This document shows positions 1-64,000 of a stretch of 64,000 bases of DNA, one piece after another (within the stretch, counting starts at the first letter, position 1; every line of letters begins with the position of its first letter). Made by a program: the position numbers and the translations under genes. The notes under the pieces are model-generated. The model did no database searches. It was not told the origin of the DNA and saw only the letters and a program-made list of their open reading frames with translations. The DNA is from Streptomyces hygroscopicus subsp. hygroscopicus (GTDB taxonomy: Bacteria > Actinomycetota > Actinomycetes > Streptomycetales > Streptomycetaceae), in the NCBI RefSeq assembly GCF_030269125.1, contig NZ_BSSM01000006.1:186001-250000 (forward strand), read 5' to 3'.

Positions 1-1
1 G

Positions 2-658
2 CTCGGACCCGCGGGCCTGCTGCGCGACTTCCATCGGGCGCGCCCGGAGACGGCCCTGGACGTGGTGACCCTGTTCGACGCGGACACGGCCGTCGCCGCC
101 GTGCGCTCGGGCACCGTCGACGCCACCTTCCGCGCGGTCCGCACCCGGCTGCCCGGCGGTCTGCGCGCGGCCCGGGTCTTCGACGAGCCGGTGCAACTGC
201 TGACCGGCCCGCGGCATCAGCTCGCCGGAGCCCGTTCGGTGACCCCGGCGCAGCTGGCCGGGCACCGGATCTGGATGCCGGGCCTCGTGGCCGGCACCGA
301 GTGGGCCGCCTATTACACGGCGCTCGCCGCCGAGTTCGGGCTCACCATCGACTCGGTGGGCCCCGACTTCGGCTCGGAGGCGCTGCTCGACACGCTCGCC
401 GGCTCCGCCTCGCTCGCCACCCTGGTCGCCGAGGGCATCCGGCTGGTCTGGCCGCGGGGGCACGACCTGCGGCGGATCCCGCTCACCGACCCGACACCGG
501 TCTACCCGCACTCCCTGGTGTGGGACGCGACGAACGCGCATCCGGCGCTCGCCGCGCTGCGTGCCCATCTCTCCGAGCGGCCGGCCGCCCGTCCGTCCTC
601 GCGCGCGTGGACCCCCGCCTGGGCCGTGCGTGGCGCCTTCCCAGCGGGGCACCCCTGA
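2..658 (+). CDS. LysR-family transcriptional regulator, C-terminal part (cut by window edge)
   Basis: The reading frame is open from the first bases of the window and ends at TGA 656-658, so the N-terminal helix-turn-helix lies outside. What remains (about 218 residues) looks like a LysR substrate-binding domain: it starts in the effector-domain region 'GLLRDFHRARPE' and runs through the 'DATFRAVRT' and 'LATLVAEGIRLVWPRG' stretches common in this fold. The last 25 residues are Ala/Pro/Arg-rich tail. It lies 51 bp upstream of an amino-acid permease on the same strand, which may or may not be its target. The family call rests on the effector domain only. Confidence 0.75.
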   Translation, partial: LGPAGLLRDFHRARPETALDVVTLFDADTAVAAVRSGTVDATFRAVRTRLPGGLRAARVFDEPVQLLTGPRHQLAGARSVTPAQLAGHRIWMPGLVAGTEWAAYYTALAAEFGLTIDSVGPDFGSEALLDTLAGSASLATLVAEGIRLVWPRGHDLRRIPLTDPTPVYPHSLVWDATNAHPALAALRAHLSERPAARPSSRAWTPAWAVRGAFPAGHP

Positions 659-709
659 GCCATCATGATCCGGCGTCAGCCGTTTGCCGTCGGTGAAGAG
701 GTGAGGCGC

Positions 710-2131
710 ATGGCAAGACTCCGGGCGGGTGAGGGCATTCTCCGCCGCAAACCCATCGAGCACATCGAGGAGACGGAGGTCGGCGAGGGTCCCCGCCTGG
801 AGCGGTCGCTCGGGCTGTGGCAGCTCACCGCGATCGGCGTCGGCGGCATCATCGGCGCCGGCATCTTCACGCTCGCCGGTACGGTGGCCAACGGCACGGC
901 GGGGCCCGCGGTGCTGGTGTCCTTCCTGATCGCCGGTGCCGCGAGCGCGTGCGCCGCGCTGTCGTACGCCGAGTTCGCGGGGCTCATCCCGAAGGCGGGA
1001 TCGGCGTACACCTACGGCTACGCGGTGCTCGGCGAGTTCGCGGGCTGGTTCATCGGCTGGGACCTGCTGCTGGAGTACACGGCGATCGTGGCGGTGGTCG
1101 CGATCGGCATCTCCGGCTACTTCGGATTCCTCGTCGAACAGATGGGGGCGAAGCTGCCCCCCTGGATGCTGGGCGCGCCCGGCACCGGCCCCGGGCACCG
1201 GGTGGACCTGTTCGCGGTGGTGCTCTGCCTGCTGATCGCCTGGCTGCTCACCCTCGGCATCCGCAGCGCGGCCCGCTTCGAGACGATCGTGGTCGCGGTG
1301 AAGGTGCTGGTGGTCCTGCTGGTGATCGGGGTGGGCGTGTTCCACATCGACACCGCGAACTACCACCCGTTCTTCCCCTACGGGATCAGCGGCGCCTTCA
1401 CGGGCGCGGCCACGGTGTTCTTCGCGGTGTTCGGCTACGACGCGATGTCCACGGCGGCCGAGGAGTCCAGGGACGCGCAGCGGCACATGCCGAGGGCGAT
1501 CATCTACTCGCTGATGATCGCCATGGTGCTGTACGTCGCGGCCTGTCTGGTGCTGACCGGCATGCAGAACTACCGGTTCATCGACAAGGAAAGCGGGTTC
1601 AGCACGGCGTTCAAGTCGGTGGGCCTGAACGCGCTCGCGGACGTGATCGCGGTGGGCGCCATCATCGGCATCCTCACCGTCATGTTCACGTTCATGCTGG
1701 GCGTGACCCGGGTGTGGTTCTCCATGTCCCGGGACGGGCTGCTGCCCAGCTGGTTCGCCAAGACGCACCCGACGCGGCACGTGCCGACCCGGGTGACCTG
1801 GATCGTCGGGGCGGCCTCCGCGCTCATCGCCGGGTTCCTGCCGATCGGGGAGGCGGCCGAGCTGACCAACATCGGCATCCTGCTGGCGTTCGTGGTGGTG
1901 TGCGTGGCGGTGATCGTGCTGCGCCGGCGGCGCCCGGACCTGCCGCGCGCCTTCCGTACGCCGTGGGTGCCGTTCGTGCCCGCGCTGGGTGTCGTCTTCT
2001 CGGTCTGGCTGATCACGTTCCTGCAGTGGCAGACTTGGGTGCGGTTCGCGGTGTGGTTCCTGATCGGCTGCCTGGTCTACTTCACCTACTCCTACAAGCG
2101 CTCGGCGCTGGCCGAGCGGCGCACCGGCTGA
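710..2131 (+). CDS. APC-family amino acid permease
   Basis: A 473-residue integral membrane protein of the amino acid-polyamine-organocation superfamily, expected to import amino acids or polyamines by proton symport. The first helix carries the family signature 'GVGGIIGAGIFTLAG' (about residues 38-52), and about twelve hydrophobic segments follow. 'VFFAVFGYDAMSTAAEE' near the middle matches the conserved helix 6 region of cationic amino acid transporter (CAT/YfnA)-like members. I chose ATG 710 over the upstream ATG 665 because a GAGGTGAGG ribosome site sits just before it and homologous proteins begin near this point. It abuts the convergent CapA-like gene with no spacer: the two stop codons are adjacent. 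Confidence 0.88.
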   Translation: MARLRAGEGILRRKPIEHIEETEVGEGPRLERSLGLWQLTAIGVGGIIGAGIFTLAGTVANGTAGPAVLVSFLIAGAASACAALSYAEFAGLIPKAGSAYTYGYAVLGEFAGWFIGWDLLLEYTAIVAVVAIGISGYFGFLVEQMGAKLPPWMLGAPGTGPGHRVDLFAVVLCLLIAWLLTLGIRSAARFETIVVAVKVLVVLLVIGVGVFHIDTANYHPFFPYGISGAFTGAATVFFAVFGYDAMSTAAEESRDAQRHMPRAIIYSLMIAMVLYVAACLVLTGMQNYRFIDKESGFSTAFKSVGLNALADVIAVGAIIGILTVMFTFMLGVTRVWFSMSRDGLLPSWFAKTHPTRHVPTRVTWIVGAASALIAGFLPIGEAAELTNIGILLAFVVVCVAVIVLRRRRPDLPRAFRTPWVPFVPALGVVFSVWLITFLQWQTWVRFAVWFLIGCLVYFTYSYKRSALAERRTG

Positions 2132-3259
2132 CTACTCCCCCATGACCAGGCCGTCCTTGGCGGCGCCCCGGCTGAGCACCACGTCCCGGATCCGGTCGCG
2201 GACCCCGACGAGGTCGGCCCCGCCCGCGACGGCCCGGCCCACGTCGACCACGCGCCCGGCGTCGAGGTCGTACATCTGCGGCACGAACTCGGCCCGCGTC
2301 ACCTGCCAGCGGCCGCCCGCCCGCGCGGGCGGGGCGAAGGTGAAGCGGGCCAGGGTGGACTCGTTGCCGCGCGGGTCGCGGGAGCCGTCGCCGTCGTCCA
2401 GTTCACCGGAGATCTGGTCGCCGAGGCCGTAGACCACCCAGGTGCCGTTGACCTTCTCGTACGGCTGCGGCACATGGGTGTGGGCGCCGAGGATCAGGTC
2501 GATGTCCGGGCGCCGTCCGTCGGCGGAGGCGGTCAGCCGGCGGGCGAGGGCGATCTGGTCGCCGGTCGGGGCGTCGTCGCCGCCGGTGCCCCAGTGCAGG
2601 GAGAGGACGACCACGTCGGCGCCGGCCTTCCGGGCGGCGCGGGCGTCGGCCTCGATCCGGTCGGCGTCGATCGGACCGAGTGCCCAGGGCTGCCCGGACG
2701 GCAGCGGCTGTTCGCTGTCGAAGGTGTACGACAGCTGCGCGACCACGGCGGAGCCGGCCCGGTACAGGGCCGGACGGCGGGACTCCTGCGCGCTGCGGGC
2801 GGTGCCGGCGTGCCCGAGACCCGCCGCGTCCAGGGTGTCGAGGGTTCGCCGGATGCCGTCGGCGCCGTCGTCCAGGGCGTGTTCGGAGGCGGTGGCGCAG
2901 CCGTCGTAGCCCGTCAGGGCGAGGTCCTGGGCGAGCTGCGGCGGGGCCAGCGGGGCCGCGCCGCCGGCGCCGTCCTCCAGGTGACACAGCGCCAGGTCGG
3001 CACCGTGCACGAGGGGTTCGACGCCGGAGAGCATGGGCCGGAAGTCGTAGCCGCCGCCGGCGGTGTCGGAGGAGGCGCGGTCGAGGACGGCGGGGTGGGT
3101 CAGGACGTCACCGGTGGCGACGAGGGTGAAGCCGCGGCCGGCGGGCGGTCCGGCGGCGCCGCCCCGGCCGGAGTCCTGGCGGACCTGCTGGGTGCAGGCG
3201 GCCGCCGCCGCGAGGACGGCGGTCAGGGCCAGGGCCACCTGGTGTCTGCGTCCGATCAT
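2132..3259 (-). CDS. CapA-family lipoprotein (poly-gamma-glutamate/metallophosphatase-like)
   Basis: A 375-residue exported protein of the CapA (PGA_cap) family, which has a calcineurin-like phosphoesterase fold. The N-terminus is a lipoprotein signal: Arg-rich start, hydrophobic stretch and lipobox 'LAAAAAC', so Cys about residue 22 is probably lipidated. Family motifs are 'VATGDVLTH' (metal-binding Asp), 'CHLEDG', 'LSLHWG' and 'LILGAHTHVPQPYE'. In this family the protein is often linked to capsule polyglutamate export, but no other cap genes are here, so the real substrate is unknown. ATG 3259 is preferred over an upstream in-frame ATG because a GAGGGGTGAG ribosome site precedes it and it starts the signal peptide. 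Confidence 0.85.
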   Translation of the reverse strand: MIGRRHQVALALTAVLAAAAACTQQVRQDSGRGGAAGPPAGRGFTLVATGDVLTHPAVLDRASSDTAGGGYDFRPMLSGVEPLVHGADLALCHLEDGAGGAAPLAPPQLAQDLALTGYDGCATASEHALDDGADGIRRTLDTLDAAGLGHAGTARSAQESRRPALYRAGSAVVAQLSYTFDSEQPLPSGQPWALGPIDADRIEADARAARKAGADVVVLSLHWGTGGDDAPTGDQIALARRLTASADGRRPDIDLILGAHTHVPQPYEKVNGTWVVYGLGDQISGELDDGDGSRDPRGNESTLARFTFAPPARAGGRWQVTRAEFVPQMYDLDAGRVVDVGRAVAGGADLVGVRDRIRDVVLSRGAAKDGLVMGE

Positions 3260-3501
3260 CGGCTCACCCCTCGGGATCTGCGTCAGTACGTCAGTACGGC
3301 TGTCGTATTTACTGACCTTGCCGTGACGGGCATATGGGTATGAAGCCGACTCTCCGTCCAAACGGTCCGGGTCCTCTCATTGACCCATCCGGTACTCCCC
3401 CCGATGGGCCCGCCGACCGTTCGCCGACGCGATCCGACCGTCCGCCGCACGGCCGCGCGCATCCTCTGTGCGCCGGGCGCGCGCCGCGCTGCGATACCGC
3501 C

Positions 3502-4077
3502 ATGACGGCCGGAACCCCACTCATCCCCGTGCCCGGAACGACCTCGCGGACCCGGGGGACGACGACCGCCGAGCACGAGCTGGCGGCCCTCCAGCGGGAG
3601 CACGGCGGCCCGCTCCTCGCCCTGCTGCTGCGGCTGTGCGACGGGGACCGGCAGCGCGCCGAGGACCTGCTCCAGGAGACCCTGCTGCGCGCCTGGCAGC
3701 ACCCCGAGGCGCTGCACGCCGACGGTTTCGCCTCGGTGCGGCCCTGGCTGTCGACCGTCGCCCGGCGGCTCGCGATCGACGCCGTCCGGGCCCGCCGGGC
3801 GCGCCCCGCCGAGGTGGCCGACGGGGTGCCGGAGGACGCGCGGATCACCGCCGACCCGGCCGAACGGGCCGCCGCGGCGCTGGACGTACGGGCCGCTGTG
3901 AAGACTCTCACGCCGCAGCACCGTGACGTCCTTGTCCTCGTGTACTTCCGCGGGGCCAGTGTGGCGGAAGCCGCGCGCGCCCTCGGCGTTCCGCCCGGTA
4001 CCGTGAAGTCCCGGGCGCACTACGCGCTCCGCGCCCTGCGCCGGGAGCTTCCGGGTTACGCGGCCGACCTGCGCTGA
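3502..4077 (+). CDS. ECF-type RNA polymerase sigma factor
   Basis: A 191-residue group IV (ECF) sigma factor. Region 2 covers about residues 30-95 and includes 'AEDLLQETLLRAWQHPE' and the DNA-melting segment 'VRPWLSTVARRLAID'. Region 4 is about residues 135-188 with the helix-turn-helix 'SVAEAARALGVPPGTVKS'. ATG 3502 starts the conserved part, but the preceding bases give only a weak ribosome site, so the start is less sure than the family. The next gene downstream is not a zinc-finger anti-sigma factor, so the regulator that holds this sigma factor in check is not evident. The divergent CapA-like gene begins 242 bp upstream. Confidence 0.85.
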   Translation: MTAGTPLIPVPGTTSRTRGTTTAEHELAALQREHGGPLLALLLRLCDGDRQRAEDLLQETLLRAWQHPEALHADGFASVRPWLSTVARRLAIDAVRARRARPAEVADGVPEDARITADPAERAAAALDVRAAVKTLTPQHRDVLVLVYFRGASVAEAARALGVPPGTVKSRAHYALRALRRELPGYAADLR

Positions 4078-4221
4078 AACCGGAAGCCGGGTCAAACCTC
4101 GGTAAAGCGCCTTGCTGCGGGCCCCGTTGGGGCAATGGGCTGTCCTCATCCGCGTTCCGGGCGAGGACGCGTCCCCGGGGATCGGGCGACGCGCGCGCAC
4201 CGGAGGAAGGGCAGGAAGGAA

Positions 4222-4740
4222 ATGCCGAACACAGGCCACGAGGGCATCGACGGCGCGGACGGCGCCGGCGGCGGTGAACTGGTCGTACCCATGGCGTGGT
4301 TGTACGCCGAGTACATCGCCGACGAGCTGCTGCGCACCGGCGATCTGATGCCGCCGACGTCCTTCGAGTTCCGGGCGGGCCGGGACGCGCTCGCGCTGAC
4401 CGTCTTCCTGTCCGACACCGAGGGGGAGCTGTCCGGCATCCGGGTCGTCTCCCAGCTGGAGAACTGGCTGTCGCTGACCGCCTGCGACCATCCGTGGCAG
4501 GACTGGGTGCGCACCCGCATGGCCGACCTGACCGCGCGCGCCGCCGGCTCCCCCGGTCCCGATCTGGCGCTCGCCGAGAACGCCTGGCGCTGGCTGGAGG
4601 AGACCGAGCTGCTGGCCACCGACCTGGACGCGGTCCCGGGCGGCGGCGCGCTGTCCGACGAGGAGGACGGGCCGAAGGTCTGGACACCGGCGTGGCAACT
4701 CGGGTTGCCCCTCGGGCACCTGGCGATCCACCTCTTCTGA
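4222..4740 (+). CDS. Conserved hypothetical acidic protein
   Basis: A 172-residue acidic, Trp-rich soluble protein with no signal peptide or membrane segment. I do not recognise a named domain. ATG 4222 is preceded by an AGGAAGGA ribosome site at ideal spacing, and coding bias is strong, so the gene looks real. It follows the ECF sigma gene by 144 bp on the same strand and could be co-transcribed. An anti-sigma role is conceivable but nothing in the sequence (no HxxxCxxC motif) supports it. Confidence 0.7.
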   Translation: MPNTGHEGIDGADGAGGGELVVPMAWLYAEYIADELLRTGDLMPPTSFEFRAGRDALALTVFLSDTEGELSGIRVVSQLENWLSLTACDHPWQDWVRTRMADLTARAAGSPGPDLALAENAWRWLEETELLATDLDAVPGGGALSDEEDGPKVWTPAWQLGLPLGHLAIHLF

Positions 4741-5265
4741 TCCGCTGACGCGCCCGCCGTCACCGTCGGCGAGCGGTCCGGGGGGAGGTCCGCGCCGGGC
4801 GCGGCGGCCGCGCGGCCGGGAGGACTCGGTGACACCGCGCGCGGGGAAGCGGACGCCGGGAGCGGGACCGAGGCACCAAAGGGGCCGCGGGCAGTCGACC
4901 ACGGGGGCCCGGACGGCACCGGCCTGGACACCCGTCGCCCCGCGACGCCCAGGTGCGCCGGCCCTCTCGCGCCCCTCGCCCCGCACCTGTCCCCTCGTGA
5001 CAGCCAGACGTGACGGCGCACCGCAGCCCGTCGGGCCCGGCGAGCCGTGACGGCGCGCGGCAGCCCGGGGGCCCGGGGCCCGGGGGCCCGGGAGGCCCGG
5101 GGGACACCGCGCTCGGCACCGCCGGAGCACGGGCGTCAACGCCCCGACGGGCGGCGGGGGCCGCGTCACGCGCGGGGTTCGCAGCGCCGCTGCGGGGCCC
5201 TGCCGGGGGCGGCGGGGGCCGGCCCGGTGGGCCCTCCCCGCCCGGCCGGGCCGCGCGGCCGCCCG
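4741..5265. other. Gene-free convergent spacer, extremely GC-rich
   Basis: A 525-bp gap between two convergent genes. No ORF here shows a ribosome site or a family resemblance. Around 5055-5105 it contains tandem runs of CCCGGGG-type sequence that could form several alternative hairpins or G-quadruplexes and may end transcription from both sides. I see no canonical hairpin followed by a T run. Confidence 0.5.
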
Positions 5266-6129
5266 TCACTTCAGCAGGCGGGAGAGTCTTCGGTCGGCCA
5301 GGGGTTTACCGCCCGTCTGGCAGGTGGGGCAGTACTGGAGGGAGGAGTCGCTGAAGGAGACCTCGCGGATGGTGTCGCCGCACACGGGGCAGGGCTCGCC
5401 GGTGCGGCCGTGGACGCGCAGGCCGCTCTTCTTCTCCGACTTCAGGCGTCCCGCGGCCACGCCCCTGGAGCGTTCGACCGCGTCGGTGAGGGTGCCGCGC
5501 AGGGCCTCGTACAGGTGGTGGGTCTCCTCGGGCGTGAGGGAAGCTGCCAGCTTGAAGGGGGACATCCTCGCCGCGTGCAGGATCTCGTCGCTGTAGGCGT
5601 TGCCGACGCCCGCGATCAGGGACTGGTCCCGCAGGGCGCCCTTGAGCCGGCGCCGTTCGTCCTTGAGGAGGGCGGCGAGACGGGCCTCGTCGAAGTCGGC
5701 GGCGAGCGGGTCGGGGCCGAGGCGGGCGATGCCCGGCACCTGCGCCGGATCGCGGACGACGTACACCGCGAGACGCTTCTGCGTGCCGGCCTCGGTGAGG
5801 TCGAAGCCCTCGCCGGTCTCCAGCGCCACGCGCAGCGCGAGCGGGCCCTTGCCCGGCTTGGGCCGCCCGTCCGGCAGCCGGTCCCTCCACTGGAGCCAGC
5901 CCGCGCGGGCCAGATGGATCACGAGGTGCAGTCCGCTGTCCGCCGCGAGGTCCAGGAACTTGCCGTGCCGGCGCACCCCCGTGACCCGGACGCCCTCGAA
6001 GGCCGTGACGGGAGGGTCGTACGTCTTCAGCACGCTGACGGCGGCCGGCAGCACCCGGGCCACCCGCAGGCCGACCAGGTGCTCGGTGAGGAGGTCCGTC
6101 AGCGCTTCCACCTCGGGCAGTTCCGGCAT
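5266..6129 (-). CDS. Fpg/Nei-family DNA glycosylase/AP lyase
   Basis: A 287-residue base-excision repair enzyme that removes oxidised bases and nicks the abasic site. The N-terminus 'MPELPEVEAL' carries the catalytic Pro2 and the following Glu3 of the family, and the conserved Lys of 'HGKFLDL' (about residue 56) is present. The central part has the helix-two-turn-helix ('LKGALRDQSLIAGVGNAY'), where 'GVGNAYSDEIL' is a signature. The C-terminus is an intact zinc finger with four Cys in the pattern CPVC...CPTC (about residues 245-268). Whether it prefers 8-oxoguanine (Fpg) or oxidised pyrimidines (Nei) cannot be settled from this. It is a single gene with its own start. Confidence 0.9.
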   Translation of the reverse strand: MPELPEVEALTDLLTEHLVGLRVARVLPAAVSVLKTYDPPVTAFEGVRVTGVRRHGKFLDLAADSGLHLVIHLARAGWLQWRDRLPDGRPKPGKGPLALRVALETGEGFDLTEAGTQKRLAVYVVRDPAQVPGIARLGPDPLAADFDEARLAALLKDERRRLKGALRDQSLIAGVGNAYSDEILHAARMSPFKLAASLTPEETHHLYEALRGTLTDAVERSRGVAAGRLKSEKKSGLRVHGRTGEPCPVCGDTIREVSFSDSSLQYCPTCQTGGKPLADRRLSRLLK

Positions 6130-6189
6130 ACGTCCAGAGTGCCACCCGCCACCGACAACGCCCTGCGGCTCACCCGGTGGGCGCGCGGA

Positions 6190-8259
6190 TCAGCCCTCGC
6201 CCAGCCGGAACTCGCACCACACCACCTTGCCGCTGCCGCGCGCCTCCACGCCCCAGGCGTCGGCGAGCATCTCCACCAGCAGCAGCCCCCGCCCGGAGAC
6301 CCCGTCCCACCGCGCGTCCCGGCGCCGGGGCAGGGCGCTGGAGGAGTCCTCCACCTCGATCCGCAGCCGGCGCCCGGTGCCGACGAGGGAGCGCAGGGTG
6401 ACGATCGCCGCGCCCTCGGTGTGCACCAGGACATTGGTCATCAGCTCGTCCGCGGCCAGCTCGACCTCGTCGGCGCGCTCGACCGCTCCCCAGGCGCGGA
6501 CCGCGGCCCGGATCATGTGCCGGGCCTGGGTGAGGGCTTCCGGATCGCCGGGCGCCACATGCTGCTGGAGCCGGCCGCAGGACCGTCCGGCCTCCGGCGT
6601 CCGGCGGCGCAGCACGAGCAGGGCCACGTCGTCGTCGCCGCCCCGTTCCTCGGCCGACTGGATGAGCCGGTCGGCGAGTTCGTCCACGTCGTCGGGCCCC
6701 GCGCGGACCTGGTCCGCGAGGTCGTGCATCCCGTCTCCCAGATCGGCGCCCGGCTGCTCGACCAGCCCGTCGGTACACAGCAACAAGGTGTCTCCGGGGT
6801 CGAGTTCCAGGGTGGTGACGGGATACTGCAGTACCCCGAACTCGGCCGAGAGCCCGAGCGGCAGCCCGCCCGCGACCGGCACCCGCCGGCAGCCTCCGGG
6901 GCCGCGCACCAGCGGGTCGATGTGCCCGGCGCGCACCATCTGGACCACCCCGGTGGACAGGTCGGCCTCGGCGTACAGACAGGTGGCGAAGCGGTCGGTG
7001 TCGAGTTCGTGCAGGGAGACCGAGGCGCGGGCCATCACCGCGGCCGGGGTGTGCCCCTCGGCCGCGTAGGCCCGCAGCACGATCCGCAGCTGGCCCATCA
7101 CGGCCGCCGCGTGCGTGTCATGGCCCTGGACGTCGCCGATGACCGCGCCGATCCGGCCGCCTGGCAGCGGGATCACGTCGTACCAGTCGCCGCCGATGTC
7201 CCGGCCGAAGGCGGCCGAACGGTAGCGCACCGCGATGTCGGCGCCCGGCACGCTGGGGATGGTGCGCGGCAGCATGGCCTGCTGGAGCCCCTGGGCGAGG
7301 TCCTTCTGCTGCTCGTAGAACATGGCCCGCTGAAGGCTCTGCGCGATGCTGCCGCCGAGCGCGACGAGGACACCGCGCTCCTCCTCGGAGAAGCCGCGCC
7401 GGTCGCTGTAGAGCAGGCCCATCACCCCGATCGGCCGGGCCTGGGCGATCAGCGGCAGATAGGCGGCCGAGGCGACATGCAGATGGGTGATCTGCGGCCA
7501 CAGGAGCGGGTACTCCCGGGCGAACTCCTCCGGGGACTCGACGAACCGCGGGGTCAGCGTGCGCACGACCTCGCTCATGGGGTACGGCTCGTCGATCCGG
7601 TTCACCTGGCTGGCGGGCACGAAGCTGCCGGCCGGCGCTTCCGCGACGAGCCGGATCCGGCCGGCCTCCACCAGGCCCATCACGAAGCTCGCGGCGCCCA
7701 GCCGCCGGATGCCGTGGGTGTCCTTGAGGACGTCGGTGACGTCCTGCACCGTGCGTGCGTGGGCGAGGGCCGCGGAGACGATCTGCACGATGTTGGTCTG
7801 CTGGCGGAACGCCTCCTCCTGGGCGGCGCGCACACTGCGCGCCGCGCTCTCGGCGAGCTCCTGGGTGGCGTCGCGGACGATGCCGACGACCCGGCGGGGG
7901 CGGCCGTTCCCGTCCCGTCGGATGTAGCCCTGGGTGTGGGTCCAGCGCGGGGTGCCGTCGCGGCAGCGGATGCGGAAGTAGGCGCCGTAGTTCTCGCGGC
8001 CCTCCTTGATGCTCTGGGCCACGAGGGCGTCGAGACGGGCCGCCTCGGGCACGGGCACCCGCAGGACCAGCGATTCGGCGCGTCCGTCGTATTCCTCGGG
8101 CAGCAGGTCGAACACCTCGTGCGCCTGGGCGTCCATGTGGAACAGGCCCTTGTCCAGGTCCCAGTCGAAGGTGCCCATGTGGTTGAGCGCCAGGATCGGG
8201 TCCGGGTGGGCGGGCCAGTCCTCCGGGAGGGACAGGGCACTCGCGCCCCGATCAGCCAT
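6190..8259 (-). CDS. PAS-GAF-PP2C(SpoIIE)-HATPase regulatory phosphatase
   Basis: A 689-residue cytoplasmic signalling protein. Domains in order: a PAS sensor (about residues 30-130, 'WTHTQGYIRRDG'), a GAF domain (about 145-300, 'PIGVMGLLYSDRRGF'), a SpoIIE/RsbU PP2C phosphatase (about 315-520, with metal sites 'GGDWYDVI' and 'VIGDVQGHD') and a C-terminal RsbW-type ATPase (about 560-685, 'ELAADELMTNVLVHT' N-box and 'GRGLLLVEML' G-box). Such proteins control partner-switching cascades that release sigma factors. The fused phosphatase and kinase-like domains are common in Streptomyces. ATG 8259 has an AAGGTGG ribosome site; the longer in-frame start does not. Confidence 0.9.
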   Translation of the reverse strand: MADRGASALSLPEDWPAHPDPILALNHMGTFDWDLDKGLFHMDAQAHEVFDLLPEEYDGRAESLVLRVPVPEAARLDALVAQSIKEGRENYGAYFRIRCRDGTPRWTHTQGYIRRDGNGRPRRVVGIVRDATQELAESAARSVRAAQEEAFRQQTNIVQIVSAALAHARTVQDVTDVLKDTHGIRRLGAASFVMGLVEAGRIRLVAEAPAGSFVPASQVNRIDEPYPMSEVVRTLTPRFVESPEEFAREYPLLWPQITHLHVASAAYLPLIAQARPIGVMGLLYSDRRGFSEEERGVLVALGGSIAQSLQRAMFYEQQKDLAQGLQQAMLPRTIPSVPGADIAVRYRSAAFGRDIGGDWYDVIPLPGGRIGAVIGDVQGHDTHAAAVMGQLRIVLRAYAAEGHTPAAVMARASVSLHELDTDRFATCLYAEADLSTGVVQMVRAGHIDPLVRGPGGCRRVPVAGGLPLGLSAEFGVLQYPVTTLELDPGDTLLLCTDGLVEQPGADLGDGMHDLADQVRAGPDDVDELADRLIQSAEERGGDDDVALLVLRRRTPEAGRSCGRLQQHVAPGDPEALTQARHMIRAAVRAWGAVERADEVELAADELMTNVLVHTEGAAIVTLRSLVGTGRRLRIEVEDSSSALPRRRDARWDGVSGRGLLLVEMLADAWGVEARGSGKVVWCEFRLGEG

Positions 8260-8324
8260 GGAGCCACCTTGCCAGGATTCGCCGGATTCTTCGACCGGTC
8301 CCGGGACCACGAGCCGGCCCGCGG

Positions 8325-10232
8325 TCAGCCGCCGAGCACGTCGGCGGGGGTGGGACCGGCCCCGCCGGGGGCACCGCCCGGTGCGGGCGCGTCGGCGCCG
8401 CCGGGGTCGGGCAGGGCGGGCGTCTCGGTGACGTTGGGCGGACCGATCTCGTCGGGGGCCTGGGGGCTGGGGGGCGCGCCGAAGGGGGCCGGGTTGTAGA
8501 GGGAGGTGTCGGGGGGATAGGCGAGGGGGTCGCGGAGAGTGGGGGCGCCGGAAGGGGCGGACGACGCCGACGGAGTGGAGGGCGTCGACCGGGCGGGCGA
8601 GTCGGAGGGGGACGAGGAGGCCGCTGCGACGGGCGAGGCCGAGGCCGACCCGAGAGCCCGGGTGGGGAGCGCGGCGCGCGGTTCGGAGGACGTGGTCGGG
8701 GTGGGCGAGGGGGTGCCGGGAGCCGTGGGGGCGGGGGTGCCCTGGTCGTCCGCCGCGGGAGTGCTGTGAGCGTCGGCGGGCGGGATGCCGTCATCCGTCG
8801 TGGCCGAAGCCCCGTCGTTCGTCGTGGCCGAAGTCCCGTCGTTCGTCGTGGCCGAAGTCCCGTCGTTCGTCGTGGCCGAAGTCCCGCGGTCTGTCGGGGC
8901 CGATGTACCCCGGTCCGTCGTGGCCGATGTGCCCCGGTCCGTCGTGGCCGAAGTCCCTTGGTTGACCGAAGTCCCGCGATGCGTCGTGGCCGAAGTCCCG
9001 TCGTTCGTCGTGGCCGGAGTCCCGCGGTCCGTCGGGACCGGGGCACTGCCGGTGTCGGGCGGCGCGCTCCCCTGCTCGCCCGCCGCGTGCGTGCCGTGTC
9101 CGCCGGCGCGGGAGGCGTCGTGGACCCCGCCGTCCGGCCCGCCCCCGTCCCGGCCGGTGCCGGCCGCCCCCCGTCTCACCGCCCGTGCGCCCCGCCCCCC
9201 GGAGCGCGCGCCGACCCCGTCCGCCCGTGTACGACGATCACCCGCCTCCTCGCCGCGCGCCGCCCCGCGCCCCCGCCCCGACGTCACCCGTCCGGCGTCG
9301 ATCACCGCTCCCCGCACCTCCCCCGTCGCCGTGTTCGACCGGGTGTCCCGGGGGCTGGGCCGCGCGGTCGGCGGCCGGGACGGGTGGGGGAAGCCGGTGA
9401 GCCCGGGATCGGGGGGCGCGGTGTCGGAGACGGCCGGCGGGGCCACGAGGCGGTCCTTGCGGACGTCGGGGCCGACCCGGCGTTCTATCCAGGTGTTCGT
9501 GCCGGCGTCGAGCAGCGTCAGGCTGCCCACCGCCTGGGGCGCCGGGGTCACCACGATCACCTGGTTCGGCCGGTAGCCCGACCAGGCGGTGCCGCGCGCC
9601 CCGACGCCGCCGCGGGCCTCCTCGGGCGGACGGAGCGGGTTGCCGCAGGCGCAGCGCACCCGGGGCACGCCCCGGTTGTCGACGAGGACGGCGGTGCCTG
9701 CCTGGAGCACGGCCTGGTACCCGGCCACCTGCCCGTCGCGGTAGCCGTGGTTGGTGACGCGGGTGTCCGCGCGCAGCAGGACCGGGGTCAGGCCGCGCAG
9801 GTAGCCGGGCAGGTCCGCACGGGGGACACCGGCCGTTCGGGCGAAGGCGTCGCCCCGGGCGGGGTCCGACGTCAGGCCGCCGATCTGCCGTTCGACGTCG
9901 CAGCCGGCGACGCGGGCGCTGCCGCTGTAGAGCCCGGGGGTGCCGCCGGACAGGGCGCGCGCCGCCGCCAGGGGGGCGACGGCGAGGCCCGCCGGCGGGG
10001 CGCTGGCGTCGGCGGTGCGGCCGGTGCCGGTCGGCCGGGGCGTGCCGGGTCCGGCGGGACCGGTCGCCGTGGAGGCGGTGAAGGGGTTGGGCCCCTGCTC
10101 GGCGGCGGGCTGGAGGAAGACCTCCTCGCCCAGTTGGGCCTCCTTGACGGCGGCGCCCGCACACCCGGTGAGGAGCAGCGCCACCGACAGCAGCACGCAG
10201 GCCATGACCATGGATCCGGTGGGTATGCGCAC
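8325..10232 (-). CDS. Secreted lipoprotein of the DUF6777 type with low-complexity repeat tail
   Basis: A 635-residue exported protein. GTG 10232 has a GGAG ribosome site and starts a lipoprotein signal ending in 'LLLTGCAG', so the protein is probably anchored to the outer face of the membrane. The N-terminal half (about residues 80-285) is a compact domain with 'LRFADTR'-like and 'CACGNPLRPPEE' stretches that I associate with DUF6777, function unknown. The rest is low complexity: Arg/Gly-rich, then a tandem Gly-Thr-Ser-Ala-Thr-Thr octapeptide region, then Pro/Ser/Ala-rich. The tail probably spans the cell wall. It precedes the phosphatase gene by 65 bp on the same strand. Confidence 0.72.
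   Translation of the reverse strand: MRIPTGSMVMACVLLSVALLLTGCAGAAVKEAQLGEEVFLQPAAEQGPNPFTASTATGPAGPGTPRPTGTGRTADASAPPAGLAVAPLAAARALSGGTPGLYSGSARVAGCDVERQIGGLTSDPARGDAFARTAGVPRADLPGYLRGLTPVLLRADTRVTNHGYRDGQVAGYQAVLQAGTAVLVDNRGVPRVRCACGNPLRPPEEARGGVGARGTAWSGYRPNQVIVVTPAPQAVGSLTLLDAGTNTWIERRVGPDVRKDRLVAPPAVSDTAPPDPGLTGFPHPSRPPTARPSPRDTRSNTATGEVRGAVIDAGRVTSGRGRGAARGEEAGDRRTRADGVGARSGGRGARAVRRGAAGTGRDGGGPDGGVHDASRAGGHGTHAAGEQGSAPPDTGSAPVPTDRGTPATTNDGTSATTHRGTSVNQGTSATTDRGTSATTDRGTSAPTDRGTSATTNDGTSATTNDGTSATTNDGASATTDDGIPPADAHSTPAADDQGTPAPTAPGTPSPTPTTSSEPRAALPTRALGSASASPVAAASSSPSDSPARSTPSTPSASSAPSGAPTLRDPLAYPPDTSLYNPAPFGAPPSPQAPDEIGPPNVTETPALPDPGGADAPAPGGAPGGAGPTPADVLGG
8785..9030 (-). repeat. Tandem 24-bp coding repeat (about ten imperfect copies)
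   Basis: Within the lipoprotein gene a 24-bp unit (plus-strand core GTCGTGGCCGAAGTCCC) is repeated about ten times with few changes; one copy is shortened. It encodes Gly-Thr-Ser-Ala-Thr-Thr-Asx/Asp-Arg/Gly octapeptides. Copies near 8815-8890 are almost identical, which suggests recent slippage expansion. Confidence 0.85.
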
Positions 10233-10333
10233 CGTGCACTCCGCATCACTGTGGGTGAATTATCCCTATTATTTGCTTTGCACCCGTTTCACTGGCAACT
10301 CGGGGAGATCGGCACGAGGGAGGCGAGGCGGTC

Positions 10334-11755
10334 GTGGACTGGTTCACCGCACCCGACTACTGGCTGAGCCGGCTGGTCCTCCAGCGGGCGCTGGCCGCCC
10401 TCTATCTCGTCGCGTTCCTGGCGGCCGCCCTCCAGTTCCGGGCGCTGCTCGGCGAGCGCGGCATGCTGCCGATCCCCCGCTACGTGGCGCGGATCCCCTT
10501 CCGGCGGGCACCGAGCCTGTTCCACCTGCGCTACTCCGACCGGTTCTTCGCGGCCACGGCGTGGGCGGGCTGCGCGGTGTCGGCGGCGCTGCTCGCCGGG
10601 GCGGACGCGCTGCTGCCGCTGTGGGCGGGGATCGTGCTGTGGCTGGTGCCGTGGGCGCTGTACCTGTCGATCGTGAACGTGGGCCAGACCTGGTACGCCT
10701 TCGGCTGGGAGTCGCTGCTGCTGGAGACCGGCTTCCTGGCCGCGTTCCTCGGCAACGACGAGGTGGCGCCGCCGGTGCTGGTGCTGTTCCTGCTGCGCTG
10801 GATCCTGTTCCGGGTGGAGTTCGGCGCGGGGCTGATCAAGCTGCGCGGCGACGCGTGCTGGCGCCGGCTGACCTGCCTCTACTACCACCACGAGACCCAG
10901 CCGATGCCGGGCCCGCTGAGCTGGTTCTTCCACCATCTGCCCAAGCCGCTGCACAAGGTGGAGGTGGCCGCCAACCACTTCACCCAACTCGTGGTGCCCT
11001 TCCTGCTGTTCGCGCCCCAGCCGATCGCCTCGGCCGCCGCCGCGCTGATGATCGTCACCCAGCTGTGGCTGGTGCTCTCCGGCAACTTCTCCTGGCTGAA
11101 CTGGATCACCATCGTGCTGGCGGTGTCCGCGCTGCGGCTCCCGGCGACGGCGCCGTCCCTGCCGTCCGCGCCCCTCGGGTACGAGGTCGTGGTGCTCGCG
11201 CTGACCGCGCTGCTGCTGTTCCTCAGCTACCGCCCCGTGGTGAACATGGTCTCCCGCCGCCAGGTCATGAACCGCTCCTTCGACCCGCTCCACCTGGTCA
11301 ACACCTACGGCGCCTTCGGCAGCGTCAGCCGGGTGCGCTACGAGGTGGTCGTGGAGGGCACGCTGGACGAGGCCGCCCGGGAGGACTCGGACTGGCGGGA
11401 GTACGAGTTCAAGGGCAAGCCGGGCCGGCTCCGGCACTGGCCGCGCCAGTTCGCGCCGTACCACCTGCGGCTGGACTGGCTGATGTGGTTCGCCGCGCTG
11501 TCGCCCGCGTACGCCGGGGAGTGGTTCGGCGGACTGGTGGAACGCCTCCTGGAGAACGACCGCGCCACGCTGCGGCTGCTGCGCCGCTCCCCCTTCCCGC
11601 CGGACACCCCGCCGCGCTACGTCCGCGCCCGTCTCTTCCGCTACCGCTACACCACCTGGCGGGAGTTGCGCGAGACGGGGGCGTGCTGGGACCGGACGTA
11701 TGTGCGCGAGTACCTGCCGCCGACCCGGCTCGCCCGAGCGGCCGAGAGGTCGTAG
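10334..11755 (+). CDS. Lipase maturation factor (LMF)-family membrane protein
   Basis: A 473-residue polytopic membrane protein that resembles the LMF1/DUF1222 family, which in animals helps lipases fold in the ER and in bacteria has no settled role. Evidence is the run of hydrophobic segments over the first 300 residues, the signature region 'WYAFGWESLLLETGFLA' followed by 'LLRWILFRVEFGAGLIKLRGD', and the C-terminal soluble part with 'YEFKGKPGRL' and 'RLDWLMWFAAL'. The start is GTG 10334, preceded by a GAGGCGAG ribosome site. It is divergent from the DUF6777-type lipoprotein and convergent with a decayed permease. Confidence 0.82.
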   Translation: MDWFTAPDYWLSRLVLQRALAALYLVAFLAAALQFRALLGERGMLPIPRYVARIPFRRAPSLFHLRYSDRFFAATAWAGCAVSAALLAGADALLPLWAGIVLWLVPWALYLSIVNVGQTWYAFGWESLLLETGFLAAFLGNDEVAPPVLVLFLLRWILFRVEFGAGLIKLRGDACWRRLTCLYYHHETQPMPGPLSWFFHHLPKPLHKVEVAANHFTQLVVPFLLFAPQPIASAAAALMIVTQLWLVLSGNFSWLNWITIVLAVSALRLPATAPSLPSAPLGYEVVVLALTALLLFLSYRPVVNMVSRRQVMNRSFDPLHLVNTYGAFGSVSRVRYEVVVEGTLDEAAREDSDWREYEFKGKPGRLRHWPRQFAPYHLRLDWLMWFAALSPAYAGEWFGGLVERLLENDRATLRLLRRSPFPPDTPPRYVRARLFRYRYTTWRELRETGACWDRTYVREYLPPTRLARAAERS

Positions 11756-11758
11756 CGC

Positions 11759-12527
11759 TCACGCCCGCGGGCGGGACCCGGTTCCCCGGCGGGCGGCGGC
11801 GGTCGCCGTACGGCGGCAGGCCAGGGCCACCCCGGCGACGGTGAGCGGTCCGCACGACAGCTCGGCGGGGTGCGGGCGTTCGCCCAGCCACAGGTAGGCG
11901 ACGGCGAGCGGGGCGGCCGGTGCCAGGGAGAGGGCGGCGGTCGCGCCGGTGACCGTGCGGCGGGCGACCGCAGCCCCACACGAGGAATCCGGCGGCCGAC
12001 GGCAGCGCGCCGAGGCGGGCCGCGGCGAGCAGGGCGCCGGGCGGGGCGGTGCAGGACGGCACCGAGCGCGCCCGGGGCGAGCGGCAGCAGCAGGACGGTG
12101 CCCGCCCACATCGCGTGGGAGGCCGCCTCCAGGCCGGTGCAGGTGCGCAGCAGCGGTTCGACGCCCAGATGGTAGGCGGTCTGGACCGCGGCGGCGGTCA
12201 GGTAGCCGGTGTCGCCGCCGGCCACGGCGATCACGGCCGCCCCGGACAGGGCGCCGGCGGACCCGGCCACCCCGGCGGGGGAGAGCCGTTCGCGGAAGAG
12301 GAGGGCGGCGGACAGGGCGCTGAGCGCCGGGGCGACGGCCACGATCATGCTCGCGGTGCCGACCGGGGACCTGCAACTCACCCCAGTTCATTGTCAGTTG
12401 GTAGGCGCTCGTGCCCGGGGCGCCCACGAGGACGATGCGCGGCAGGTCCCGGCGGGCGGGCCCACCCCCGCGAGGGGGCACCATGGCCGCCGGGACGAGG
12501 GAGGCGACGGCGAGGTCGGCCGGGGCG
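11759..12527 (-). pseudogene. Remnant of an EamA (DMT) permease with multiple frameshifts
   Basis: Permease-like protein can be read only by switching frame three times. One frame gives 'DLAVASLVPAAM...TSAYQLTMNWGELQV'; a second, from about 12380, gives 'GTASMIVAVAPALSALSA' and 'LRTCTGLEAASHAMWAGT'; a third, about 12045-11975, gives 'GALLAAARLGALPSAAGF'; and the first frame resumes with 'TVTGATAALSLAPAAPLA' and 'AYLWLGERPHPAELS' up to the stop at 11759. Put together these match the order of a ten-helix EamA drug/metabolite transporter. The N-terminal helices are missing. It overlaps the 3' side of the LMF-like gene region by only the spacer. Confidence 0.72.
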
Positions 12528-12658
12528 CGGCGGCGAGGCCCTCGGCGACCGGCCCGGGTTCGCCGGGCGCGTGCCACACCGCCGGGCACACCGCGGGGGA
12601 TGCGTTCGGCGAGGACGCGGCGCAGGCGCTCTTCCACCAGAATGCGATCGTCACGCAT
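12528..12658 (-). pseudogene. 5' stump of a GH38-type alpha-mannosidase gene
   Basis: ATG 12658 begins 'MRDDRILVEERLRRVLAER', and after a frame change the text continues 'AVWHAPGEPGPVAEGLAA'. From memory these two segments match the N-terminus of Streptomyces GH38 alpha-mannosidases (a short helix, then WHAPxEPxPVAEgLAA). The similarity stops abruptly where the EamA remnant begins, so a deletion seems to have joined the two genes. The call rests on about 40 residues. Confidence 0.5.
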
Positions 12659-12826
12659 GCGGGATGCTCCCCGCGGGGGTCCGGGCGTTCACGCATCGGA
12701 CGCGCTGAGGAACGCATTCCCCTCCGGGGGCCACCGGACCCTCGACGTACCGCGCTCGACGGGGCACAGTTCTCCGTGCGTCCTGATTCGTACCGGCGAG
12801 TAGCCGACGACTGAACGAGGAGTGCC

Positions 12827-14173
12827 GTGGGGAGCTGGGCCGGGCGGAGCGCCGCCGAGATCGCCGCCGCCGTACGGGAGAAGCGGGTGACGCCGCGGGA
12901 GGTGGTGGCGGAGCACCTGGCGCGGATCGAGCGGCACGACGGGCGGATCGAGGCGTTCCGCACGGTGCGCGGGCAGGCGGCCCTCGCCGAGGCGGACGAG
13001 GTGGCCTCGCGCGCCGATCTGGCCGGACTGCCGCTCGCGGGGGTGCCGGTTGCGGTGAAGGACAACCTCGCGGTGCGCGGCGAGTCCCACCGCGTCGGTT
13101 CCGCCGCGACCCCGGACACCCCGGCGGCGGAGGACCATGTCACGGTGGCCCGGCTGCGGGCGGCGGGCGCGGTGGTCGTGGGCCTGACGAACGTGCCCGA
13201 GCTGTGCGTCTTCGGTACGACCGAGGGCGTGTACGGCACCACGCGCAACCCCTGGGACACCACGCGCACGGCGGGCGGCTCCTCCGGGGGCAGCGCGGCC
13301 GCGGTGGCCGCGGGGTTCGTGCCGATCGCGCTGGGCAACGACGGCATGGGGTCGCTGCGCATCCCGGCGGCGAACTGCGGTCTGGTCACGCTGAAGCCGG
13401 GGCCCGGGGTGGTGCCGGCGGGGATCGGCAACGGGGACTGGTTCGGCATGTCGGAGAACGGCCCGCTGGCCACGACGGTCGAGGACCTACGGCTGATGCT
13501 GGGCGTCCTCGCGGACGCCGACTTCCCCGCCGCCGAGGAGCCCGCGCGGCGGACGATCGCGGTGGCCCTGCGCAATCCGCTGCCCGGGGCGGGCGTGAGC
13601 CGGCCGTACGCGAGCGCGGTCCGGCGGGCGGCCGGGGTGCTGGCGCGGGCGGGACACCGGGTGCGCCGGGCGGAACCGCCGTACCCCGTGACGATGGGCG
13701 TGACCGCGCTGCGGTACTGGACGGCGGGGACGGCGGTGGACGCCGAGGGCCTGGACCCCGCGCGGCTGGCCCGGCGCACCCGGGTGCACGCGGCGCTGGG
13801 CCGGCGCTTCGTCGCCTCGGTCCGCACCGGCGCCGGACGCGATCGTCTGCGCGCCCGGCTGGCCCCCTTCCTCACCGAGCACGACGTCCTGCTGACCCCG
13901 GCCCTGGCCCGCCGGTCCCCCGCCGCGGGCCCCTGGCACGAACGCGGCTGGCTGCGCAACGTCCTCGTCAACTCCGCCTACTCCCCCTTCACCCCGCCCT
14001 GGAACCTGACCGGCTGGCCGGCCATGTCCCTCCCCGTGGGGACCCTCCCCTCCGGCGCCCCCTGCGCCGTCCAACTGGTGGGCCGCCCCGGCACGGAGCC
14101 CGTCCTGCTGGACCTGGCGGCGGAGCTGGAGCGGTCGCTGCCGTGGGAACGGACGGCGCCGTTGGCCGACTGA
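12827..14173 (+). CDS. Amidase-signature family hydrolase
   Basis: A 448-residue cytoplasmic amidase with the Ser-cisSer-Lys triad of the family: Lys in 'GVPVAVKDNLAV' (about residue 82), the first Ser in 'TAGGSSGGSAAAVAAG' and the nucleophile region 'NDGMGSLRIPAANCGL'. The usual 'GTDGGGSIR' reads NDGMGSLR here. Start is GTG 12827 with ACGAGGAG just upstream. The protein is slightly short for the family, with a compact C-terminal half. Substrate is unknown; members range from aryl amides to glutamyl-tRNA. It stands alone, followed by a convergent TPR gene. Confidence 0.88.
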   Translation: MGSWAGRSAAEIAAAVREKRVTPREVVAEHLARIERHDGRIEAFRTVRGQAALAEADEVASRADLAGLPLAGVPVAVKDNLAVRGESHRVGSAATPDTPAAEDHVTVARLRAAGAVVVGLTNVPELCVFGTTEGVYGTTRNPWDTTRTAGGSSGGSAAAVAAGFVPIALGNDGMGSLRIPAANCGLVTLKPGPGVVPAGIGNGDWFGMSENGPLATTVEDLRLMLGVLADADFPAAEEPARRTIAVALRNPLPGAGVSRPYASAVRRAAGVLARAGHRVRRAEPPYPVTMGVTALRYWTAGTAVDAEGLDPARLARRTRVHAALGRRFVASVRTGAGRDRLRARLAPFLTEHDVLLTPALARRSPAAGPWHERGWLRNVLVNSAYSPFTPPWNLTGWPAMSLPVGTLPSGAPCAVQLVGRPGTEPVLLDLAAELERSLPWERTAPLAD

Positions 14174-14297
14174 GGAGGCACGGCGGCGGACGGCACCGGT
14201 GGCGGGCCGGCACACGCGGGCCGGCACACGGACGACACCGCGGCCGGGGTACCACCGCGGCGGACGGCGCCCGTGGCCGGCCGCCGCCGTGCGCCGC

Positions 14298-14954
14298 TCA
14301 GCCCTGCCCGCCCCCGATGAACCCCCGGGCCTTGTCGACCCACCCCGACACGGCGTGGGCACCACAGCTCTCGGCGACCGCCTCGGCCTCGTCGAGGTGC
14401 CGGTACGCCGCCTCCCGCTCCCCCGTCTCCGCGGCGAGGTAGGCCAGCGCCACCAGCCCGGCCGCCTCCCCCGCCCGGAACCCGATCTCCCTGCGCAGCG
14501 CCACCGACTCGGTCAGCCGCTCACGCGCCCGCTCGAACAGCCCCGCCTCCCGGTCGGCGAACCCGAGATGCCGCACGGCGTAGGACATCGTCCGCCGGTC
14601 GCCGACGGTCCGCGCCAGCTCGTACGACCGCTCGAAGTACGGCCTGCCGGCGGCGCCGTCGCCCTTCACCACCTGGTACCAGCAGCCGACCCAGAACAGC
14701 GCGTCCGCCTCCCCGGACCCGTCCCCGAGCCTCCGGTACAGCTCGGTGGCGCGCTCGAACAGCGCCAGTTCCCCGGCGTCCTCCTCGCGGTCGTCCAGGA
14801 AGCGGACGTGCAGCACCTTGCCCCGGGCGAGGGCGAGCGGCGCCTCGACCGCGTCCAGCACGTCGTCGGACCGGTCCAGCGCGGTGGCGTCCCCCCGGAA
14901 CATCGCCGCCTCGAACAGCTCCCCCGTCTGACCGATCCAGTCCTGCTCCCGCAT
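14298..14954 (-). CDS. Tetratricopeptide-repeat protein
   Basis: A 218-residue soluble helical protein with at least three TPR-like units: 'LFERATELYRRLGDGSGEAD', 'YFERSYELARTVGDRRTMSY' and 'ERARERLTESVALRREIG', each with the Gly/Ala/Ala spacing of the repeat. These scaffolds bind partner proteins. There is no attached helix-turn-helix or ATPase domain, unlike the larger SARP/LuxR regulators that end in TPRs. ATG 14954 starts 'MREQDWIGQTGELF'. It is convergent with the amidase gene, and the 124-bp gap contains a 14-bp tandem repeat (CGGGCCGGCACACG, twice). Confidence 0.8.
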   Translation of the reverse strand: MREQDWIGQTGELFEAAMFRGDATALDRSDDVLDAVEAPLALARGKVLHVRFLDDREEDAGELALFERATELYRRLGDGSGEADALFWVGCWYQVVKGDGAAGRPYFERSYELARTVGDRRTMSYAVRHLGFADREAGLFERARERLTESVALRREIGFRAGEAAGLVALAYLAAETGEREAAYRHLDEAEAVAESCGAHAVSGWVDKARGFIGGGQG

Positions 14955-15032
14955 GTCCCGCCCCTCCCCGTCGCTGTGAACAGCGCCGAGGCTATCCCTC
15001 CCCGCCGCGCGGGAGCCGGGCGTTTTCGGGGG

Positions 15033-15518
15033 TCAGAGGAGCGACCTGTGCATCACGTGCAGACCGACCGGACCGTGGCGGGGATGGTCGAAGGCTTCCG
15101 GGATCGTGGCCAGGACGGTGAATCCAGGGAGGTCCACAGACGGACCGCGGGGTTGGTCTCGACCACGGCGTTGAAGACCATGGCGCGGTAGCCGTGGCGG
15201 ACGGCCTCCGCGAGGACGTGCTCGGCCAGGGCGCGGCCGGTGCCCCGGCCGGTGCGGGCGGGGTCGACCATGAAGCCGGCGTTGGCCACGTGGGCGGCGG
15301 GGCCGCCGTAGTCGGGCCGTGAGGTAGGCGGAGCCGACCACGGTGCCCGCCGGGTCCTCGGCTACGTACACCCGCTTGGCCGGGCTCATCCACAGGGCGC
15401 GGGCGGCCTGCTCGTCGGTGTCGGGGTCCCAGGCGTACGTCTCGGCGGCGGCGACGATCCGGTGCCGGAAGGGCCAGATCCTCGGCCAGTCGTCGGTAAC
15501 GGCGTCCCTGATCAGCAT
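15033..15518 (-). pseudogene. GNAT-family N-acetyltransferase with two compensating frameshifts
   Basis: The protein begins at ATG 15518 with 'MLIRDAVTDDWPRIWPF', a usual GNAT start, and reads to 'VVGSAYLTAR' (strand beta4). The frame is then lost; a shifted frame continues with 'HVANAGFMVDPARTGRGTGR', which is the acetyl-CoA pyrophosphate-binding motif A, and 'YRAMVFNAVVETNPAVRLW'. Near 15126 a second shift, consistent with loss of one G in CTGGGATTC, restores the first frame for the family's usual ending 'FTVLATIPEAFDHP'. So the gene is either a recent pseudogene or carries two sequencing errors. Confidence 0.8.
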
Positions 15519-15570
15519 GGGCGTGATTCTCGCGGGTCACGCCCATGGGTCGCGACGATCGCGAACGGGT

Positions 15571-15744
15571 TCAGTCCACGCTGGGCAGGATGTGGGGTTC
15601 GGCCAGGTCCTCCTCGTACCCCGCGAGGCGGATGGGGGCGGACCGGGCCCACACGTCGAGGCTGCCGAGTTCTCCGGGCCGGCGGCCAGGACGCTCAAGG
15701 TGCTCTTCGGGGCGTTGTTCGCGCTTCGTCTTTTCCGGTGTCAC
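15571..15744 (-). CDS. Small 57-residue protein, possible peptide precursor (unknown)
   Basis: GTG 15744 is preceded by a clear AAGGAG ribosome site at 7-base spacing, better than most genes in the window. The product is 57 residues: a charged, Arg/Glu/Pro-rich first half ('MTPEKTKREQRPEEHLERPG') and a second half of different character with one Trp, one Tyr and acidic residues ('SLDVWARSAPIRLAGYEEDL' then 'AEPHILPSVD'). There is no Cys, signal peptide or membrane helix. The two-part leader/core look is like a ribosomal peptide precursor, but no modifying enzyme is adjacent, so this is a guess. It sits 52 bp upstream of the broken GNAT gene on the same strand. Confidence 0.55.
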   Translation of the reverse strand: MTPEKTKREQRPEEHLERPGRRPGELGSLDVWARSAPIRLAGYEEDLAEPHILPSVD

Positions 15745-16194
15745 CGCGCACTCCTTATGTGTCGGATCACCCTCGGGGCGTACCGGACCGTGTGTGCTCC
15801 GGCGCTCGCCGCCCGCTCGGGTCTGGATGGAAGGCCAGTTCGGGCGCGGTGGCGCCGGTACTTCGGGCGGGACGGACCGATGATCTCCGGTACGCCCCGG
15901 ACGGACGACATGGGTACCGGTTGGGACCCCATTTCGCTGTCCGTCCACCTTAGGTTAACCAAATGAGCGGACCTCCGCTCGATAGATAGTGCAAACAAGG
16001 GGTAACTATCGCGCTTCGATCAGCAACCCAATACCGTCCAATATGCAGCTATCTATGACAAATCGCATCGCCGGTGCGACGTTCCGTATCACCCGTTCGG
16101 CCCATGTGACGCAATTCAGGTGCCGTTGGCCGGGCCGCAAGCTCACCATGGTCTGCTGGCGCCCGACACGGCCCTCTCGCGGAAGGACTGACGC
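15745..16194. other. Divergent intergenic region, unusually AT-rich for this genome
   Basis: A 450-bp gap between the small 57-codon gene (minus) and the HD-like gene (plus). From about 15940 to 16060 base composition drops well below the neighbours. It contains a near-perfect 14-bp palindrome TTAGGTTAACCAAA (15950-15963) and right after it the hairpin GAGCGGACCTCCGCTC (15964-15979). Both may be regulatory, probably for the divergent promoters. I see no convincing gene in it. Confidence 0.5.
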
Positions 16195-16590
16195 ATGGAG
16201 CTGCGCAGCGTCGAGGAGCTGATGGACATGCTGTGCGCCGGCCGGCCCCAGCACGCGCTGCGGACCGCCGCGCTGCTGCGCCGCAGCCGCCCCGCCGACA
16301 AGGAGCTCCAGGTCGCGGGCCTGGTCCAGGGGATCGGGCCGCTGCTCGCCCCCGGCGACGAGGCGGACACGGCGCGCCGCGCCGCCGCGGCGGTACGGCC
16401 GCTGCTCGGGGAGCGGGTGTACCGGCTGGTGCGCGGGGACGCGGGCCCCGCCGACGAGGACGTCCTGCGGCTGCGCCTGGCCGGCGAGGAGGGCCGCGGC
16501 GCGGGCTTCGACGCCGGGGTGCTGGAGGACTGGCGCACGGTCCTGGAGCTGGTCGCCGCGCGCCACTCCCGCCTCGACGCGGTCGACTGA
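16195..16590 (+). CDS. HD-domain-like protein lacking the HD metal ligands
   Basis: A 131-residue protein whose helices follow the small HD-hydrolase/PhnZ-like pattern: 'QHALRTAALLRRSRPADKEL' then 'QVAGLVQGIGPLLAPGDE'. In active members the second stretch reads LVHDIGHLL; here His is Gln, Asp is Gly and the second His is Pro. So the metal-binding HD pair is gone while the fold-forming hydrophobic residues remain. ATG 16195 has GGAAGGAC upstream. It is convergent with the SDR gene. It may be a non-catalytic relative or a decaying gene without a frame break. Confidence 0.65.
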   Translation: MELRSVEELMDMLCAGRPQHALRTAALLRRSRPADKELQVAGLVQGIGPLLAPGDEADTARRAAAAVRPLLGERVYRLVRGDAGPADEDVLRLRLAGEEGRGAGFDAGVLEDWRTVLELVAARHSRLDAVD

Positions 16591-16629
16591 CCCCCGGGGC
16601 GGACCCCGGAGATCAGTGCGCGGCGCCCG

Positions 16630-18159
16630 TCACCACTTGCCGGGCGCGTAGTCCTTGAGGAAGACGCCGTACACGTCCTCGCCGTCCTCGCCGCGCACGA
16701 TCGGGTCGTAGACCCGGGCCGCGCCGTCGACCAGGTCGAGGGGCGCGTGGAAACCCGCCTCGGCGAGGCGCAGCTTGTCGTAGTGCGGGCGCTCGTCCGT
16801 GATCCAGCCGGTGTCGACGGAGGTCATGAGGATGCCGTCGGTGTCGAACATCTCCTGGGCGCTGGTCCGCGTCACCATGTTCATGGCCGCCTTCGCGGCG
16901 TTGGTGTTCGGGTGCCCGGCACCCTTGTAGCCCCGGCTGAACACCCCTTCCATCGCCGAGACGTTGACGACGTACGACCGTCCGCGCGCCGCCTTGCGGG
17001 CCGCGTCGGCCATCGCCGGGCGGAGCTTGCTGATCAGGATGAACGGGGCCGTGTAGTTGCACAGCTGGGTCTCCAGCAGCTCCACCGGGGAGATCTGCTC
17101 GATGCTCTGCACCCAGGTGTTGGTCTCCACGACGTCCGGCACCAGGCCGCCCGCGTCGATCGCGGTCCCGTCCAGGTGCCGGGCGACGCTGGCGTTGCCC
17201 GCGACCAGCGCGAGGTCGGCGACCTTCTGCGCGTCCAGGCCGCCGCCCCGCGTCTCCAGGGCACCGGCACCGATCGGCAGCGCGGTGATGCCGTCCACCG
17301 CTCCGGAGTTGAAGGCGCCGATCACCTCGTGGGCGGGCAGTTCACCGGCGGGCAGCGGGGCGCTCTCGCCCTCGACCAGGGCCGCGTACGCGGAGGGCAG
17401 CCGTCGTACGGTCTGCGTCGCGTTGTTGATCAGGATGTCGAGCGGACCCGCCTCCGCGACCCGCTCGGCCAGGGCCACGGCCTGCGCCGGGTCGCGCAGG
17501 TCGATGCCGACGACCTCCAGGCGGTGCAGCCAGTCCGCCGAGTCCTCCATCGCCTTGAAGCGGCGGATGGCGTCCTTGGGGAACCGGGTGGTGATCGTCG
17601 TGTGGGCGCCGTCGCGCAGCAGCCGCAGCGCGATGTACATGCCGATCTTGGCGCGGCCGCCGGTGAGCAGGGCGCGCTTGCCGGTGAGGTCGGCGCGGGC
17701 GTCCCGCCTGGCGCGGTTCAGGCCGGCGCACCGGGGGCAGAGCTGGTGGTAGAAGTAGTCGACCTCGACGTAGCGGGTCTTGCAGGTGTAGCAGGAGCGC
17801 GGGCGCTGGAGTATGCCCGCGATCCGGCCGGGCTCGACCTTGGACGAGGGCAGGATGCCCTCGGTCTCGTCGTCGATGCGCTCGGCGGAGCCGGTGGCCG
17901 TGGCCTCGGTGACGGCGCGGTCGTGGGCGGTCTTGGCGGCCCGGCGCTCCTGACGGCGGCGCTGCTTGACCGTCCGGTAGATGTGCGAGGTGGCCCGGCG
18001 CACCAGGATCGCGTCGGGGTGGTCCACGTCGATCGTGTCGAGCTCCTCCAGCACGCTGAGGCAGACGGCCAGGCGCTCGGGGTCGATGCCCGGACCGTGG
18101 ACGACCTCTTCCGCGGCCATGGGGTCCGTGGCCATGGAGCCGTCTTCTGTCACCGTCAT
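16630..18159 (-). CDS. SDR-family protein with N-terminal four-Cys zinc ribbon
   Basis: A 509-residue cytoplasmic protein. The N-terminal third is helical and charged, then a CYTC...CPRC pair (about residues 122-143) that should bind zinc. From about residue 155 a Rossmann fold starts with 'ALLTGGRAKIGMYIALRLLR', followed by 'DILINNATQT', both classical SDR motifs for NAD(P). The active-site region 'VVNVSAMEG' keeps the Ser, but the usual YxxxK reads TNAAK in 'HPNTNAAKAAMNM', so the catalytic Tyr is replaced. I recall this as a trait of the subfamily. The substrate is unknown. Confidence 0.82.
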   Translation of the reverse strand: MTVTEDGSMATDPMAAEEVVHGPGIDPERLAVCLSVLEELDTIDVDHPDAILVRRATSHIYRTVKQRRRQERRAAKTAHDRAVTEATATGSAERIDDETEGILPSSKVEPGRIAGILQRPRSCYTCKTRYVEVDYFYHQLCPRCAGLNRARRDARADLTGKRALLTGGRAKIGMYIALRLLRDGAHTTITTRFPKDAIRRFKAMEDSADWLHRLEVVGIDLRDPAQAVALAERVAEAGPLDILINNATQTVRRLPSAYAALVEGESAPLPAGELPAHEVIGAFNSGAVDGITALPIGAGALETRGGGLDAQKVADLALVAGNASVARHLDGTAIDAGGLVPDVVETNTWVQSIEQISPVELLETQLCNYTAPFILISKLRPAMADAARKAARGRSYVVNVSAMEGVFSRGYKGAGHPNTNAAKAAMNMVTRTSAQEMFDTDGILMTSVDTGWITDERPHYDKLRLAEAGFHAPLDLVDGAARVYDPIVRGEDGEDVYGVFLKDYAPGKW

Positions 18160-18340
18160 CGCGCTGCCGTTTCCCTGATCCGCGCAGCGCTCCGACTCGC
18201 GCCCGCTTTCGAACGCGGAATTTTACGGAGCGGCGGGCCCCTGAGCCAAACCCGGGTGGATCACGTACCTCCTCCACGTGGTCCCGGGCGCCCCACCGGC
18301 ACCGCCGGCCCCTCGCAACACACCCTTCGGGCACCGTGTG

Positions 18341-19672
18341 TCAGCACACACAGGCCGCGAGCAGCGCCTCCACCTCGGCCGACACCGCGTGCGCGAACCG
18401 GTCCAGGTCCGGCACCGCCGCCGCGTCCGCGACCAGCCCGTAGTGCACCCGCCCGCGGTACGTGGAGATCGCGACCGCCAGCGACTGGCCGGGCGCGAGC
18501 GGGGCGAGCGGATAGACCTCGGCCAGCTCGTGTCCGCCGAGCCGCAACCCCACCCCGGGCAGCGGCACGCTCGTGACCAGGATGTCGAACCACAGCCGGG
18601 CGGCCTGCCCGACGAGCGGCCCGCCGAGCCGGTGGCCGAGGGCGGGCACGTGGTCGGCGAGCAGCGCTACCGCGCCGGCGCCCCGGTCGGGGCCCGCGTC
18701 CTTGTTGCGGACCATCGCGGTGCGCACGGCGGCGAGGCGGCCGAGCGGGTCGGGTTCGTCCACCGGGAGCCGTATCAGATAACCGGAGAGCCGGTTGCCG
18801 GGCGGCTGGGCGGTGCGCGGGCGGCGCCGGGAGACGGGGATCAGGGCGCGCGGCGCGACCCCGGTACTGCCGTCGCCGCGTTCGTCGAGCCAGCGGCGCA
18901 GCGCGCCGGCGACGACCGCGATGAGGACGTCGTTGACGGTGCCGCCGGCCGTCTTGCGGACCCGGTGCACATCGTCGATGTCGAGGACGACGCCGGCGGT
19001 GCGGCGGGTGCCGCTGGGCGGGGAGGCGAGCGCGGTGCTCGGGCGCATGCGCAGGGTGGACAGGGCGAGCGAGGCGCCGATGTCCAGGGCCCGGCCCATG
19101 TCCGACAGGGCGCCCCTGACCAGGCCGGGAAGCATGCCGGGCAGCTCGCGCACGTCCGGCAGCGTCCGGCGCGGCGGCTCGACGGCGCGCGGCGGCCGCT
19201 CGGGCATGTCCATCGGGTCGAGGACGCCCGCGGCGAGTTTGAGCGCGCGCAGCCCGTCGGCGAGGGCGTGGTGGAACTTGAAGAGCACGGCGAAGGAGAC
19301 CCCGTCCTCGCCGGGCAGGACGTGCGCCTCCCAGGGCGGCCGGCCGCGCTCCAGCGGTCGTTCCATCAGCCGTCCGGCGGCCGCGTGGAAGTCGCCGGTC
19401 GGCGCGTGCAGCCGTACGTGGTTCAGCGGGTCGAAGTCCGGGTCGGCCTCGCGGGTGGCGCCGCCGAAGGCGAGCGGCCCCCAGACGTCGCGGATGCGCA
19501 GGCGGAGCCCGGGGACGGCGGCGGCGCGGGCGGCGAGCAGGTCGGCGGCGTGGGCGCCGGCCGTGGGCGAGTGCGCGCCGAAGACGCCGAGCGCTCCCAG
19601 GTGCATCGGGTGCCGGTCGGACTCGATGTTCCAGAAGGCCAGGTCGAGGGGAGCGAGCAGATCGGTGGTCAC
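18341..19672 (-). CDS. WS/DGAT-type wax ester synthase/diacylglycerol acyltransferase
   Basis: A 443-residue enzyme that joins acyl-CoA to a long-chain alcohol or diacylglycerol to make wax esters or storage triacylglycerol. The active-site motif HHALADG is at about residues 130-137, and the C-terminal half has 'TVNDVLIAVVAGALRRWL' and the family's 'SVPLPG' segment. GTG 19672 with GAGG upstream starts at the usual 'LLAPLDLAFWNIES'; the longer ORF adds an unlikely tail. It lies downstream of an SDR gene on the same strand but 181 bp apart. Streptomyces use these enzymes for oil storage. Confidence 0.88.
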   Translation of the reverse strand: MTTDLLAPLDLAFWNIESDRHPMHLGALGVFGAHSPTAGAHAADLLAARAAAVPGLRLRIRDVWGPLAFGGATREADPDFDPLNHVRLHAPTGDFHAAAGRLMERPLERGRPPWEAHVLPGEDGVSFAVLFKFHHALADGLRALKLAAGVLDPMDMPERPPRAVEPPRRTLPDVRELPGMLPGLVRGALSDMGRALDIGASLALSTLRMRPSTALASPPSGTRRTAGVVLDIDDVHRVRKTAGGTVNDVLIAVVAGALRRWLDERGDGSTGVAPRALIPVSRRRPRTAQPPGNRLSGYLIRLPVDEPDPLGRLAAVRTAMVRNKDAGPDRGAGAVALLADHVPALGHRLGGPLVGQAARLWFDILVTSVPLPGVGLRLGGHELAEVYPLAPLAPGQSLAVAISTYRGRVHYGLVADAAAVPDLDRFAHAVSAEVEALLAACVC

Positions 19673-19770
19673 GGGCTTGCCTCGCGCGTGGAAGAAGGGA
19701 ACCTCAGTCAATCCCCGACCGCTGATTACGGTCAAGTGCGATCGAGATACGCTCAGTTAACAACGGTTAA

Positions 19771-19799
19771 AGTCCCGCCCCGCCGAACGGGGCGGGACT
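19771..19799 (-). terminator. Intrinsic terminator of the GH92 gene
   Basis: A perfect 12-bp inverted repeat (AGTCCCGCCCCG, 5-base loop, CGGGGCGGGACT) lies 17 bp past the mannosidase stop codon. On the minus strand it is followed by TTTAACCGTTGTTAAC, a T-rich stretch by the standards of this genome. Confidence 0.8.
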
Positions 19800-19815
19800 C
19801 GGGAGACGCCCGAGG

Positions 19816-22137
19816 TCACTTCAGTACCGGAGGCGCCGCCTGGGCCGACGTACCCCACTCCGACGGGCGCGGGCCGACCGTGAACGCAAGCGAGCGCAGG
19901 GAGCGCAGCGCACGTGTCGTCAGATACGTCCGCCCGTGCGCCGAGCCGTCCACGCGCACGCCCTGCACATAGCGGTCGGCGGCCGAGGTGCCGGGCGCGC
20001 TGACGGTGAGCCCGCCGCTCGGCCAGTAGCGGCGGTCCAGGGTGAGGTCGACGCGGTCGAAGACCGGGGTGGACAGGCCCCAGGTGTCGTAGCCGGGCTG
20101 GATCGGGAAGAGCCCGATGGACGACAGGACGTTCCAGGCGGACATCGTGCCGAGGTCGTCGTTGCCGGTCATCCCGGTCGGCCCGTCGGTGAAGAGGGTC
20201 AGGGCCGCGTGGACGACGTCGGTGGTCTTCCAGGGCTGCCCGGTGGCCAGGTAGGTGTAGGGCGCGACGAGGTCGGGTTCGTTCATGGGGTTGTAGACGG
20301 CCGCGTTGTAGTAGGCGTAGGCGTTGCCGTGCACCCACACCTCGCGGGCCGTCCGCGCCGGGTCGGCGAGCAGCCGGTCGTAGGCGAAGAAGCGGTCGAG
20401 GCGGTCGTTGGCCGCGCGCTTGCCGCCGATCAGCCCGACCATGCCGGCCAGGTCCTGCGGGACCAGCCACTGGTACTGCCAGGCCGTGCCCTCGTGGAAG
20501 CCGGTGCCGAGCGCCGGGTCGGGGGAGCCGGTGAAGGCGCCGGAGGCGTCGCGGGCGCGGAAGAAGCCGGTCGAGGGGTCGAAGATGGTGCGGTAGTTGC
20601 GCGAGCGGGCCGCGTACCTGGCGGCGTCGGCGTCGTGCCCGAGACCCCGGGCCATCTGGGCGAGCATGGCGTCGGCGAGGGCGTACTCCAGGGTGACGGA
20701 CGCGCCGTGGTGGTAGTCGGAGTCGCCCATCTTGGCCAGCGGCCGGTCCTTGTCGAACGGGGCGAAGCCGTCCTTGATGTACTCCGCGTTGGCCTCCCGT
20801 CCGATGCCCGGGTTCGCGGCGGGCGGCACCCCGTCCGCGTTCTTGCGCAGCGCCCGGTAGGCGCGCTCCTCGAATCCCTTGAGCAGGCCCATCTGGTAGG
20901 CGGTGGTCAGGAACGGGGTGACCGGGTCGCCGCTCATCACGTTCGTCTCGACGGGGCCGTAGCCCCACTTGGGCAGCCAGCCGCCGTCCTCGTCGACCGC
21001 CACCACCGAGCGGGCCATGTCCCGCGCCTCGCGCGGCGCGAGCAGGGCGAGCAGCTGGGCCTGGGTGCGGTAGGTGTCCCAGAGCGACCAGTTCTGGTAG
21101 TACGTGAACCCGTTCGCGTGGTGGATGCGCCGGTCCCAGCCGAAGTAGCGGCCGTCGGCGTCGCCGCCGATGTTGGGCGCGAGGTACGAGCGGTAGAGCG
21201 AGGAGTAGAACGTGCGGCGCAGGGTTCCGGTGCCGCCCTTGACCCGCACCGCCGCCAGCCGCGCCTCCCACTGCGCGCGGGCCGCCCGGCGCACGGCGTC
21301 GAACGACCGGCCGCCCTCGGCGCGCAGATTGCCCGCCGCGCCGGACGGGCCGACGTACGACAGCGCGGTGGTCGCCTCGACCGTACGGTCCCGGGTGGTG
21401 TCGAAGCGGACGTAGGCGCCGCCGCGTCCGCCGCGGGAACCCGCGGTGACGGTGGCGCCGTCCCAGGTGCCGTACGCGGTGAAGGGCCGGCTGAACCGGG
21501 TGACCGTGTAGACCGTGTACGGGCCGGTGTCCCGGCAGAAGCCGTGGCCGGTGATCCGGGTGCGCACGGTGCGGTCGTCCAGGATCTCCACCTTGCTGCC
21601 GCTCGTCTTGTGCAGCGACTGGGCCGCGTTCAGCAGGACGTTGGCCTTGGCGGTGGCGGGGAAGGTGTAGCGCTGCACCCCCGTGCGGGCGGAGGCGGTC
21701 AACTCGGCGCGGATGCCGGAGGCGAGGCCCACGCGGTAGTAGCCGGGGCTCGCCTCCTCGTCGCCGTGCGAGAACGCGGCCGCGTACTTGGCGTCGTCCG
21801 TCTGCCCGATGTCGCCGGTGGTGGGCAGCACGGGCAGGTCGCCGCCGATGCGGCAGCCCACGCCCGACAGATGGACCAGCGAGAAGCCGCGGATCCGGCT
21901 CTGGGTGTAGTCGTAGCCGGTGTTGTGTCCGGTGTCGGGCGAGAGCTGCACCATGCCGAAGGGCACGGCGGCGCCGGGGAAGGTGTTGCCCTCGTCCTGG
22001 CTCCCGATGAAGGGGTTCACCAGGTCGGTGAGGTGGCCGTCGGTCCGCGCGGCGGCTCCCGCGGCGGGGGTGGCGATCAGCGCGGACGCCGCCATCACCC
22101 AGGCCAGGCACAGCCGTGTGCGCCGGGTCCCTCTCAT
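19816..22137 (-). CDS. Secreted GH92 alpha-mannosidase
   Basis: A 773-residue exported glycosidase of family GH92, calcium-dependent inverting enzymes that trim alpha-mannosyl residues. ATG 22137 has GGAGGTC upstream and starts a Sec signal ending near 'ATPAAGAAA'. The mature start 'LVNPFIGSQDEGNTFPGAAV' and 'GMVQLSPDTG' are family signatures; so are 'YNPMNEPDLVAPY' (with the catalytic-acid Glu) and 'GNDDLGTMSAWNVLSSIGLF' in the (alpha/alpha)6 barrel. Length fits the family. It has its own terminator and is not in an evident operon. The remnant of a GH38 mannosidase lies about 9.5 kb to the left. Confidence 0.93.
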   Translation of the reverse strand: MRGTRRTRLCLAWVMAASALIATPAAGAAARTDGHLTDLVNPFIGSQDEGNTFPGAAVPFGMVQLSPDTGHNTGYDYTQSRIRGFSLVHLSGVGCRIGGDLPVLPTTGDIGQTDDAKYAAAFSHGDEEASPGYYRVGLASGIRAELTASARTGVQRYTFPATAKANVLLNAAQSLHKTSGSKVEILDDRTVRTRITGHGFCRDTGPYTVYTVTRFSRPFTAYGTWDGATVTAGSRGGRGGAYVRFDTTRDRTVEATTALSYVGPSGAAGNLRAEGGRSFDAVRRAARAQWEARLAAVRVKGGTGTLRRTFYSSLYRSYLAPNIGGDADGRYFGWDRRIHHANGFTYYQNWSLWDTYRTQAQLLALLAPREARDMARSVVAVDEDGGWLPKWGYGPVETNVMSGDPVTPFLTTAYQMGLLKGFEERAYRALRKNADGVPPAANPGIGREANAEYIKDGFAPFDKDRPLAKMGDSDYHHGASVTLEYALADAMLAQMARGLGHDADAARYAARSRNYRTIFDPSTGFFRARDASGAFTGSPDPALGTGFHEGTAWQYQWLVPQDLAGMVGLIGGKRAANDRLDRFFAYDRLLADPARTAREVWVHGNAYAYYNAAVYNPMNEPDLVAPYTYLATGQPWKTTDVVHAALTLFTDGPTGMTGNDDLGTMSAWNVLSSIGLFPIQPGYDTWGLSTPVFDRVDLTLDRRYWPSGGLTVSAPGTSAADRYVQGVRVDGSAHGRTYLTTRALRSLRSLAFTVGPRPSEWGTSAQAAPPVLK

Positions 22138-22292
22138 GTCGGATGACCTCCGGAGGTTCGACATCGTTGCCTGCATCGTGGCGGGCGAACGGCGCGAAAC
22201 CGGGCATTGCGCGGCGGGAGGGGGTAAACGCGTCGCGGGCGGGGGTGACTTGACGAACCGTGGGCGGATCGGTCGCGCTGGGTCGGCCGGTC

Positions 22293-23048
22293 TCAGCGGA
22301 TCGGCCCATCTCCCTTGTCTTGCAAGGGCGTTGGGGCGCGGGGTGTCGCCGGGGGCCGGGGGAAGCAGCAGTCGCCGCAGACTCCGCCGCCGGGGACCCG
22401 GTAGTACAGGCAGCAACTGCGGCGGCGGAAGGCCGTGCCGGTGCGGGCGCCGGTGGCCCGCAGCAGCGGGTGGCCGAGGAGGTCGTCCGTGAGCGCGCGG
22501 GTGCGGGCCGCGAGGTCGGTACGCCCCCGGGCACGGGCCCAGCGCTCCAGCTCCCGTGCGGCCCCGGCGAGCGCGGAGCCCGCGTTGCCCCACAGCAGCC
22601 CGGCCGCGATCCCGTAACGGGCTCTCAGGGCTTCCCCCAGGGGCTCCAGATGGCCGTGGAGCACGGCGTCGGCGAGGGTGGCCGCGTCGCCGGGTCGTGG
22701 CTGGACCTCGGTGAGCCACAGGTCGTCGGGGGCGGAGGCGGTGATGTCCCAGCGCAGCAGACGCGGGTGGAGATCGGGCAGGCGGCCGTACCGGACGGCG
22801 CAGCCGAGCGCGGCCGACCACAGTCGGGCGGCCAGTCCCTGCTGGGTGATGGAGGCGGCGACGCGGGGTTCGGGGGTGCGCAGGCGGTGGGCGACGGCGC
22901 GGACCCGTGCGGTCAGGGGGTCGTCGGGGTCCTCCGGCGCATAGGCCGCCGCGAGGGCCGGCAGGGCGGGTGCCCCGCCCGGGGTCGTGCGCAGGGTGAA
23001 GAAGGGGCCCAGCGGGCGGAGTGCGGCGAGTTCGGGGTCGAGATCCAC
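22293..23048 (-). CDS. FhuF-like (2Fe-2S) ferric-siderophore reductase
   Basis: A 251-residue protein of the FhuF type, which reduces ferric siderophores in the cytoplasm to release iron. The C-terminus has the diagnostic cluster-binding pattern Cys-Cys-x10-Cys-x2-Cys ('CCLYYRVPGGGVCGDC'). The rest is a helical FhuF domain with 'LWGNAGSALAGAARELERW'. The start is uncertain: GTG 23048 begins at 'VDLDPELAAL' where relatives tend to start, but its ribosome site is poor; the frame is open further upstream. No siderophore transporter is adjacent and no clear 19-bp iron box was seen upstream. Confidence 0.8.
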   Translation of the reverse strand: MDLDPELAALRPLGPFFTLRTTPGGAPALPALAAAYAPEDPDDPLTARVRAVAHRLRTPEPRVAASITQQGLAARLWSAALGCAVRYGRLPDLHPRLLRWDITASAPDDLWLTEVQPRPGDAATLADAVLHGHLEPLGEALRARYGIAAGLLWGNAGSALAGAARELERWARARGRTDLAARTRALTDDLLGHPLLRATGARTGTAFRRRSCCLYYRVPGGGVCGDCCFPRPPATPRAPTPLQDKGDGPIR

Positions 23049-23305
23049 GGGACACTCGTACCAGGCCCGTGCGCGACCCTGACGACGGGGGCTCCCGGCC
23101 CGGGGGCTCCCCCCGGGTAACCCACCTGAGGGATGATCACACCACCCGTGTACTCCATCGGGAGTAGGACGCATTGCGTGCTCAGGGACGACGACGGGAA
23201 GAGCGCGGGCGGGCAGAGTGTCGACCATGGAAGCCGACCGTAGGCCGCGCCGGGCTCGGGCCCCTCGCCGCACGCACAGGAGACGCCGATGAGCGGGAGG
23301 GGCCG

Positions 23306-24418
23306 ATGAGCGCCCTCGCGCTGTCCGTGCTGCTGTCGCTCGTCTCCGCCCTCGGTTACGCGGGCGGCGCGATCGTGCAGGAGCGGGTCGCCGTGTCCTG
23401 CCCCGGCAGCGCCTATCTGCCGCTGCGCCGCCCCGGCTGGTGGGGCGCGCTGGCGCTCAACGGTCTCGGCGGGGTGCTGCACGTCGTGGCGCTGGCCTAC
23501 GGTCCGCTGAGCATCGTCCAGCCGCTCGGCGCGCTGACCATCGTCTTCGCCCTGCCACTTGCCACGCTGTGCGTGGGCCGGCGGGCCGGGGCGGCCGCCT
23601 GGCGCGGCGCCGTGACGGCCACCGTCGGGCTCGCGGGACTCCTCTCCCTGGTCGGTTCGTCCGACGACCACGCGCTCGACGCCGCCCAGCGGCTCGTCGC
23701 CGCGGTGGTCACCGGCGGCGCGGTGGTGGCGCTGATGTGCGCGGGCCGGGCCGCCCACCGGCACCCGGCGGTGCGCAGCGTGCTGCTCGCGACGGCGGCC
23801 GGCATAGCGTTCGGCATGTCCTCGGTGTTCACCAAGTCCGTCGCCGTCGGCTGGGACGGCCACCCCGGTTCCTCCGGCACCCTGTTCTCACTGGCGCTGA
23901 TCGCCGCGTTCTCGGTCGCGGGCGTCCTGCTGTCCCAGGCTTCCTACGGGGGCGGCGGCCTGGCCGCGCCGCTCGCCACCCTGACCGTCGTCAACCCGGT
24001 GCTGGCCGCCGCGGTCGGCATCCTCATGTTCGGGGAGACCTTCCGCCACGGCACGACGGGCACCTTGCTCGCCCTGGGCTGCGGGGTGCTGGCGGCGGGC
24101 GGCCTGATCATGCTGACGACGGAGCGGATGGAGGAGACGGCGGAGCCGGAACCGGCGGCCGTGGACGGGGAGGGAGTCACCGGCGTGTCGATGCCCGTCG
24201 AGGTGATTCCCTCGGTGCCGCACCGGCGGATCGGCGGGGAGGACGCGCGGGAGCAGGGCGGGGGCCCGCTCACCGAGTCGGGCCTGCGCAGGCTGCTGGC
24301 GGCCGACCCCGCCGCGGGGGACGGGGGCGAGGCCGCGCCGCCCGGGGAGCCCCCGCTTCCGGCGCCGTACGCCCGGCGGACGGTGCCGCACGCGCGGCGG
24401 ACGAGGGTCAGATCCTGA
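23306..24418 (+). CDS. DMT-superfamily (EamA/NIPA-like) membrane transporter
   Basis: A 370-residue protein with about nine hydrophobic helices in the first 280 residues, arranged as in drug/metabolite or NIPA-type transporters: 'LGYAGGAIVQERVAV' in helix 1, 'GPLSIVQPLGALTIVFALPL' and the duplicate-like 'PLATLTVVNPVLAAAVGILM'. The last 90 residues are a polar, Pro/Glu-rich cytoplasmic tail. ATG 23306 is preceded by GGGAGGGG. The 3' end overlaps the convergent M23 peptidase gene by 11 bp. Substrate is unknown. Confidence 0.8.
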   Translation: MSALALSVLLSLVSALGYAGGAIVQERVAVSCPGSAYLPLRRPGWWGALALNGLGGVLHVVALAYGPLSIVQPLGALTIVFALPLATLCVGRRAGAAAWRGAVTATVGLAGLLSLVGSSDDHALDAAQRLVAAVVTGGAVVALMCAGRAAHRHPAVRSVLLATAAGIAFGMSSVFTKSVAVGWDGHPGSSGTLFSLALIAAFSVAGVLLSQASYGGGGLAAPLATLTVVNPVLAAAVGILMFGETFRHGTTGTLLALGCGVLAAGGLIMLTTERMEETAEPEPAAVDGEGVTGVSMPVEVIPSVPHRRIGGEDAREQGGGPLTESGLRRLLAADPAAGDGGEAAPPGEPPLPAPYARRTVPHARRTRVRS

Positions 24419-25430
24419 CGCCGTGGGCCCTGAGGTAGGCGAGCGGGTCGATGTCCGCGCCGAAGCCGGGGCCCGTACGCACCTCGAAGTGCAGGTGCGG
24501 GCCGGTGACGTTGCCGGTCGCCCCGGAGCGGGCGATGCGCGCCCCGGCGGCGACCTGCCGGCCGGTCCGCACGGAGATGGCCGAGAGGTGGCCGTACTGG
24601 GTGTAACGACCGTCCGCGTGCCGGATGACCACCTGGTAACCGTAGGAGCCGCCCCAGCCCGCGGCCACCACCCGCCCGGCCGCGGCCGCGTGCACGGCGG
24701 TGCCGGTCGGCACGAGGAAGTCGACGCCGGTGTGGTAGCCCTTCGACCAGTACGGTCCGGGCACGTGGTACCCGGTGCCGATGGGCGCGTGGACCGGGGC
24801 GACGAGCGCCTGAGCGCCCACCCCGGTCCCGGCCTCGGTGCCGGTCTGTGCCCCGGGCTCACGGCTCCTGGCCGGGTGGCTCTTGGTCCGGTGGTGGACC
24901 TTCGGTCCGGCCGGCTGTGAAGTCGCCTTCCCCTTCGGGGACCTGGCGGATCCCGCGGGCTCCTTCGAGGGGTGCAGGCTGAGCCGCTCACCCGGCAGGA
25001 TCAGGTCGGGGTCCGCGCCGACGGTGGCGCGGTTGCCGGCGTAGAGCTTTCGCCAGCCGCCCCGGACGTGGTGCTCGTCGGCGATGCCGGAGAGGGTGTC
25101 GCCGCGCACCACCGTGTACATCGCGGTGCGACCGGCACGGGACTGGGGGGTGGTCTGCGGGCGGACGTCGTGGGCGGAGGCGTCGAGTGCCTTGCCCGGT
25201 ACGGCGGTCCGCGCGTCGCCGGACGCCGGGTGGGCGCGGGGCGCGTCCGCGGGGCCGGCGTGGGTGCCGGTTCCGGTGGCCGCCGCTGCCGCCGCTCCGG
25301 TGGCCGCCCCGGCGGCCGTGCCCGCGGCGATCAGCGGGAGGGCGAGGCCCGCGCCGCCCGCCGTGACCGTGAGCGAGGCGCGGTTGATCCTGTTCGGCTG
25401 GTACCGGCGGTGCCGGCCGCGTAGGGCCAT
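24408..25430 (-). CDS. Secreted LysM + M23 peptidoglycan endopeptidase
   Basis: A 340-residue cell-wall protein. After an N-terminal export signal (hydrophobic Ala/Gly-rich segment about residues 20-50) comes a LysM domain ('YTVVRGDTLSGIADEHHVRG', about 103-150) that binds peptidoglycan, a Pro/Lys/His-rich linker, and a C-terminal M23/LytM domain. The zinc ligands are visible as 'GYHTGVDF' (HxxxD) and 'GPHLHFEV' (HxH), so the enzyme should be active. ATG 25430 has GAGGGGACATCGAC upstream. In Streptomyces such genes take part in cell-wall growth and germination. The upstream region has no recognisable ydaO-type riboswitch. Confidence 0.92.
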   Translation of the reverse strand: MALRGRHRRYQPNRINRASLTVTAGGAGLALPLIAAGTAAGAATGAAAAAATGTGTHAGPADAPRAHPASGDARTAVPGKALDASAHDVRPQTTPQSRAGRTAMYTVVRGDTLSGIADEHHVRGGWRKLYAGNRATVGADPDLILPGERLSLHPSKEPAGSARSPKGKATSQPAGPKVHHRTKSHPARSREPGAQTGTEAGTGVGAQALVAPVHAPIGTGYHVPGPYWSKGYHTGVDFLVPTGTAVHAAAAGRVVAAGWGGSYGYQVVIRHADGRYTQYGHLSAISVRTGRQVAAGARIARSGATGNVTGPHLHFEVRTGPGFGADIDPLAYLRAHGVRI

Positions 25431-25697
25431 GTCGATGTCCCCTCATGCGTCAGGAGGGGCAAAGCTATGCGCCGCGAACATGCCATGACAAGACGGTGAT
25501 TCGGCCGTCTGCGGCCTCCAACTGGCCAGTATCGGGCGCTCGTTGACCGAAATCACCCCGGGCCCGCCCGAACCGGGCACGCGTCGCGGTCGCGGGGGTG
25601 GCGAGTCTGATGTGCGCTCACCCTGGGGGCACGTCAGGATGGGCGGGGACCCGTACCGACGGAGCCGCAGTCACCAGGCGAACAGGGAGCAGGCGGT

Positions 25698-27137
25698 ATG
25701 AGCACTTCAGCGCAGATCGGCGTCACCGGCCTCGCGGTCATGGGCCGCAATCTCGCCCGGAACTTCGCGCGCAACGGCTACACGGTCGCGGTGCACAACC
25801 GCACCGTGTCGCGGACGCGGGATCTGGTGAAGGAGTTCGGGCAGGAGGGGGACTTCGTCGCGACCGAGACCGCGGAGGAGTTCGTGGCCGCCCTGGAACG
25901 CCCGCGCCGCCTGATGATCATGGTCAAGGCCGGTGACCCCACGGACGCGGTGATCAAGGAGTTCGCGCCGCTCCTGGAACCCGGCGACATGATCATCGAC
26001 GGGGGCAACGCGCACTTCGCGGACACCCGGCGCCGGGAGCGGGAGCTGCGCGAGCGGGGCATCCACTTCGTCGGCACCGGCATCTCCGGCGGCGAGGAGG
26101 GCGCGCTGCACGGGCCGAGCATCATGCCGGGCGGGTCGAAGGAGTCGTACGCCTCCCTGGGCCCGATGCTGGAGAAGATCTCCGCGAAGGCGAAGGACGG
26201 CTCGCCGTGTGTGACCCATGTGGGTCCGGACGGCGCCGGGCACTTCGTGAAGATGGTGCACAACGGCATCGAGTACGCCGACATGCAGCTCATCGGCGAG
26301 GCGTACCAGCTGCTGCGGGACGTGGCGGGCTACTCGCCGGCACGGATCGCGGACGTCTTCCGCACCTGGAACACCGGCCGCCTCGACTCCTACCTGATCG
26401 AGATCACCGCCGAGGTGCTGTCCCATGTGGACGCGACGACCGGCAGGCCGTTCGTGGACGTGGTGGTGGACCAGGCCGAGCAGAAGGGCACCGGCCGCTG
26501 GACCGTCCAGATCGCGCTCGACCTCGGCGTCCCGGTCTCGGGCATCGCGGAGGCGGTCTTCGCCCGCTCCCTGTCCGGCCACGCCGGTCTGCGCGCGGCC
26601 TCCCGCCATCTCACCGGGCCGCGGCCGGCGCCGCTGAGCGGGGCGGAGGCGGCGGCCTTCGCCGACCGGGTGGAGCAGGCGCTGTACGCCTCCAAGATCG
26701 TCTCGTACACCCAGGGCTTCCACGAGATCTCGGCGGGCAGCGAGGAGTACGGCTGGGGCATCGACCACGGCGCCGTCTCCGCCATCTGGCGCGCCGGGTG
26801 CATCATCCGGGCCGCGTTCCTCGACCGGATCCGCGCCGCGTACGACGCGCGGCCGGATCTGCCGAGCCTGCTGTCCGACGAGACGTTCGCGCGGGAGATC
26901 GCGGCGGCGCAGGACGACTGGCGCGAGGTACTGGCCACGGCGGTGCGGCAGGGGGTGCCGACGCCGGGGTTCGCGGCGGCGCTGTCGTACTACGACGGCT
27001 TGCGTGCCCCGCGGTTGCCCGCCGCGCTGACGCAGGGGCAGCGGGACTTCTTCGGGGCGCACACGTACCGGAGGGTGGATCGGGACGGGGCGTTCCACAC
27101 GTTGTGGGGCGGGGACCGGGACGAGGTTTCGGCATAG
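25698..27137 (+). CDS. gnd: 6-phosphogluconate dehydrogenase (decarboxylating)
   Basis: A 479-residue enzyme of the pentose phosphate pathway that oxidises 6-phosphogluconate to ribulose 5-phosphate, CO2 and NADPH. The Rossmann motif 'GLAVMGRNLARNFARNGY' opens the protein with the Arg of 'VAVHNRT' typical of NADP users. Substrate-binding signatures follow: 'GISGGEEGALHGPSIMPGG' and the catalytic Lys/Asn in 'FVKMVHNGIEYADMQLI'. The length is that of the long, dimeric form. ATG 25698 is preceded by AGGGAGCAGGCGGT. It is monocistronic, divergent from the M23 gene. Confidence 0.96.
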   Translation: MSTSAQIGVTGLAVMGRNLARNFARNGYTVAVHNRTVSRTRDLVKEFGQEGDFVATETAEEFVAALERPRRLMIMVKAGDPTDAVIKEFAPLLEPGDMIIDGGNAHFADTRRRERELRERGIHFVGTGISGGEEGALHGPSIMPGGSKESYASLGPMLEKISAKAKDGSPCVTHVGPDGAGHFVKMVHNGIEYADMQLIGEAYQLLRDVAGYSPARIADVFRTWNTGRLDSYLIEITAEVLSHVDATTGRPFVDVVVDQAEQKGTGRWTVQIALDLGVPVSGIAEAVFARSLSGHAGLRAASRHLTGPRPAPLSGAEAAAFADRVEQALYASKIVSYTQGFHEISAGSEEYGWGIDHGAVSAIWRAGCIIRAAFLDRIRAAYDARPDLPSLLSDETFAREIAAAQDDWREVLATAVRQGVPTPGFAAALSYYDGLRAPRLPAALTQGQRDFFGAHTYRRVDRDGAFHTLWGGDRDEVSA

Positions 27138-27281
27138 GGGGTGTGGTGCGCCCGGCCTAAGGGTGTGGTGCGCCCCCGGGGGTGCGGGGAGCCGTCGGCG
27201 GGCGGCCGGCGGGTCCGTCGTGGCTGGTCGCGCGGTTTCCCGCGCCCCCTGGTGCGCGTTTTCACCGGTCCCGGTCTCGGG

Positions 27282-27536
27282 TCAGCGGGTCAGGGGCGGG
27301 CCCGGTTCGGGGTTCGGTACGGGTTCGGGACCCGGGGGAATCGGGGAGGGCGGTGGCTCCGGGGGGCCCGGTGAGGGCGGGGGTGGAACGGGGCCAGGGC
27401 CGGGTGGGGGCGGGGTCGGCCGGGGGCCGGGGCCGGGCTCCGGGGGCGGTACCGGGCTGGGGTAGGGGTCCGGGGCCGGGGTGGGCTCGGGGGGAGCAGG
27501 GGTCGGTGGGGCGGGGTCGGGAGTCGGGTTGGTCAT
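27282..27536 (-). CDS. Small proline-rich protein
   Basis: An 84-residue protein made almost wholly of Pro, Gly, Glu and Pro-Thr/Pro-Ser repeats ('PPPEPGPGPRPTPPPPGPGP'). ATG 27536 has a clear GGAGGACAC ribosome site, which favours a real gene over a GC-rich artefact. There is no signal peptide or membrane segment. It follows panD by 116 bp on the same strand and may be in its transcript. Function unknown. Confidence 0.6.
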   Translation of the reverse strand: MTNPTPDPAPPTPAPPEPTPAPDPYPSPVPPPEPGPGPRPTPPPPGPGPVPPPPSPGPPEPPPSPIPPGPEPVPNPEPGPPLTR

Positions 27537-27652
27537 CGTGTCCTCCGCGCAGTCGCCGATGTCGCTGGACGTCGCCTCTGGACTACTCCCCCGCCTACCC
27601 GACCACCGCCCGGCCACTCACCCAAGGGCGGCAGCGGAGGGGGCCGGCCGGC

Positions 27653-28072
27653 TCAGGCCGACACGGACCGCGGGCTGCGCAGCTGGTCGGAACCGGGCAC
27701 CGGCTCGGACGCGTCGGCGCCGAGGGCCACGATCCGGTTGTCGGCGTCGACATGCACGACCCGCGGCTTCAGCTCACGCGCCTCGGTGTCGTCGACCTGC
27801 GCATAGCTGATGAGGATCACCAGGTCGCCGGGGTGCACGAGATGGGCGGCCGCTCCGTTGATCCCGATGACCCCCGAACCCCGCTCCCCCTCGATGACGT
27901 ACGTCTCAAGCCGGGCGCCGTTCGTGATGTCCACGATGTGCACGAGCTCCCCCGGCAGCAGATCCGCCGCGTCGAGCAGGTCGGCGTCGATCGTCACCGA
28001 TCCCACGTAGTGCAGGTCGGCCTGGGTGACGGTGGCACGGTGGATCTTGGACTTGAACATCGTACGAAGCAC
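27653..28072 (-). CDS. panD: Aspartate 1-decarboxylase
   Basis: A 139-residue proenzyme that makes beta-alanine for pantothenate and coenzyme A. It self-cleaves between Gly and Ser in '[12 protein letters not shown]' (about residues 24-25) to give a pyruvoyl group; catalytic Lys9 ('FKSKIH') and '[20 protein letters not shown]' are present. The start is GTG 28072, with CAGGAG six bases upstream. Codons 4-10 are part of a 21-bp direct repeat whose second copy, in a truncated panD start, lies 17.4 kb away, so this copy's first three codons and leader seem to have come with the inserted island. The gene looks intact. Confidence 0.95.
28043..28063. repeat. Left direct repeat (att-like core) inside panD
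   Basis: Twenty-one bases identical to 45468-45488. On the minus strand they are panD codons 4-10 (Thr-Met-Phe-Lys-Ser-Lys-Ile). Beyond the core the two leaders are diverged but still similar, for example GGCTCCCTGCCCGCT at 28091-28105 and 45517-45531. Confidence 0.85.
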
Positions 28073-28284
28073 TTTGGACTCCTGAAAGACGGCTCCCTGC
28101 CCGCTTTGTGCAGGTCAAGGGCGGTCTTCACTCTACACGGGCACGCGTCGAAGTCGACGATTGTGCGGAACATCGCTTCTCATTGGGGATAGGGCTCCCT
28201 GCCTGGGCTTCCGCGCCAACCAGGCTGTTGTGACGCCACCGACCAGGTGCCTGTTCGGACAGTCTTTTCAGGATGTTCGGGAAC

Positions 28285-28305
28285 CGATGCTGACCAGATG
28301 CTGAC
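28285..28305 (+). repeat. Paired TGCTGAC motif, left island end
   Basis: Two GATGCTGAC copies spaced 11 bp apart; the same arrangement (17 of 21 bases equal) occurs at the right end, 45399-45419, in the same orientation. Paired short repeats near an att core are typical of integrase arm sites, but no integrase is here to test this. Confidence 0.45.
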
Positions 28306-28394
28306 TTACCTGACGCCTCATCAGGTGCATGCGGGTCACAGGATGACTCGCTGCCCGGAAGCACGCACTGCAGCCCGAAGGATTCGCGAGCAGC

Positions 28395-28538
28395 TCACAC
28401 AGCCGGCGTCAGGCGCACGGCCTTCGCGTCGTACCAGTAGATTTCCGGAATCTTCAGTTCTACGACCGAGAAGCCCCCGACGCTCTCGCGACCAGTGAGC
28501 CATCTCGTTCCGTTGCCACGACGGGGCCGACCGAATGC
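28395..28538 (-). pseudogene. C-terminal gene remnant (47 codons), family unknown
   Basis: An open frame without a start codon, ending in TGA at 28395-28397. Its last 35 residues read like real protein ('GGFSVVELKIPEIYWYDAKA' then 'VRLTPAV'), with hydrophobic/aromatic content unlike random GC-rich frames. It lies in the left end of the island and is probably the stump of a gene lost by deletion. I cannot assign it. The rest of 28073-28727 shows only the panD leader and the paired TGCTGAC motif. Confidence 0.35.
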
Positions 28539-28727
28539 TTAACCCTCTCCCCGGTCATCACTATCAGCGCCAAGGGTCTCCCATGGCAAAGCAAGCTCGG
28601 CAGCGAGCTGGAAAGGGGTCAACAGTAGATCGCCCCGTCGGTACTCCGAATGTGGCCGCCGACAGGACACGGGTGTGCTGGTCGAGTCTCGGTGGGGCCA
28701 GGCGCAACCCCGGCCCCACCCGGTTGG

Positions 28728-31700
28728 TCAGACCTTGGCCTCAAGTACGCCCAGCGCCGTATGGAGGACCGGCTCCACGCGCAGGCGCGTCCCGTCCCGG
28801 TCGAACACCTGGAGGGCCTCCAGGCAGACGACGGCCCCGCGTGCCTCCTCGGAGGAGAGACCGGCCATCTCGGCCGCAGTGACGAGGTAGGCGTCGTCAT
28901 GCCAGTCGGTACCGAGCTGCTCGACGACCCCGTCGTAGGCGGCCTTTAGGGTGTCGTTCTCCAGCAGCCCCACGGCGTCGACGAACTGTTCGGCGCCGCT
29001 GCTCTGCTCCAGCCACGACGTCAGGTCCGCCAGCACCCGGTCCTGGTCCGGTCGGCGATCACGCAGCTGCAGCGCCTTGTCCAGTAGGTACGGCCAGCCA
29101 CCGGTCGCCTCCGCCAGGCGCGTCAGTCGTTCCTCCGTCTCGCACAGGCTGTGGCGCTGCGTCCAGTCCTTCAGGCTGCGCAGGTCATGCCGGCGCAGCA
29201 CCACGATGGTGTCGTGGTCGGCGTCGGGACCGGTGAGGAGGCCGGACCAGAAGCCGAGCTGTTCCACACCCGACACGAGGGCGACGGAGCGGGTCGCCTC
29301 GGCGGCCTCGGGCAGCACTGCCCTGGCCAGGTCGAAGGACTCCCGGCAGGACTTCTCGCTGCCCAGCGAGAGATCGCTGATAAGCAGTCGCCGCTCGCCC
29401 GCGCGGCCGGCTGCGAGCTCCTTGCGGAACGTCTTGGCGCTTCCGATCACGGGCACGGACCAGCCCGCCACCCTGCCCGTCACCTCACGCAGGGTCCGTT
29501 CCACATCGGCGACGCCGGTCGCCTGTGTACCGAGAACGACGCGGACTTGGTTGACGTATTCGCCCAGCAGATAGTCGATCTGGGTGACGGTGAGGGGGGC
29601 GGACCTGCCGTCGTAGAGGTCCGGACGGCTCTCCAGTACAACGGTCTCCTCCAGCCGGGACTCCGTCTCCGCCCGCAGCAACCGCGCCTCGATCTCCTGG
29701 GCGGTACCGATCATGCGCAGCGCGTTGGGCCCCCGCAGATGCCAGCCCTGCCCGTCGTTGTTCGGCGCCAGGACACCGAGGCCGACCATCTCCTGCAGAT
29801 AGGCACGGAAACCCTCGCTGTCCAGGTGCTCGAAGCCGCGGGGCCACCAGCCGGCACATTCCTCCCGCAACTCCCTGTCACTGAGCCGGGTTTCCAGACC
29901 GTTGTCCCGGGCGTGCTGGGCGAGGACATTGGCGATGACGTGGTAGCGGTCGTCGAGGGCGAGGGTGTCTTTGAAGGCCGCGGTGATGTCCGAGCGCAGC
30001 GATGTGTCCTGTTCCACCGCGTCGACGTCGGACTCCTCGATCGTGTACGGAGGCGGCGCGAGTGGTGCGTGCGCCCGCTTGTCCTGCATGACCTGCACCA
30101 TCCTGCTGCCGAAGATCTGCAGCAGGAAGGGCTGGTACGAGCAGAAGCCGAGCACCCGGTTGACGAGATCGACGTCGGCGAACTCGAAGCCGAGCGCACG
30201 CATCGGGTGCACGATCAGGTCAGCGGCGAACTGTGGGGCGAGCGGACCGACGACCGTCGGGGTCTGCGCCAGGTGGCTGAACGGGCCGTTTCTGGCGAGC
30301 CGGGTGAAGCGCTGCACCGAGTGCAGACCGGCGAACACGACCTTGGCCCGGCCGCGCGAGTCCTCACCCAGACCGCGCAGTCGGCGGGTCTCCGTGCACT
30401 CGGGGACGTCTGCCTCGAAGAAGCGGTCGCACTCGTCGAGGAGGATGAGCAGCCGCCGGTCGGGATCCTGAGCGAGCCACCGGGCGATCCCGTCGGTGAC
30501 CCGCTGCCATGATTCCTGTTGTAGGCCCCGGCGTCGGGGCTCCTCCAGGACTCCCTGCCTGATCAGCTCCTGGTCGAGCGTGGGCCAGATGGCCTCGGCA
30601 CCGAGTGCGGTGCCCCGGCCGATGCCAATCTTGTCCAGGTTGAGGTAGAGCTTGCGGTAGGCCCCCGGCCGCTGTTCCTCGAAGCGATCCCCCGCGTCGG
30701 CGAGCAGGGCCGACTTGCCGAGACCCCGGCCGCCGTAGAGGATCTGGGTCCCCGCGGGGTCGTGGATGCTCTTGCGCTCGCGGTCCCGTCCGTAGAACAT
30801 CTCCCGGCCGATCTGGCCCCGCTTCTCCTTGATGTACGGGTTCACCGCAGAGAACGGCAGCAGCGTCTCGGTCGTGGCATCCACCCGCCGGTTGCCGTGC
30901 GCGATGAGGTAGGCCAGCGCGGCGTCGTCCACCACCATGATCGGCTTGGTGTCCTGGGAGGCGGCGGCCAGCTCATTACGGGTTCTGCTGTCCAGCGTCC
31001 CGAAGTGGACGACGAGCAGACTGCTCTCGTCGGGGTCCTGCAGAGCGCGGGTGATGAGCAGTTTGGCCGCGGGCCGGCCCCAGATCAGCAGGGCGCGGAG
31101 CTTGCCGCCGCGGTCCTTGATCTGCGATCCGAAGGCGGGCGCCCAGGCACGGCCGGTGACGTGCACGGGCGCGAGTTCGAAGAACCGGTAGTCCTTGCCG
31201 CGCGGCAGATCGTCCAGAGGCCGTGCGCGCCGGGCTTCGTATCCGAGGAGGGCCAGAGCCGGATTCAGGCTCTCGCGCGGATTGATGTTGATACGGTCCT
31301 TCGTCGCGGCGAGCGTGCTCCACAACTCCAGGGCCGCGGCGGCCCGTTCGGCCTCCTCCTCCGAGAGTCCTGCATAGTCCAGCACGGCGTGGTCGCCGTA
31401 CCGGCCACGGGCGCGGACGGCCGCGATCAGCTCAGCGTCGATGCCGCCCGGCAGCGAGTCCGGCACGGCGGGGAAGAACGCCTCCAGGTGCGAGTCCTCG
31501 GACCTGATCTCCGGTACCGGTTCGCCCAGTTCGAGGAAGTAGACGAGTTCGGCCGCGGTGGCCAGGCTGTCGGTGTCCAGATTGCGCAGGACTCGTTCGC
31601 GGTCCTCCGCGCTCACGTCCGTCAGCGCGGCCAGCCGGGCGCGCAGCCGGTCGGCTGCTTCCTCGCGGTAGCGGGGCAGCAGCTCCTCGACTCGGTCGAG

Positions 31701-34700
31701 GTTTCGGCGGACCGCGGCCAGCTCGCCCGGCCGGTCGTGCTCCAGGTGTGCCCGGGCGTCCGCGAGCAGCTCCTGGAGGCTGACGTCCTGTTCGACGGTG
31801 AGTGCCTCGTCGGCTTGGGACCGGCGGAGCCGGGCGGCCAGCTGCCGCTGTTTTTCGGCGAGCGCCGCCCGGCGCTCCTTCTCGATCGCGCTGAGGTGTG
31901 CGCGACGCTCCTCCGAGAGCGACAAGGTGTGGGCTGCAGGAAGGACGTCGAGGTCCGCGAGGTCCGTGATGGTGCGAATCACGCCGAATTCGTCACGGGC
32001 GAGCTGCTGCTCGATTGCGTCGTCCCAGGTACGGTCCACTGCCTTCAGCAAGCCGTCCAAGGTCGGCTTCTCGCCCGGCACGGCCGGCTCGGCCTTGTGG
32101 AGCTCGGCGTCCAGAACCGTCTGAACGTCCGGCTCGGATCCCGTCTCGGCCGGTCGACTGTTCGCGTCCAGCCCGTCGAAGACCTCGGCGAACAGGTCCC
32201 GCGCCACGTAGGCGGTGGCTTTCGCCAGGACGGCGGAGCTGCGTTCGGCCGCGGTGAGGTCGTCGGCGACCCGTTCGCGTAGGCCGAGGAGGGAGAGGCG
32301 CAGGGCTGCGACGGACTGGAACGCCCACACGTTCTCCTCCGCGCGTCCTGCTTCCAGGTCGCGCTTGACCGCACGCCACTGCCGTACGGCGTCCCGGACG
32401 CGCTCGAGGCAGTGGCGAACGTTGTTGCGGCCCGACCCCTGGATGCCACGGCTGCCCGGCCCGCGCAGCGCAGCGTCCATCTCGTCGATCGCCGCCTCGA
32501 CCTGAGCTCGGCGAGCGAGGTTCTCCAGCAGCTCGTCGGCCAGGTGCTCGGCGTCCGGGGCCCCTGCCACGATGGCGGTCAGCACGCTGCCGAGCAGACC
32601 GGTCGGCGCCAGCCAGCGCTGCACCATGGCGCTGGCCCGTTGGAAACGCAACCGAGGTACGGTGAGCAGAGCCTGGCAGGCGTCCACGGCCGCGCGCAGC
32701 TCGCCCTCGGTGTGGGAGACATCGGCGACGACGGCATGGGGCGGCGCGATGAGCAGTGCGCCCTGCAGTGCGCGTTCTGCCACCATGGTGGCCACCTCGT
32801 GCAGGGCGTCGGGCAGTTGCGGGCTGATCGCCCTCAGCTGCGCACCGACCACGGGCGCACCCGTCACGAGGGCTGCGCGGACCAGCGTGGGCAGTAGGAG
32901 CAGGGACAGCGCGTCGCTGTCGCTCTCCTTACGGGCCTCCCACTCGTGCAGCGCCTCCTCGATGACCTGACCCGCTCGGCCGGACCTGGACTGCAGCAGT
33001 GTCGCCGCGGCGGCCAGGCGCAGGACCGCGGACTCGGTGTCCGGGCGGTCGGCGACCTGCGACAGGTGGGCGGCAAGCCCGAAGCGCTTCTCGGCGATGA
33101 GCCGGGCGAGGACGGGTTCGATGCCCTTCGTTCCCGTGCCGTCGGCGGTACCCGTGGGGGTGTCGACGGCCGCGGTCACCGCGAGGTCGGCGGTGACCCG
33201 CCGTTCCGGCGCGGGCTGCTGCTCGGCGGTGTCGGCGGACCGGGGAGGTCGCTCGGCCGGGACGGAATCGGCGGTGCTGTGGTTCTGCGTCTCAGGCACG
33301 CTGGTGTCAGCCTGCGCGGCGGTGGCCGCCTCCGGGGATATGGCCCGTTCCGGCGCCTCGGGAACCTCGGCGGATTCCTCGCCCTGCGGGGCGGCGGCCG
33401 TGTCGTGGGTGGTGGCCCTGTGCTCGGTCAGCGTGATCTGCTGGTACATGACGGCGGCCACGGCGTACGGCGGATGTGCTACCGACAACTGCTGTTGGAG
33501 CTCGATGATCTCCTGCTGTGCGTCGGACCGGTCCTTCATGCCGGCGAGGCGCACCAGCAGCGTGAGAATGTGTGCGCAGGTGTCGTCCTGTTCGTCCCAC
33601 TCCTGCTTCGCGAGCAGTGCCTCCGCGCGCTGCCTGGCGTCCGCGATCACCGCGGCCACCGCACTGCCTGGAGAGCAGCCGAGGGCCGTCACCGTCTCCA
33701 CCACGTGACGGGCCTCGGCGTTCCTCTCCTTCCGTTCGACGCGTGCACGAACCTCGTCGATCGCCCTCAGGACATCGGTGAGGCGATCGGTGACGCCGGT
33801 GACGCCGAGTGCGGAGAGCACGCCCCGCGCACGGGAGAACGCCGGGGCGACGGCGGCGAGCGGCACCAGATCTGTGCCGATTGGCGGCCACCCGTCCAGC
33901 AGTGCGGCGCGCACGCGGTCGGCCGCGCCTCGTGCCTCCTCGACGACGTGCTTGAGCTCCTCCTCGGCCGAGGCCAGTTCGTCCAGGGAGCCCCTCTCAC
34001 CAGGGGGCTGCTGCTCCTGCTGCGCGGAGGACTCGGGCAGTTCCGGAACCGGGATGTCATCGGGCCGCCGGCGAGCCGGGACGGTTGTGCTCCGCTGTGG
34101 TTGCTGAGCCGCCGCGTCGTCGTCCAGCGCGGCGCGGCGGACGAACCCGGGAGTCGCGTCGATCACCTGCTGAGCGGCCTTGAGTACCGTGGCCAGTGCC
34201 GCCTCGTCCGCCTCCATGCCGAACCAGTCGTGTGCCGCGGCCCATACGAGCAGTCGGGCGTGGTGCGCCGAAGCCCGGAGGTGGGAGAAGAGCGCCAGGC
34301 GGAGCAGGCACGCGCCCCAGCGGTCCACGAGACCGGGGCTGGTGCCGGCGGCCCCGTGCTCATAGACCGCCTGATCGATGTCGTTCATGATCCGGGCGGT
34401 GAGGTGGGACGCGGCATGCCTGTGGTGGGTCTGCTCAACCCGCTGCAACCGCTTGAGCACCTGCTCGCTGAGCACGCGCCCGAAGCGCCGCGGCTCGACC
34501 TTGCGGAAGCCGAGGCCCCTCATGATGGCCTGACGGTCCTTGGGCCCGAGGGAGTTCAGCGCGAGTTCCGTCTCGCCGACCGTGAGATCGTCGAGGGCAG
34601 CGTCCAGGACCCGGCCGAGCCCGTCGAGCGTTGCGGCGAGTTCCTTGAGCAGTCCAACCGGTGTGCCGTGCGGGGAGGACGGTGGTTTGGCAACCACGGG

Positions 34701-34715
34701 GTAGCTGGCGGTCAT
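28728..34715 (-). CDS. 1995-residue STAND/AAA-type ATPase protein, third gene of island operon
   Basis: A very large cytoplasmic protein. The first 1200 residues are helical and low in known motifs, with Glu/Ala/Arg-rich coiled-coil stretches (about 230-290 and 1000-1060) and a Pro/Ala/Glu-rich linker (about 430-540). An NTPase domain follows from about residue 1300: 'MFYGRDRE', Walker A 'YGGRGLGKSALL' (about 1325) and Walker B 'LLILLDECDRFF' (about 1425), then 'VVFAGLHSVQRF' as sensor 1. This order matches STAND/ORC-like ATPases. The C-terminal 400 residues include winged-helix-like segments. ATG 34715 follows the upstream gene by 89 bp and has a weak GGGA site, consistent with operon reading. 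Its role as sensor or effector is inferred. Confidence 0.75.
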   Translation of the reverse strand: MTASYPVVAKPPSSPHGTPVGLLKELAATLDGLGRVLDAALDDLTVGETELALNSLGPKDRQAIMRGLGFRKVEPRRFGRVLSEQVLKRLQRVEQTHHRHAASHLTARIMNDIDQAVYEHGAAGTSPGLVDRWGACLLRLALFSHLRASAHHARLLVWAAAHDWFGMEADEAALATVLKAAQQVIDATPGFVRRAALDDDAAAQQPQRSTTVPARRRPDDIPVPELPESSAQQEQQPPGERGSLDELASAEEELKHVVEEARGAADRVRAALLDGWPPIGTDLVPLAAVAPAFSRARGVLSALGVTGVTDRLTDVLRAIDEVRARVERKERNAEARHVVETVTALGCSPGSAVAAVIADARQRAEALLAKQEWDEQDDTCAHILTLLVRLAGMKDRSDAQQEIIELQQQLSVAHPPYAVAAVMYQQITLTEHRATTHDTAAAPQGEESAEVPEAPERAISPEAATAAQADTSVPETQNHSTADSVPAERPPRSADTAEQQPAPERRVTADLAVTAAVDTPTGTADGTGTKGIEPVLARLIAEKRFGLAAHLSQVADRPDTESAVLRLAAAATLLQSRSGRAGQVIEEALHEWEARKESDSDALSLLLLPTLVRAALVTGAPVVGAQLRAISPQLPDALHEVATMVAERALQGALLIAPPHAVVADVSHTEGELRAAVDACQALLTVPRLRFQRASAMVQRWLAPTGLLGSVLTAIVAGAPDAEHLADELLENLARRAQVEAAIDEMDAALRGPGSRGIQGSGRNNVRHCLERVRDAVRQWRAVKRDLEAGRAEENVWAFQSVAALRLSLLGLRERVADDLTAAERSSAVLAKATAYVARDLFAEVFDGLDANSRPAETGSEPDVQTVLDAELHKAEPAVPGEKPTLDGLLKAVDRTWDDAIEQQLARDEFGVIRTITDLADLDVLPAAHTLSLSEERRAHLSAIEKERRAALAEKQRQLAARLRRSQADEALTVEQDVSLQELLADARAHLEHDRPGELAAVRRNLDRVEELLPRYREEAADRLRARLAALTDVSAEDRERVLRNLDTDSLATAAELVYFLELGEPVPEIRSEDSHLEAFFPAVPDSLPGGIDAELIAAVRARGRYGDHAVLDYAGLSEEEAERAAAALELWSTLAATKDRININPRESLNPALALLGYEARRARPLDDLPRGKDYRFFELAPVHVTGRAWAPAFGSQIKDRGGKLRALLIWGRPAAKLLITRALQDPDESSLLVVHFGTLDSRTRNELAAASQDTKPIMVVDDAALAYLIAHGNRRVDATTETLLPFSAVNPYIKEKRGQIGREMFYGRDRERKSIHDPAGTQILYGGRGLGKSALLADAGDRFEEQRPGAYRKLYLNLDKIGIGRGTALGAEAIWPTLDQELIRQGVLEEPRRRGLQQESWQRVTDGIARWLAQDPDRRLLILLDECDRFFEADVPECTETRRLRGLGEDSRGRAKVVFAGLHSVQRFTRLARNGPFSHLAQTPTVVGPLAPQFAADLIVHPMRALGFEFADVDLVNRVLGFCSYQPFLLQIFGSRMVQVMQDKRAHAPLAPPPYTIEESDVDAVEQDTSLRSDITAAFKDTLALDDRYHVIANVLAQHARDNGLETRLSDRELREECAGWWPRGFEHLDSEGFRAYLQEMVGLGVLAPNNDGQGWHLRGPNALRMIGTAQEIEARLLRAETESRLEETVVLESRPDLYDGRSAPLTVTQIDYLLGEYVNQVRVVLGTQATGVADVERTLREVTGRVAGWSVPVIGSAKTFRKELAAGRAGERRLLISDLSLGSEKSCRESFDLARAVLPEAAEATRSVALVSGVEQLGFWSGLLTGPDADHDTIVVLRRHDLRSLKDWTQRHSLCETEERLTRLAEATGGWPYLLDKALQLRDRRPDQDRVLADLTSWLEQSSGAEQFVDAVGLLENDTLKAAYDGVVEQLGTDWHDDAYLVTAAEMAGLSSEEARGAVVCLEALQVFDRDGTRLRVEPVLHTALGVLEAKV

Positions 34716-34804
34716 TCAGTCCCGATCTCTTGTTTCCTGTGAATGTGGATGCGGGGGGTGTGGCGTGCGGCGCGCGCATGCACGGCCGGTGCTGTCGGGG
34801 CGGG

Positions 34805-37144
34805 TCAGCGCCGGCGGGAGTGTGCCGTGACGAAGGTGTAGCCGGGTGGTAGTTCCCAGCCGTCCGCCTTTCCGACGTGGCGGCAGTGCTCCCGGTAGGC
34901 AGCGCGCTGGGCATCCGTCGGATTCGAGCCCGCAGGAAGCTTCCGCAGAAAGCCGTGGACGAAGTGCTCCAAGCCGTGGACCTGCGGCGGCGCGCCGGCG
35001 CCCGAGCCCGGCCGTGGCACCACCACGGGGTTCGGCGCGTAACCGATCAGGGCGATGGGCGGCTCATCGTCGCGGGCAGGGTGGTGGGGCTCGCCGTCCG
35101 CACCGCGGCTGCCCGTGGCCGGGTACAGGTGGTGTTCGGCGAGGAGCTCGTCCACGGCCTGCTCCAGTGCGGTGACTTGGTGGGGGGCGGGAGTTGTGTC
35201 GTAGACGCCTCGAGGGAGCGCGGCCCGGTCGAGGAGGGCATGTCCGTCGGGCGTGAGGCGGCCGAAGCGTCGTACGGTACGCAGGACGAGACGCCGGGTG
35301 TCGAGGCCGGCGGACGAGTCACCGTCCCGGTCACTGCCCGGTGCTCCTTCCCGGGTGAGCACTGCGGGGTCGTAGCGGTGCGCGACGAGCTGCCCGTCGA
35401 TGTCGACGGGGTGTTCCAGTTCGACGGTGTGGACCCGGAAGACGGTGCCGCCGCGCGGCCACTGGATGTACAGGCACAGCCCGGGGAAGAAGTCGATGGG
35501 CCACTGGACGTTCCGGAGCATGCCGGTCTCTTCGGTGAGATCCAGAAGCACCTCCTGGACCTCCTCGGACGCGTCGAGCTCGCCGCCGGGATGGCTGAGT
35601 TCCAGGCGTACGCGTACGGAGACGGTATCCGTGCCGAGATATGCCAACCCGTCTTGGGCCCGGGGGCTCAACGGCAGTCGGTCCTCCATGAGGTGGGCGA
35701 GACGCAGCGGGGTCTGCCAGCAGACCTCGCTGTCGTTGATCCTCAGGTAGTTCAGCGGACCGATCCGGTCACCGTCCACGAGCGCGGTGTCCCCGGGTTC
35801 GGCATCGACGTACCGGCCGTCCTCCGGCTCTTCTTCTCGGGGGACGCTCTGTGCGTACGGCGCCGCGACAGGCCGGGGCGACGCGGGTGGATGCACCGTG
35901 TCATGCCAGCCGCGTCCCGCTGGGCGCAGCGGATCACTGTCGTCCGCCTCCTCCGAGCTCGGGTGGTGGGACCGCCAGATGCCACCGTTCTGGAAGTCGT
36001 CGTCGAGGGTGATCCGTATGTCGCTCCCAGCGCGCAGGCCGTTGTCCGTTTCTCCCCGGACGAAGTCCACGACCGCTAGGTTGGCGCGGCACACCGAGAC
36101 CGCGTATTCCACTCCGCTCACCAGTGGTTCGGCACCATCGACGCCGCGCAGCCACGGCCCGATCGCCGTGTACACGGTGCGGGAACCGTTCAGGCCGTGC
36201 CGTCGGCGAGTGGCAGGGGCCGCACTCCGTTCCAGGGAGCTGGCGAGGGCTCTCAGGTCGTCTCCGCCCAACGGCCCGTCGTGGCTCAGGGCGGCCCCGA
36301 TGCGGGTACGGGTCAATGCGTAGTAACCCCATCTGCGCAGGCTGTCGCTGGTTCGCAGGGCGTGATCGACGGTGTCCAGCAGCCCGCTGAGGGCCCTCTT
36401 CAGCCGTTCCTCCGCGCCACTCCCGGCCAGGTGGGCGACGGACACGGGAACGAGGGGGCTCAGCAGTGCTTCCCGCTGGTGGGTCAGCAGGTGCTGCACG
36501 AAGGCGGTGCAGTCGTCGAGCCCGGCCTGCGGCGCCGAGCCGTAGCGGGCGTCGACGACGACATGGCCGTCCTTGTTGAGCCACTTCTGGCGGGCCCGGA
36601 ACCGCTGCAACTTCACCTCGTCGAGCTGCAGCGCGGGGCCGAAGGCCGCGAGGTCAGGGACCAGCAGCTCCCGGCGCACTGGGTGCGGTGCCTCCGATAG
36701 CTCGCTCGGTCCTCGGGCACCGGCCGGTGCCCCGGACACCCACGCGGGTACGTCGACACCCTCTTCGACGCCGGGGTGTCGGCCCTCCTTGTAGACGATC
36801 TCCGCGTACAGCGGGTCGGATCCGGTTTCGATGCGCACGAGTGCCCCGACGGGCAGGGCCGGTACTTCGTCGCCCAGCGTCAGGGAGGGGAACGTGTCCA
36901 GGTCGAAGGGGCCGTTGCCGTGGCCTTCACCACCGAGTTCGTAACCGAAATAGGCCGCGTTGAAGGCGACTGCGGTGTGCACCGGACACACGCGGTCGGC
37001 CACGACCGCCTCCAGGTAGCGACGCAGTCGTTCCAGTTCATCGGCGGGTGTGCTGCGGTGTCCGCCTGTCATGGCGGGAGTGAGCACAGGCTCGCCGTCG
37101 AACGGCCGCCAGATGTCCGGTCCAGTGCTGATCATCGTGGTCAC
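34805..37144 (-). CDS. 779-residue protein of unknown family, second gene of island operon
   Basis: GTG 37144 overlaps the TGA of the helicase gene (GTGA), so the two are translationally coupled and probably made in fixed ratio. The frame extends far upstream inside the helicase gene but that part is a shadow. The protein starts 'MTTMISTGPDIWRPFDGEPV', has a long central part with mixed alpha/beta content, an acidic Glu/Asp-rich insert (about residues 395-450), and a basic C-terminus 'GYTFVTAHSRRR'. I see no Walker motif, helix-turn-helix, nuclease motif or membrane segment. I do not recognise the family. Position between two large NTPases suggests a structural or adaptor subunit. Confidence 0.72.
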   Translation of the reverse strand: MTTMISTGPDIWRPFDGEPVLTPAMTGGHRSTPADELERLRRYLEAVVADRVCPVHTAVAFNAAYFGYELGGEGHGNGPFDLDTFPSLTLGDEVPALPVGALVRIETGSDPLYAEIVYKEGRHPGVEEGVDVPAWVSGAPAGARGPSELSEAPHPVRRELLVPDLAAFGPALQLDEVKLQRFRARQKWLNKDGHVVVDARYGSAPQAGLDDCTAFVQHLLTHQREALLSPLVPVSVAHLAGSGAEERLKRALSGLLDTVDHALRTSDSLRRWGYYALTRTRIGAALSHDGPLGGDDLRALASSLERSAAPATRRRHGLNGSRTVYTAIGPWLRGVDGAEPLVSGVEYAVSVCRANLAVVDFVRGETDNGLRAGSDIRITLDDDFQNGGIWRSHHPSSEEADDSDPLRPAGRGWHDTVHPPASPRPVAAPYAQSVPREEEPEDGRYVDAEPGDTALVDGDRIGPLNYLRINDSEVCWQTPLRLAHLMEDRLPLSPRAQDGLAYLGTDTVSVRVRLELSHPGGELDASEEVQEVLLDLTEETGMLRNVQWPIDFFPGLCLYIQWPRGGTVFRVHTVELEHPVDIDGQLVAHRYDPAVLTREGAPGSDRDGDSSAGLDTRRLVLRTVRRFGRLTPDGHALLDRAALPRGVYDTTPAPHQVTALEQAVDELLAEHHLYPATGSRGADGEPHHPARDDEPPIALIGYAPNPVVVPRPGSGAGAPPQVHGLEHFVHGFLRKLPAGSNPTDAQRAAYREHCRHVGKADGWELPPGYTFVTAHSRRR

Positions 37145-40100
37145 GCCCAGCCGTCCTTCCGTTCGGATCCGCTTCCCGCCCGGCGGGATCCCGTGTGTCG
37201 GACCGGGCGGACGGCTCGCCAGAGGCTGTCCGGGCCCTCGACTGCGGCTCCGGCTGCGGCCAGCCGTGTGAGGCTCGCGCCTACTGCCGCATAGGGCAGA
37301 TCGGCTCGACCGCCGAAGTGGCGGCTTTCCCGGATCGCCTTCGGCAGGGGGATCATCTTTCGATTCCTCGGGTTGTACGAGGATTCGTCGCCGCGCAGTG
37401 CGTGCCAGAGCCGCCGCGGGTGTGCGCCCTGCGGCTGGAGCTGCAGCAGCCGGTGGACCTGGAGGTCGACGCGCTGTTCGCGCAGTGAGGTGTCGGCACT
37501 GCCTCCCTCGCGGGGGCGCGGGCTGTCGAAGGCCTGGGCAACCGCAGGGCGCCGCTCCTCCACGGGCCAGCGGCCGGTGTCCCAGCAGGCCGAGCAGCGG
37601 CAGCGGGCCGTGGTGCAGCACCCCTCGGGCAGATCGCTGACACCGAAGTAGTCGGCGAAGACCCGTTGGGCGCAGACCGTGCTCGCGTGGAAGAAGCTCC
37701 GGAGCCTGGTCAGTTCCTCGGCGGCTCGGCGGCCGCGTCGGACGAGCAGCGGGAGGAACCCGTCGGGCAGGGTGCCGGTGCGGGTGGTCAGACCGGTGAC
37801 CAGGCGGCGGCTGGGTGCCGCGGAGACGTCCAGGAGCCCACGGTCGTGGAGGTCGGCGAGCAGTTCCCAGGTCGCCGACGGTCCATCGGCGACCGAGCGG
37901 TAGTCGGGGCAACAGGCGGCGAGTTCCCGGTCGAGAGCTCGGACGTCGACCTGTCCTGGAGTGTCCCAGGACAGGGCGGTGTCGATGACGGTCTGCTCCA
38001 GCCGCACGGACCCGGCCGCTTCCTCGTCGCGCTCCGCTGCAGTGGTAGGCGTCTGTCCTGCGCCGTGGCCGGCCGGGCGGAGGTCGCCGGGCTTGACCGC
38101 GCAGAACGGCGGGTGGTCGCCGAGGTCCTCGACGGCGCCGAGGTCGGCGAGCGCGCTGAACGCCCGCATGATGCCGCCCTGGTAGCGCTCCTGGGTGTGC
38201 CGGTCGTCTAGCTCGGCCTCGCTCAGCGCACCGCTCGCGGCGTCCTCGGTCATGAGCAGGTCGGCCAGCCGTACCGGATCGAGCGTGCCGTCCCGCTGGG
38301 CGAGGACAAGGCTGCCCATGCGCCGGAGCAGCGACGGGGGCAGTTCCTGGCCCGTCATGAAACGAACCATGCGCAGACCCCGGCTCGTCGCGAGGGCCAG
38401 ACCGCTGTTGACGGGGCCGTCGTCGGCCGTCCCCCGCCCCGCGCCGTCCCGCCCCGCCCGACCCAACTGCTGGTAGAGCGCGGCCAGGTCGGTAGGCGGG
38501 GACACGCACATCACGGTGCGTACGTCGGGCCGGTTGACACCGAGCCCGAAGGCGGAGGTGGCCACCACCACGACCGGGACGAAGCCGTCGTCGCCTTCCC
38601 GAGGCGCCTCCCGGAACTCCGTCATGACGGCCGCCTTCTCCGCCTCCGTCAGACGGCCGTGGAACCGCAGCACGCGGACGCCGGCGTCACCCGCGTATTC
38701 GCGCAGGTGGGTGTAGAGGGTGTTGACCTCTTTGACGGTGAGGCAGTAGAGGATGGCGTGACCGTCGAGCGCATCGACGACGAGCTCGACCAGCCCCGCC
38801 ACACCTCCCTGTCCGAGCCGGTCGAGGGAGCGGCGGAAGACGGCGAGTTCGGGCCTGATCGGGTTCTCGCGCACCGTCAGGAGCCCGCCGACGACTCCGG
38901 GATGCTCTGCTTCGGCGGTCGCCTCGGCCGAAGCGGGCTCCGGGACCTCGGCGGGTAGACCGAACAGTCCTTCGCGCAGCGCCTCGTGGACGGCCTTGTT
39001 GGCGGTGGCGGTCACCGCGGTGACCGCCACCCCGTGGTCCCGGCGTAGCTCGTCCAGGAACCTGCTGACCCGGCGCATGCTGGGCCGGAAGTCCTCCCAT
39101 TGCGGGAGGGTATGGGCCTCGTCCACGGCGATCCGGGTCACCCGGCCCGCCGCCGCGGCCGCGCGGACGGTCTCCCGGAAGCGCCGCTGGCACAGGCGCT
39201 CCGGGCTGACGTAGACCAGGCGGATACCGTGGTCGGCCCGCCCGAGGAGCTGGTCCGTCACTTCCGTCTTACCCGCCCTGCTGCTGGACTCGCGCAGCGG
39301 GGAGATGAGCGCGCGGACCGCGCCACCGATGGACCGGTTCAGTTCAAGGGCCTGGTCGTGCATGAGAGCGACGAGCGGGCTGACGACCACGGTGACGCCG
39401 GGCAGGACCAACGCGGGCAGCTGGAAGGTGAAACTCTTGCCGAAGCCTGTGGGAAGCAGTCCGAGTACGTTGCGTCCCTCGGCCACCGCGGCGATGACGG
39501 CCTGCTGGGCCGGCTTGAGGGCCACGGGTTCGTCGACGAGCCGCAGCAATCCTCCGATGCGGGCGCAGCGGTCCTTGATCTCCTCCCCGAGCATGCCCTG
39601 TTTGCGCAACTTCCGAGTCTCCTCGGTGGTCAGCGCCAGTTCGCGGATGCGCCTGGTGTGCGGCAGGAGGGTCTGTCGTTCGAGAGCTTCGTCGGTACAC
39701 AGCTCCGCGGCCCGGACTGGATCCAGGAGGTTGTGGGCCGCCATAAACTGCCAGATGCGACGCCATCCTTCGGCCATGGTGGCGACGTTGCCGCCGCCGA
39801 TGTCGCCGGTTTCCGGGTCAGGGCGCTGAAGTCCGTCATCAAGGCTGCCGAGGAAGACACGCCGGTAGGAGCGGCGCAGGCTGCTTGCTCCCGCGAGTTT
39901 GCGGTCGCTGATGACGACGACGCCGCAATGACGGTCGGAGCGGATGAGCCGGCCCACCGCCTGACGCAGCTGGAGCGCGGCGAGCGGCAGGTAGTAGTGC
40001 TCGGTGGCGGCACCTTCCGGATCGGGGTGGCCGGCCTGCTCGGCTCGTGCGGCGACCGCCGCGCGCCGGGCCTCCACGATCGGAGCGGCGAACGGTGCGA

Positions 40101-43100
40101 AGGGCAGTTTGTTGATCCACACCAGACGCACCCGCTCGGCGTCGGAGACGTCGACCCCCTGCCAGAGTCCCTTCGTGCCGACGAGAAACCCTCCGCCGTC
40201 CCGCCGGTCGGTGAAGGCCTGATAGGCCCGGCCGTTGCCGAGAGTGAGCGCCTCAACGACTGGGGTGTCGAGGGCGCGGGTGCGCAGCTCCCGTACGAGG
40301 TGGAAGCCGATGCCCGCGGCGGTCGATCGGGCGGTCGTGAGGATCATGCCGCCGTCGTCGAAGCCGTTGCCGTCGGCGCGTATACGCGTCATTTCGGTGG
40401 CGAACCCGGCGACCTGGTGGGCGACGGTCCGCAAGGCGCCCTCCTCCTGCTCCGCCCAGGAGGGAAAGTCGGAGAAGCACACGACCTCGGCCTGGCTGCG
40501 CAGGGCGAACGGGGAAGGCAGGGCCAGCGTCGGCAGATCGTCGGGCAACCCGAGTCGGGTCCGCATGAAATCCCATTCTCCGGCGACACGCAGGGTCGCG
40601 GAGACGTAGTGGACACGGTCGAAGGACTCCAGGTAGCGCCGCCACTCCGGGTCTGCAGGTAGATCGACGGGACTGGTGGCGACACGGAACCGGTAGGACC
40701 GCAGCTCCGCCCTGGGTTCGTCCACTTCCTCCAGATGTATGACGCGGGAAGGGGGAGCCTCGTCCAGGGTGAGGGCAGGGTCGAGAAGGGCGCGGATGTC
40801 GGCCGTGATCCGGTCGAGGGCCGTGGTGAGGGAGTCGGTGTGCTCCGCGAGCCCGGTCAGGCGCTCGCGTACCAGGGGATCGATTCCGGCGGCGTGCTGG
40901 ACCACGTACCGCTCCAGCGTGATGCGACAGGACACGAGCGCCTTGGCGATGCTCTCCAGCACCAGCGACAGCCGCCGGGTGTGCCGGGTGCCGGAGGTGC
41001 CAGCGTAGGGGCTGGCGAGCGTGGTCGACCGGCTGCCGATGCGTACGCCCACGCCTTTGGCCTGGGCGTCGAAGGCCTGCGCCGCCAGCCGCGGAAGGCG
41101 TTCATCGTCAAGCAGCCGTTCGAGGTCGGCAATCGCTGCGGCGGCCTGCTCCTTAGCGGTGCTCGGGTGCGCGTCCGCGATCCATGCCTGGTACTCCGGC
41201 AGCAAAGCTTCCAGGTCCTGGTAGTCGGCGGTCACGGTCAGCGCGGATGTGGCGGCGTTCTCCAGCTCATGCGCCTCATCGATCACGAGGAGCACCTCGG
41301 GTCCGACGGCACGCAGGTCGTCCAGGTGGGAAAGGACGAGCGCGTGGTTGGCGAGGATGAGGCGGTGGCTGTCGATCGACTCCCGGACGGTGTCGGTATG
41401 CACCGTGAGGGGGTTGCCTGCGGCGGGGCCGTAGTCGCCGTCGCGCTGCGACAGCGACTCCAGCCAGAGCGGCAGGCCGCACCCGGTGTAGTCGGTGAAA
41501 AAGGCGGGCAGGTCCACCGGGTCGACCGATCTGGCCGTCCAAGACTGCGGGGGCTCCTTAGCCGCGAGCAGGCGCAGCGCGAGGAAGACGGCGAGTTCGC
41601 GGAACCGGCTCCGCTGGGAGAAGCGGGCGCGGGCGGTGCCCGCGGAGCGGCGCCGACGCGTGGCCTCGGCGAGGGTCTTCGTCAGGGCTGCGAGGGAGAG
41701 CCGGTTGGACTTGCCCTTGACCAGGTCGGCGACCCCGAGGATGCCCGGCAGGGCCCGCTCCAGGTCCTGGACGTCCTTCGCCATCTGGCTCTGCAACTGT
41801 TTGGTGTACGTGGCGATGACAGCGGTGCGGCTGTCGCCACCGGCGAGCCAGTCCAGCGCGGCGGCAAGTACCGCATAGCTCTTTCCGGTGCCAGTGGGCG
41901 CTTCCAGCAGGCCGCCGACGCCGCGGTCGGTCCAGTCGTGCAGCGTCGACGTCATCTCCTGCTGGGCGGCGCGAGGTTCAACGCGGGAGCCGTGCACGAC
42001 CCGTGCGAGAGCGGTCGGCTCGACCCGCCCGCCGGCGCCCCGTAAGACGTCCGGCACGTCCACGGTGCCCTTGCCCGGTGCCCTTCCCCCAGGGGTTCGA
42101 CGCGGCGTGTGCTGTCCAAACTCGGCACCCAACAGGCGGGCCACGTGCGCCTGCTCCCACACCTGCGGCTCTCGATCGTTGAATGCCTCACCCTCGGCCA
42201 GTTCCCGCAGCAGCCGCCAGGCGTCCGAGTCGGGGCAGACGTCGGCGATGAGATCGCGCAATTCGGCTGTCCTGCACGCGAACTCCGCGGCGGCCCGCTC
42301 CAGGAGGCGCACCAGCAGTAACGCGTCGCCGTCCGCAGTATGGGCACGGAGGTCCGAACGGGAGACATCGAGCTGAAGCGCGAGATCCTGAAGTCGGTGG
42401 GACGGGGCTGTCGGCCAAGCGGCGTGCGCGAGGTACAGGCCATCGACAGGGCGCACGGCGGAGAGCGGATCGCTGGTACCGGCCTCCTTCGCCGCTTCAC
42501 TGACGACGGGGAAGTCCAGTGTCGTGCCGTTGTAGGCGACCACGACATCAGCATCCGACAGGAAGTCGCTCAGCTCCGTCCACGCCTGCTGCGGGGATAG
42601 CCCCTGGCCGAGTACAGCGTCCCGGACGCTGCCGTCACGCAACTCCTCAGTGTCCCCAGGGAACCTGAGGTAACGCCGCCAGCGGGGGGCCGCAGCGACC
42701 CATTCCCGATCGGCGCCGAACCTGACCGCTGCCACCTCGTAGACGTGCCGCTCCAAGTAGGGAGCGGTCGCCGTGGTACGTACGACGCTCTCGACGTCGA
42801 GCGCGACGGTCCGCAGCACGGATGTCTCGTCCAACCGTGCAGCGATAGCGGATTCAGCGCCTGGCTTGCGTCGTTCAGGCGCCACCTGTGCCGGGGGCGC
42901 CGACTCCTGCAGAGCAGCAGGCAGGAGAATGTCCCCCGAAGCGATCAGCAAACCTCCACGGACCGCCTCGGCGACCAGCTTGACTAACCGCTGCTCCGGC
43001 AGTGTGCCGAACTGTCTCTTGGCCTCGACGACCAGTTCCCGCTCAGAAATTCCGGACGTAAAGGCGCGGACCAGCTCTGCAACCTTCCGCGACGCCGCAG

Positions 43101-43122
43101 AAACCGTCTGCCCTTCGGGCAT
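37141..43122 (-). CDS. DEDDh exonuclease - DinG/XPD-like helicase - RecQ-like helicase fusion
   Basis: A 1993-residue protein with three enzymatic modules. Residues about 105-275 are a DEDDh 3'-5' exonuclease: 'VALDVES' (Exo I), 'VVAYNGTTLDFPVV' (Exo II), 'HTADGDALLLVRLL' (Exo III). About 370-1100 is a superfamily-2 DinG/XPD-type helicase: 'LEAPTGTGKSYAVL', 'LLVIDEAHELEN', 'QAVGRLIRSDRH'. The Fe-S Cys position after 'LVKGKSN' is Ser/Leu and only one Cys lies between the Walker A and DEAH boxes. About 1205-1640 is a RecQ helicase: 'LLPTGFGKSFTFQLPA', 'VDEAHTLPQWEDF', 'QQLGRAGRDG'. A Cys-rich patch 'CCTTARCRCSACW' (about 1838) is the likely RecQ zinc site. ATG 43122 has AGGGGG at good spacing; GTG 43128 is too close. 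Confidence 0.88.
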   Translation of the reverse strand: MPEGQTVSAASRKVAELVRAFTSGISERELVVEAKRQFGTLPEQRLVKLVAEAVRGGLLIASGDILLPAALQESAPPAQVAPERRKPGAESAIAARLDETSVLRTVALDVESVVRTTATAPYLERHVYEVAAVRFGADREWVAAAPRWRRYLRFPGDTEELRDGSVRDAVLGQGLSPQQAWTELSDFLSDADVVVAYNGTTLDFPVVSEAAKEAGTSDPLSAVRPVDGLYLAHAAWPTAPSHRLQDLALQLDVSRSDLRAHTADGDALLLVRLLERAAAEFACRTAELRDLIADVCPDSDAWRLLRELAEGEAFNDREPQVWEQAHVARLLGAEFGQHTPRRTPGGRAPGKGTVDVPDVLRGAGGRVEPTALARVVHGSRVEPRAAQQEMTSTLHDWTDRGVGGLLEAPTGTGKSYAVLAAALDWLAGGDSRTAVIATYTKQLQSQMAKDVQDLERALPGILGVADLVKGKSNRLSLAALTKTLAEATRRRRSAGTARARFSQRSRFRELAVFLALRLLAAKEPPQSWTARSVDPVDLPAFFTDYTGCGLPLWLESLSQRDGDYGPAAGNPLTVHTDTVRESIDSHRLILANHALVLSHLDDLRAVGPEVLLVIDEAHELENAATSALTVTADYQDLEALLPEYQAWIADAHPSTAKEQAAAAIADLERLLDDERLPRLAAQAFDAQAKGVGVRIGSRSTTLASPYAGTSGTRHTRRLSLVLESIAKALVSCRITLERYVVQHAAGIDPLVRERLTGLAEHTDSLTTALDRITADIRALLDPALTLDEAPPSRVIHLEEVDEPRAELRSYRFRVATSPVDLPADPEWRRYLESFDRVHYVSATLRVAGEWDFMRTRLGLPDDLPTLALPSPFALRSQAEVVCFSDFPSWAEQEEGALRTVAHQVAGFATEMTRIRADGNGFDDGGMILTTARSTAAGIGFHLVRELRTRALDTPVVEALTLGNGRAYQAFTDRRDGGGFLVGTKGLWQGVDVSDAERVRLVWINKLPFAPFAAPIVEARRAAVAARAEQAGHPDPEGAATEHYYLPLAALQLRQAVGRLIRSDRHCGVVVISDRKLAGASSLRRSYRRVFLGSLDDGLQRPDPETGDIGGGNVATMAEGWRRIWQFMAAHNLLDPVRAAELCTDEALERQTLLPHTRRIRELALTTEETRKLRKQGMLGEEIKDRCARIGGLLRLVDEPVALKPAQQAVIAAVAEGRNVLGLLPTGFGKSFTFQLPALVLPGVTVVVSPLVALMHDQALELNRSIGGAVRALISPLRESSSRAGKTEVTDQLLGRADHGIRLVYVSPERLCQRRFRETVRAAAAAGRVTRIAVDEAHTLPQWEDFRPSMRRVSRFLDELRRDHGVAVTAVTATANKAVHEALREGLFGLPAEVPEPASAEATAEAEHPGVVGGLLTVRENPIRPELAVFRRSLDRLGQGGVAGLVELVVDALDGHAILYCLTVKEVNTLYTHLREYAGDAGVRVLRFHGRLTEAEKAAVMTEFREAPREGDDGFVPVVVVATSAFGLGVNRPDVRTVMCVSPPTDLAALYQQLGRAGRDGAGRGTADDGPVNSGLALATSRGLRMVRFMTGQELPPSLLRRMGSLVLAQRDGTLDPVRLADLLMTEDAASGALSEAELDDRHTQERYQGGIMRAFSALADLGAVEDLGDHPPFCAVKPGDLRPAGHGAGQTPTTAAERDEEAAGSVRLEQTVIDTALSWDTPGQVDVRALDRELAACCPDYRSVADGPSATWELLADLHDRGLLDVSAAPSRRLVTGLTTRTGTLPDGFLPLLVRRGRRAAEELTRLRSFFHASTVCAQRVFADYFGVSDLPEGCCTTARCRCSACWDTGRWPVEERRPAVAQAFDSPRPREGGSADTSLREQRVDLQVHRLLQLQPQGAHPRRLWHALRGDESSYNPRNRKMIPLPKAIRESRHFGGRADLPYAAVGASLTRLAAAGAAVEGPDSLWRAVRPVRHTGSRRAGSGSERKDGWA

Positions 43123-43211
43123 GCACACCCCCCTTGCACACAGCCCGGCCCATGCTCGACCGCGCCGCTCCCTCGGCTCTCCCTCCCCTGGAGACCCGGG
43201 ACGTGGCCTAC

Positions 43212-43217
43212 ATCATA
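43212..43217 (-). promoter_or_regulatory. Possible -10 box of the three-gene operon
   Basis: On the minus strand the sequence TATGAT occurs 90 bp upstream of the helicase start, in an AT-rich patch unusual for the surroundings. The -35 region (GTAACC at about 17 bp) is weak. Tentative. Confidence 0.3.
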
Positions 43218-43284
43218 GTTTCATTCGGAAGGTTACGGGCCTTCAGCGGAAATATTCGGGGGCGACTGACGGAAACGGACAGGC

Positions 43285-43686
43285 GTGACGGTGTTCAGCT
43301 TCCACGAGCCGAACTGGCGCACAAGGCGCACGTTGATGGAAGATTTGCGTGCTCGCCCATCGAGTACGCGGCCTCTTCCGCAGGGCTGGGCCCGAGAGGG
43401 CCGGACCGACACCGACAAGGCGCTGAGCGAGGCCGTGGCACCGGCACACCGGGTGCATTACCACAGCCGGACGATGTCGCTCCTGCTGGCAGACGTCTGC
43501 CGCCGGGACAGTACCAGCCCCGAGCCGATGCTGTCAGCACTGGTAGTCAATGGATAGAGCCGGAAGCCTTCAGACCGGTTCTTCGAACTGGCCGTTACCG
43601 AGTTCCACCGTCGAGACCCAGACTGGACCTGAGAGAGGGAGCGGGATGCAGTGTTTGACCGCTACCGCAGCCCGGTTTCGCCGTGA
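43285..43686 (+). pseudogene. Decayed gene of unknown family with two in-frame stop codons
   Basis: One plus-strand frame keeps protein-like sequence over 400 bp: from GTG 43285, through 'HYHSRTMSLLLADVCRRDS' and 'EPMLSALVVNG', stop TAG (43555-43557), then 'SRKPSDRFFELAVTEFHRRD', stop TGA (43630-43632), then 'ERERDAVFDRYRSPVSP' and the final TGA (43684-43686). The parts join in one frame with no shift, so two nonsense changes (the TGA probably from TGG Trp) seem to have killed it. Family not identified; the 'ALVVNG...DRFFELA...' pattern resembles small accessory proteins of mobile elements. Confidence 0.5.
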
Positions 43687-43709
43687 GTCCACTGCTGGGT
43701 ATCGCTCGG

Positions 43710-43738
43710 CTGCCCTGCACATCCGCCGTGCAGGGCAG
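43710..43738. terminator. Strong hairpin, probable bidirectional terminator
   Basis: A perfect 11-bp inverted repeat (CTGCCCTGCAC, 7-base loop, GTGCAGGGCAG) between the decayed plus-strand gene and the end of the minus-strand nucleotidyltransferase gene. No T run follows on either strand. Confidence 0.6.
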
Positions 43739-43833
43739 CCACCCACCCGGGGCGGCTCCGGGTTGGAACCTGCTGGCTACACCGCATCCGCTCGTTACAA
43801 CGGCGGTAGAGGGGTGGACGCGATGGCCGCCTC

Positions 43834-44493
43834 TCAGGCGTTCTCGTCATGGATCCGCGCACCCAGATCCTCCGCCCACTCCAGCGCCCACGCCTTGAGT
43901 TCTTCGATCTGCCGGGAGCTGAGCCCGTACGCGGTGTAGTCCTCATCCTCGTACCAGTCCGCGCCGATGAGCCGGTCCCGGAGGTCTTCGAGGCTGAACT
44001 CGTCGTGGGCGCGACGGCGGCCCAGGGATTCGAGGTCGGCGGTGGAGCGGTGGCGGGAGGCAGCCTGGACGTCGATGAGGTCGCGGACGGTGCCGCGGTC
44101 GGCGAGGGCGCGGACCTTGGTACCGATCACGTCATCGAGGGCAAGAACGGGGCCGTAGGGCGTCTGGGCAGGCGGAGCCCAGAACGCCTCCTTGAGGATG
44201 TCGACCTCGCACTCCTCGCCGGTGTCCGGATCGGTGACGAGGAACCGGCCGCTGAGCGGATCGGTCTGGACGTGCGTGGTCCGCCATCCACGCTCGCTGA
44301 GGCCTGCTGTGAGTGAGGCGACGATCTCCTGCATCGGAGCGGGGTTCTCGGTGGCGACATCGAGGTCACGGCTGAAGCGTTCGACCAGGCCGTGGGCCTG
44401 CACGGCGTATCCGCCGGTGAGGACCAGAGGGTAGGGGGAACCGAGGTCAAGGATGTCGGCGAGGAGACGCTCGTGGAGCGGAGTGAGCTTCAC
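43834..44493 (-). CDS. AbiEii-like nucleotidyltransferase (toxin-type)
   Basis: A 219-residue protein of the AbiEii/AbiGii nucleotidyltransferase group, in which the toxin member attaches nucleotides to tRNA or another target. The minimal NTase core is visible: 'LTGGYAVQAHG' (Gly27-Gly28), 'RFSRDLDVAT' with Asp43 and Asp45, and the third acidic residue in 'ECEVDILKEAF'. The C-terminal half is helical and acidic. GTG 44493 overlaps the stop of the preceding gene as GTGA, so both are co-translated, the usual layout of a two-gene toxin-antitoxin unit. Toxicity is inferred from family and layout. Confidence 0.78.
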   Translation of the reverse strand: MKLTPLHERLLADILDLGSPYPLVLTGGYAVQAHGLVERFSRDLDVATENPAPMQEIVASLTAGLSERGWRTTHVQTDPLSGRFLVTDPDTGEECEVDILKEAFWAPPAQTPYGPVLALDDVIGTKVRALADRGTVRDLIDVQAASRHRSTADLESLGRRRAHDEFSLEDLRDRLIGADWYEDEDYTAYGLSSRQIEELKAWALEWAEDLGARIHDENA

Positions 44494-44852
44494 GCGGCGG
44501 TCGTGTCGGCTGGAGCGGTGCAGGGCAGCTCGGGGAAGGCGTCCTCCCAGACCTCGCGGATGTAGGGACTGATCAAGCGCCGCAGCACGGGCCACTGCTC
44601 GGTGAGCAGCCGGTGGTGCAGGAGGGCCACCACGTCCTCACGGGGTCCTTCGGCGAGGACGGTCCGGTAGAGCGTCATGCGGGACTTCGGACGGTCCAGG
44701 CTGTAGCTCGTCCGCCCGGACCAGACGATGTGGAGCGGCAGGTCCACGTTGCCCTCGACGGGGCCGGCCAGCTCCTGCAAGCGCTCGGGCAGTCGGCTGC
44801 GGTAGCGGTCCCGCAGCACCTCCGCACGGGGGGCGGTGATCGTCGTGTCCAT
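44490..44852 (-). CDS. Small partner of the AbiEii-like gene (possible antitoxin)
   Basis: A 120-residue helical protein starting at ATG 44852 ('MDTTITAPRAEVLRDRYR'). It does not show the winged-helix DNA-binding domain of classical AbiEi antitoxins, so either it is a different antitoxin type or only a linked protein. Its stop overlaps the start of the nucleotidyltransferase gene by four bases. The end 'VWEDAFPELPCTAP' is acidic. Function inferred only from linkage. Confidence 0.62.
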   Translation of the reverse strand: MDTTITAPRAEVLRDRYRSRLPERLQELAGPVEGNVDLPLHIVWSGRTSYSLDRPKSRMTLYRTVLAEGPREDVVALLHHRLLTEQWPVLRRLISPYIREVWEDAFPELPCTAPADTTAA

Positions 44853-44973
44853 GCATCCAGTATCGCTGCTGGGAGGCGGCGGCATGGCGGATACGGGGCT
44901 CCCCTGTCGTACGTATATGTCGGGCGCCGCCCGCCCTTCTCTCGGACATCTCACCCAGTGAGCGCTTAGCTCA

Positions 44974-45237
44974 TCATGGCCTCCCCGTGCAGCCCCCAGT
45001 GGCGCGGCAACGCGCCGCCCTGCCGACCCGGGACCAGCCCCACTCGCCGGTGCGGGTGATCATGACGCAGCAGGTCACGTGGAGGGCCGCCGCGGTGGAG
45101 TCGGCTGCGGTTTCGGTCTCGGTGTCGGAAATGACGACGGTGCCGAAGCCGAGGCCCATGGCGCCGGCGCAGGGGACGAGAAGGACACCGGGGCAGCCGA
45201 GGTCGCGGTAGCGGCCGGAGGGGCAGACGGCATCCAT
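44974..45237 (-). CDS. Small Cys/Gly-rich hypothetical protein
   Basis: An 87-residue protein starting at ATG 45237 with GGAG seven bases upstream. It has six Cys ('CPSGRYRDLGCPG', 'VPCAG', 'HVTCCVM', 'ARCRATGGC') and a hydrophobic middle. An in-frame GTG further upstream would give a longer protein without a better ribosome site. I do not recognise it; similar size and Cys content could fit a small zinc-binding protein. It is the last gene before the right island repeat. Confidence 0.45.
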   Translation of the reverse strand: MDAVCPSGRYRDLGCPGVLLVPCAGAMGLGFGTVVISDTETETAADSTAAALHVTCCVMITRTGEWGWSRVGRAARCRATGGCTGRP

Positions 45238-45398
45238 AAGGTACTCCGCTTCGACCCCGACAGCCCCCTCGCAAGGACCCGTGCCGCGGACGAGCTGTCG
45301 AGTCACGCAGCGAACCTCCCAAGCGGGAGTCACGCACCTGTGTCCAGGTCCCCTGTCATGGCAGCCGCCAGGTCAGCAAGCTGGGACGCTCCCGCGCC

Positions 45399-45419
45399 CG
45401 ATGCTGACTGTTTGCTGAC
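45399..45419 (+). repeat. Paired TGCTGAC motif, right island end
   Basis: CGATGCTGAC and TTGCTGAC spaced as at 28285-28305 and in the same orientation; an inverted copy GGTCAGCA lies at 45371-45378. It is 48 bp inside the right att-like core. Confidence 0.45.
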
Positions 45420-45464
45420 CCGAGCGGGGCCGTCACACCTCTGACCTGCAAAGACACGCAAACG

Positions 45465-45497
45465 CTAGATCTTGGACTTGAACATCGTGCGCAGCAT
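45465..45497 (-). pseudogene. panD: Truncated panD start (ten codons then TAG)
   Basis: Reads [10 protein letters not shown]-stop. The first ten residues equal those of the intact panD, but the third-codon bases of codons 2 and 3 and the start codon differ (ATG here, GTG there). The leader upstream is similar to that of the intact gene and includes CGGGAGT as ribosome site. This is most simply the original chromosomal panD start, cut off from its body by the island. Confidence 0.8.
45468..45488. repeat. Right direct repeat (att-like core) in the panD stump
   Basis: Twenty-one bases identical to 28043-28063, in the same orientation. The match ends at the stop codon of the stump on one side and at codon 4 on the other. 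Confidence 0.85.
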
Positions 45498-45705
45498 GTA
45501 GTACTCCCGGAGTGTTGGCTCCCTGCCCGCTCTTGCAGGTCAAGGGCGTTTCTCACTGTACATCGACAGGGTTTTTCGGCCTCGTACCGCCCAGTGCCGA
45601 GGACTGAAGCCGACCAATCGTCGACTTACCTGACGGCACGTCCGCCATGAGGTCGAAAGGACATCACCGCTGGAATGGTCACGTCAGTCGGGCGCCGGCG
45701 GCCCG

Positions 45706-46023
45706 GCATCGATCGTGGTCGCGGTGGCGTGCGGCCTGCCGTCCGCCGTCGCCGCGCGCGCCGGGCGCCTCGCCGTCGGTGGCTGCCGGCGGCCCCGACC
45801 CGGCTGGATCCGGTGGGCCGCCGCGCTGCCTCCGTCGGTGGTTGCCGACACCGCGCGGGTCTCGTGGACCGCCGCCGTCCGCCATGGCCTCAGGGAGCGC
45901 CCACCGGGACGCCTGCGCGAGATCGCGTTGCCGCACGACACGCCGGAACCAGTGGCGGCTGCCCGCCGGGCGTCGGCCACCGTCACTCTGTCCGCGACCC
46001 CGGGCACCAGCCTCTTCGGCCGC
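45706..46023 (+). pseudogene. Fragment resembling an Na+/H+ antiporter subunit E (MnhE/MrpE) gene
   Basis: One frame in this otherwise gene-free stretch reads 'LPPSVVADTARVSWTAAVRH', 'GRLREIALPHDTPEPVAAAR' and 'RASATVTLSATPGTSLF', which matches, from memory, the C-terminal half of actinobacterial MnhE-like membrane proteins. The N-terminal helices are not readable and the conserved ending is lost after 46023. Partner genes (subunits F and G) are absent. The other bases of 45498-45705 hold the panD leader copy and no gene. Confidence 0.4.
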
Positions 46024-46198
46024 CGGGGTCCGGTCGACGCGAGGGCGACTTGCACCGGGCTACGGCAAGGACCTCGCCTAGGACGACCCCTTTCCGTCCC
46101 TCCTCGCCCCAAGGGCCGCGATCGGGAAAGCCGGTACAGCCGGCCCGGGGTGACCGGATACTGTGCGCGAGACGGCAGCCCGGTCAGGGAGGGGAAGC

Positions 46199-47419
46199 AT
46201 GACCGACATCAGCGATGCCCGGCCCGCTGAGAACGAGGCACGAGCACCGCGGCGGAGCCGACTGCTCCGCCTGATGCGCTACGTCCCCGTGATCGCCCCC
46301 GTCGTGCTGTGGGCCGTGCCCTGCTGGGTGCTCCTGCACAGCGGACAGCACTGGCCGCTGCCCGTCACGCTGGGCGGCACCGTCCTGTTCGTCGGCGGCC
46401 TCATCGGTATGCCGTTCGCCATGGCGCACGGCCACGGCCGGCGCCAGCGGGACCGGGCGGCGATCATCGGTGACACCCTGCTGGGCACCAGCTGGGTCCT
46501 GTTCACCTGGTCCGTCCTGCTCGGCGTCCTTCTGCGGCTCGCCCTGGCCGTGGCCGGCGTCGGTGAGAGCCAGGACCGGGCCCGGATCGTCACGTGGGCC
46601 GTCCTGGGCGTAACCGCCGCGCTGCTCGCCTGGGGATACGCCGAGGCCCGCCGCGTGCCACGCGTGCGCCGGCTCGACGTGCACCTCCCGCGGCTGGGTG
46701 CCGGATTGGACGGGCTGCGTGTCGCCCTCATCACCGACACCCACTACGGCCCCCTCGATCGCGCCCGCTGGTCGGCGCGGGTGTGCGAGACCGTGAACAC
46801 CCTGGAAGCCGACCTGGTCTGCCACACCGGTGACATCGCGGACGGTACGGCCGAACGCCGCCGTGCCCAGGCCGCCCCGCTCGGTACCGTGCGGGCGACC
46901 CGTGCCCGCGTGTACGTCACCGGCAACCACGAGTACTACAGCGAGGCACAGGGCTGGGTCGACCTGATGGACGAGCTGGGCTGGGAACCGCTGCGCAACC
47001 GCCACCTGCTGCTCGAACGCGGGGGCGACACCCTCGTGGTCGCCGGCGTGGACGACGTCACCGCCGAGTCCTCCGGCCTGGCGGGCCACCGTGCCCACCT
47101 CGCCGGAGCCCTGGACGGCGCCGACCCCGGCCTGCCCGTCCTGCTCCTGGCCCACCAGCCGAAGTTCGTCGACCGGGCGGCGGCCGCCGGCATCGACCTC
47201 CAACTCTCCGGCCACACCCACGGCGGCCAGATCTGGCCCTTCCACCACCTGGTCCGCCTCGACCAGCCCGCCGTCGCCGGCCTCAGCCGCCACGGCACCC
47301 GCACCCTGCTCTACACCAGCCGCGGCACCGGCTTCTGGGGCCCGCCGTTCCGCGTCTTCGCCCCCAGCGAGATCACCCTGCTCGTGCTCCGCTCCCCGCA
47401 CCTGCCCGGCTCGCCGTAG
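46199..47419 (+). CDS. Membrane-bound metallophosphoesterase
   Basis: A 406-residue protein with four N-terminal membrane helices (about residues 25-150) and a C-terminal calcineurin-like phosphoesterase domain of the YkuE type. All metal motifs are present: 'LITDTHYGP' (DxH), 'HTGDIADG' (GD), 'VTGNHEYY' (GNHE), 'LLAHQP' and 'LSGHTHGGQIWPF' (GHTH). Such enzymes act on the cytoplasmic or outer face on phospholipid-like or nucleotide substrates; the true one is unknown. ATG 46199 is preceded by GGAGGGGAAGC. It stands alone. Confidence 0.88.
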   Translation: MTDISDARPAENEARAPRRSRLLRLMRYVPVIAPVVLWAVPCWVLLHSGQHWPLPVTLGGTVLFVGGLIGMPFAMAHGHGRRQRDRAAIIGDTLLGTSWVLFTWSVLLGVLLRLALAVAGVGESQDRARIVTWAVLGVTAALLAWGYAEARRVPRVRRLDVHLPRLGAGLDGLRVALITDTHYGPLDRARWSARVCETVNTLEADLVCHTGDIADGTAERRRAQAAPLGTVRATRARVYVTGNHEYYSEAQGWVDLMDELGWEPLRNRHLLLERGGDTLVVAGVDDVTAESSGLAGHRAHLAGALDGADPGLPVLLLAHQPKFVDRAAAAGIDLQLSGHTHGGQIWPFHHLVRLDQPAVAGLSRHGTRTLLYTSRGTGFWGPPFRVFAPSEITLLVLRSPHLPGSP

Positions 47420-47875
47420 CACCCGTCCGCGCGCATCGCCCCACTCCTCTTCCGACAGCGTCGCGGAAACCGGGCCGTCGACGGGCCGGCCCGCGGCGTA
47501 CTCCGTCATCCTCCGCTGCCGCGGCCGTCACCGCTTCGCGTGGTCCGCGACCGTCCGCCGGCCGAGTTCCCGGCGGGCCTCCGCGGCGGACAGCGCCGTC
47601 CTCTTCTCCGCGGAGATCCGACTCGGGTGCTCGATCGCGTCGTCCCGCGTGCCGAGACCGGCCCCTTCACGTGACGCCGTCGTGCGCCCGGAGCCCGGCT
47701 CCGTCCGCACGGATACGGCACCGCGATCCACCGGGACCCGGAGGCCGGAGCCTGCGCACCGCCGTCCCGCCGCATCCGCTGCGGCGGACAGGCCGCCGTC
47801 GGGCTCACGCCCAGCCGCCGGGCCCCTCCAGCGGCTTGACGTCCCGCGCGACTCCGCGTTCCCGGCGGGACGGGC
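47420..47875. other. Gene-poor convergent spacer
   Basis: 456 bp between two convergent genes. A minus-strand frame near 47530-47660 has some protein-like text ('HPSRISAEKRTALSAAEARR') but no start or family, so it may be a remnant. No terminator hairpin with a T run was seen. Confidence 0.4.
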
Positions 47876-49582
47876 TCAGTCTGCCGCCCTCGTGGCCAGC
47901 GACTGGGCGCGGTCGGCCAGTTCGACCTTGCGGATCTTGCCCGTCGTCGTCATCGGGAACTCCGGCACGAGCTCCAGCAACGGCACCTTGTAGGGCGCCA
48001 TGTTCTCGGCGGCCCAGGCGCGCAGGGTCGCCGCGTCGGTGGTGGCGCCGGGACGCAGCTGGACGAAGGCGACCGGGGTCTGGCCGCGGGCGGCGTCTTC
48101 CGCCGGGACGACGGCGGCGGTGTGGACGTCAGGGTGGCGGCACAGCAGCATCTCGACCTCGGCCGGAAAGACGCTCATGCCCTTGACCTTGATCATGTCC
48201 TTGTCGCGGCCGAGGTAGTGCAGGCAGCCCTTCTCGTCGATGCGGCCGTTGTCGCCGGTGTGCAGCCAGCCGTCGCGCAGTTGCTCGGCCGTCGCCTCGG
48301 GCCTTCGCCAGTAACCGGTCATCACCGACGGGCTGCGGACGATGATCTCGCCCGCCTCGCCGAGCGGCAGGGGCTCGCCCGTCCCGAAGGAGACCACCGC
48401 GATGTCGGTACCGGGGACGGGTATGCCGCAGAAGACCGGCTCCGTCGTCAGGTCCTCATCGTTCTCGGCGAGCCCGTAGGGGGTCGCGTCGAAGGTGTGG
48501 GTCTCGGTCATCCCGTAGGCGCCCTCACGCAGCAGCGAGCCCGGCCCGGCGACGGCAGCCCAGCGTCCGCGGACCTCCGGGTCGAGCTTGCGGACGAAGG
48601 AGACGGCCATCGGATCGGTGAGCGAGCTCAGGTCGTACGCGGAGAACTCGGGCCGGCTCAGCAGTTCGGTGAGTTCGAGGTAGTTCTCGACCGTGCCGAC
48701 CATGGTCGTCACGCGGTGGGTGTCGATCGCGCGCAGCACCTCGGCCGGGTCCCAGCGGGACATGAGCACGGACGTGCCACCGAGGACGAGGGGGGTGAGG
48801 ATGCCCAGATCCTCGCCGGCGATCCAGAAGACCGGTATGTAGCAGAGGGCCACATAGCCTCTGTCAGCGGCATGCCCGGTGGCACCCGCGCTGGACGCGG
48901 CGGTGTAGAGCATGTGCCGCTGGGTGTGCATGCAGCCCTTGGGCAGGCCGGTCGTACCGCCGGTGTAGTTCAGCGCGGCAAGGGCGTCGAGGTCGGTCGG
49001 CGCGTCTTTCGCGCGCTCGTGAGCGAGCGCCTGCTCCCAGCACCGCACGGTTCCTTCTCGTGCCACGGCGGGCGCGGTGGGTGCGCCGGACATCTCGGCG
49101 GCCGAGGTCACGAGCACCGTCTGGACGGCGGTGCTCGGCCGCGCCGCTTCGAGCAGCGGCACCAGCGTGTCCAAGGTGATCGCGGCGGTGGCGCCGCAGT
49201 CCTCCAACTCATGGGCCAGTTCGGCAGCTTGGAACATCGGGTTGACCGGTACGTGCACCGCGCCCAGTCGCAGCGCGGCCAGCATGGCGATGACGAACTG
49301 GGGGCAGTTCGGCAGATGGACCGCGACCCGGTCCCCGGCCTTCACGCCGACCGAGGCGAGCCAGCCCGCCAGCCGTCCGCTGAGTTCGTCCAGCTCGCGG
49401 TAACCGACGGTCCGGTCGGCGAAGACGATCGCGGGACGATCCGGATACCGGCCGGCCCAGTGCGCGACGTGTTCGGGCAAGGAGATCTCGCCGAGCGGGT
49501 AGCGCACCTCGTGCGGTGTGTCGTGCGGGCGGACCCGGGCCTGGCGGGCCCGCAGGTCGTCCAGGTACTCCTCGAACGTCAT
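47876..49582 (-). CDS. Acyl-CoA synthetase (AMP-forming, class I adenylating)
   Basis: A 568-residue enzyme that activates a carboxylic acid with ATP and joins it to CoA. Motifs in order: P-loop 'NYTGGTTGLPKG', 'YGMTETHTFDATP', 'LHTGDNGRIDEKG', 'GRDKDMIKVKGMS' and the C-terminal catalytic Lys in 'FPMTTTGKIRKVEL'. This is the layout of medium/long-chain fatty acid CoA ligases. ATG 49582 has GGAGG. It follows the carboxylase gene by 34 bp, so the two form an operon: ligase makes the acyl-CoA, carboxylase adds CO2. The exact acid is unknown. Confidence 0.92.
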   Translation of the reverse strand: MTFEEYLDDLRARQARVRPHDTPHEVRYPLGEISLPEHVAHWAGRYPDRPAIVFADRTVGYRELDELSGRLAGWLASVGVKAGDRVAVHLPNCPQFVIAMLAALRLGAVHVPVNPMFQAAELAHELEDCGATAAITLDTLVPLLEAARPSTAVQTVLVTSAAEMSGAPTAPAVAREGTVRCWEQALAHERAKDAPTDLDALAALNYTGGTTGLPKGCMHTQRHMLYTAASSAGATGHAADRGYVALCYIPVFWIAGEDLGILTPLVLGGTSVLMSRWDPAEVLRAIDTHRVTTMVGTVENYLELTELLSRPEFSAYDLSSLTDPMAVSFVRKLDPEVRGRWAAVAGPGSLLREGAYGMTETHTFDATPYGLAENDEDLTTEPVFCGIPVPGTDIAVVSFGTGEPLPLGEAGEIIVRSPSVMTGYWRRPEATAEQLRDGWLHTGDNGRIDEKGCLHYLGRDKDMIKVKGMSVFPAEVEMLLCRHPDVHTAAVVPAEDAARGQTPVAFVQLRPGATTDAATLRAWAAENMAPYKVPLLELVPEFPMTTTGKIRKVELADRAQSLATRAAD

Positions 49583-49616
49583 GTCCGTTCCTCCTCTGCG
49601 AGCCGCGAGCGCGCGG

Positions 49617-52600
49617 TCACCATGTGTCGACGATGTGCCTTCTGCGTGCGGTGTCCGGGCGGCGTGTGGGATGGGAGGCGAAGGCCTCGGTGATCCAGCG
49701 CCGGGTCTCGGCCGGGTCGATCACGTCGTCCAGTTCGAACACGGCCGCGGCGTTGACCGCCTTGCCCTGGCGGTACTGCTCGGCCAGCAGTTCGTCGAAG
49801 GCCCGCTGCCGCGCCTGCGGATCGGCGATCGCGTTCAGTTCGCGCCGGTAGCCGAGGCGGACGGCACCCTCCAGGCCCATGCCGCCGATCTCGCCGGTGG
49901 GCCAGGCCACCATGGCCACCGGGTTGCGGAAGCTGCCCCCGGCCATCGCCTGGGAGCCCAGTCCGTAGCCTTTTCGGAGTACCACCGAGAAGACGGGGAC
50001 GCCGAGGTTGGCGCCGGTGACGAAGAGCCGGCTGAAGTGGCGGACGGTGGCGGTGCGTTCGGCGTCGGGACCGACCATGAATCCTGGCGTGTCGCACAGC
50101 GACACCACGGGCAGTCCGTGTGCGTCGCACAGTTGCAGGAACCGGGCCATCTTGTCGGCGGCCACGCTGTCGATGGCACCCCCGAGATGGCCGGGGTTGT
50201 TGGCGACCAGTCCCATCGGGCGGCCCTCCACCCGCACCAGCGCGGTGATCACTCCGACGCCGAACTCCCGGCGCAGTTCCAGCACCGTACCGGTGTCGGC
50301 CAGCAGTTCGATCGCCTCGCGGACGTCGTAGACCCGCACCCGGTTCTCCGGGACGACGTGCCGCAGCAGACGCTGGTCGGCGCAGTCCCAGGAGTCGAGC
50401 GGGCCCTGGAAATAGGAGAGGTACCGTCTGGCGGCGGCCACGGCCGCCTCCTCGTCCGCCACCGCGAGGTCGACGACACCGTTCGGCACCTGCACCGACA
50501 TCGGCCCGACCTCCTCGGGCCGGTACCGCCCGAGACCTCCGCCCTCGATCATCGCCGGGCCGCCCATGCCGATGGTCGTGCCGGCGGTGGCGATGATGAC
50601 ATCGCAGCAGCCGAGCAGCGCCGCGTTGCCCGCGAAGCAGCGCCCGGAGGCGATGCCGACCGTCGGCACCAGCCCGGAGAGCCGGCCCATGGTGGAGAAG
50701 GTGGTCACGTCCAGTCCGGACACCGAGGTGGTGTCGGTGTCCCCGGGGCGACCGCCGCCCCCCTCGGCGAAGAGCACCACCGGCAGGCGGCGTTGCTCGG
50801 CCAGTTCGAGCATCCGATCGGTCTTCTTGTGACTCAGCAGGCCCTGCGTACCGGCCAGCACGGTGTAGTCGTAGGACAGCACCACGCACTGACTCGCCTT
50901 CGCCCCGAACTGCTCGCGGCCCACGTGGCCGATGCCCGCGACCAGGCCGTCGGCCGGAGTGCTGGTGATCAGGTCCTCCATCGAGCGGCGCTGCCGCTGG
51001 GCGGCGACCACCAGGGCACCGTACTCGGTGAAACCGTCCGGGCCGCACAGGTCGCCGATGTTCTCGCGTGCGGTGCGCTGTCCGGAGCGTCGTCGCCGTT
51101 CCACGGCCTGCGGCCGGGCTTCGTCAAGACCGACACGGTGGCGCTCGACGACCTCGGCGAGGTCCGGCCGGATCGCGTCCAGATCCACCTCGACCGCCTC
51201 CTCGGCCACCTCCCCGGCGACCTCGGCCGAGGTCAGCACCACCAACTCCCGGTCGGCGGCCACGACATCCCCGACGGTGACGTGGACCGCGCGGACCCGC
51301 CCGCTGCACGGAGCGGTCAGCACGTGCTCCATCTTCATCGCCTCGACCACGAGCAACGGCGCCCCGGCCCGCACCTCGTCGCCCGGCCGCACTCCGACGG
51401 CCACGACGCTGCCCGGGAACGCGGCGCTCACCACGCTGCCGTTCGCCGGTGCCCCGGCATCCCCGAGAGCCTCGGGGACGAGTTCGTGGAGATGCTCGTC
51501 CATGAAACGCGTCGTCACCGTTCCGTCGCGGAAGGCGGGATGCCGCAGCACGGCCCGCAACACCGGGATGCCGGTGGCCATGCCCTCGATCGCGAACTCC
51601 CGCAGCGCGGTGTCCGCCCGCGCCGCCGCCGCCGCGAAGTCCCCGCGCGTGGTGCGGGTGACCACCTTGGCCAGCAGGGAGTCGAACGAGCCACCGACCC
51701 GCATCCCGGTACGGCCGTGGGTGTCGACGCGGACCCCCGGCCCGCCGGGCGGCTCGAAGACGTCCAGCGTCCCGGTGGACGCGCGCGCCGAGCCGTCACG
51801 GGCTGTCTCCTCCAGGTTGACGCGGGTCTGGATCGCGAAGCCGTGCGGGGCGGGGATCTCGTGCTGCAGCAGCCCCTGTTCCGCCAGGGTCCACCCGCGG
51901 GCCACCTGGAACTGAGCAGTCACCAGGTCCACACCGGTGAGCTCCTCGGTGACGGTGTGCTCGACCTGGATCCGCGGGTTGGTCTCGATGAACCAGAACG
52001 ACTCGGGATTCTCCGCGTCGACGAGGAACTCGAACGTGCCGAGCCCCCGGTAGCGGGTGGCCGAGGCCATCGTGACGGCTGCCTCGATCAAACGGTCGCG
52101 GGTGGCCGTGGGCAGGGAGGGGCTGGGCGCGATCTCGATCAGCTTCTGGTGCCGCCGCTGCACGCTGCACTCGCGGTCCCACAAGTGCGACACCGCGCCG
52201 CTACCGTCACCGATGATCTGGATCTCGATGTGCTTGGCCCGCCGCAACAACTGCTCGACATACACCTCCCCGTCGCCGAACGCGCGCTCCGCCTCGGACC
52301 GGCAGCGTTCGTAGGCCCAGGGCAGTTCGTCCGCCTCGAACACGGCCCGCATGCCGCGCCCGCCACCACCGGCGACCGCCTTGACCATCACGCCCGCACC
52401 GGGCCCCAGGCCCGCCAGGAACCCCTGCGCCTCCTCAAGGCTCACTCCGCCCTTCGTGGCCGCCAGCACGGGAACCCCGTGCCGGCGGGCGAGTTCGCGC
52501 GAGCGGGCCTTGTCGCCGAAAAGACCGAGCAGTTCGGGAGCGGGGCCGACGAAGGTGAGCCCGGCCTCGGTACACAGTTCGGCGAACTCCGCGTTCTCGC

Positions 52601-52850
52601 TCAGGAACCCGTATCCCGGGTGGACCAACTCGCAGCCCGCCCGCCGTCCGACCTCGACGATCCGTGACGCGTCCAGGTACGCGGCGGTCCCTTCACCCGG
52701 CAGCGGGTAGGCCGTGTCGGCGAGCCGCACGTGCAGGGCGTCACGGTCCTCCGCGCCATGAACGGCCACGGTCCGCAGGCCGAGCGCGGCGGCCGCGCGA
52801 TGGATCCGGACCGCGATCTCTCCGCGGTTGGCGATGAGGACACTACTCAA
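49617..52850 (-). CDS. Single-chain acyl-CoA carboxylase (BC-BCCP-CT)
   Basis: A 1077-residue biotin-dependent carboxylase with all activities in one chain. Residues 1-450 are biotin carboxylase ('VLIANRGEIAVRIHRAA', ATP-grasp 'VKAVAGGGGRGMRAV', 'FIETNPRIQVEH'). About 470-540 is the biotin carrier domain with the biotinylated Lys in 'VVEAMKMEHVL' (about 506). About 560-1060 is a carboxyltransferase of the PccB/AccD type ('GFTEYGALVVAAQRQRR', 'CDTPGFMVGP'). Most Streptomyces ACC complexes use separate subunits, so this is a less common form. The start is TTG 52850 with GAGAGGG upstream; no ATG or GTG fits the conserved N-terminus. Confidence 0.92.
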   Translation of the reverse strand: MSSVLIANRGEIAVRIHRAAAALGLRTVAVHGAEDRDALHVRLADTAYPLPGEGTAAYLDASRIVEVGRRAGCELVHPGYGFLSENAEFAELCTEAGLTFVGPAPELLGLFGDKARSRELARRHGVPVLAATKGGVSLEEAQGFLAGLGPGAGVMVKAVAGGGGRGMRAVFEADELPWAYERCRSEAERAFGDGEVYVEQLLRRAKHIEIQIIGDGSGAVSHLWDRECSVQRRHQKLIEIAPSPSLPTATRDRLIEAAVTMASATRYRGLGTFEFLVDAENPESFWFIETNPRIQVEHTVTEELTGVDLVTAQFQVARGWTLAEQGLLQHEIPAPHGFAIQTRVNLEETARDGSARASTGTLDVFEPPGGPGVRVDTHGRTGMRVGGSFDSLLAKVVTRTTRGDFAAAAARADTALREFAIEGMATGIPVLRAVLRHPAFRDGTVTTRFMDEHLHELVPEALGDAGAPANGSVVSAAFPGSVVAVGVRPGDEVRAGAPLLVVEAMKMEHVLTAPCSGRVRAVHVTVGDVVAADRELVVLTSAEVAGEVAEEAVEVDLDAIRPDLAEVVERHRVGLDEARPQAVERRRRSGQRTARENIGDLCGPDGFTEYGALVVAAQRQRRSMEDLITSTPADGLVAGIGHVGREQFGAKASQCVVLSYDYTVLAGTQGLLSHKKTDRMLELAEQRRLPVVLFAEGGGGRPGDTDTTSVSGLDVTTFSTMGRLSGLVPTVGIASGRCFAGNAALLGCCDVIIATAGTTIGMGGPAMIEGGGLGRYRPEEVGPMSVQVPNGVVDLAVADEEAAVAAARRYLSYFQGPLDSWDCADQRLLRHVVPENRVRVYDVREAIELLADTGTVLELRREFGVGVITALVRVEGRPMGLVANNPGHLGGAIDSVAADKMARFLQLCDAHGLPVVSLCDTPGFMVGPDAERTATVRHFSRLFVTGANLGVPVFSVVLRKGYGLGSQAMAGGSFRNPVAMVAWPTGEIGGMGLEGAVRLGYRRELNAIADPQARQRAFDELLAEQYRQGKAVNAAAVFELDDVIDPAETRRWITEAFASHPTRRPDTARRRHIVDTW

Positions 52851-52902
52851 GGCGCGGTTCCCTCTCTCGGCTGATGTCGTGGCTGGAGCGAGTCTGCGTT
52901 GA

Positions 52903-52922
52903 CATTGGCGTCAACGTCAATG
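52903..52922. promoter_or_regulatory. Likely TetR operator between carboxylase and regulator genes
   Basis: CATTGGCGTCAACGTCAATG is an imperfect palindrome (16 of 20 positions symmetric) in the 99-bp divergent promoter region. A TTGACA box at 52899-52904 overlaps it on the plus strand and a TTGACG box on the minus strand, so a bound repressor would block both directions. Confidence 0.6.
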
Positions 52923-52949
52923 GTTGGGAGAGCCAATAATCTGGGGGCC

Positions 52950-53588
52950 ATGGCGACCACCAAGAAGGCATGGAGCACCCGCGAAAAGCTCGACCGGGAG
53001 AACAGCGTCACTCGCGCCCGCCTGCTGCGTGCCGCCCGCTCCGTCTTCGAGAGGCGCGGCTACGCCCGCACCACCGTCGCGGACATCACCGCGGCGGCCG
53101 AGGTGAGCCGCGCGACCTTCTACGTCTACTTCGCCTCCAAGGAGGACGTCTTCGCCGTCCTGGCCGCCGAGGTCCGCGACGGTTTCCTCAACGCCCAGGA
53201 GTTGACCGGCCTCGACGCCGGCGATCCCCACGCGGTCGCGAGGGCGACGGTCTCCGCCTACCTCGACGCCTACGTCGAGCACCTCGCCTTCATCACCGTT
53301 CTCCAGCACCAGGCGATCACCGACCCGGACATGTACGCCCTGTGGGAGGCGATCCACTCGCACCCCCGCCGCCGCACCGTCCGCTACATCGAACAGGCGA
53401 CCGCGGCGGGCCTCGCGGCGCCCGTCGCCCCGCCGGAGGTCGTCGCCACGGCCTCCGGCGGCATGATCGCCGCATTCGCCCCGGCCGTCGCCAACGATCC
53501 GGCGGATCGCGACGAGATCGTCTCCCACCTCGTCACGATGTACCTCGGCCTGCTGGGGATCACCCCGGAAGCTCCCTCGATCGCGTGA
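52950..53588 (+). CDS. TetR-family repressor of the carboxylase/ligase operon
   Basis: A 212-residue regulator with an N-terminal TetR helix-turn-helix ('TVADITAAAEVSRATFYVYF', about residues 50-70) and a ligand-binding helical C-terminal domain. It is divergent from the single-chain carboxylase gene and shares a palindrome-bearing promoter region with it, so control of that operon plus itself is the likely job, perhaps with an acyl-CoA as effector. ATG 52950 is used; an upstream in-frame start at 52899 would place the operator inside the gene. The ribosome site (GGGGG) is weak. Confidence 0.85.
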   Translation: MATTKKAWSTREKLDRENSVTRARLLRAARSVFERRGYARTTVADITAAAEVSRATFYVYFASKEDVFAVLAAEVRDGFLNAQELTGLDAGDPHAVARATVSAYLDAYVEHLAFITVLQHQAITDPDMYALWEAIHSHPRRRTVRYIEQATAAGLAAPVAPPEVVATASGGMIAAFAPAVANDPADRDEIVSHLVTMYLGLLGITPEAPSIA

Positions 53589-54136
53589 CCCGTCGGCCCC
53601 GCCATGGCTCCGCAGGCGGAGGCCGCGTGGTCATCACGGACACGGGACGCGGCGCGGACGGCGGCCTCGGTGTCGACGGCGCCGGTCCCGCCGCGGCGGC
53701 GCCGGGTGGATCGGCCGGGCCGGCCGACCCCGACCACCGCCGCCCGCCGGCTCACGAGGTGGCGGGCCGCACCGGCACCGTGGGAGCCGGTGCGCTCCAC
53801 CCCGGCCCGCAGAGCGGTGCGCGGCGGCCGACCCGGTCCAGGAGTCGGCGGTGGCCGGTCGCGGGGGCCGGGATCTCCCCGGTGGCCGGGGGGCGCGCCG
53901 GGGCGGTCAAGGACGGCGGCGGCGCGTACGTCCTCGGGGTGTCGATGACGAGCACCACCGAACGCGGCGCGGCCGGAGCCTCAGCGGCCCGGAGCCTCGA
54001 ACGCGCTGGGTCGGCCGGCCCAGGCGCCCCATACAGCCCCGTAGTCGAAGGCACCCGAGGTTCATCGGGACCCTGGTGTCGGCGGGGCACTGGAGGAAGG
54101 CGACGATCGGCCAGCGCGCCCGTCCGACGGGCACCC
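53589..54136. other. Gene-free spacer between two convergent TetR genes
   Basis: 548 bp of very GC-rich DNA. A minus-strand frame (53752-54090) contains 'SVVLVIDTPRTYAPPPS' but otherwise Pro/Arg-rich shadow text, with no ribosome site. I see no gene, hairpin terminator or repeat that I can support. Confidence 0.4.
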
Positions 54137-54775
54137 TCAGGTGTTTCCGTCGCCGGCGGAGAGGGCGGTGCGGCCGGCCTCGAAGAGCCGTGCGCAGCGT
54201 CGCGTCATGGCTTCGGGCGACTGCTCGGGGTGGCTGACCCACCAGCGGACCAGCGCGGTGCACAGGCCGCGCCAGGCGTACGTGAGGGCGTCGGCGTCGA
54301 ACGGGTCGCCGGGTCCGGCCGCCCGCAGAAGGTCGGCGGCGCCGGTCGCGGCGAGGTCGTCGATGGCGCCCCGGTAGTGGGCCGCGCGCCGGGCGGCGTC
54401 ACTGTCGGGCGGCAGCGTGGCGTCGTAGAGGACGAACCACGCCTCGCGCTGCCCGTCCAGAGCGGTGAACAGGGCGTCGAGCACGCGCAGGGGGGTGGGC
54501 GGTGCGCCGTCGGCGGGTGCGGCCATCGCGGTGCGGATGGCGTCCAGCAGTCGGTCGCCGATCGGGTTCAGGCAGGCGAGGTAGAGGTCTTGCTTGCTGC
54601 CGAAGTAATGGTGCAGCAGGGGTTTGGTGACGCCCACGCGGGTGGCGACGGCGGCCATGGTGGTGGCCTCGTATCCACGGCGGCCGAACTCCTCGGTGGC
54701 CGCGGCCAGGACCTGTCGTTCGCGCGCGGCCCTGGGCACGCCCTTGGTCCCGGCCCTGGAGCGAAGCGTTGTCAT
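54137..54775 (-). CDS. TetR-family regulator
   Basis: A 212-residue regulator. The helix-turn-helix is 'TTMAAVATRVGVTKPLLHHY' followed by 'FGSKQDLYLAC' (about residues 38-68), a classical TetR domain; the C-terminal half ('WRGLCTALVRWWVSHPEQSP') is like TetR members acting on lipid genes. It is divergent from the flavoenzyme gene at 54844, with a perfect 16-bp palindrome in the 68-bp gap, so it very likely represses both. A related palindrome occurs upstream of the NTF2-like gene. Confidence 0.88.
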   Translation of the reverse strand: MTTLRSRAGTKGVPRAARERQVLAAATEEFGRRGYEATTMAAVATRVGVTKPLLHHYFGSKQDLYLACLNPIGDRLLDAIRTAMAAPADGAPPTPLRVLDALFTALDGQREAWFVLYDATLPPDSDAARRAAHYRGAIDDLAATGAADLLRAAGPGDPFDADALTYAWRGLCTALVRWWVSHPEQSPEAMTRRCARLFEAGRTALSAGDGNT

Positions 54776-54784
54776 GAACTGGAT

Positions 54785-54820
54785 ATTACCCTAGGGTAAT
54801 TTTCCGTTGGGTAAATTACC
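54785..54820. promoter_or_regulatory. TetR operator region: two palindromes
   Basis: ATTACCCTAGGGTAAT (54785-54800) is a perfect 16-bp palindrome, and GGTAAATTACC (54810-54820) is a second, 11-bp one using the same half-site GGTAA/TTACC. They fill most of the gap between the divergent starts. Confidence 0.82.
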
Positions 54821-54843
54821 TGGACCTCGCTGGGAGCACCCTC

Positions 54844-56448
54844 ATGCCCGCCATCCCCTCCCACTCCGGCGCTGCCCGTGCCCGCTCCTGGTGGGGCTGG
54901 GGCTATACCGACGCCCACCCCGGCGACGCCGAATGCACCGCCATGGGCGCCCTGCTGCCGGGCGCGCGGGCCCGCCCGCTGCCGATCCCCCGGGTCACCG
55001 ACCTGTCCATCGGCCGCCCGGCCGCGACACCCCCGCCCGCACTGGCGCACCTGGTCACCGCCGCGCCCGAAGCGCGCGCCGCCCACGCCATGGGCAAGGC
55101 CTACCGCGACGTCGTCCGGGCCCTGCGCGGCCGGCCCGGCCGGATCCCCGACCTGGTCGCCCGGCCGACCGACAACCAGCAGGTGGCCGACCTGCTGGAC
55201 TGGGCCGGCGAGCACGGCGTGGCCGTCATCCCCTTCGGCGGTGGCTCCTCGGTCGTCGGCGGCGTGGAGTACCGCGGCGACACCCACCGCGCCGTCATGT
55301 CGCTCGACCTGACCTCGATGAACCGGGTCCTGGAGGTGGACACCGCGAGCCGCTCGGCCCGCATCCAGGCCGGCGCGCTCGGTCCCGTGCTGGAGGACCA
55401 GTTGCGACCGCGCGGCCTCACCCTGCGCCACTTCCCCCAGAGCTTCGAGTTCTCCACCCTCGGCGGCTGGCTGGCCACGCGGGCCGGGGGCCACTACGCC
55501 ACCGGCCACACCCGCATCGACGACTTCGTGCAGTCCCTGCGCGTGGTCACGCCCGCCGGCACCGGCACCTCCTGGCGCCTGCCCGCGTCGGGCGCGGGTC
55601 CCTCCCCCGACCGGCTGTTCCTCGGCTCCGAAGGCGCGCTCGGAGTCATCACCGAGGCATGGATGCGTCTGCAGGAGCGTCCGCGGTACAAGGCCTCGGC
55701 GTCCGTGGCCTTCGCCGACTTCCACCATGCGCTGGACGCGGTCCGTGCCATCGCGCGGTCCGACCTCGCCCCGGCCAACTGCCGCCTGCTCGATCCCGGC
55801 GAGGCGCTCCTGTCCGGCGCCTCGCACGACGGCTCCGCCGTCCTGGTCCTGGGCTTCGAGTCCGCCACCACCCGCGTCGACGGCCGCCTCACCGACGCCC
55901 TGGACCTGGCCCGCGCCCACGGCGGCCGCGGCAAGGCGCCGACGCCGGGCCGCGACGCCCCGGCCGACGCGGCCGTGAGCGCCTGGCGTTCGACGTTCCT
56001 GCGCATGCCCTATCTGCGCGACGGTCTCGCCCGGATGGGTGCCGTCGTCGAGACCTTCGAGACCGCCGCCACCTGGGACAGGATTCCCGCCTTGGTCGAC
56101 GCCGTCCGCGGCGAGGTCGGCGCCGCCGCGCTGAAGGCCACAGGGCACCCGGCCACCGTCAACTGCCGCCTCACCCACGTCTACCCCGACGGGGCCGCCC
56201 CCTACTTCACCGTGGCCGTCGCCGGCCGCCCCGGCGTCGAGGTCGAGATCTGGGACGACATCAAAGCCGCCGCGAGCGATGTCCTCCACCGTCACCGGGC
56301 AACCATCACCCACCACCACGCCGTGGGCCGCGACCACCGCCCCGGCTACGACCTCCAACGCCCGGAGCCCTTCGCCCTCGCGCTGCGCGCCGCCAAGAAC
56401 GCCCTCGACCCCCACCGCATCCTCAACCCGGGCGTCCTGATCGACTGA
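54844..56448 (+). CDS. FAD-binding oxidase, alkylglycerone-phosphate-synthase-like
   Basis: A 534-residue flavoprotein of the VAO/PCMH family. The FAD pyrophosphate loop is 'VIPFGGGSSVVGGVE' (about residues 130-145), preceded by 'PDLVARPTDNQQVADLLDWA'. The C-terminus has 'ITHHHAVGRDHRPGYD' and 'LDPHRILNPGVLI', which mark the alkyldihydroxyacetonephosphate synthase (AGPS) subgroup that makes ether lipids in animals; the bacterial substrate is not known. The opening 'SWWGWGYTD' is also subgroup-like. No transmembrane or signal segment. Regulated with the divergent TetR gene through shared palindromes. Confidence 0.87.
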   Translation: MPAIPSHSGAARARSWWGWGYTDAHPGDAECTAMGALLPGARARPLPIPRVTDLSIGRPAATPPPALAHLVTAAPEARAAHAMGKAYRDVVRALRGRPGRIPDLVARPTDNQQVADLLDWAGEHGVAVIPFGGGSSVVGGVEYRGDTHRAVMSLDLTSMNRVLEVDTASRSARIQAGALGPVLEDQLRPRGLTLRHFPQSFEFSTLGGWLATRAGGHYATGHTRIDDFVQSLRVVTPAGTGTSWRLPASGAGPSPDRLFLGSEGALGVITEAWMRLQERPRYKASASVAFADFHHALDAVRAIARSDLAPANCRLLDPGEALLSGASHDGSAVLVLGFESATTRVDGRLTDALDLARAHGGRGKAPTPGRDAPADAAVSAWRSTFLRMPYLRDGLARMGAVVETFETAATWDRIPALVDAVRGEVGAAALKATGHPATVNCRLTHVYPDGAAPYFTVAVAGRPGVEVEIWDDIKAAASDVLHRHRATITHHHAVGRDHRPGYDLQRPEPFALALRAAKNALDPHRILNPGVLID

Positions 56449-56588
56449 CGGCAGACGGGTCCGGCTCTCCCCCGATCGAGGCCGGGGCCGGTGACCCCGT
56501 CGCATCGATCAGGAGTCACCCCACCGCTCACGGCCCCGTGGCAAGCACCCGTCACCGCTCGCTCCAGGTGCCACGGCCCGGCAACGGA

Positions 56589-56957
56589 TCACGCCTGAGG
56601 GAGCCGGTCGAGAAAACCGAGGACGGAGACGATCCGGCCGTCCTCGGCCAGCGTGATCACGTCGGAGCCCGCGACGGGCGCGGAGCCGTCGGCGGGGGAC
56701 ACCAGCTCCCAGCGGAAGCGGGCGATGTGATGGTTGCCGTCCACGTCACCGGTCTGCCTGAACTCGAAGCCCGGAAACTGCTCGTGCACGGCCTGGATGA
56801 CCGCGGCGATCTGCTCGTGGCCGCGCGCGTCGGCCAGCGGGTCGGTGTACGTACCGTCCCCGGACCACGCCGCGGCGACCGCCTTGGCGAGCGCCTCGGC
56901 GTCGGTGGCGTTCCACGCCTCGAAGTAGCGGGCGACGGCAGCGGCGTAGTTCGACAT
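56589..56957 (-). CDS. NTF2/SnoaL-like protein
   Basis: A 122-residue protein of the NTF2-like fold (SnoaL/limonene epoxide hydrolase type): 'YFEAWNATDAEALAKAVA', 'GTYTDPLADARGHEQIAAVI' and 'HIARFRWELVSPADG' are usual for the group. These proteins can be small isomerases/hydrolases or binding proteins. ATG 56957 has AGGAG eight bases upstream. It is convergent with the flavoenzyme gene, and its upstream region holds a palindrome with the same half-sites as the TetR operator at 54785, suggesting common control. Confidence 0.82.
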   Translation of the reverse strand: MSNYAAAVARYFEAWNATDAEALAKAVAAAWSGDGTYTDPLADARGHEQIAAVIQAVHEQFPGFEFRQTGDVDGNHHIARFRWELVSPADGSAPVAGSDVITLAEDGRIVSVLGFLDRLPQA

Positions 56958-57077
56958 GGTGGGACTCCTGTTCGTGAAAGGGCCTGGCATCCAGGTCAGT
57001 CGGAGCGGGTTCCGGGCCGAAGCGCGTCGGCCCGGAACCCGCTGTCCTCACCATGCCGCGCCCTGCCCGGCCCCGCG

Positions 57078-57094
57078 ATTACCGCTCGGGTAAT
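57078..57094. promoter_or_regulatory. Second site with the ATTACC/GGTAAT half-sites
   Basis: ATTACC-5 bases-GGTAAT, 121 bp upstream of the NTF2-like gene start. Half-sites are equal to those of the palindrome at 54785-54800; the spacer is one base longer. Confidence 0.6.
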
Positions 57095-57233
57095 GGCGCC
57101 GTGCCACCGGAGCAGCCCGCCTTCGCCGGCCCGCGGGACGACCGGCGACGACCCGTTGTCCCCGCCCGGCCGGCGGTTCGCGCATGAGCGGGCACGTCAC
57201 CGCCCCTGCCGGTGCCCCGGGTCCTGCCGGTTC

Positions 57234-59066
57234 TCATGCGCGGACAGCCGCCTCCGCGAGCGCCAGCGCCGCCGCCATGATGCTCAGCTGGGGATTCACC
57301 TGAGGGCAGCTGGGCAGCACCGAGGCATCCGCGATCAGCACGCCGTGCACCCCGCGGAGCCGGCCCCATGGATCGGCCGGGAAGCGCTGCGGGTCGGCGC
57401 CCGCGGCGATCGTGCCGGTGGGATGGTAGGCCGACAGGTGAAGCCGGCGCGCGCTTGTGCCGGCGAGGACCGCGTCGAGTTCCGCGAGGCCGCGTACGCG
57501 GGGCGTGGTGGGGATGCCGGTGAGTACTTCCTCGGCTCCCGCGGCGAACAGCAGCTCGCCCATGGCGCGCACGGCCCGCATCAGCCGGCCCGCGTCGCGG
57601 TGGTCCAGGTCGTAGCGCAGCAGCGTGCGGTCACGGCCGAGGACGCGTCCGGAGGGGCGGTCGGCGATCATCGCGCCGAGCGTGGCGAGGTGGCCCGCGC
57701 TCTCCAGCTCGCGGCGCAGCTCGCTGCCCACGCCCGGGAGGATGAAGGAACCCATGCCGGGCGGGGTGGCGGTCGCCTCGACCAGGATGCCGTGCGCGTG
57801 GTGCTCTTCCACTCCGACGCTCTGCAGCACGCCCTGCCAGGCGGTGACCGGCTCGGCGAAGCGTCCGGCGACGCTCGTGGCCGGGTGGACGCTGAGATTG
57901 CGGCCGAGGCGAGGGTGCCGGCCGAGGCCGGAGCGACGCAGGAGCGGCGGGGACTGCAACGCACCCGCCGCGACGACGACCAGGGGTGCGAGGATCTCGA
58001 ACCCGCCACTCCCCCGGCCGGCACGCACCCCTGACACACGCGGCCCTCCGGGCCCGTCCGTGTCGACGAGGACGCGCTCGACCCGCGCTCCGGTGACGAT
58101 GCGGGCGCCCGCGGCACAGGCGTCGGGCAGCACCGAGAGCTGCACGCTCTGTTTGGCGCCCGTCGGACAGCCCACCACGCACTGGCAAGAGCCCTGGCAG
58201 CCGGGCGCGTTGCGGCGCAGGGGCGCGGCCCGCCAGCCGAGCTCACGCGCGCCCTTGAGGGCGATACGACCGTTCTCGCCGAGGACGTCGAGGGGCTGGG
58301 TGGCCACCCGCAGGGTGCGTTCCGCCTCGTCCAGGTACGGGTCGAAACCGTCGGCGGGTGCGAATCCGAAGTCCTTGCTCCAGCGGGACAGGACATGGTC
58401 CGGAGTCCGGTAGCAGGTGCCGGAGTTGACGACCGTGGTGCCGCCCACGGCTCGCCCCGTCGGCAGCAGCAGCGGCGGACTGCCGACGGCGACGGTCGCT
58501 CCGCCGTCCCGGTACAGCTCGGTGAACCGGTCCAGGGGCGTGCGTCGCCCGAACGACTCGGTGGGGTGGTGCCGGCCTTCTTCGAGGACGACGACGTCGA
58601 GCCCGGCCCTGCCCAGGACCCGCGCGGCCGTCGCCCCGCCCGCGCCGGAGCCGATGACCACGGCGTCGGCGGTGGACCGAGCGGGCCAGGCGTGCGCGGG
58701 TGTCAGGTCGAGCGGCGGGTCCGGGCGCGTGAAGCCGCGCCGTGCGGGGCCGCCCTCGATCATCAGCTCCGTGCCGGCCGCCAGCAGGACGGGCACCTTG
58801 AGTACGTCCAGGAGCGGAAGGAGTGCGGGCCGTGCGGCCAGTTCGTTCAGTACGGACTCCCGCTCGGACACGGTGAGCGCGCCCAGGGTGCGTCCGGTAC
58901 GCGTCAGGGCGTACGCGTCGACGCCGCGCGCCGCCGCCCGTACGCCGACCCGCGCGGCGCGGGGCATCGTGGTGAGGACGCTCTCCAGTCTGGCGGGGAC
59001 GCGGCGGGGCCAGTCGGTGGTCCCGTCGTCGGCGATGAGGGCGGCCACGAGGCCGGTGAGACTCAT
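57234..59066 (-). CDS. GMC-family FAD oxidoreductase
   Basis: A 610-residue flavoenzyme. A helical N-terminal extension of about 125 residues precedes the FAD-binding motif 'AVVIGSGAGGATAARVLG' and 'VVVLEEG'. 'GRAVGGTTVVNSGTCYRTP' is the second GMC signature, the Cys cluster 'PGCQGSCQCVVGCPTGAK' is typical of the sterol/alcohol oxidase branch, and the C-terminal 'LHLSAYHPTGTIAAG' and 'NPQLSIMAAALALAE' hold the catalytic His and Asn. ATG 59066 overlaps the stop of the upstream gene (ATGA). It probably oxidises a lipid or sterol alcohol supplied by the same operon. Confidence 0.9.
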   Translation of the reverse strand: MSLTGLVAALIADDGTTDWPRRVPARLESVLTTMPRAARVGVRAAARGVDAYALTRTGRTLGALTVSERESVLNELAARPALLPLLDVLKVPVLLAAGTELMIEGGPARRGFTRPDPPLDLTPAHAWPARSTADAVVIGSGAGGATAARVLGRAGLDVVVLEEGRHHPTESFGRRTPLDRFTELYRDGGATVAVGSPPLLLPTGRAVGGTTVVNSGTCYRTPDHVLSRWSKDFGFAPADGFDPYLDEAERTLRVATQPLDVLGENGRIALKGARELGWRAAPLRRNAPGCQGSCQCVVGCPTGAKQSVQLSVLPDACAAGARIVTGARVERVLVDTDGPGGPRVSGVRAGRGSGGFEILAPLVVVAAGALQSPPLLRRSGLGRHPRLGRNLSVHPATSVAGRFAEPVTAWQGVLQSVGVEEHHAHGILVEATATPPGMGSFILPGVGSELRRELESAGHLATLGAMIADRPSGRVLGRDRTLLRYDLDHRDAGRLMRAVRAMGELLFAAGAEEVLTGIPTTPRVRGLAELDAVLAGTSARRLHLSAYHPTGTIAAGADPQRFPADPWGRLRGVHGVLIADASVLPSCPQVNPQLSIMAAALALAEAAVRA

Positions 59067-60502
59067 CGTGTGCCCACCTCCGCGTGGGCCGTGCCCTCCA
59101 AGGTCCATTCGGCCTCGGTGCGCCAGCCCCCGAACCACCACCGCTCCCAGCGGATGTGCGCGTCGGCGCGTTCGCTGTTGCGGCACGTCGCGTGGCCACC
59201 GTCGGGATCGGTGTAGTCGAGGGTGAGGGTGCGGTCCGCGGGCTGGGTGACCTCGACCCGGATCCGACGCAGGCCGGTGCGGCCGGTGACCGTCCACGTG
59301 GGCAGGGCGATGTCGGCACGAAAGCGCCCCGCTCCGGCCCATCCGGCCGCCGACCGTTCGGGACGGCGCGGCCAGCCGCGCCCTTGACGGCACAGCCGGA
59401 GGAAGACCAAGGGGGGAAGTCCGCGCAGGCCCGGCCGCGTCGAAACGGCGGCGACGATCTCCAGGACGTCTCCGCCGCCGAGATCGGCGTGCAGCCAGGC
59501 CCAGCGTCGGGCGTTTCCGTGACCGTAGATCCGGGCGGACGCCCCCGGGGCGGCGGTGAGCGTGAGCGTCGTGTCGTCGTGGGTGAACGTGCCGTCGTAC
59601 AGGGCCCGAGCCGCGGGGAGCATCTGGGCGGCGGGCAGCAGGGGCCGACGCCACGACCAGCGGGGGAAGGTGAACAGCGGCTCGGCGACGGGCCGTTCGG
59701 CGAGCCGCCAGCTCAGGGTGCCGCCCCCGGCCGCTCCGGAGAGGAGTCCGGGCCGGACCGCGACCCCGTCCGCGCTGAAGCCGGACTCCCCGGGCGCCCA
59801 CGGGGTCGGGCCGAACCGGGCGTGCCGCACGGGGCCGTCCGGGGGGAACACCGCGGCCCAGCCGTGCGCGTACGGCTCGGATCCGTCGGCCGGAGCGGTC
59901 AGTTCGTGGTGCAGCCACAGCCCGGTGCCGGTGGCCGGGTCGGTGAGGGTGGTGTACCAGACCTCGGTACGGCCCGGCTCGCCGTGCCAGCGGGGCACGA
60001 GGAACGCACCGGGATCCTCCCGCCTCGGGAAGCGGAAACTGGCCAGGAAGGGGAGGAGTCCTGTGCCGAGGGGGAAGAGAAGGGTGCCGGCGCCGATCCG
60101 TGCACCGTCCTCGTGGAGCGTGTACGTCAGCACGGTCATCGAGGCCACGGGTCTGCGCGGGGTGACGGACTTCCAGCCGTCGAGAGCGAACCTGCGGCCG
60201 TCGGCGGTGAAGGTGATGCGGTAGCGGATGCGGCGGCGCGCGAGCGGTGAGATCTCCAACTCGCCCTCGGCGCAGGGGTCGTCGACCATGTCCGCGACGC
60301 GTATCCGGCCGGTGGCGCGCGCCTCGGTCGTCCCGAGGAGCCGCAGGACGCGGTCGGCGCAGACCGTCAGGTCGAGGCGGACCCGGCGGGTGCGGTCCTC
60401 GTCGTCGAGTCGCAGCGTGCCGAGCATCGTCTCCCGGAACGTGGTACCGCGAGCGGGCGCGCCGGTGCGCGTGGCCGTGCGTGCGGTCCTCGCCGCGCTC
60501 AT
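59063..60502 (-). CDS. Conserved hypothetical protein coupled to the GMC oxidoreductase
   Basis: A 479-residue protein with mainly beta-strand character and many Trp/Arg residues; no signal or membrane segment. It opens with 'TFRETMLGTLRLDDEDRTRR' and later has 'RIYGHGNARRWAWLHADLGG' and 'WTVTGRTGLRRIRVEVTQPA', which to my eye resemble the tocopherol-cyclase/lipocalin-like (CrtC/AttH) fold, so binding of a hydrophobic substrate is plausible. Start and stop overlap the flanking genes by four bases each. The pairing with a GMC oxidoreductase suggests a joint reaction. Confidence 0.75.
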   Translation of the reverse strand: MSAARTARTATRTGAPARGTTFRETMLGTLRLDDEDRTRRVRLDLTVCADRVLRLLGTTEARATGRIRVADMVDDPCAEGELEISPLARRRIRYRITFTADGRRFALDGWKSVTPRRPVASMTVLTYTLHEDGARIGAGTLLFPLGTGLLPFLASFRFPRREDPGAFLVPRWHGEPGRTEVWYTTLTDPATGTGLWLHHELTAPADGSEPYAHGWAAVFPPDGPVRHARFGPTPWAPGESGFSADGVAVRPGLLSGAAGGGTLSWRLAERPVAEPLFTFPRWSWRRPLLPAAQMLPAARALYDGTFTHDDTTLTLTAAPGASARIYGHGNARRWAWLHADLGGGDVLEIVAAVSTRPGLRGLPPLVFLRLCRQGRGWPRRPERSAAGWAGAGRFRADIALPTWTVTGRTGLRRIRVEVTQPADRTLTLDYTDPDGGHATCRNSERADAHIRWERWWFGGWRTEAEWTLEGTAHAEVGTR

Positions 60503-61185
60503 GCGAGACCCTCCAGCATGATCTGCTCGGTCTCCGCCAGATACCGCTCGGCCGCCCGCCGGGCCCCCGCCCCGTCGCCGGCCGCCACCGCCTCCACCAC
60601 GGGCTCCAGGCGCCCGCGGGCCACCTCCGCGTCCGTGAACGGGTCCCTGAACGCGGCGCGCATCGGCAGATAGGCGTTGAAGAGCGTGTTGGTCAGCAGG
60701 ACGTAGACGCGGTTACCGGTGGCTCGGGCGAGAGCCTTGTGGACCTCGACGTCCGCGAGCTGTACGGCATCGGGGTCCGCCGCGTCCCCCACCGCCGCCA
60801 GACGTTCGCGCAGTTCGGCCCGCTGCCGGTCGGTCGCCCGGACCGCGGCGCGCTCGGCGATCAACGCGCCGACGCTGCCCCGCACTTCGAAGACCTCACC
60901 GATCCAGTCCGGGCTGTGCCGCACGAGCACGGGGAGCAAGTCGGCGCCGCCCAGGCGCAGATAGTCCCGCACGCGGGTGCCGACGCCGTGCCGGGTCTCC
61001 AGCAGTCCGGCCTGTATCAGACGGCCGAAGGCGTGCTTGAGGGTGGTGCGAGTGACGCCGTACCCGTCGGCGAGCGTGCGCTCGGGCGGCAGGTAACTGC
61101 CCGCGGGGTGCCGCCCGGTGAGGATGTCCTCACGCAGGCGGTTCTCCAGGACGTCGACGATGGTCTCGCGGGGCAGTGTCTCCAC
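60499..61185 (-). CDS. GntR-family (FadR-type) regulator
   Basis: A 228-residue regulator with an N-terminal winged helix ('YLPPERTLADGYGVTRTTLK', then 'HAFGRLIQAGLLETRHGVGT') and a C-terminal FCD-type helical domain. GTG 61185 is preceded by GGAGG at ideal distance; the longer frame upstream has no site. It is the first gene of a three-gene unit with four-base overlaps (regulator, unknown protein, GMC oxidoreductase), so it probably controls its own operon through the palindrome just upstream. FadR-type regulators usually sense acyl-CoAs or organic acids. Confidence 0.88.
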   Translation of the reverse strand: METLPRETIVDVLENRLREDILTGRHPAGSYLPPERTLADGYGVTRTTLKHAFGRLIQAGLLETRHGVGTRVRDYLRLGGADLLPVLVRHSPDWIGEVFEVRGSVGALIAERAAVRATDRQRAELRERLAAVGDAADPDAVQLADVEVHKALARATGNRVYVLLTNTLFNAYLPMRAAFRDPFTDAEVARGRLEPVVEAVAAGDGAGARRAAERYLAETEQIMLEGLA

Positions 61186-61195
61186 GTCGTCCTCC

Positions 61196-61218
61196 AGTGG
61201 CTCAGTGGATGAGCCACT
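61196..61218. promoter_or_regulatory. Palindromic operator before the GntR operon
   Basis: AGTGGCTCA-5 bases-TGAGCCACT: perfect 9-bp arms, starting 11 bp upstream of the GntR start codon and next to its ribosome site. A dimeric regulator bound here would block the operon. Confidence 0.75.
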
Positions 61219-61461
61219 CAACCAATCCGCGTGCGCGGAGTCAACGGTCTCGGCGAAGAGCCACCCGTCCCTCCCCGCTGTGCGCCGCGAGTCGGCACAG
61301 CGTCGGCTGTCTTTCGCCGAGCGAGGCACGGGGTTGCGGGTTCGGTGGCGATCCCGGCAAGGGTCCGCGGATCGCGCGGTCCCGGTCGAGGGGGTGACCG
61401 GCGGCCCGCGCCAAGTGGTCGCTCTCACCGGGATTCCTTGCCCGGCCGGTGCGCCCGAGGC

Positions 61462-62133
61462 TCAGGACGCGCCGGGGAGCGTCGGCGTGCCAAGTCGTCC
61501 GGCCGCGGTGAGCCAGGCCCGGGTCAGCGCACTGCGCGCCAGGCAGAGCGCCCGCGTCTGCTCCTGTTCCCCGTCGAGACGCAGGGGCGCGCCGACATGC
61601 ACATACAGCCTCGGCCGGCGCAGCGGAGCCGTGAGCACCCTGGCCACCTGCTCGACGGAGCCGCCCGATGCGAGGGCCCGAGCTCCCGCCTGCCCCAGGG
61701 GCACGACCTGGGCGCCGCTCGCGCGCGCGAGCCGGAACACGCCCGGGTGGAAGGGGCGGGGCGGAGCCTCGCGGACGCCGCGGCGGTGCGGGAGGCCGCC
61801 TTCCGGGTAGAGCAGGACGGACCGGCCCGCAGCCAGCGCGGCCCGAGCACTCTGGAGTGCCTGCGCGGCCCGCGGGTCGTGCCGGTGAACGGGGATGTGT
61901 CCCTCCCGAGTGAGGGCTCGGCCGAGCACCGGGACGCGCCACAGCCCCGCGGCCGCCAGGACGACGGGTTCGGTGCCGAGGCGGCGCAACGCGGCGAGGA
62001 CGGCCACGGGATCGCTGAGGGAGGTGTGGTTGGCGATGATGATGCTGCCCGCGCTCGGCGCGGCACCCGCGTCCGTGGTGACGTTCAGACGGCAGAAGAC
62101 GGGCACCACGGCACCTGCGATGCGACTGAGCAT
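61462..62133 (-). CDS. 1-acyl-glycerol-3-phosphate acyltransferase-like (PlsC family)
   Basis: A 223-residue enzyme of phospholipid synthesis that adds the second acyl chain. The active-site motif is 'IIIANHTSLSDPVAVLAAL' (NHxxxxD, about residues 35-41), then 'ALTREGHIPVHR' and 'LLYPEGGLPHRRG' (EGG motif for phosphate binding). ATG 62133 has GGGGGTGG upstream. Length is short, as usual for actinobacterial members. It lies 276 bp upstream of the GntR operon on the same strand but is probably a separate unit. Confidence 0.87.
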   Translation of the reverse strand: MLSRIAGAVVPVFCRLNVTTDAGAAPSAGSIIIANHTSLSDPVAVLAALRRLGTEPVVLAAAGLWRVPVLGRALTREGHIPVHRHDPRAAQALQSARAALAAGRSVLLYPEGGLPHRRGVREAPPRPFHPGVFRLARASGAQVVPLGQAGARALASGGSVEQVARVLTAPLRRPRLYVHVGAPLRLDGEQEQTRALCLARSALTRAWLTAAGRLGTPTLPGAS

Positions 62134-62574
62134 GACACCACCCCCGTGTGGCGACGACCAGGAGCGGCCCTCGTCCCCGTCTCAGCGGCGAGCACCGTGA
62201 TCATCTTATGCCGCGGGTCGCTCGGGCGGCTGTCGAACGGCTCCACCAGGACTCGCTTCCCCGCCGGCAGTTCCTCCCCGACGTGACGCGTGCACGAGGT
62301 CCGCCGCGCGCGGCTGCCGCGGACCTCGTCCCGGCGCCCTCGCCCCGCTGCCGCGGTGACGCCGCTCCGGGCCGGTGCAGGGGGTCGGGCCGGGCCTTCC
62401 TGGGCGAGGATGGATGGAGCGAAGGGTGACGTTTCCTCCCTTTTCACTCGGAGGGCCCGTCCGCGGATCTGCATCACTCACACGAGACCCCGGGACGGCG
62501 GTGCCGGCACCCCGGCGTCGGCCGGGGAGTGGCCGCCGGACCGCCCCGGGGCGACTTCGAACAGGGGAGACGCT
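62134..62574. other. Divergent intergenic region with a weak minus-strand remnant
   Basis: 441 bp between plsC-like (minus) and the M50 protease (plus). A minus-strand frame at about 62200-62290 reads 'GKRVLVEPFDSRPSDPRHKM', which looks protein-like, but there is no start, family or ribosome site, so it may be a fragment. Promoters for both flanking genes must be here; none is obvious. Confidence 0.4.
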
Positions 62575-63708
62575 GTGCGTGCGACCTTTACGCTGGGGCG
62601 GATCGCGGGGGTCCGGATCGGGGTCCACTGGAGCGTGCTGTTCATCTTCGGCGTCGTCGCCTTCGGCCTCGCGCAGGGCCGTCTCCCCCAGGTGTATCCG
62701 GGCCATTCCCCGGTGCTGTACTGGGTGGCGGGCCTGGGGGCCGCCGTGGTCTTCTTCGCCTCCCTGCTCGCCCACGAACTGGCGCACGCGGTGGTGGCGC
62801 GGCACAACGGGGTGGCCGTGGACGACATCGTGCTGTGGTTGCTGGGTGGGGTGGCCCGGCTGAAGTCGGAGGCGTCGAGCCCTGCGGCGGAGCTGCGGAT
62901 CGCGGGTGTCGGCCCCTTGGTCAGCCTCCTGCTGGGCGGGCTCTTCCTCCTGGGCACCTGGCTGCTCGCCCTGGCGTCCGCCCCGAGGCTCCTGGTCGAG
63001 GTGACGGCCTGGCTCGCGGGCATCAACCTCCTGCTCGCCGTCTTCAACGCCCTTCCCGCCGCCCCGCTCGACGGCGGGCGGCTGTTGCGGGCCTTCCTGT
63101 GGTGGCGTACGGGAGACCGGCTGCGGGCGACCGCCGGGGCCACCGCGGCCGGACGCGGCCTGGGCTGGCTGGTCATCGCGCTGGGGCTGGTGATGTTCCT
63201 GAGGGGCGGCGGGTTCGGCGGGCTCTGGCTGGCCCTGATCGGCTGGTTCCTCATCGCGGCCGCCACCGCCGAGGGACGGCAGGCGCAGCTGCGCGGCGTG
63301 CTCGCCGGTGTCCCCGTGCGGGACGCCATGACGAGGGACCCGCTCACGGTGCCCGCGGTCCTACCGGTCGCGGACATGCTGGCCGACCCGCGGTACCGCT
63401 ACCGGCACTCGGCGTTCCCGGTGACCGGCGCGGACGGGGCGACGGCCGGGCTGGTGACGCTGGACGGCGCCAGGCAGGTGACGGTGGGGAAGCGGGGGAC
63501 GGTGACGGTGGGCGAGGTGATGGTGCCGCTGTCGCGGACCACCGTCGCGGGTCCGGACGACTCACTCGCGGACCTGCTGCCCCGCATGGAGCCCGGCGCC
63601 GAGCATCGTGTCCTGGTGATGGACGAGGGCGGACTCGTCGGCATCCTGTCGCTGTCGGACGTCAGCCGTACGGTGACCTGGCTGATGAATCCCGGCCGGG
63701 GACGGTGA
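62575..63708 (+). CDS. M50-family site-2-type protease with CBS domains
   Basis: A 377-residue membrane metalloprotease that cuts other proteins within the membrane. Helices cover the first 240 residues; zinc ligands are 'LLAHELAHAVV' (His67, His71, with Glu68) and 'APLDGGRLLRA' (Asp166). From about residue 245 there are two CBS-like repeats ('VPVRDAMTRDPLTVPAVLPV' and 'VGEVMVPLSRTTVAGPDD'), which may sense nucleotides. This matches the Rip3 type of actinobacteria. GTG 62575 is preceded by GGGGAG at good spacing. Confidence 0.92.
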   Translation: MRATFTLGRIAGVRIGVHWSVLFIFGVVAFGLAQGRLPQVYPGHSPVLYWVAGLGAAVVFFASLLAHELAHAVVARHNGVAVDDIVLWLLGGVARLKSEASSPAAELRIAGVGPLVSLLLGGLFLLGTWLLALASAPRLLVEVTAWLAGINLLLAVFNALPAAPLDGGRLLRAFLWWRTGDRLRATAGATAAGRGLGWLVIALGLVMFLRGGGFGGLWLALIGWFLIAAATAEGRQAQLRGVLAGVPVRDAMTRDPLTVPAVLPVADMLADPRYRYRHSAFPVTGADGATAGLVTLDGARQVTVGKRGTVTVGEVMVPLSRTTVAGPDDSLADLLPRMEPGAEHRVLVMDEGGLVGILSLSDVSRTVTWLMNPGRGR

Positions 63709-64000
63709 GGCACCGATCGCACCCTTCGGCCGGGGGCCTTGGCACGCGCGGTGCCCGGTGGCGGTCGTCCCGCGCGGATGACCCCGCCGCTTCGCCGGTA
63801 CTTCGCCGGTACGGGGAACGCCCGGTCACCCGTGCCCCGGGGCGCACCGTGACGCAGGGCAGGGGGATCCGCGGCGGGGCGTTCTGCCGGTGGCCGGTCG
63901 GAACCCGCGCCGGCTGATCCCGGTCCGGCCCGGTCGGTTCGCGAGGATCACGGGGATCACGAGGGGCGTTCGTGTCGTGGCGGAGGCGCCTCACAGGGCT
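63709..64000. other. No gene recognised at right edge
   Basis: Open frames here are Arg/Pro-rich shadows without ribosome sites. A gene beginning beyond the window edge cannot be excluded. Confidence 0.4.

Follow-up and report, generated by a model that had tools for sequence, protein, structure and literature searches.

ExoDinG proteins, such as the DinG proteins of Staphylococcus aureus and Bacillus subtilis, combine a DEDDh exonuclease with a DinG motor that follows it, and carry no RecQ. Those that have been studied are assigned to the repair of crosslinks or of replication stress (PMC12345164; PMC12525004), and the S. aureus protein, SaDinG, is reported to be a 5'-3' helicase with 3'-5' exonuclease activity (PMC12345164). 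None of the ten DinG subgroups distinguished in the main text of a 2025 review contains RecQ, the string 'recq' occurring there 0 times. A 3'-5' exonuclease is also coupled to RecQ in WRN, as read from the names of solved structures. The triple fusion of exonuclease, DinG and RecQ was described by Omelchenko et al. (2005, PMC1274311), who considered it unique to Thermus thermophilus HB27, and the novelty claim of the earlier note on this DNA, according to which a DinG-exonuclease with an added RecQ had not been described, therefore fails. Here we analyze such a chain, hel, and its operon partners, mid and aaa, encoded in a window of 64,000 nucleotides from Streptomyces hygroscopicus subsp. hygroscopicus. 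As in ExoDinG proteins, the DEDDh exonuclease of hel precedes a DinG motor, the latter standing, in contrast to RecQ and WRN, between the exonuclease and RecQ.

The pPIWI-RE triad (PprPDDEXK-PprDinG-PprPIWI) resembles the hel operon in that a DinG-type helicase is part of a system proposed to act against invaders, but it has its own DinG, PprDinG, and RecQ is absent, by word count, from the excerpted text of its description (Burroughs et al. 2013, PMC3702460). Membership of this triad was rejected, the operon in the window being devoid of PIWI and REase (PDDEXK) genes, and pPIWI_RE genes being only neighbours in some relatives. PADLOC models of the RecQ-like defence helicases DpdF and PsyrT match the RecQ part of hel (212.8 and 167.4 bits, respectively); to our knowledge, these are not two-motor chains, and membership of the DpdF family was discarded on an NCBIfam score of 154.3 versus a cut-off of 550 bits. 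As to partners of the DpdG/DpdH type, the PADLOC and NCBIfam models gave no match to mid or aaa at E<=10. RecBCD and AddAB also bring two motors and a nuclease onto one duplex, but with SF1 motors and a RecB-type nuclease; the likeness is to the logic proposed for hel, and no homology is claimed.

The hel chain and its modules

The hel gene occupies the minus strand (37141..43122), where an unbroken frame runs from an ATG at 43122 to a stop at 37141 and encodes the 1993 residues that the earlier note had read. Strand, operon and defence context were not contained in that note. A GTG lies 6 bases upstream of the ATG, nine stops interrupt frame 1 of the plus strand over the same coordinates, and GC3 follows the minus frame to about 37.4 kb, moving then to the frame of the downstream gene. 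A frameshift near residue 1830 into an overlapping frame of 1234 aa was rejected, since homologues keep to the hel frame over nearly its entire length and the downstream gene begins at 37135.

The predicted DEDDh exonuclease (42277..42822, minus strand; residues about 101-282) has no Pfam match, and was assigned from its motifs (Exo I D109/E111; Exo II N198/D203; Exo III H261/D266), from a match to PRK08074 (DinG) and from its collinearity with the Thermus protein. Profile matches place next a DinG-type SF2 motor (39835..41982, minus strand; residues 381-1096) with the motifs EAPTGTGKS (407-415), DEAH (615-618) and QAVGRLIR (1054-1061), in which a cysteine count over 16 aligned chains revealed no conserved Fe-S set. 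The RecQ-type SF2 motor (38440..39522, minus strand; residues 1201-1561), located from matches to profiles and solved-structure relatives, contains LPTGFGKS (1223-1230), DEAHTLPQWEDFRP (1334-1347) and QQLGRAGRD (1551-1559), and shares with the RecQ family the aromatic-rich loop, DEAH-x3-QWEDFRP, invariant in 16/16 aligned chains. About 250 residues past this motor, a Cys-rich patch similar to the zinc-binding element of RecQ (37585..37674, minus strand; residues 1817-1846) gave no Pfam match; among its C1817, C1835, C1836, C1841, C1843 and C1846, four cysteines are found in 16/16 aligned chains, and C1835 and C1841 in 15/16.

The alignment comprises the chain of the window and those of 15 of 16 related loci, L011 being excluded for its frame break. 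D109, E111, D203, H261, D266, K414 and K1229, the DE pairs of both DEAH boxes and the motif VI arginines are invariant in all 16 chains. The ExoDinG traits, namely the full exonuclease catalytic set (16/16) and a DinG motor with motifs I, II and VI, are thus present, and hel matches structure 8zef, named 3'-5' exonuclease DinG; its solved-structure relatives also include the repair helicases RecQ, BLM, WRN and DinG. HMM searches matched DEAD (E=1.8e-29), Helicase_C_2 (2.6e-20) and Helicase_C (2.2e-16), together with recQ (8.5e-58) and DnaQ/DinG (4.3e-48) profiles, both far under their curated cut-offs. Under NCBIfam, the scores fell short of family assignment, with 196.2 bits against a cut-off of 640.2 for the recQ equivalog and 179 against 219.8 for the RecQ subfamily, and Pfam at E<=0.01 found neither RQC nor HRDC. 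The exonuclease motifs, the full DinG-type (PTGTGKS, DEAH, QAVGRLIR) and RecQ sets, and the largely conserved C-terminal Cys-rich patch, all announced in the earlier note, are hence recovered, and the data support hel as one genuine chain with three predicted enzymatic modules. RecQ helicases move 3'-5', and family polarities make it a fair inference that hel could unwind in both directions while trimming ends.

Spread of the fusion

The whole chain is encoded at 16/16 related loci of Streptomyces/Kitasatospora, with a break at about residue 525 in L011, as well as in genomes G006, G045, G109, G177 and G803, of which G803 belongs to another actinobacterial family and G177 to another class. It is also found in Thermus HB27 and on Meiothermus and Deinococcus plasmids. 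The frameshift or assembly join at residues 1100-1200 contemplated in the earlier note, with homologues kept separate, is refuted by this distribution, and that hel could be an artefact fusing DinG and RecQ genes, in favour of which no point was found, is exceedingly improbable given whole-chain relatives at 16 loci and in Deinococcota.

The Thermus HB27 chain, TT_RS10770 (WP_011174436.1) on the megaplasmid pTT27, is presumably the protein described in 2005 (Omelchenko et al., PMC1274311). It shows the same module order (exonuclease, DinG, RecQ) and aligns with hel by hhalign at E=2.3e-64 across 1244 columns, though it is shorter (1649 aa). By eye, its DinG part carries a cysteine set that is not conserved in the relatives of hel, and its downstream genes differ, two looking coiled-coil, one of 514 aa. 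The only two Deinococcota downstream proteins compared with mid, of 886 and 514 aa, did not match it.

In a RecQ tree of 22 rows with midpoint rooting, from which L003 was omitted because its RecQ core was unmatched, the Deinococcota fusions group with stand-alone RecQs. The AU test does not reject a single group of all the fused chains (p-AU 0.34; 17 rows, without L003, L005, L013, L014, L031 and L085), L086 not being among the rows used. Tree and test together point to one or two origins of the fusion. A phage origin was discarded: two peptide patterns retrieved 36 stretches from viral_contigs, with 0 confirmed as whole-chain relatives, phages at E<=1e-30 yielded no relative of the whole hel chain, and the 75 phage records matching the Deinococcus chain at 1e-5 include none across >80% of the query. 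A plasmid search with hel at 1e-30 found nothing, a threshold too strict, since the Thermus match surfaced at 1e-5.

Partner genes and genomic neighbourhood

In the operon, hel comes first, followed by mid and aaa, and this order is kept in one orientation at 15/16 loci, the exception, L018, lying on a contig that ends after the second gene. G803 holds the full cassette, in which 4 nt are common to the hel and mid frames; the same overlap is seen in G177, where aaa was not found at E<=1e-5.

The mid gene (34805..37135, minus strand; 776 aa) begins 5 nt past the hel stop. Its product has no match in Pfam, in PADLOC or NCBIfam (E<=10), or in a PDB sequence search (E<=1). Modelling by AF2 gave a first pLDDT of 45.9, rising to 79.6 with a 26-row alignment, and the fold of this model suggests that mid may hold a B3/EcoRII-N-like domain (35366..35743, minus strand; residues about 465-590) and a winged-helix-like one (35027..35311, minus strand; residues about 609-703). 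Matches to several B3 and restriction-enzyme domains are modest (Z 4.3-8.6), among them 1yel (Z 8.6), 3hqf (7.4), 6c5d (6.6) and 2c1l (5.8), with a likeness to the DNA-reading domains of EcoRII, LlaJI and BfiI; the best Foldseek E was 0.35, none being <0.001.

The third gene, aaa (28728..34715, minus strand; 1995 aa), encodes a putative STAND/AAA-like P-loop NTPase core, with a sub-threshold Pfam match to AAA_22 (E=4.6e-05; 24.2 bits vs a curated cut-off of 27). Walker A (GGRGLGKSALL; 30708..30734, minus strand, residues 1328-1336) and Walker B (LLDECD-FF) are conserved in the 11 rows of its alignment, from which L015 was dropped for an internal stop, L004, L007, L013 and L016 not being included. 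In L004, L007 and L013, aaa is broken across two frames, and these breaks, like the stop in L015, may be either sequencing error or decay. PADLOC and NCBIfam contain no model matching aaa at E<=10, and PDB sequence matches were at chance level, mostly to designed proteins. Apart from the sub-threshold P-loop match, both large partners are thus named by no library used.

Whole mid occurs in 13/150 Streptomyces, and at E<=1e-50 hel is absent from the whole genome in eight of these and present in five (own genome included). The mid-aaa pair can therefore do without the helicase. The helicase-less rows require 2 changes on the mid tree, whose deep branches (L041, L032, L028/L031; two of them long, with the root at midpoint) indicate that hel-mid-aaa, the broader state, is probably also the older.

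A block at 28037-45110 is common to the window and L004 at 93-95%, the flanks otherwise hardly matching the window. It includes an AbiEii-type nucleotidyltransferase gene (43834..44595, minus strand; PF08843 E=3.7e-16), which sits in sequence common to the window, L004 and L011 (93-95%). A repeat comparison revealed that it is bounded by an imperfect direct repeat (82/102 identical), with the left copy at 28037..28137, at the 5' end of a panD-like gene, and the right one at 45462..45562. The 65 genes around the 16 loci include pPIWI_RE (3), GmrSD (2), AbiEii (2), N6 methylase (2), Schlafen-group-3 helicase (2) and BrxC/D (1) genes, so that BREX and type I methylase genes are among these neighbours. 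Those for pPIWI_RE adjoin the operon in L012, L013 and L015, the whole triad lying directly upstream in L013. As a control, 63 genes were taken from 12 stretches located either at the mirrored telomere distance or 100 kb away from it. None of the six families just counted appeared in the 25 of 92 Pfam families listed for them, outside which weak single matches, to AbiEii for instance, may lie; the control PADLOC scan also lists SNF2-type (ZorD/DpdE) matches. Such neighbours are company, not function.

Candidate roles of the cassette

Being patchy and often amid virus-defence genes, the cassette probably belongs to a bacterial immune system. We give about even chances to hel supplying the motors and the nuclease of a three-gene system of Actinomycetota, so far undescribed, against invaders (phages or plasmids). 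In the biochemistry, partner contacts and anti-invader role that we infer, the B3/EcoRII-N-like and winged-helix domains of mid would serve to read duplex DNA, to which mid would recruit hel. The DinG-type (5'-3') and RecQ-type (3'-5') motors would pull opposite strands of one duplex and would therefore travel along it in a common direction, with the DEDDh domain digesting 3' ends; two SF2 motors might so accomplish the task for which RecBCD/AddAB uses SF1 motors. The STAND/AAA-like ATPase aaa would serve as sensor, switch or scaffold. This anti-invader role is consistent with predicted catalytic sites for three activities intact in 16/16 aligned chains, the conserved gene order, the patchiness, the shared AbiE block and the defence neighbours, and with the putative restriction-enzyme-like fold of mid. 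It sits less well with the eight whole-mid Streptomyces (of 13) devoid of hel, G177 devoid of aaa, the broken aaa of L004, L007, L013 and L015, the modest fold matches, and the repair functions reported for studied ExoDinG proteins.

These repair functions would fit better a DNA-repair machine, in which hel, as an accessory ExoDinG extended by RecQ, would work at crosslinks, R-loops, G4 or stalled forks, with partners targeting it to damaged DNA. The exonuclease-helicase SaDinG is reported to be needed for mitomycin C and formaldehyde resistance (PMC12345164), and a published list of DNA repair genes includes the pTT27 recQ of Thermus HB27, presumably the hel relative (PMC13140390); repair helicases are also among the solved-structure relatives. 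We nonetheless hold such a machine to be unlikely, as insertions into that same recQ are tolerated (class 'Highly Permissive') and the gene is reported to belong to the shell genome (PMC13140390), whole mid is restricted to 13/150 Streptomyces, mostly without the helicase (8/13), and the block with AbiE lies at different sites, with defence neighbours. Less probable again is that mid-aaa forms the actual immune unit, a STAND-like sensor with a DNA reader, hel being an add-on that processes or amplifies the DNA trigger. The eight Streptomyces genomes without hel versus five with it, and the 2 changes on the mid tree, speak for this arrangement, but hel-mid-aaa is broader and probably older, on a midpoint root with two long deep branches, and G177 retains hel-mid without aaa.

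Returning to the three-gene anti-invader system, it is a tentative possibility that it represents a new prokaryotic immune class, where a B3/EcoRII-N-like reader loads a RecBCD-like, two-polarity SF2 helicase-exonuclease under a giant STAND-like ATPase, and where, the helicase being shed or the ATPase absent in some lineages, reader, destroyer and switch would be separable modules. Should the cassette serve defence, a pair of SF2 motors of opposite polarity and a nuclease could be studied conveniently in a single chain, and mid would tie the DNA-reading folds of restriction enzymes to helicase-based immunity. What was taken in 2005 to be peculiar to a single Thermus strain is a fusion architecture conserved in two phyla.

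The fused chain and its relatives

The earlier note had proposed that an exonuclease and two helicases share one 1993-residue chain, and this reading was borne out by the frame, HMM matches, motifs and alignment. A single open frame on the minus strand, running from 43122 to 37141 and covering the whole proposed interval, encodes the 1993-aa protein, here hel. HMM matches and motifs place a DEDDh exonuclease at about residues 101-282, a DinG-type SF2 motor at residues 381-1096 and a RecQ-type SF2 motor at residues 1201-1561, and a Cys-rich patch is recognized by motif at residues 1817-1846. All 16 aligned chains (that of the window and 15 relatives) have identical catalytic residues for each of the three enzymes, and the four-cysteine set is not conserved in the DinG part of this alignment. 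Fe-S cysteines are also missing from certain proteins combining a DEDDh exonuclease with a DinG motor, as stated in a 2025 review (PMC11981726). Within the RecQ-coding part lies a perfect 28-bp palindrome (39004-39031), the only perfect one with arms of length at least 8 found in the gene, whose 28 bases are matched in loci L004 and L011.

Scanning with six peptide patterns, one genome per species, gave 16 whole-chain loci in Streptomyces and Kitasatospora with best-segment identities of 63-95%, the frame of the L011 chain being apparently broken near residue 525. Whole chains were also found in genomes G006, G045 and G109, as well as in another family (G803) and another class (G177). The chance that a frameshift or assembly join had merged separate genes, itself raised by the earlier note, was checked, and the recurrence of the whole chain in the 16 loci and other taxa removes this artefact.

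The same exonuclease-DinG-RecQ order occurs in plasmid proteins of Deinococcota, namely those of Thermus thermophilus HB27 (1649 aa), Meiothermus (1662 aa) and Deinococcus (1759 aa). The HB27 and Deinococcus chains, the two aligned to the hel profile, are collinear with it (E=2.3e-64 and 1e-60, respectively). Upon tblastn of plasmids at 1e-5, 210 records showed some match, 20 of them from Thermus, and none of the 210 reached 80% query coverage in one place. After the fused helicase, Thermus and Meiothermus encode three unknown proteins whose sizes are similar in the two genera (about 260-280, 180 and 510 aa), and Deinococcus encodes an 886-aa unknown protein (following genes of this set: L078 10596-13494, L079 9660-12491, L080 9562-12222). 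Partners differ around the same helicase engine in Deinococcota.

The triple fusion was already in print for HB27 (Omelchenko et al., PMC1274311), which corrects the view in the earlier note that the addition of RecQ was undescribed. No later description was found in the open-licence literature searched, outside which other reports may exist; the 2025 review sorts DinG-like proteins into ten subgroups and contains 'RecQ' 0 times in its main text (PMC11981726). The fusion itself has been known but neglected, and no description of the three-gene cassette to which it belongs came up in these searches.

Operon partners of the helicase

The second gene, mid (34805-37135, minus strand, 776 aa), starts 5 nt past the hel stop, and the third, aaa (28728-34715, minus strand, 1995 aa), follows 89 nt after mid. 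This order is kept in 15/16 loci, the sixteenth, L018, ending after mid. By tblastn, aaa is split over two frames in L004, L007 and L013 and carries a stop in L015, which may reflect damage or misreading in some copies. No PADLOC or NCBIfam model matched mid or aaa at E≤10, nor any Pfam model mid at 0.01; in aaa, Walker A and B are conserved and the AAA_22 match is sub-threshold.

The AF2 model of mid (26-row alignment; mean pLDDT 79.6, pTM 0.55) contains a region, residues 465-590, that aligns structurally with B3 domains and DNA-reading domains of restriction enzymes, the best match being 1yel (Z 8.6, rmsd 3.0, 96 aligned), together with EcoRII (3hqf; Z 7.4, rmsd 3.4, 108 aligned), LlaJI.R1 (6c5d; Z 6.6), BfiI (2c1l; Z 5.8) and UbaLAI (5o63; Z 4.3). 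Over residues 609-703 the model resembles winged helices, which often, though not always, bind DNA; the matches include methyltransferase and cullin domains. Given the modest Z values and the lack of any match <0.001 for the model with Foldseek alone, DNA reading by mid is to be taken as a lead suggested by the model, not as a result. The C-terminal part of mid, comprising the B3-like and winged-helix regions, recurs in other proteins (L033 6758-10341; L065 9381-10256; L042 7610-10018), in L033 following the gene of a UvrD-type helicase and in L042 within an otherwise different protein. One reader module may be common to several helicases.

Matches to mid were found in 14/150 Streptomyces genomes, own included, one of them (G025) holding the C-terminal part only, which leaves whole mid in 13/150. 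In samples overlapping with this one and each other, mid was detected in 4/396 genomes of the phylum (own and G177, plus a fragment in G510 and a C-terminal part in G346) and 6/394 of the class (own, G803, the G510 fragment, the C-terminal part in G346 and G1001, weakly in G106), and in 1/199 of the class of G177. G177 itself has hel-mid, and no aaa was found in it at E≤1e-5. Among the 13 whole-mid Streptomyces, 5 have hel and 8 lack it anywhere at E≤1e-50. Helicase-less mid-aaa pairs were seen in eight Streptomyces genomes (L029, L030, L034, L048-L052), some adjoining AbiEii-like genes by eye (L049, L052). In the mid tree (26 rows) the helicase-less rows need two changes, and presence of hel is likely the older state because L041, L032 and L028/L031 are the deepest rows, the tree being midpoint-rooted with long L041 and L032 branches. 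In G510 (C2:368385-369318, within L043), pieces of mid and of the C-terminus of aaa lie in different frames and probably represent a decayed cassette.

A shared block and defence neighbours of the loci

Two parts of the window, 28037-43381 (94.9%) and 43552-45110 (93.0%), are shared with L004. Beyond this block, L004 matches window 26501-48500 only at the repeats and along two short segments of 28 and 102 bp. The stretches common to L011 are 27656-45122 and 46122-47425. A 102-bp imperfect direct repeat (80%; 28037-28137 and 45462-45562), corresponding to the 5' end of a panD-like gene (27653-28072, minus strand), bounds the 17-kb block in the window, and similar copies lie at both block ends in L004. 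The repeat looks like an insertion site and the block like a mobile one; no integrase was recognized by eye among its predicted genes.

The surroundings of the 16 loci were explored through 65 predicted flanking genes, chosen by a codon-bias rule; the stretch covered extended at most 6.5 kb upstream and 0.3-1.7 kb downstream, and was shorter at contig ends. Among the best 25 of 63 families they include pPIWI_RE (3), GmrSD (2), AbiEii (2), N6 methylase (2), Schlafen-group-3 helicase (2) and BrxC/D (1), together with ordinary genes, for example catalase, Usp and decarboxylase, and 124 PADLOC families matched. The two AbiEii neighbours are almost certainly those of L004 and L011, and are not independent of that of the window, since the block is common to all three. 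In L013 a complete pPIWI-RE triad (884-9795) lies upstream of hel and on its strand, with a gap of about 70-200 bp between them depending on the start chosen, and in G034 (taken to be L012) PprDinG-PprPIWI lies downstream and convergent. Stand-alone pPIWI-RE in Streptomyces is mentioned in Burroughs 2013 (PMC3702460).

As control, 63 genes were taken from 12 stretches in six Streptomyces genomes, placed either at the mirrored telomere distance of the cassettes or 100 kb away from it. They matched 60 PADLOC families with one gene each, the best 25 of the 60 being mainly SNF2-type (DpdE, ZorD, DrmD), aminotransferase-type and PD-T4-6 models. The six defence families were not among the best 25 of 92 control Pfam families, outside which single weaker matches could fall.

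Proposed role of the cassette

At sequence level, three intact enzyme sites sit in one chain, within an operon and a shared, mobile-looking block, and in defence company. Repair is the main rival reading of the cassette; we consider a role against invaders the better bet, with reasonable if incomplete confidence. RecQ helicases move 3'-5'. Staphylococcus aureus DinG is described as a helicase of 5'-3' polarity that also has 3'-5' exonuclease activity (PMC12345164). In an anti-invader machine, the two motors of hel would sit on opposite strands of one duplex, both travelling the same way, and the hel exonuclease would clear 3' ends; targeting would fall to mid and gating to aaa. Such a sharing of tasks is put forward tentatively, as a scheme that may well prove otherwise, within the more probable function of the cassette against invaders.
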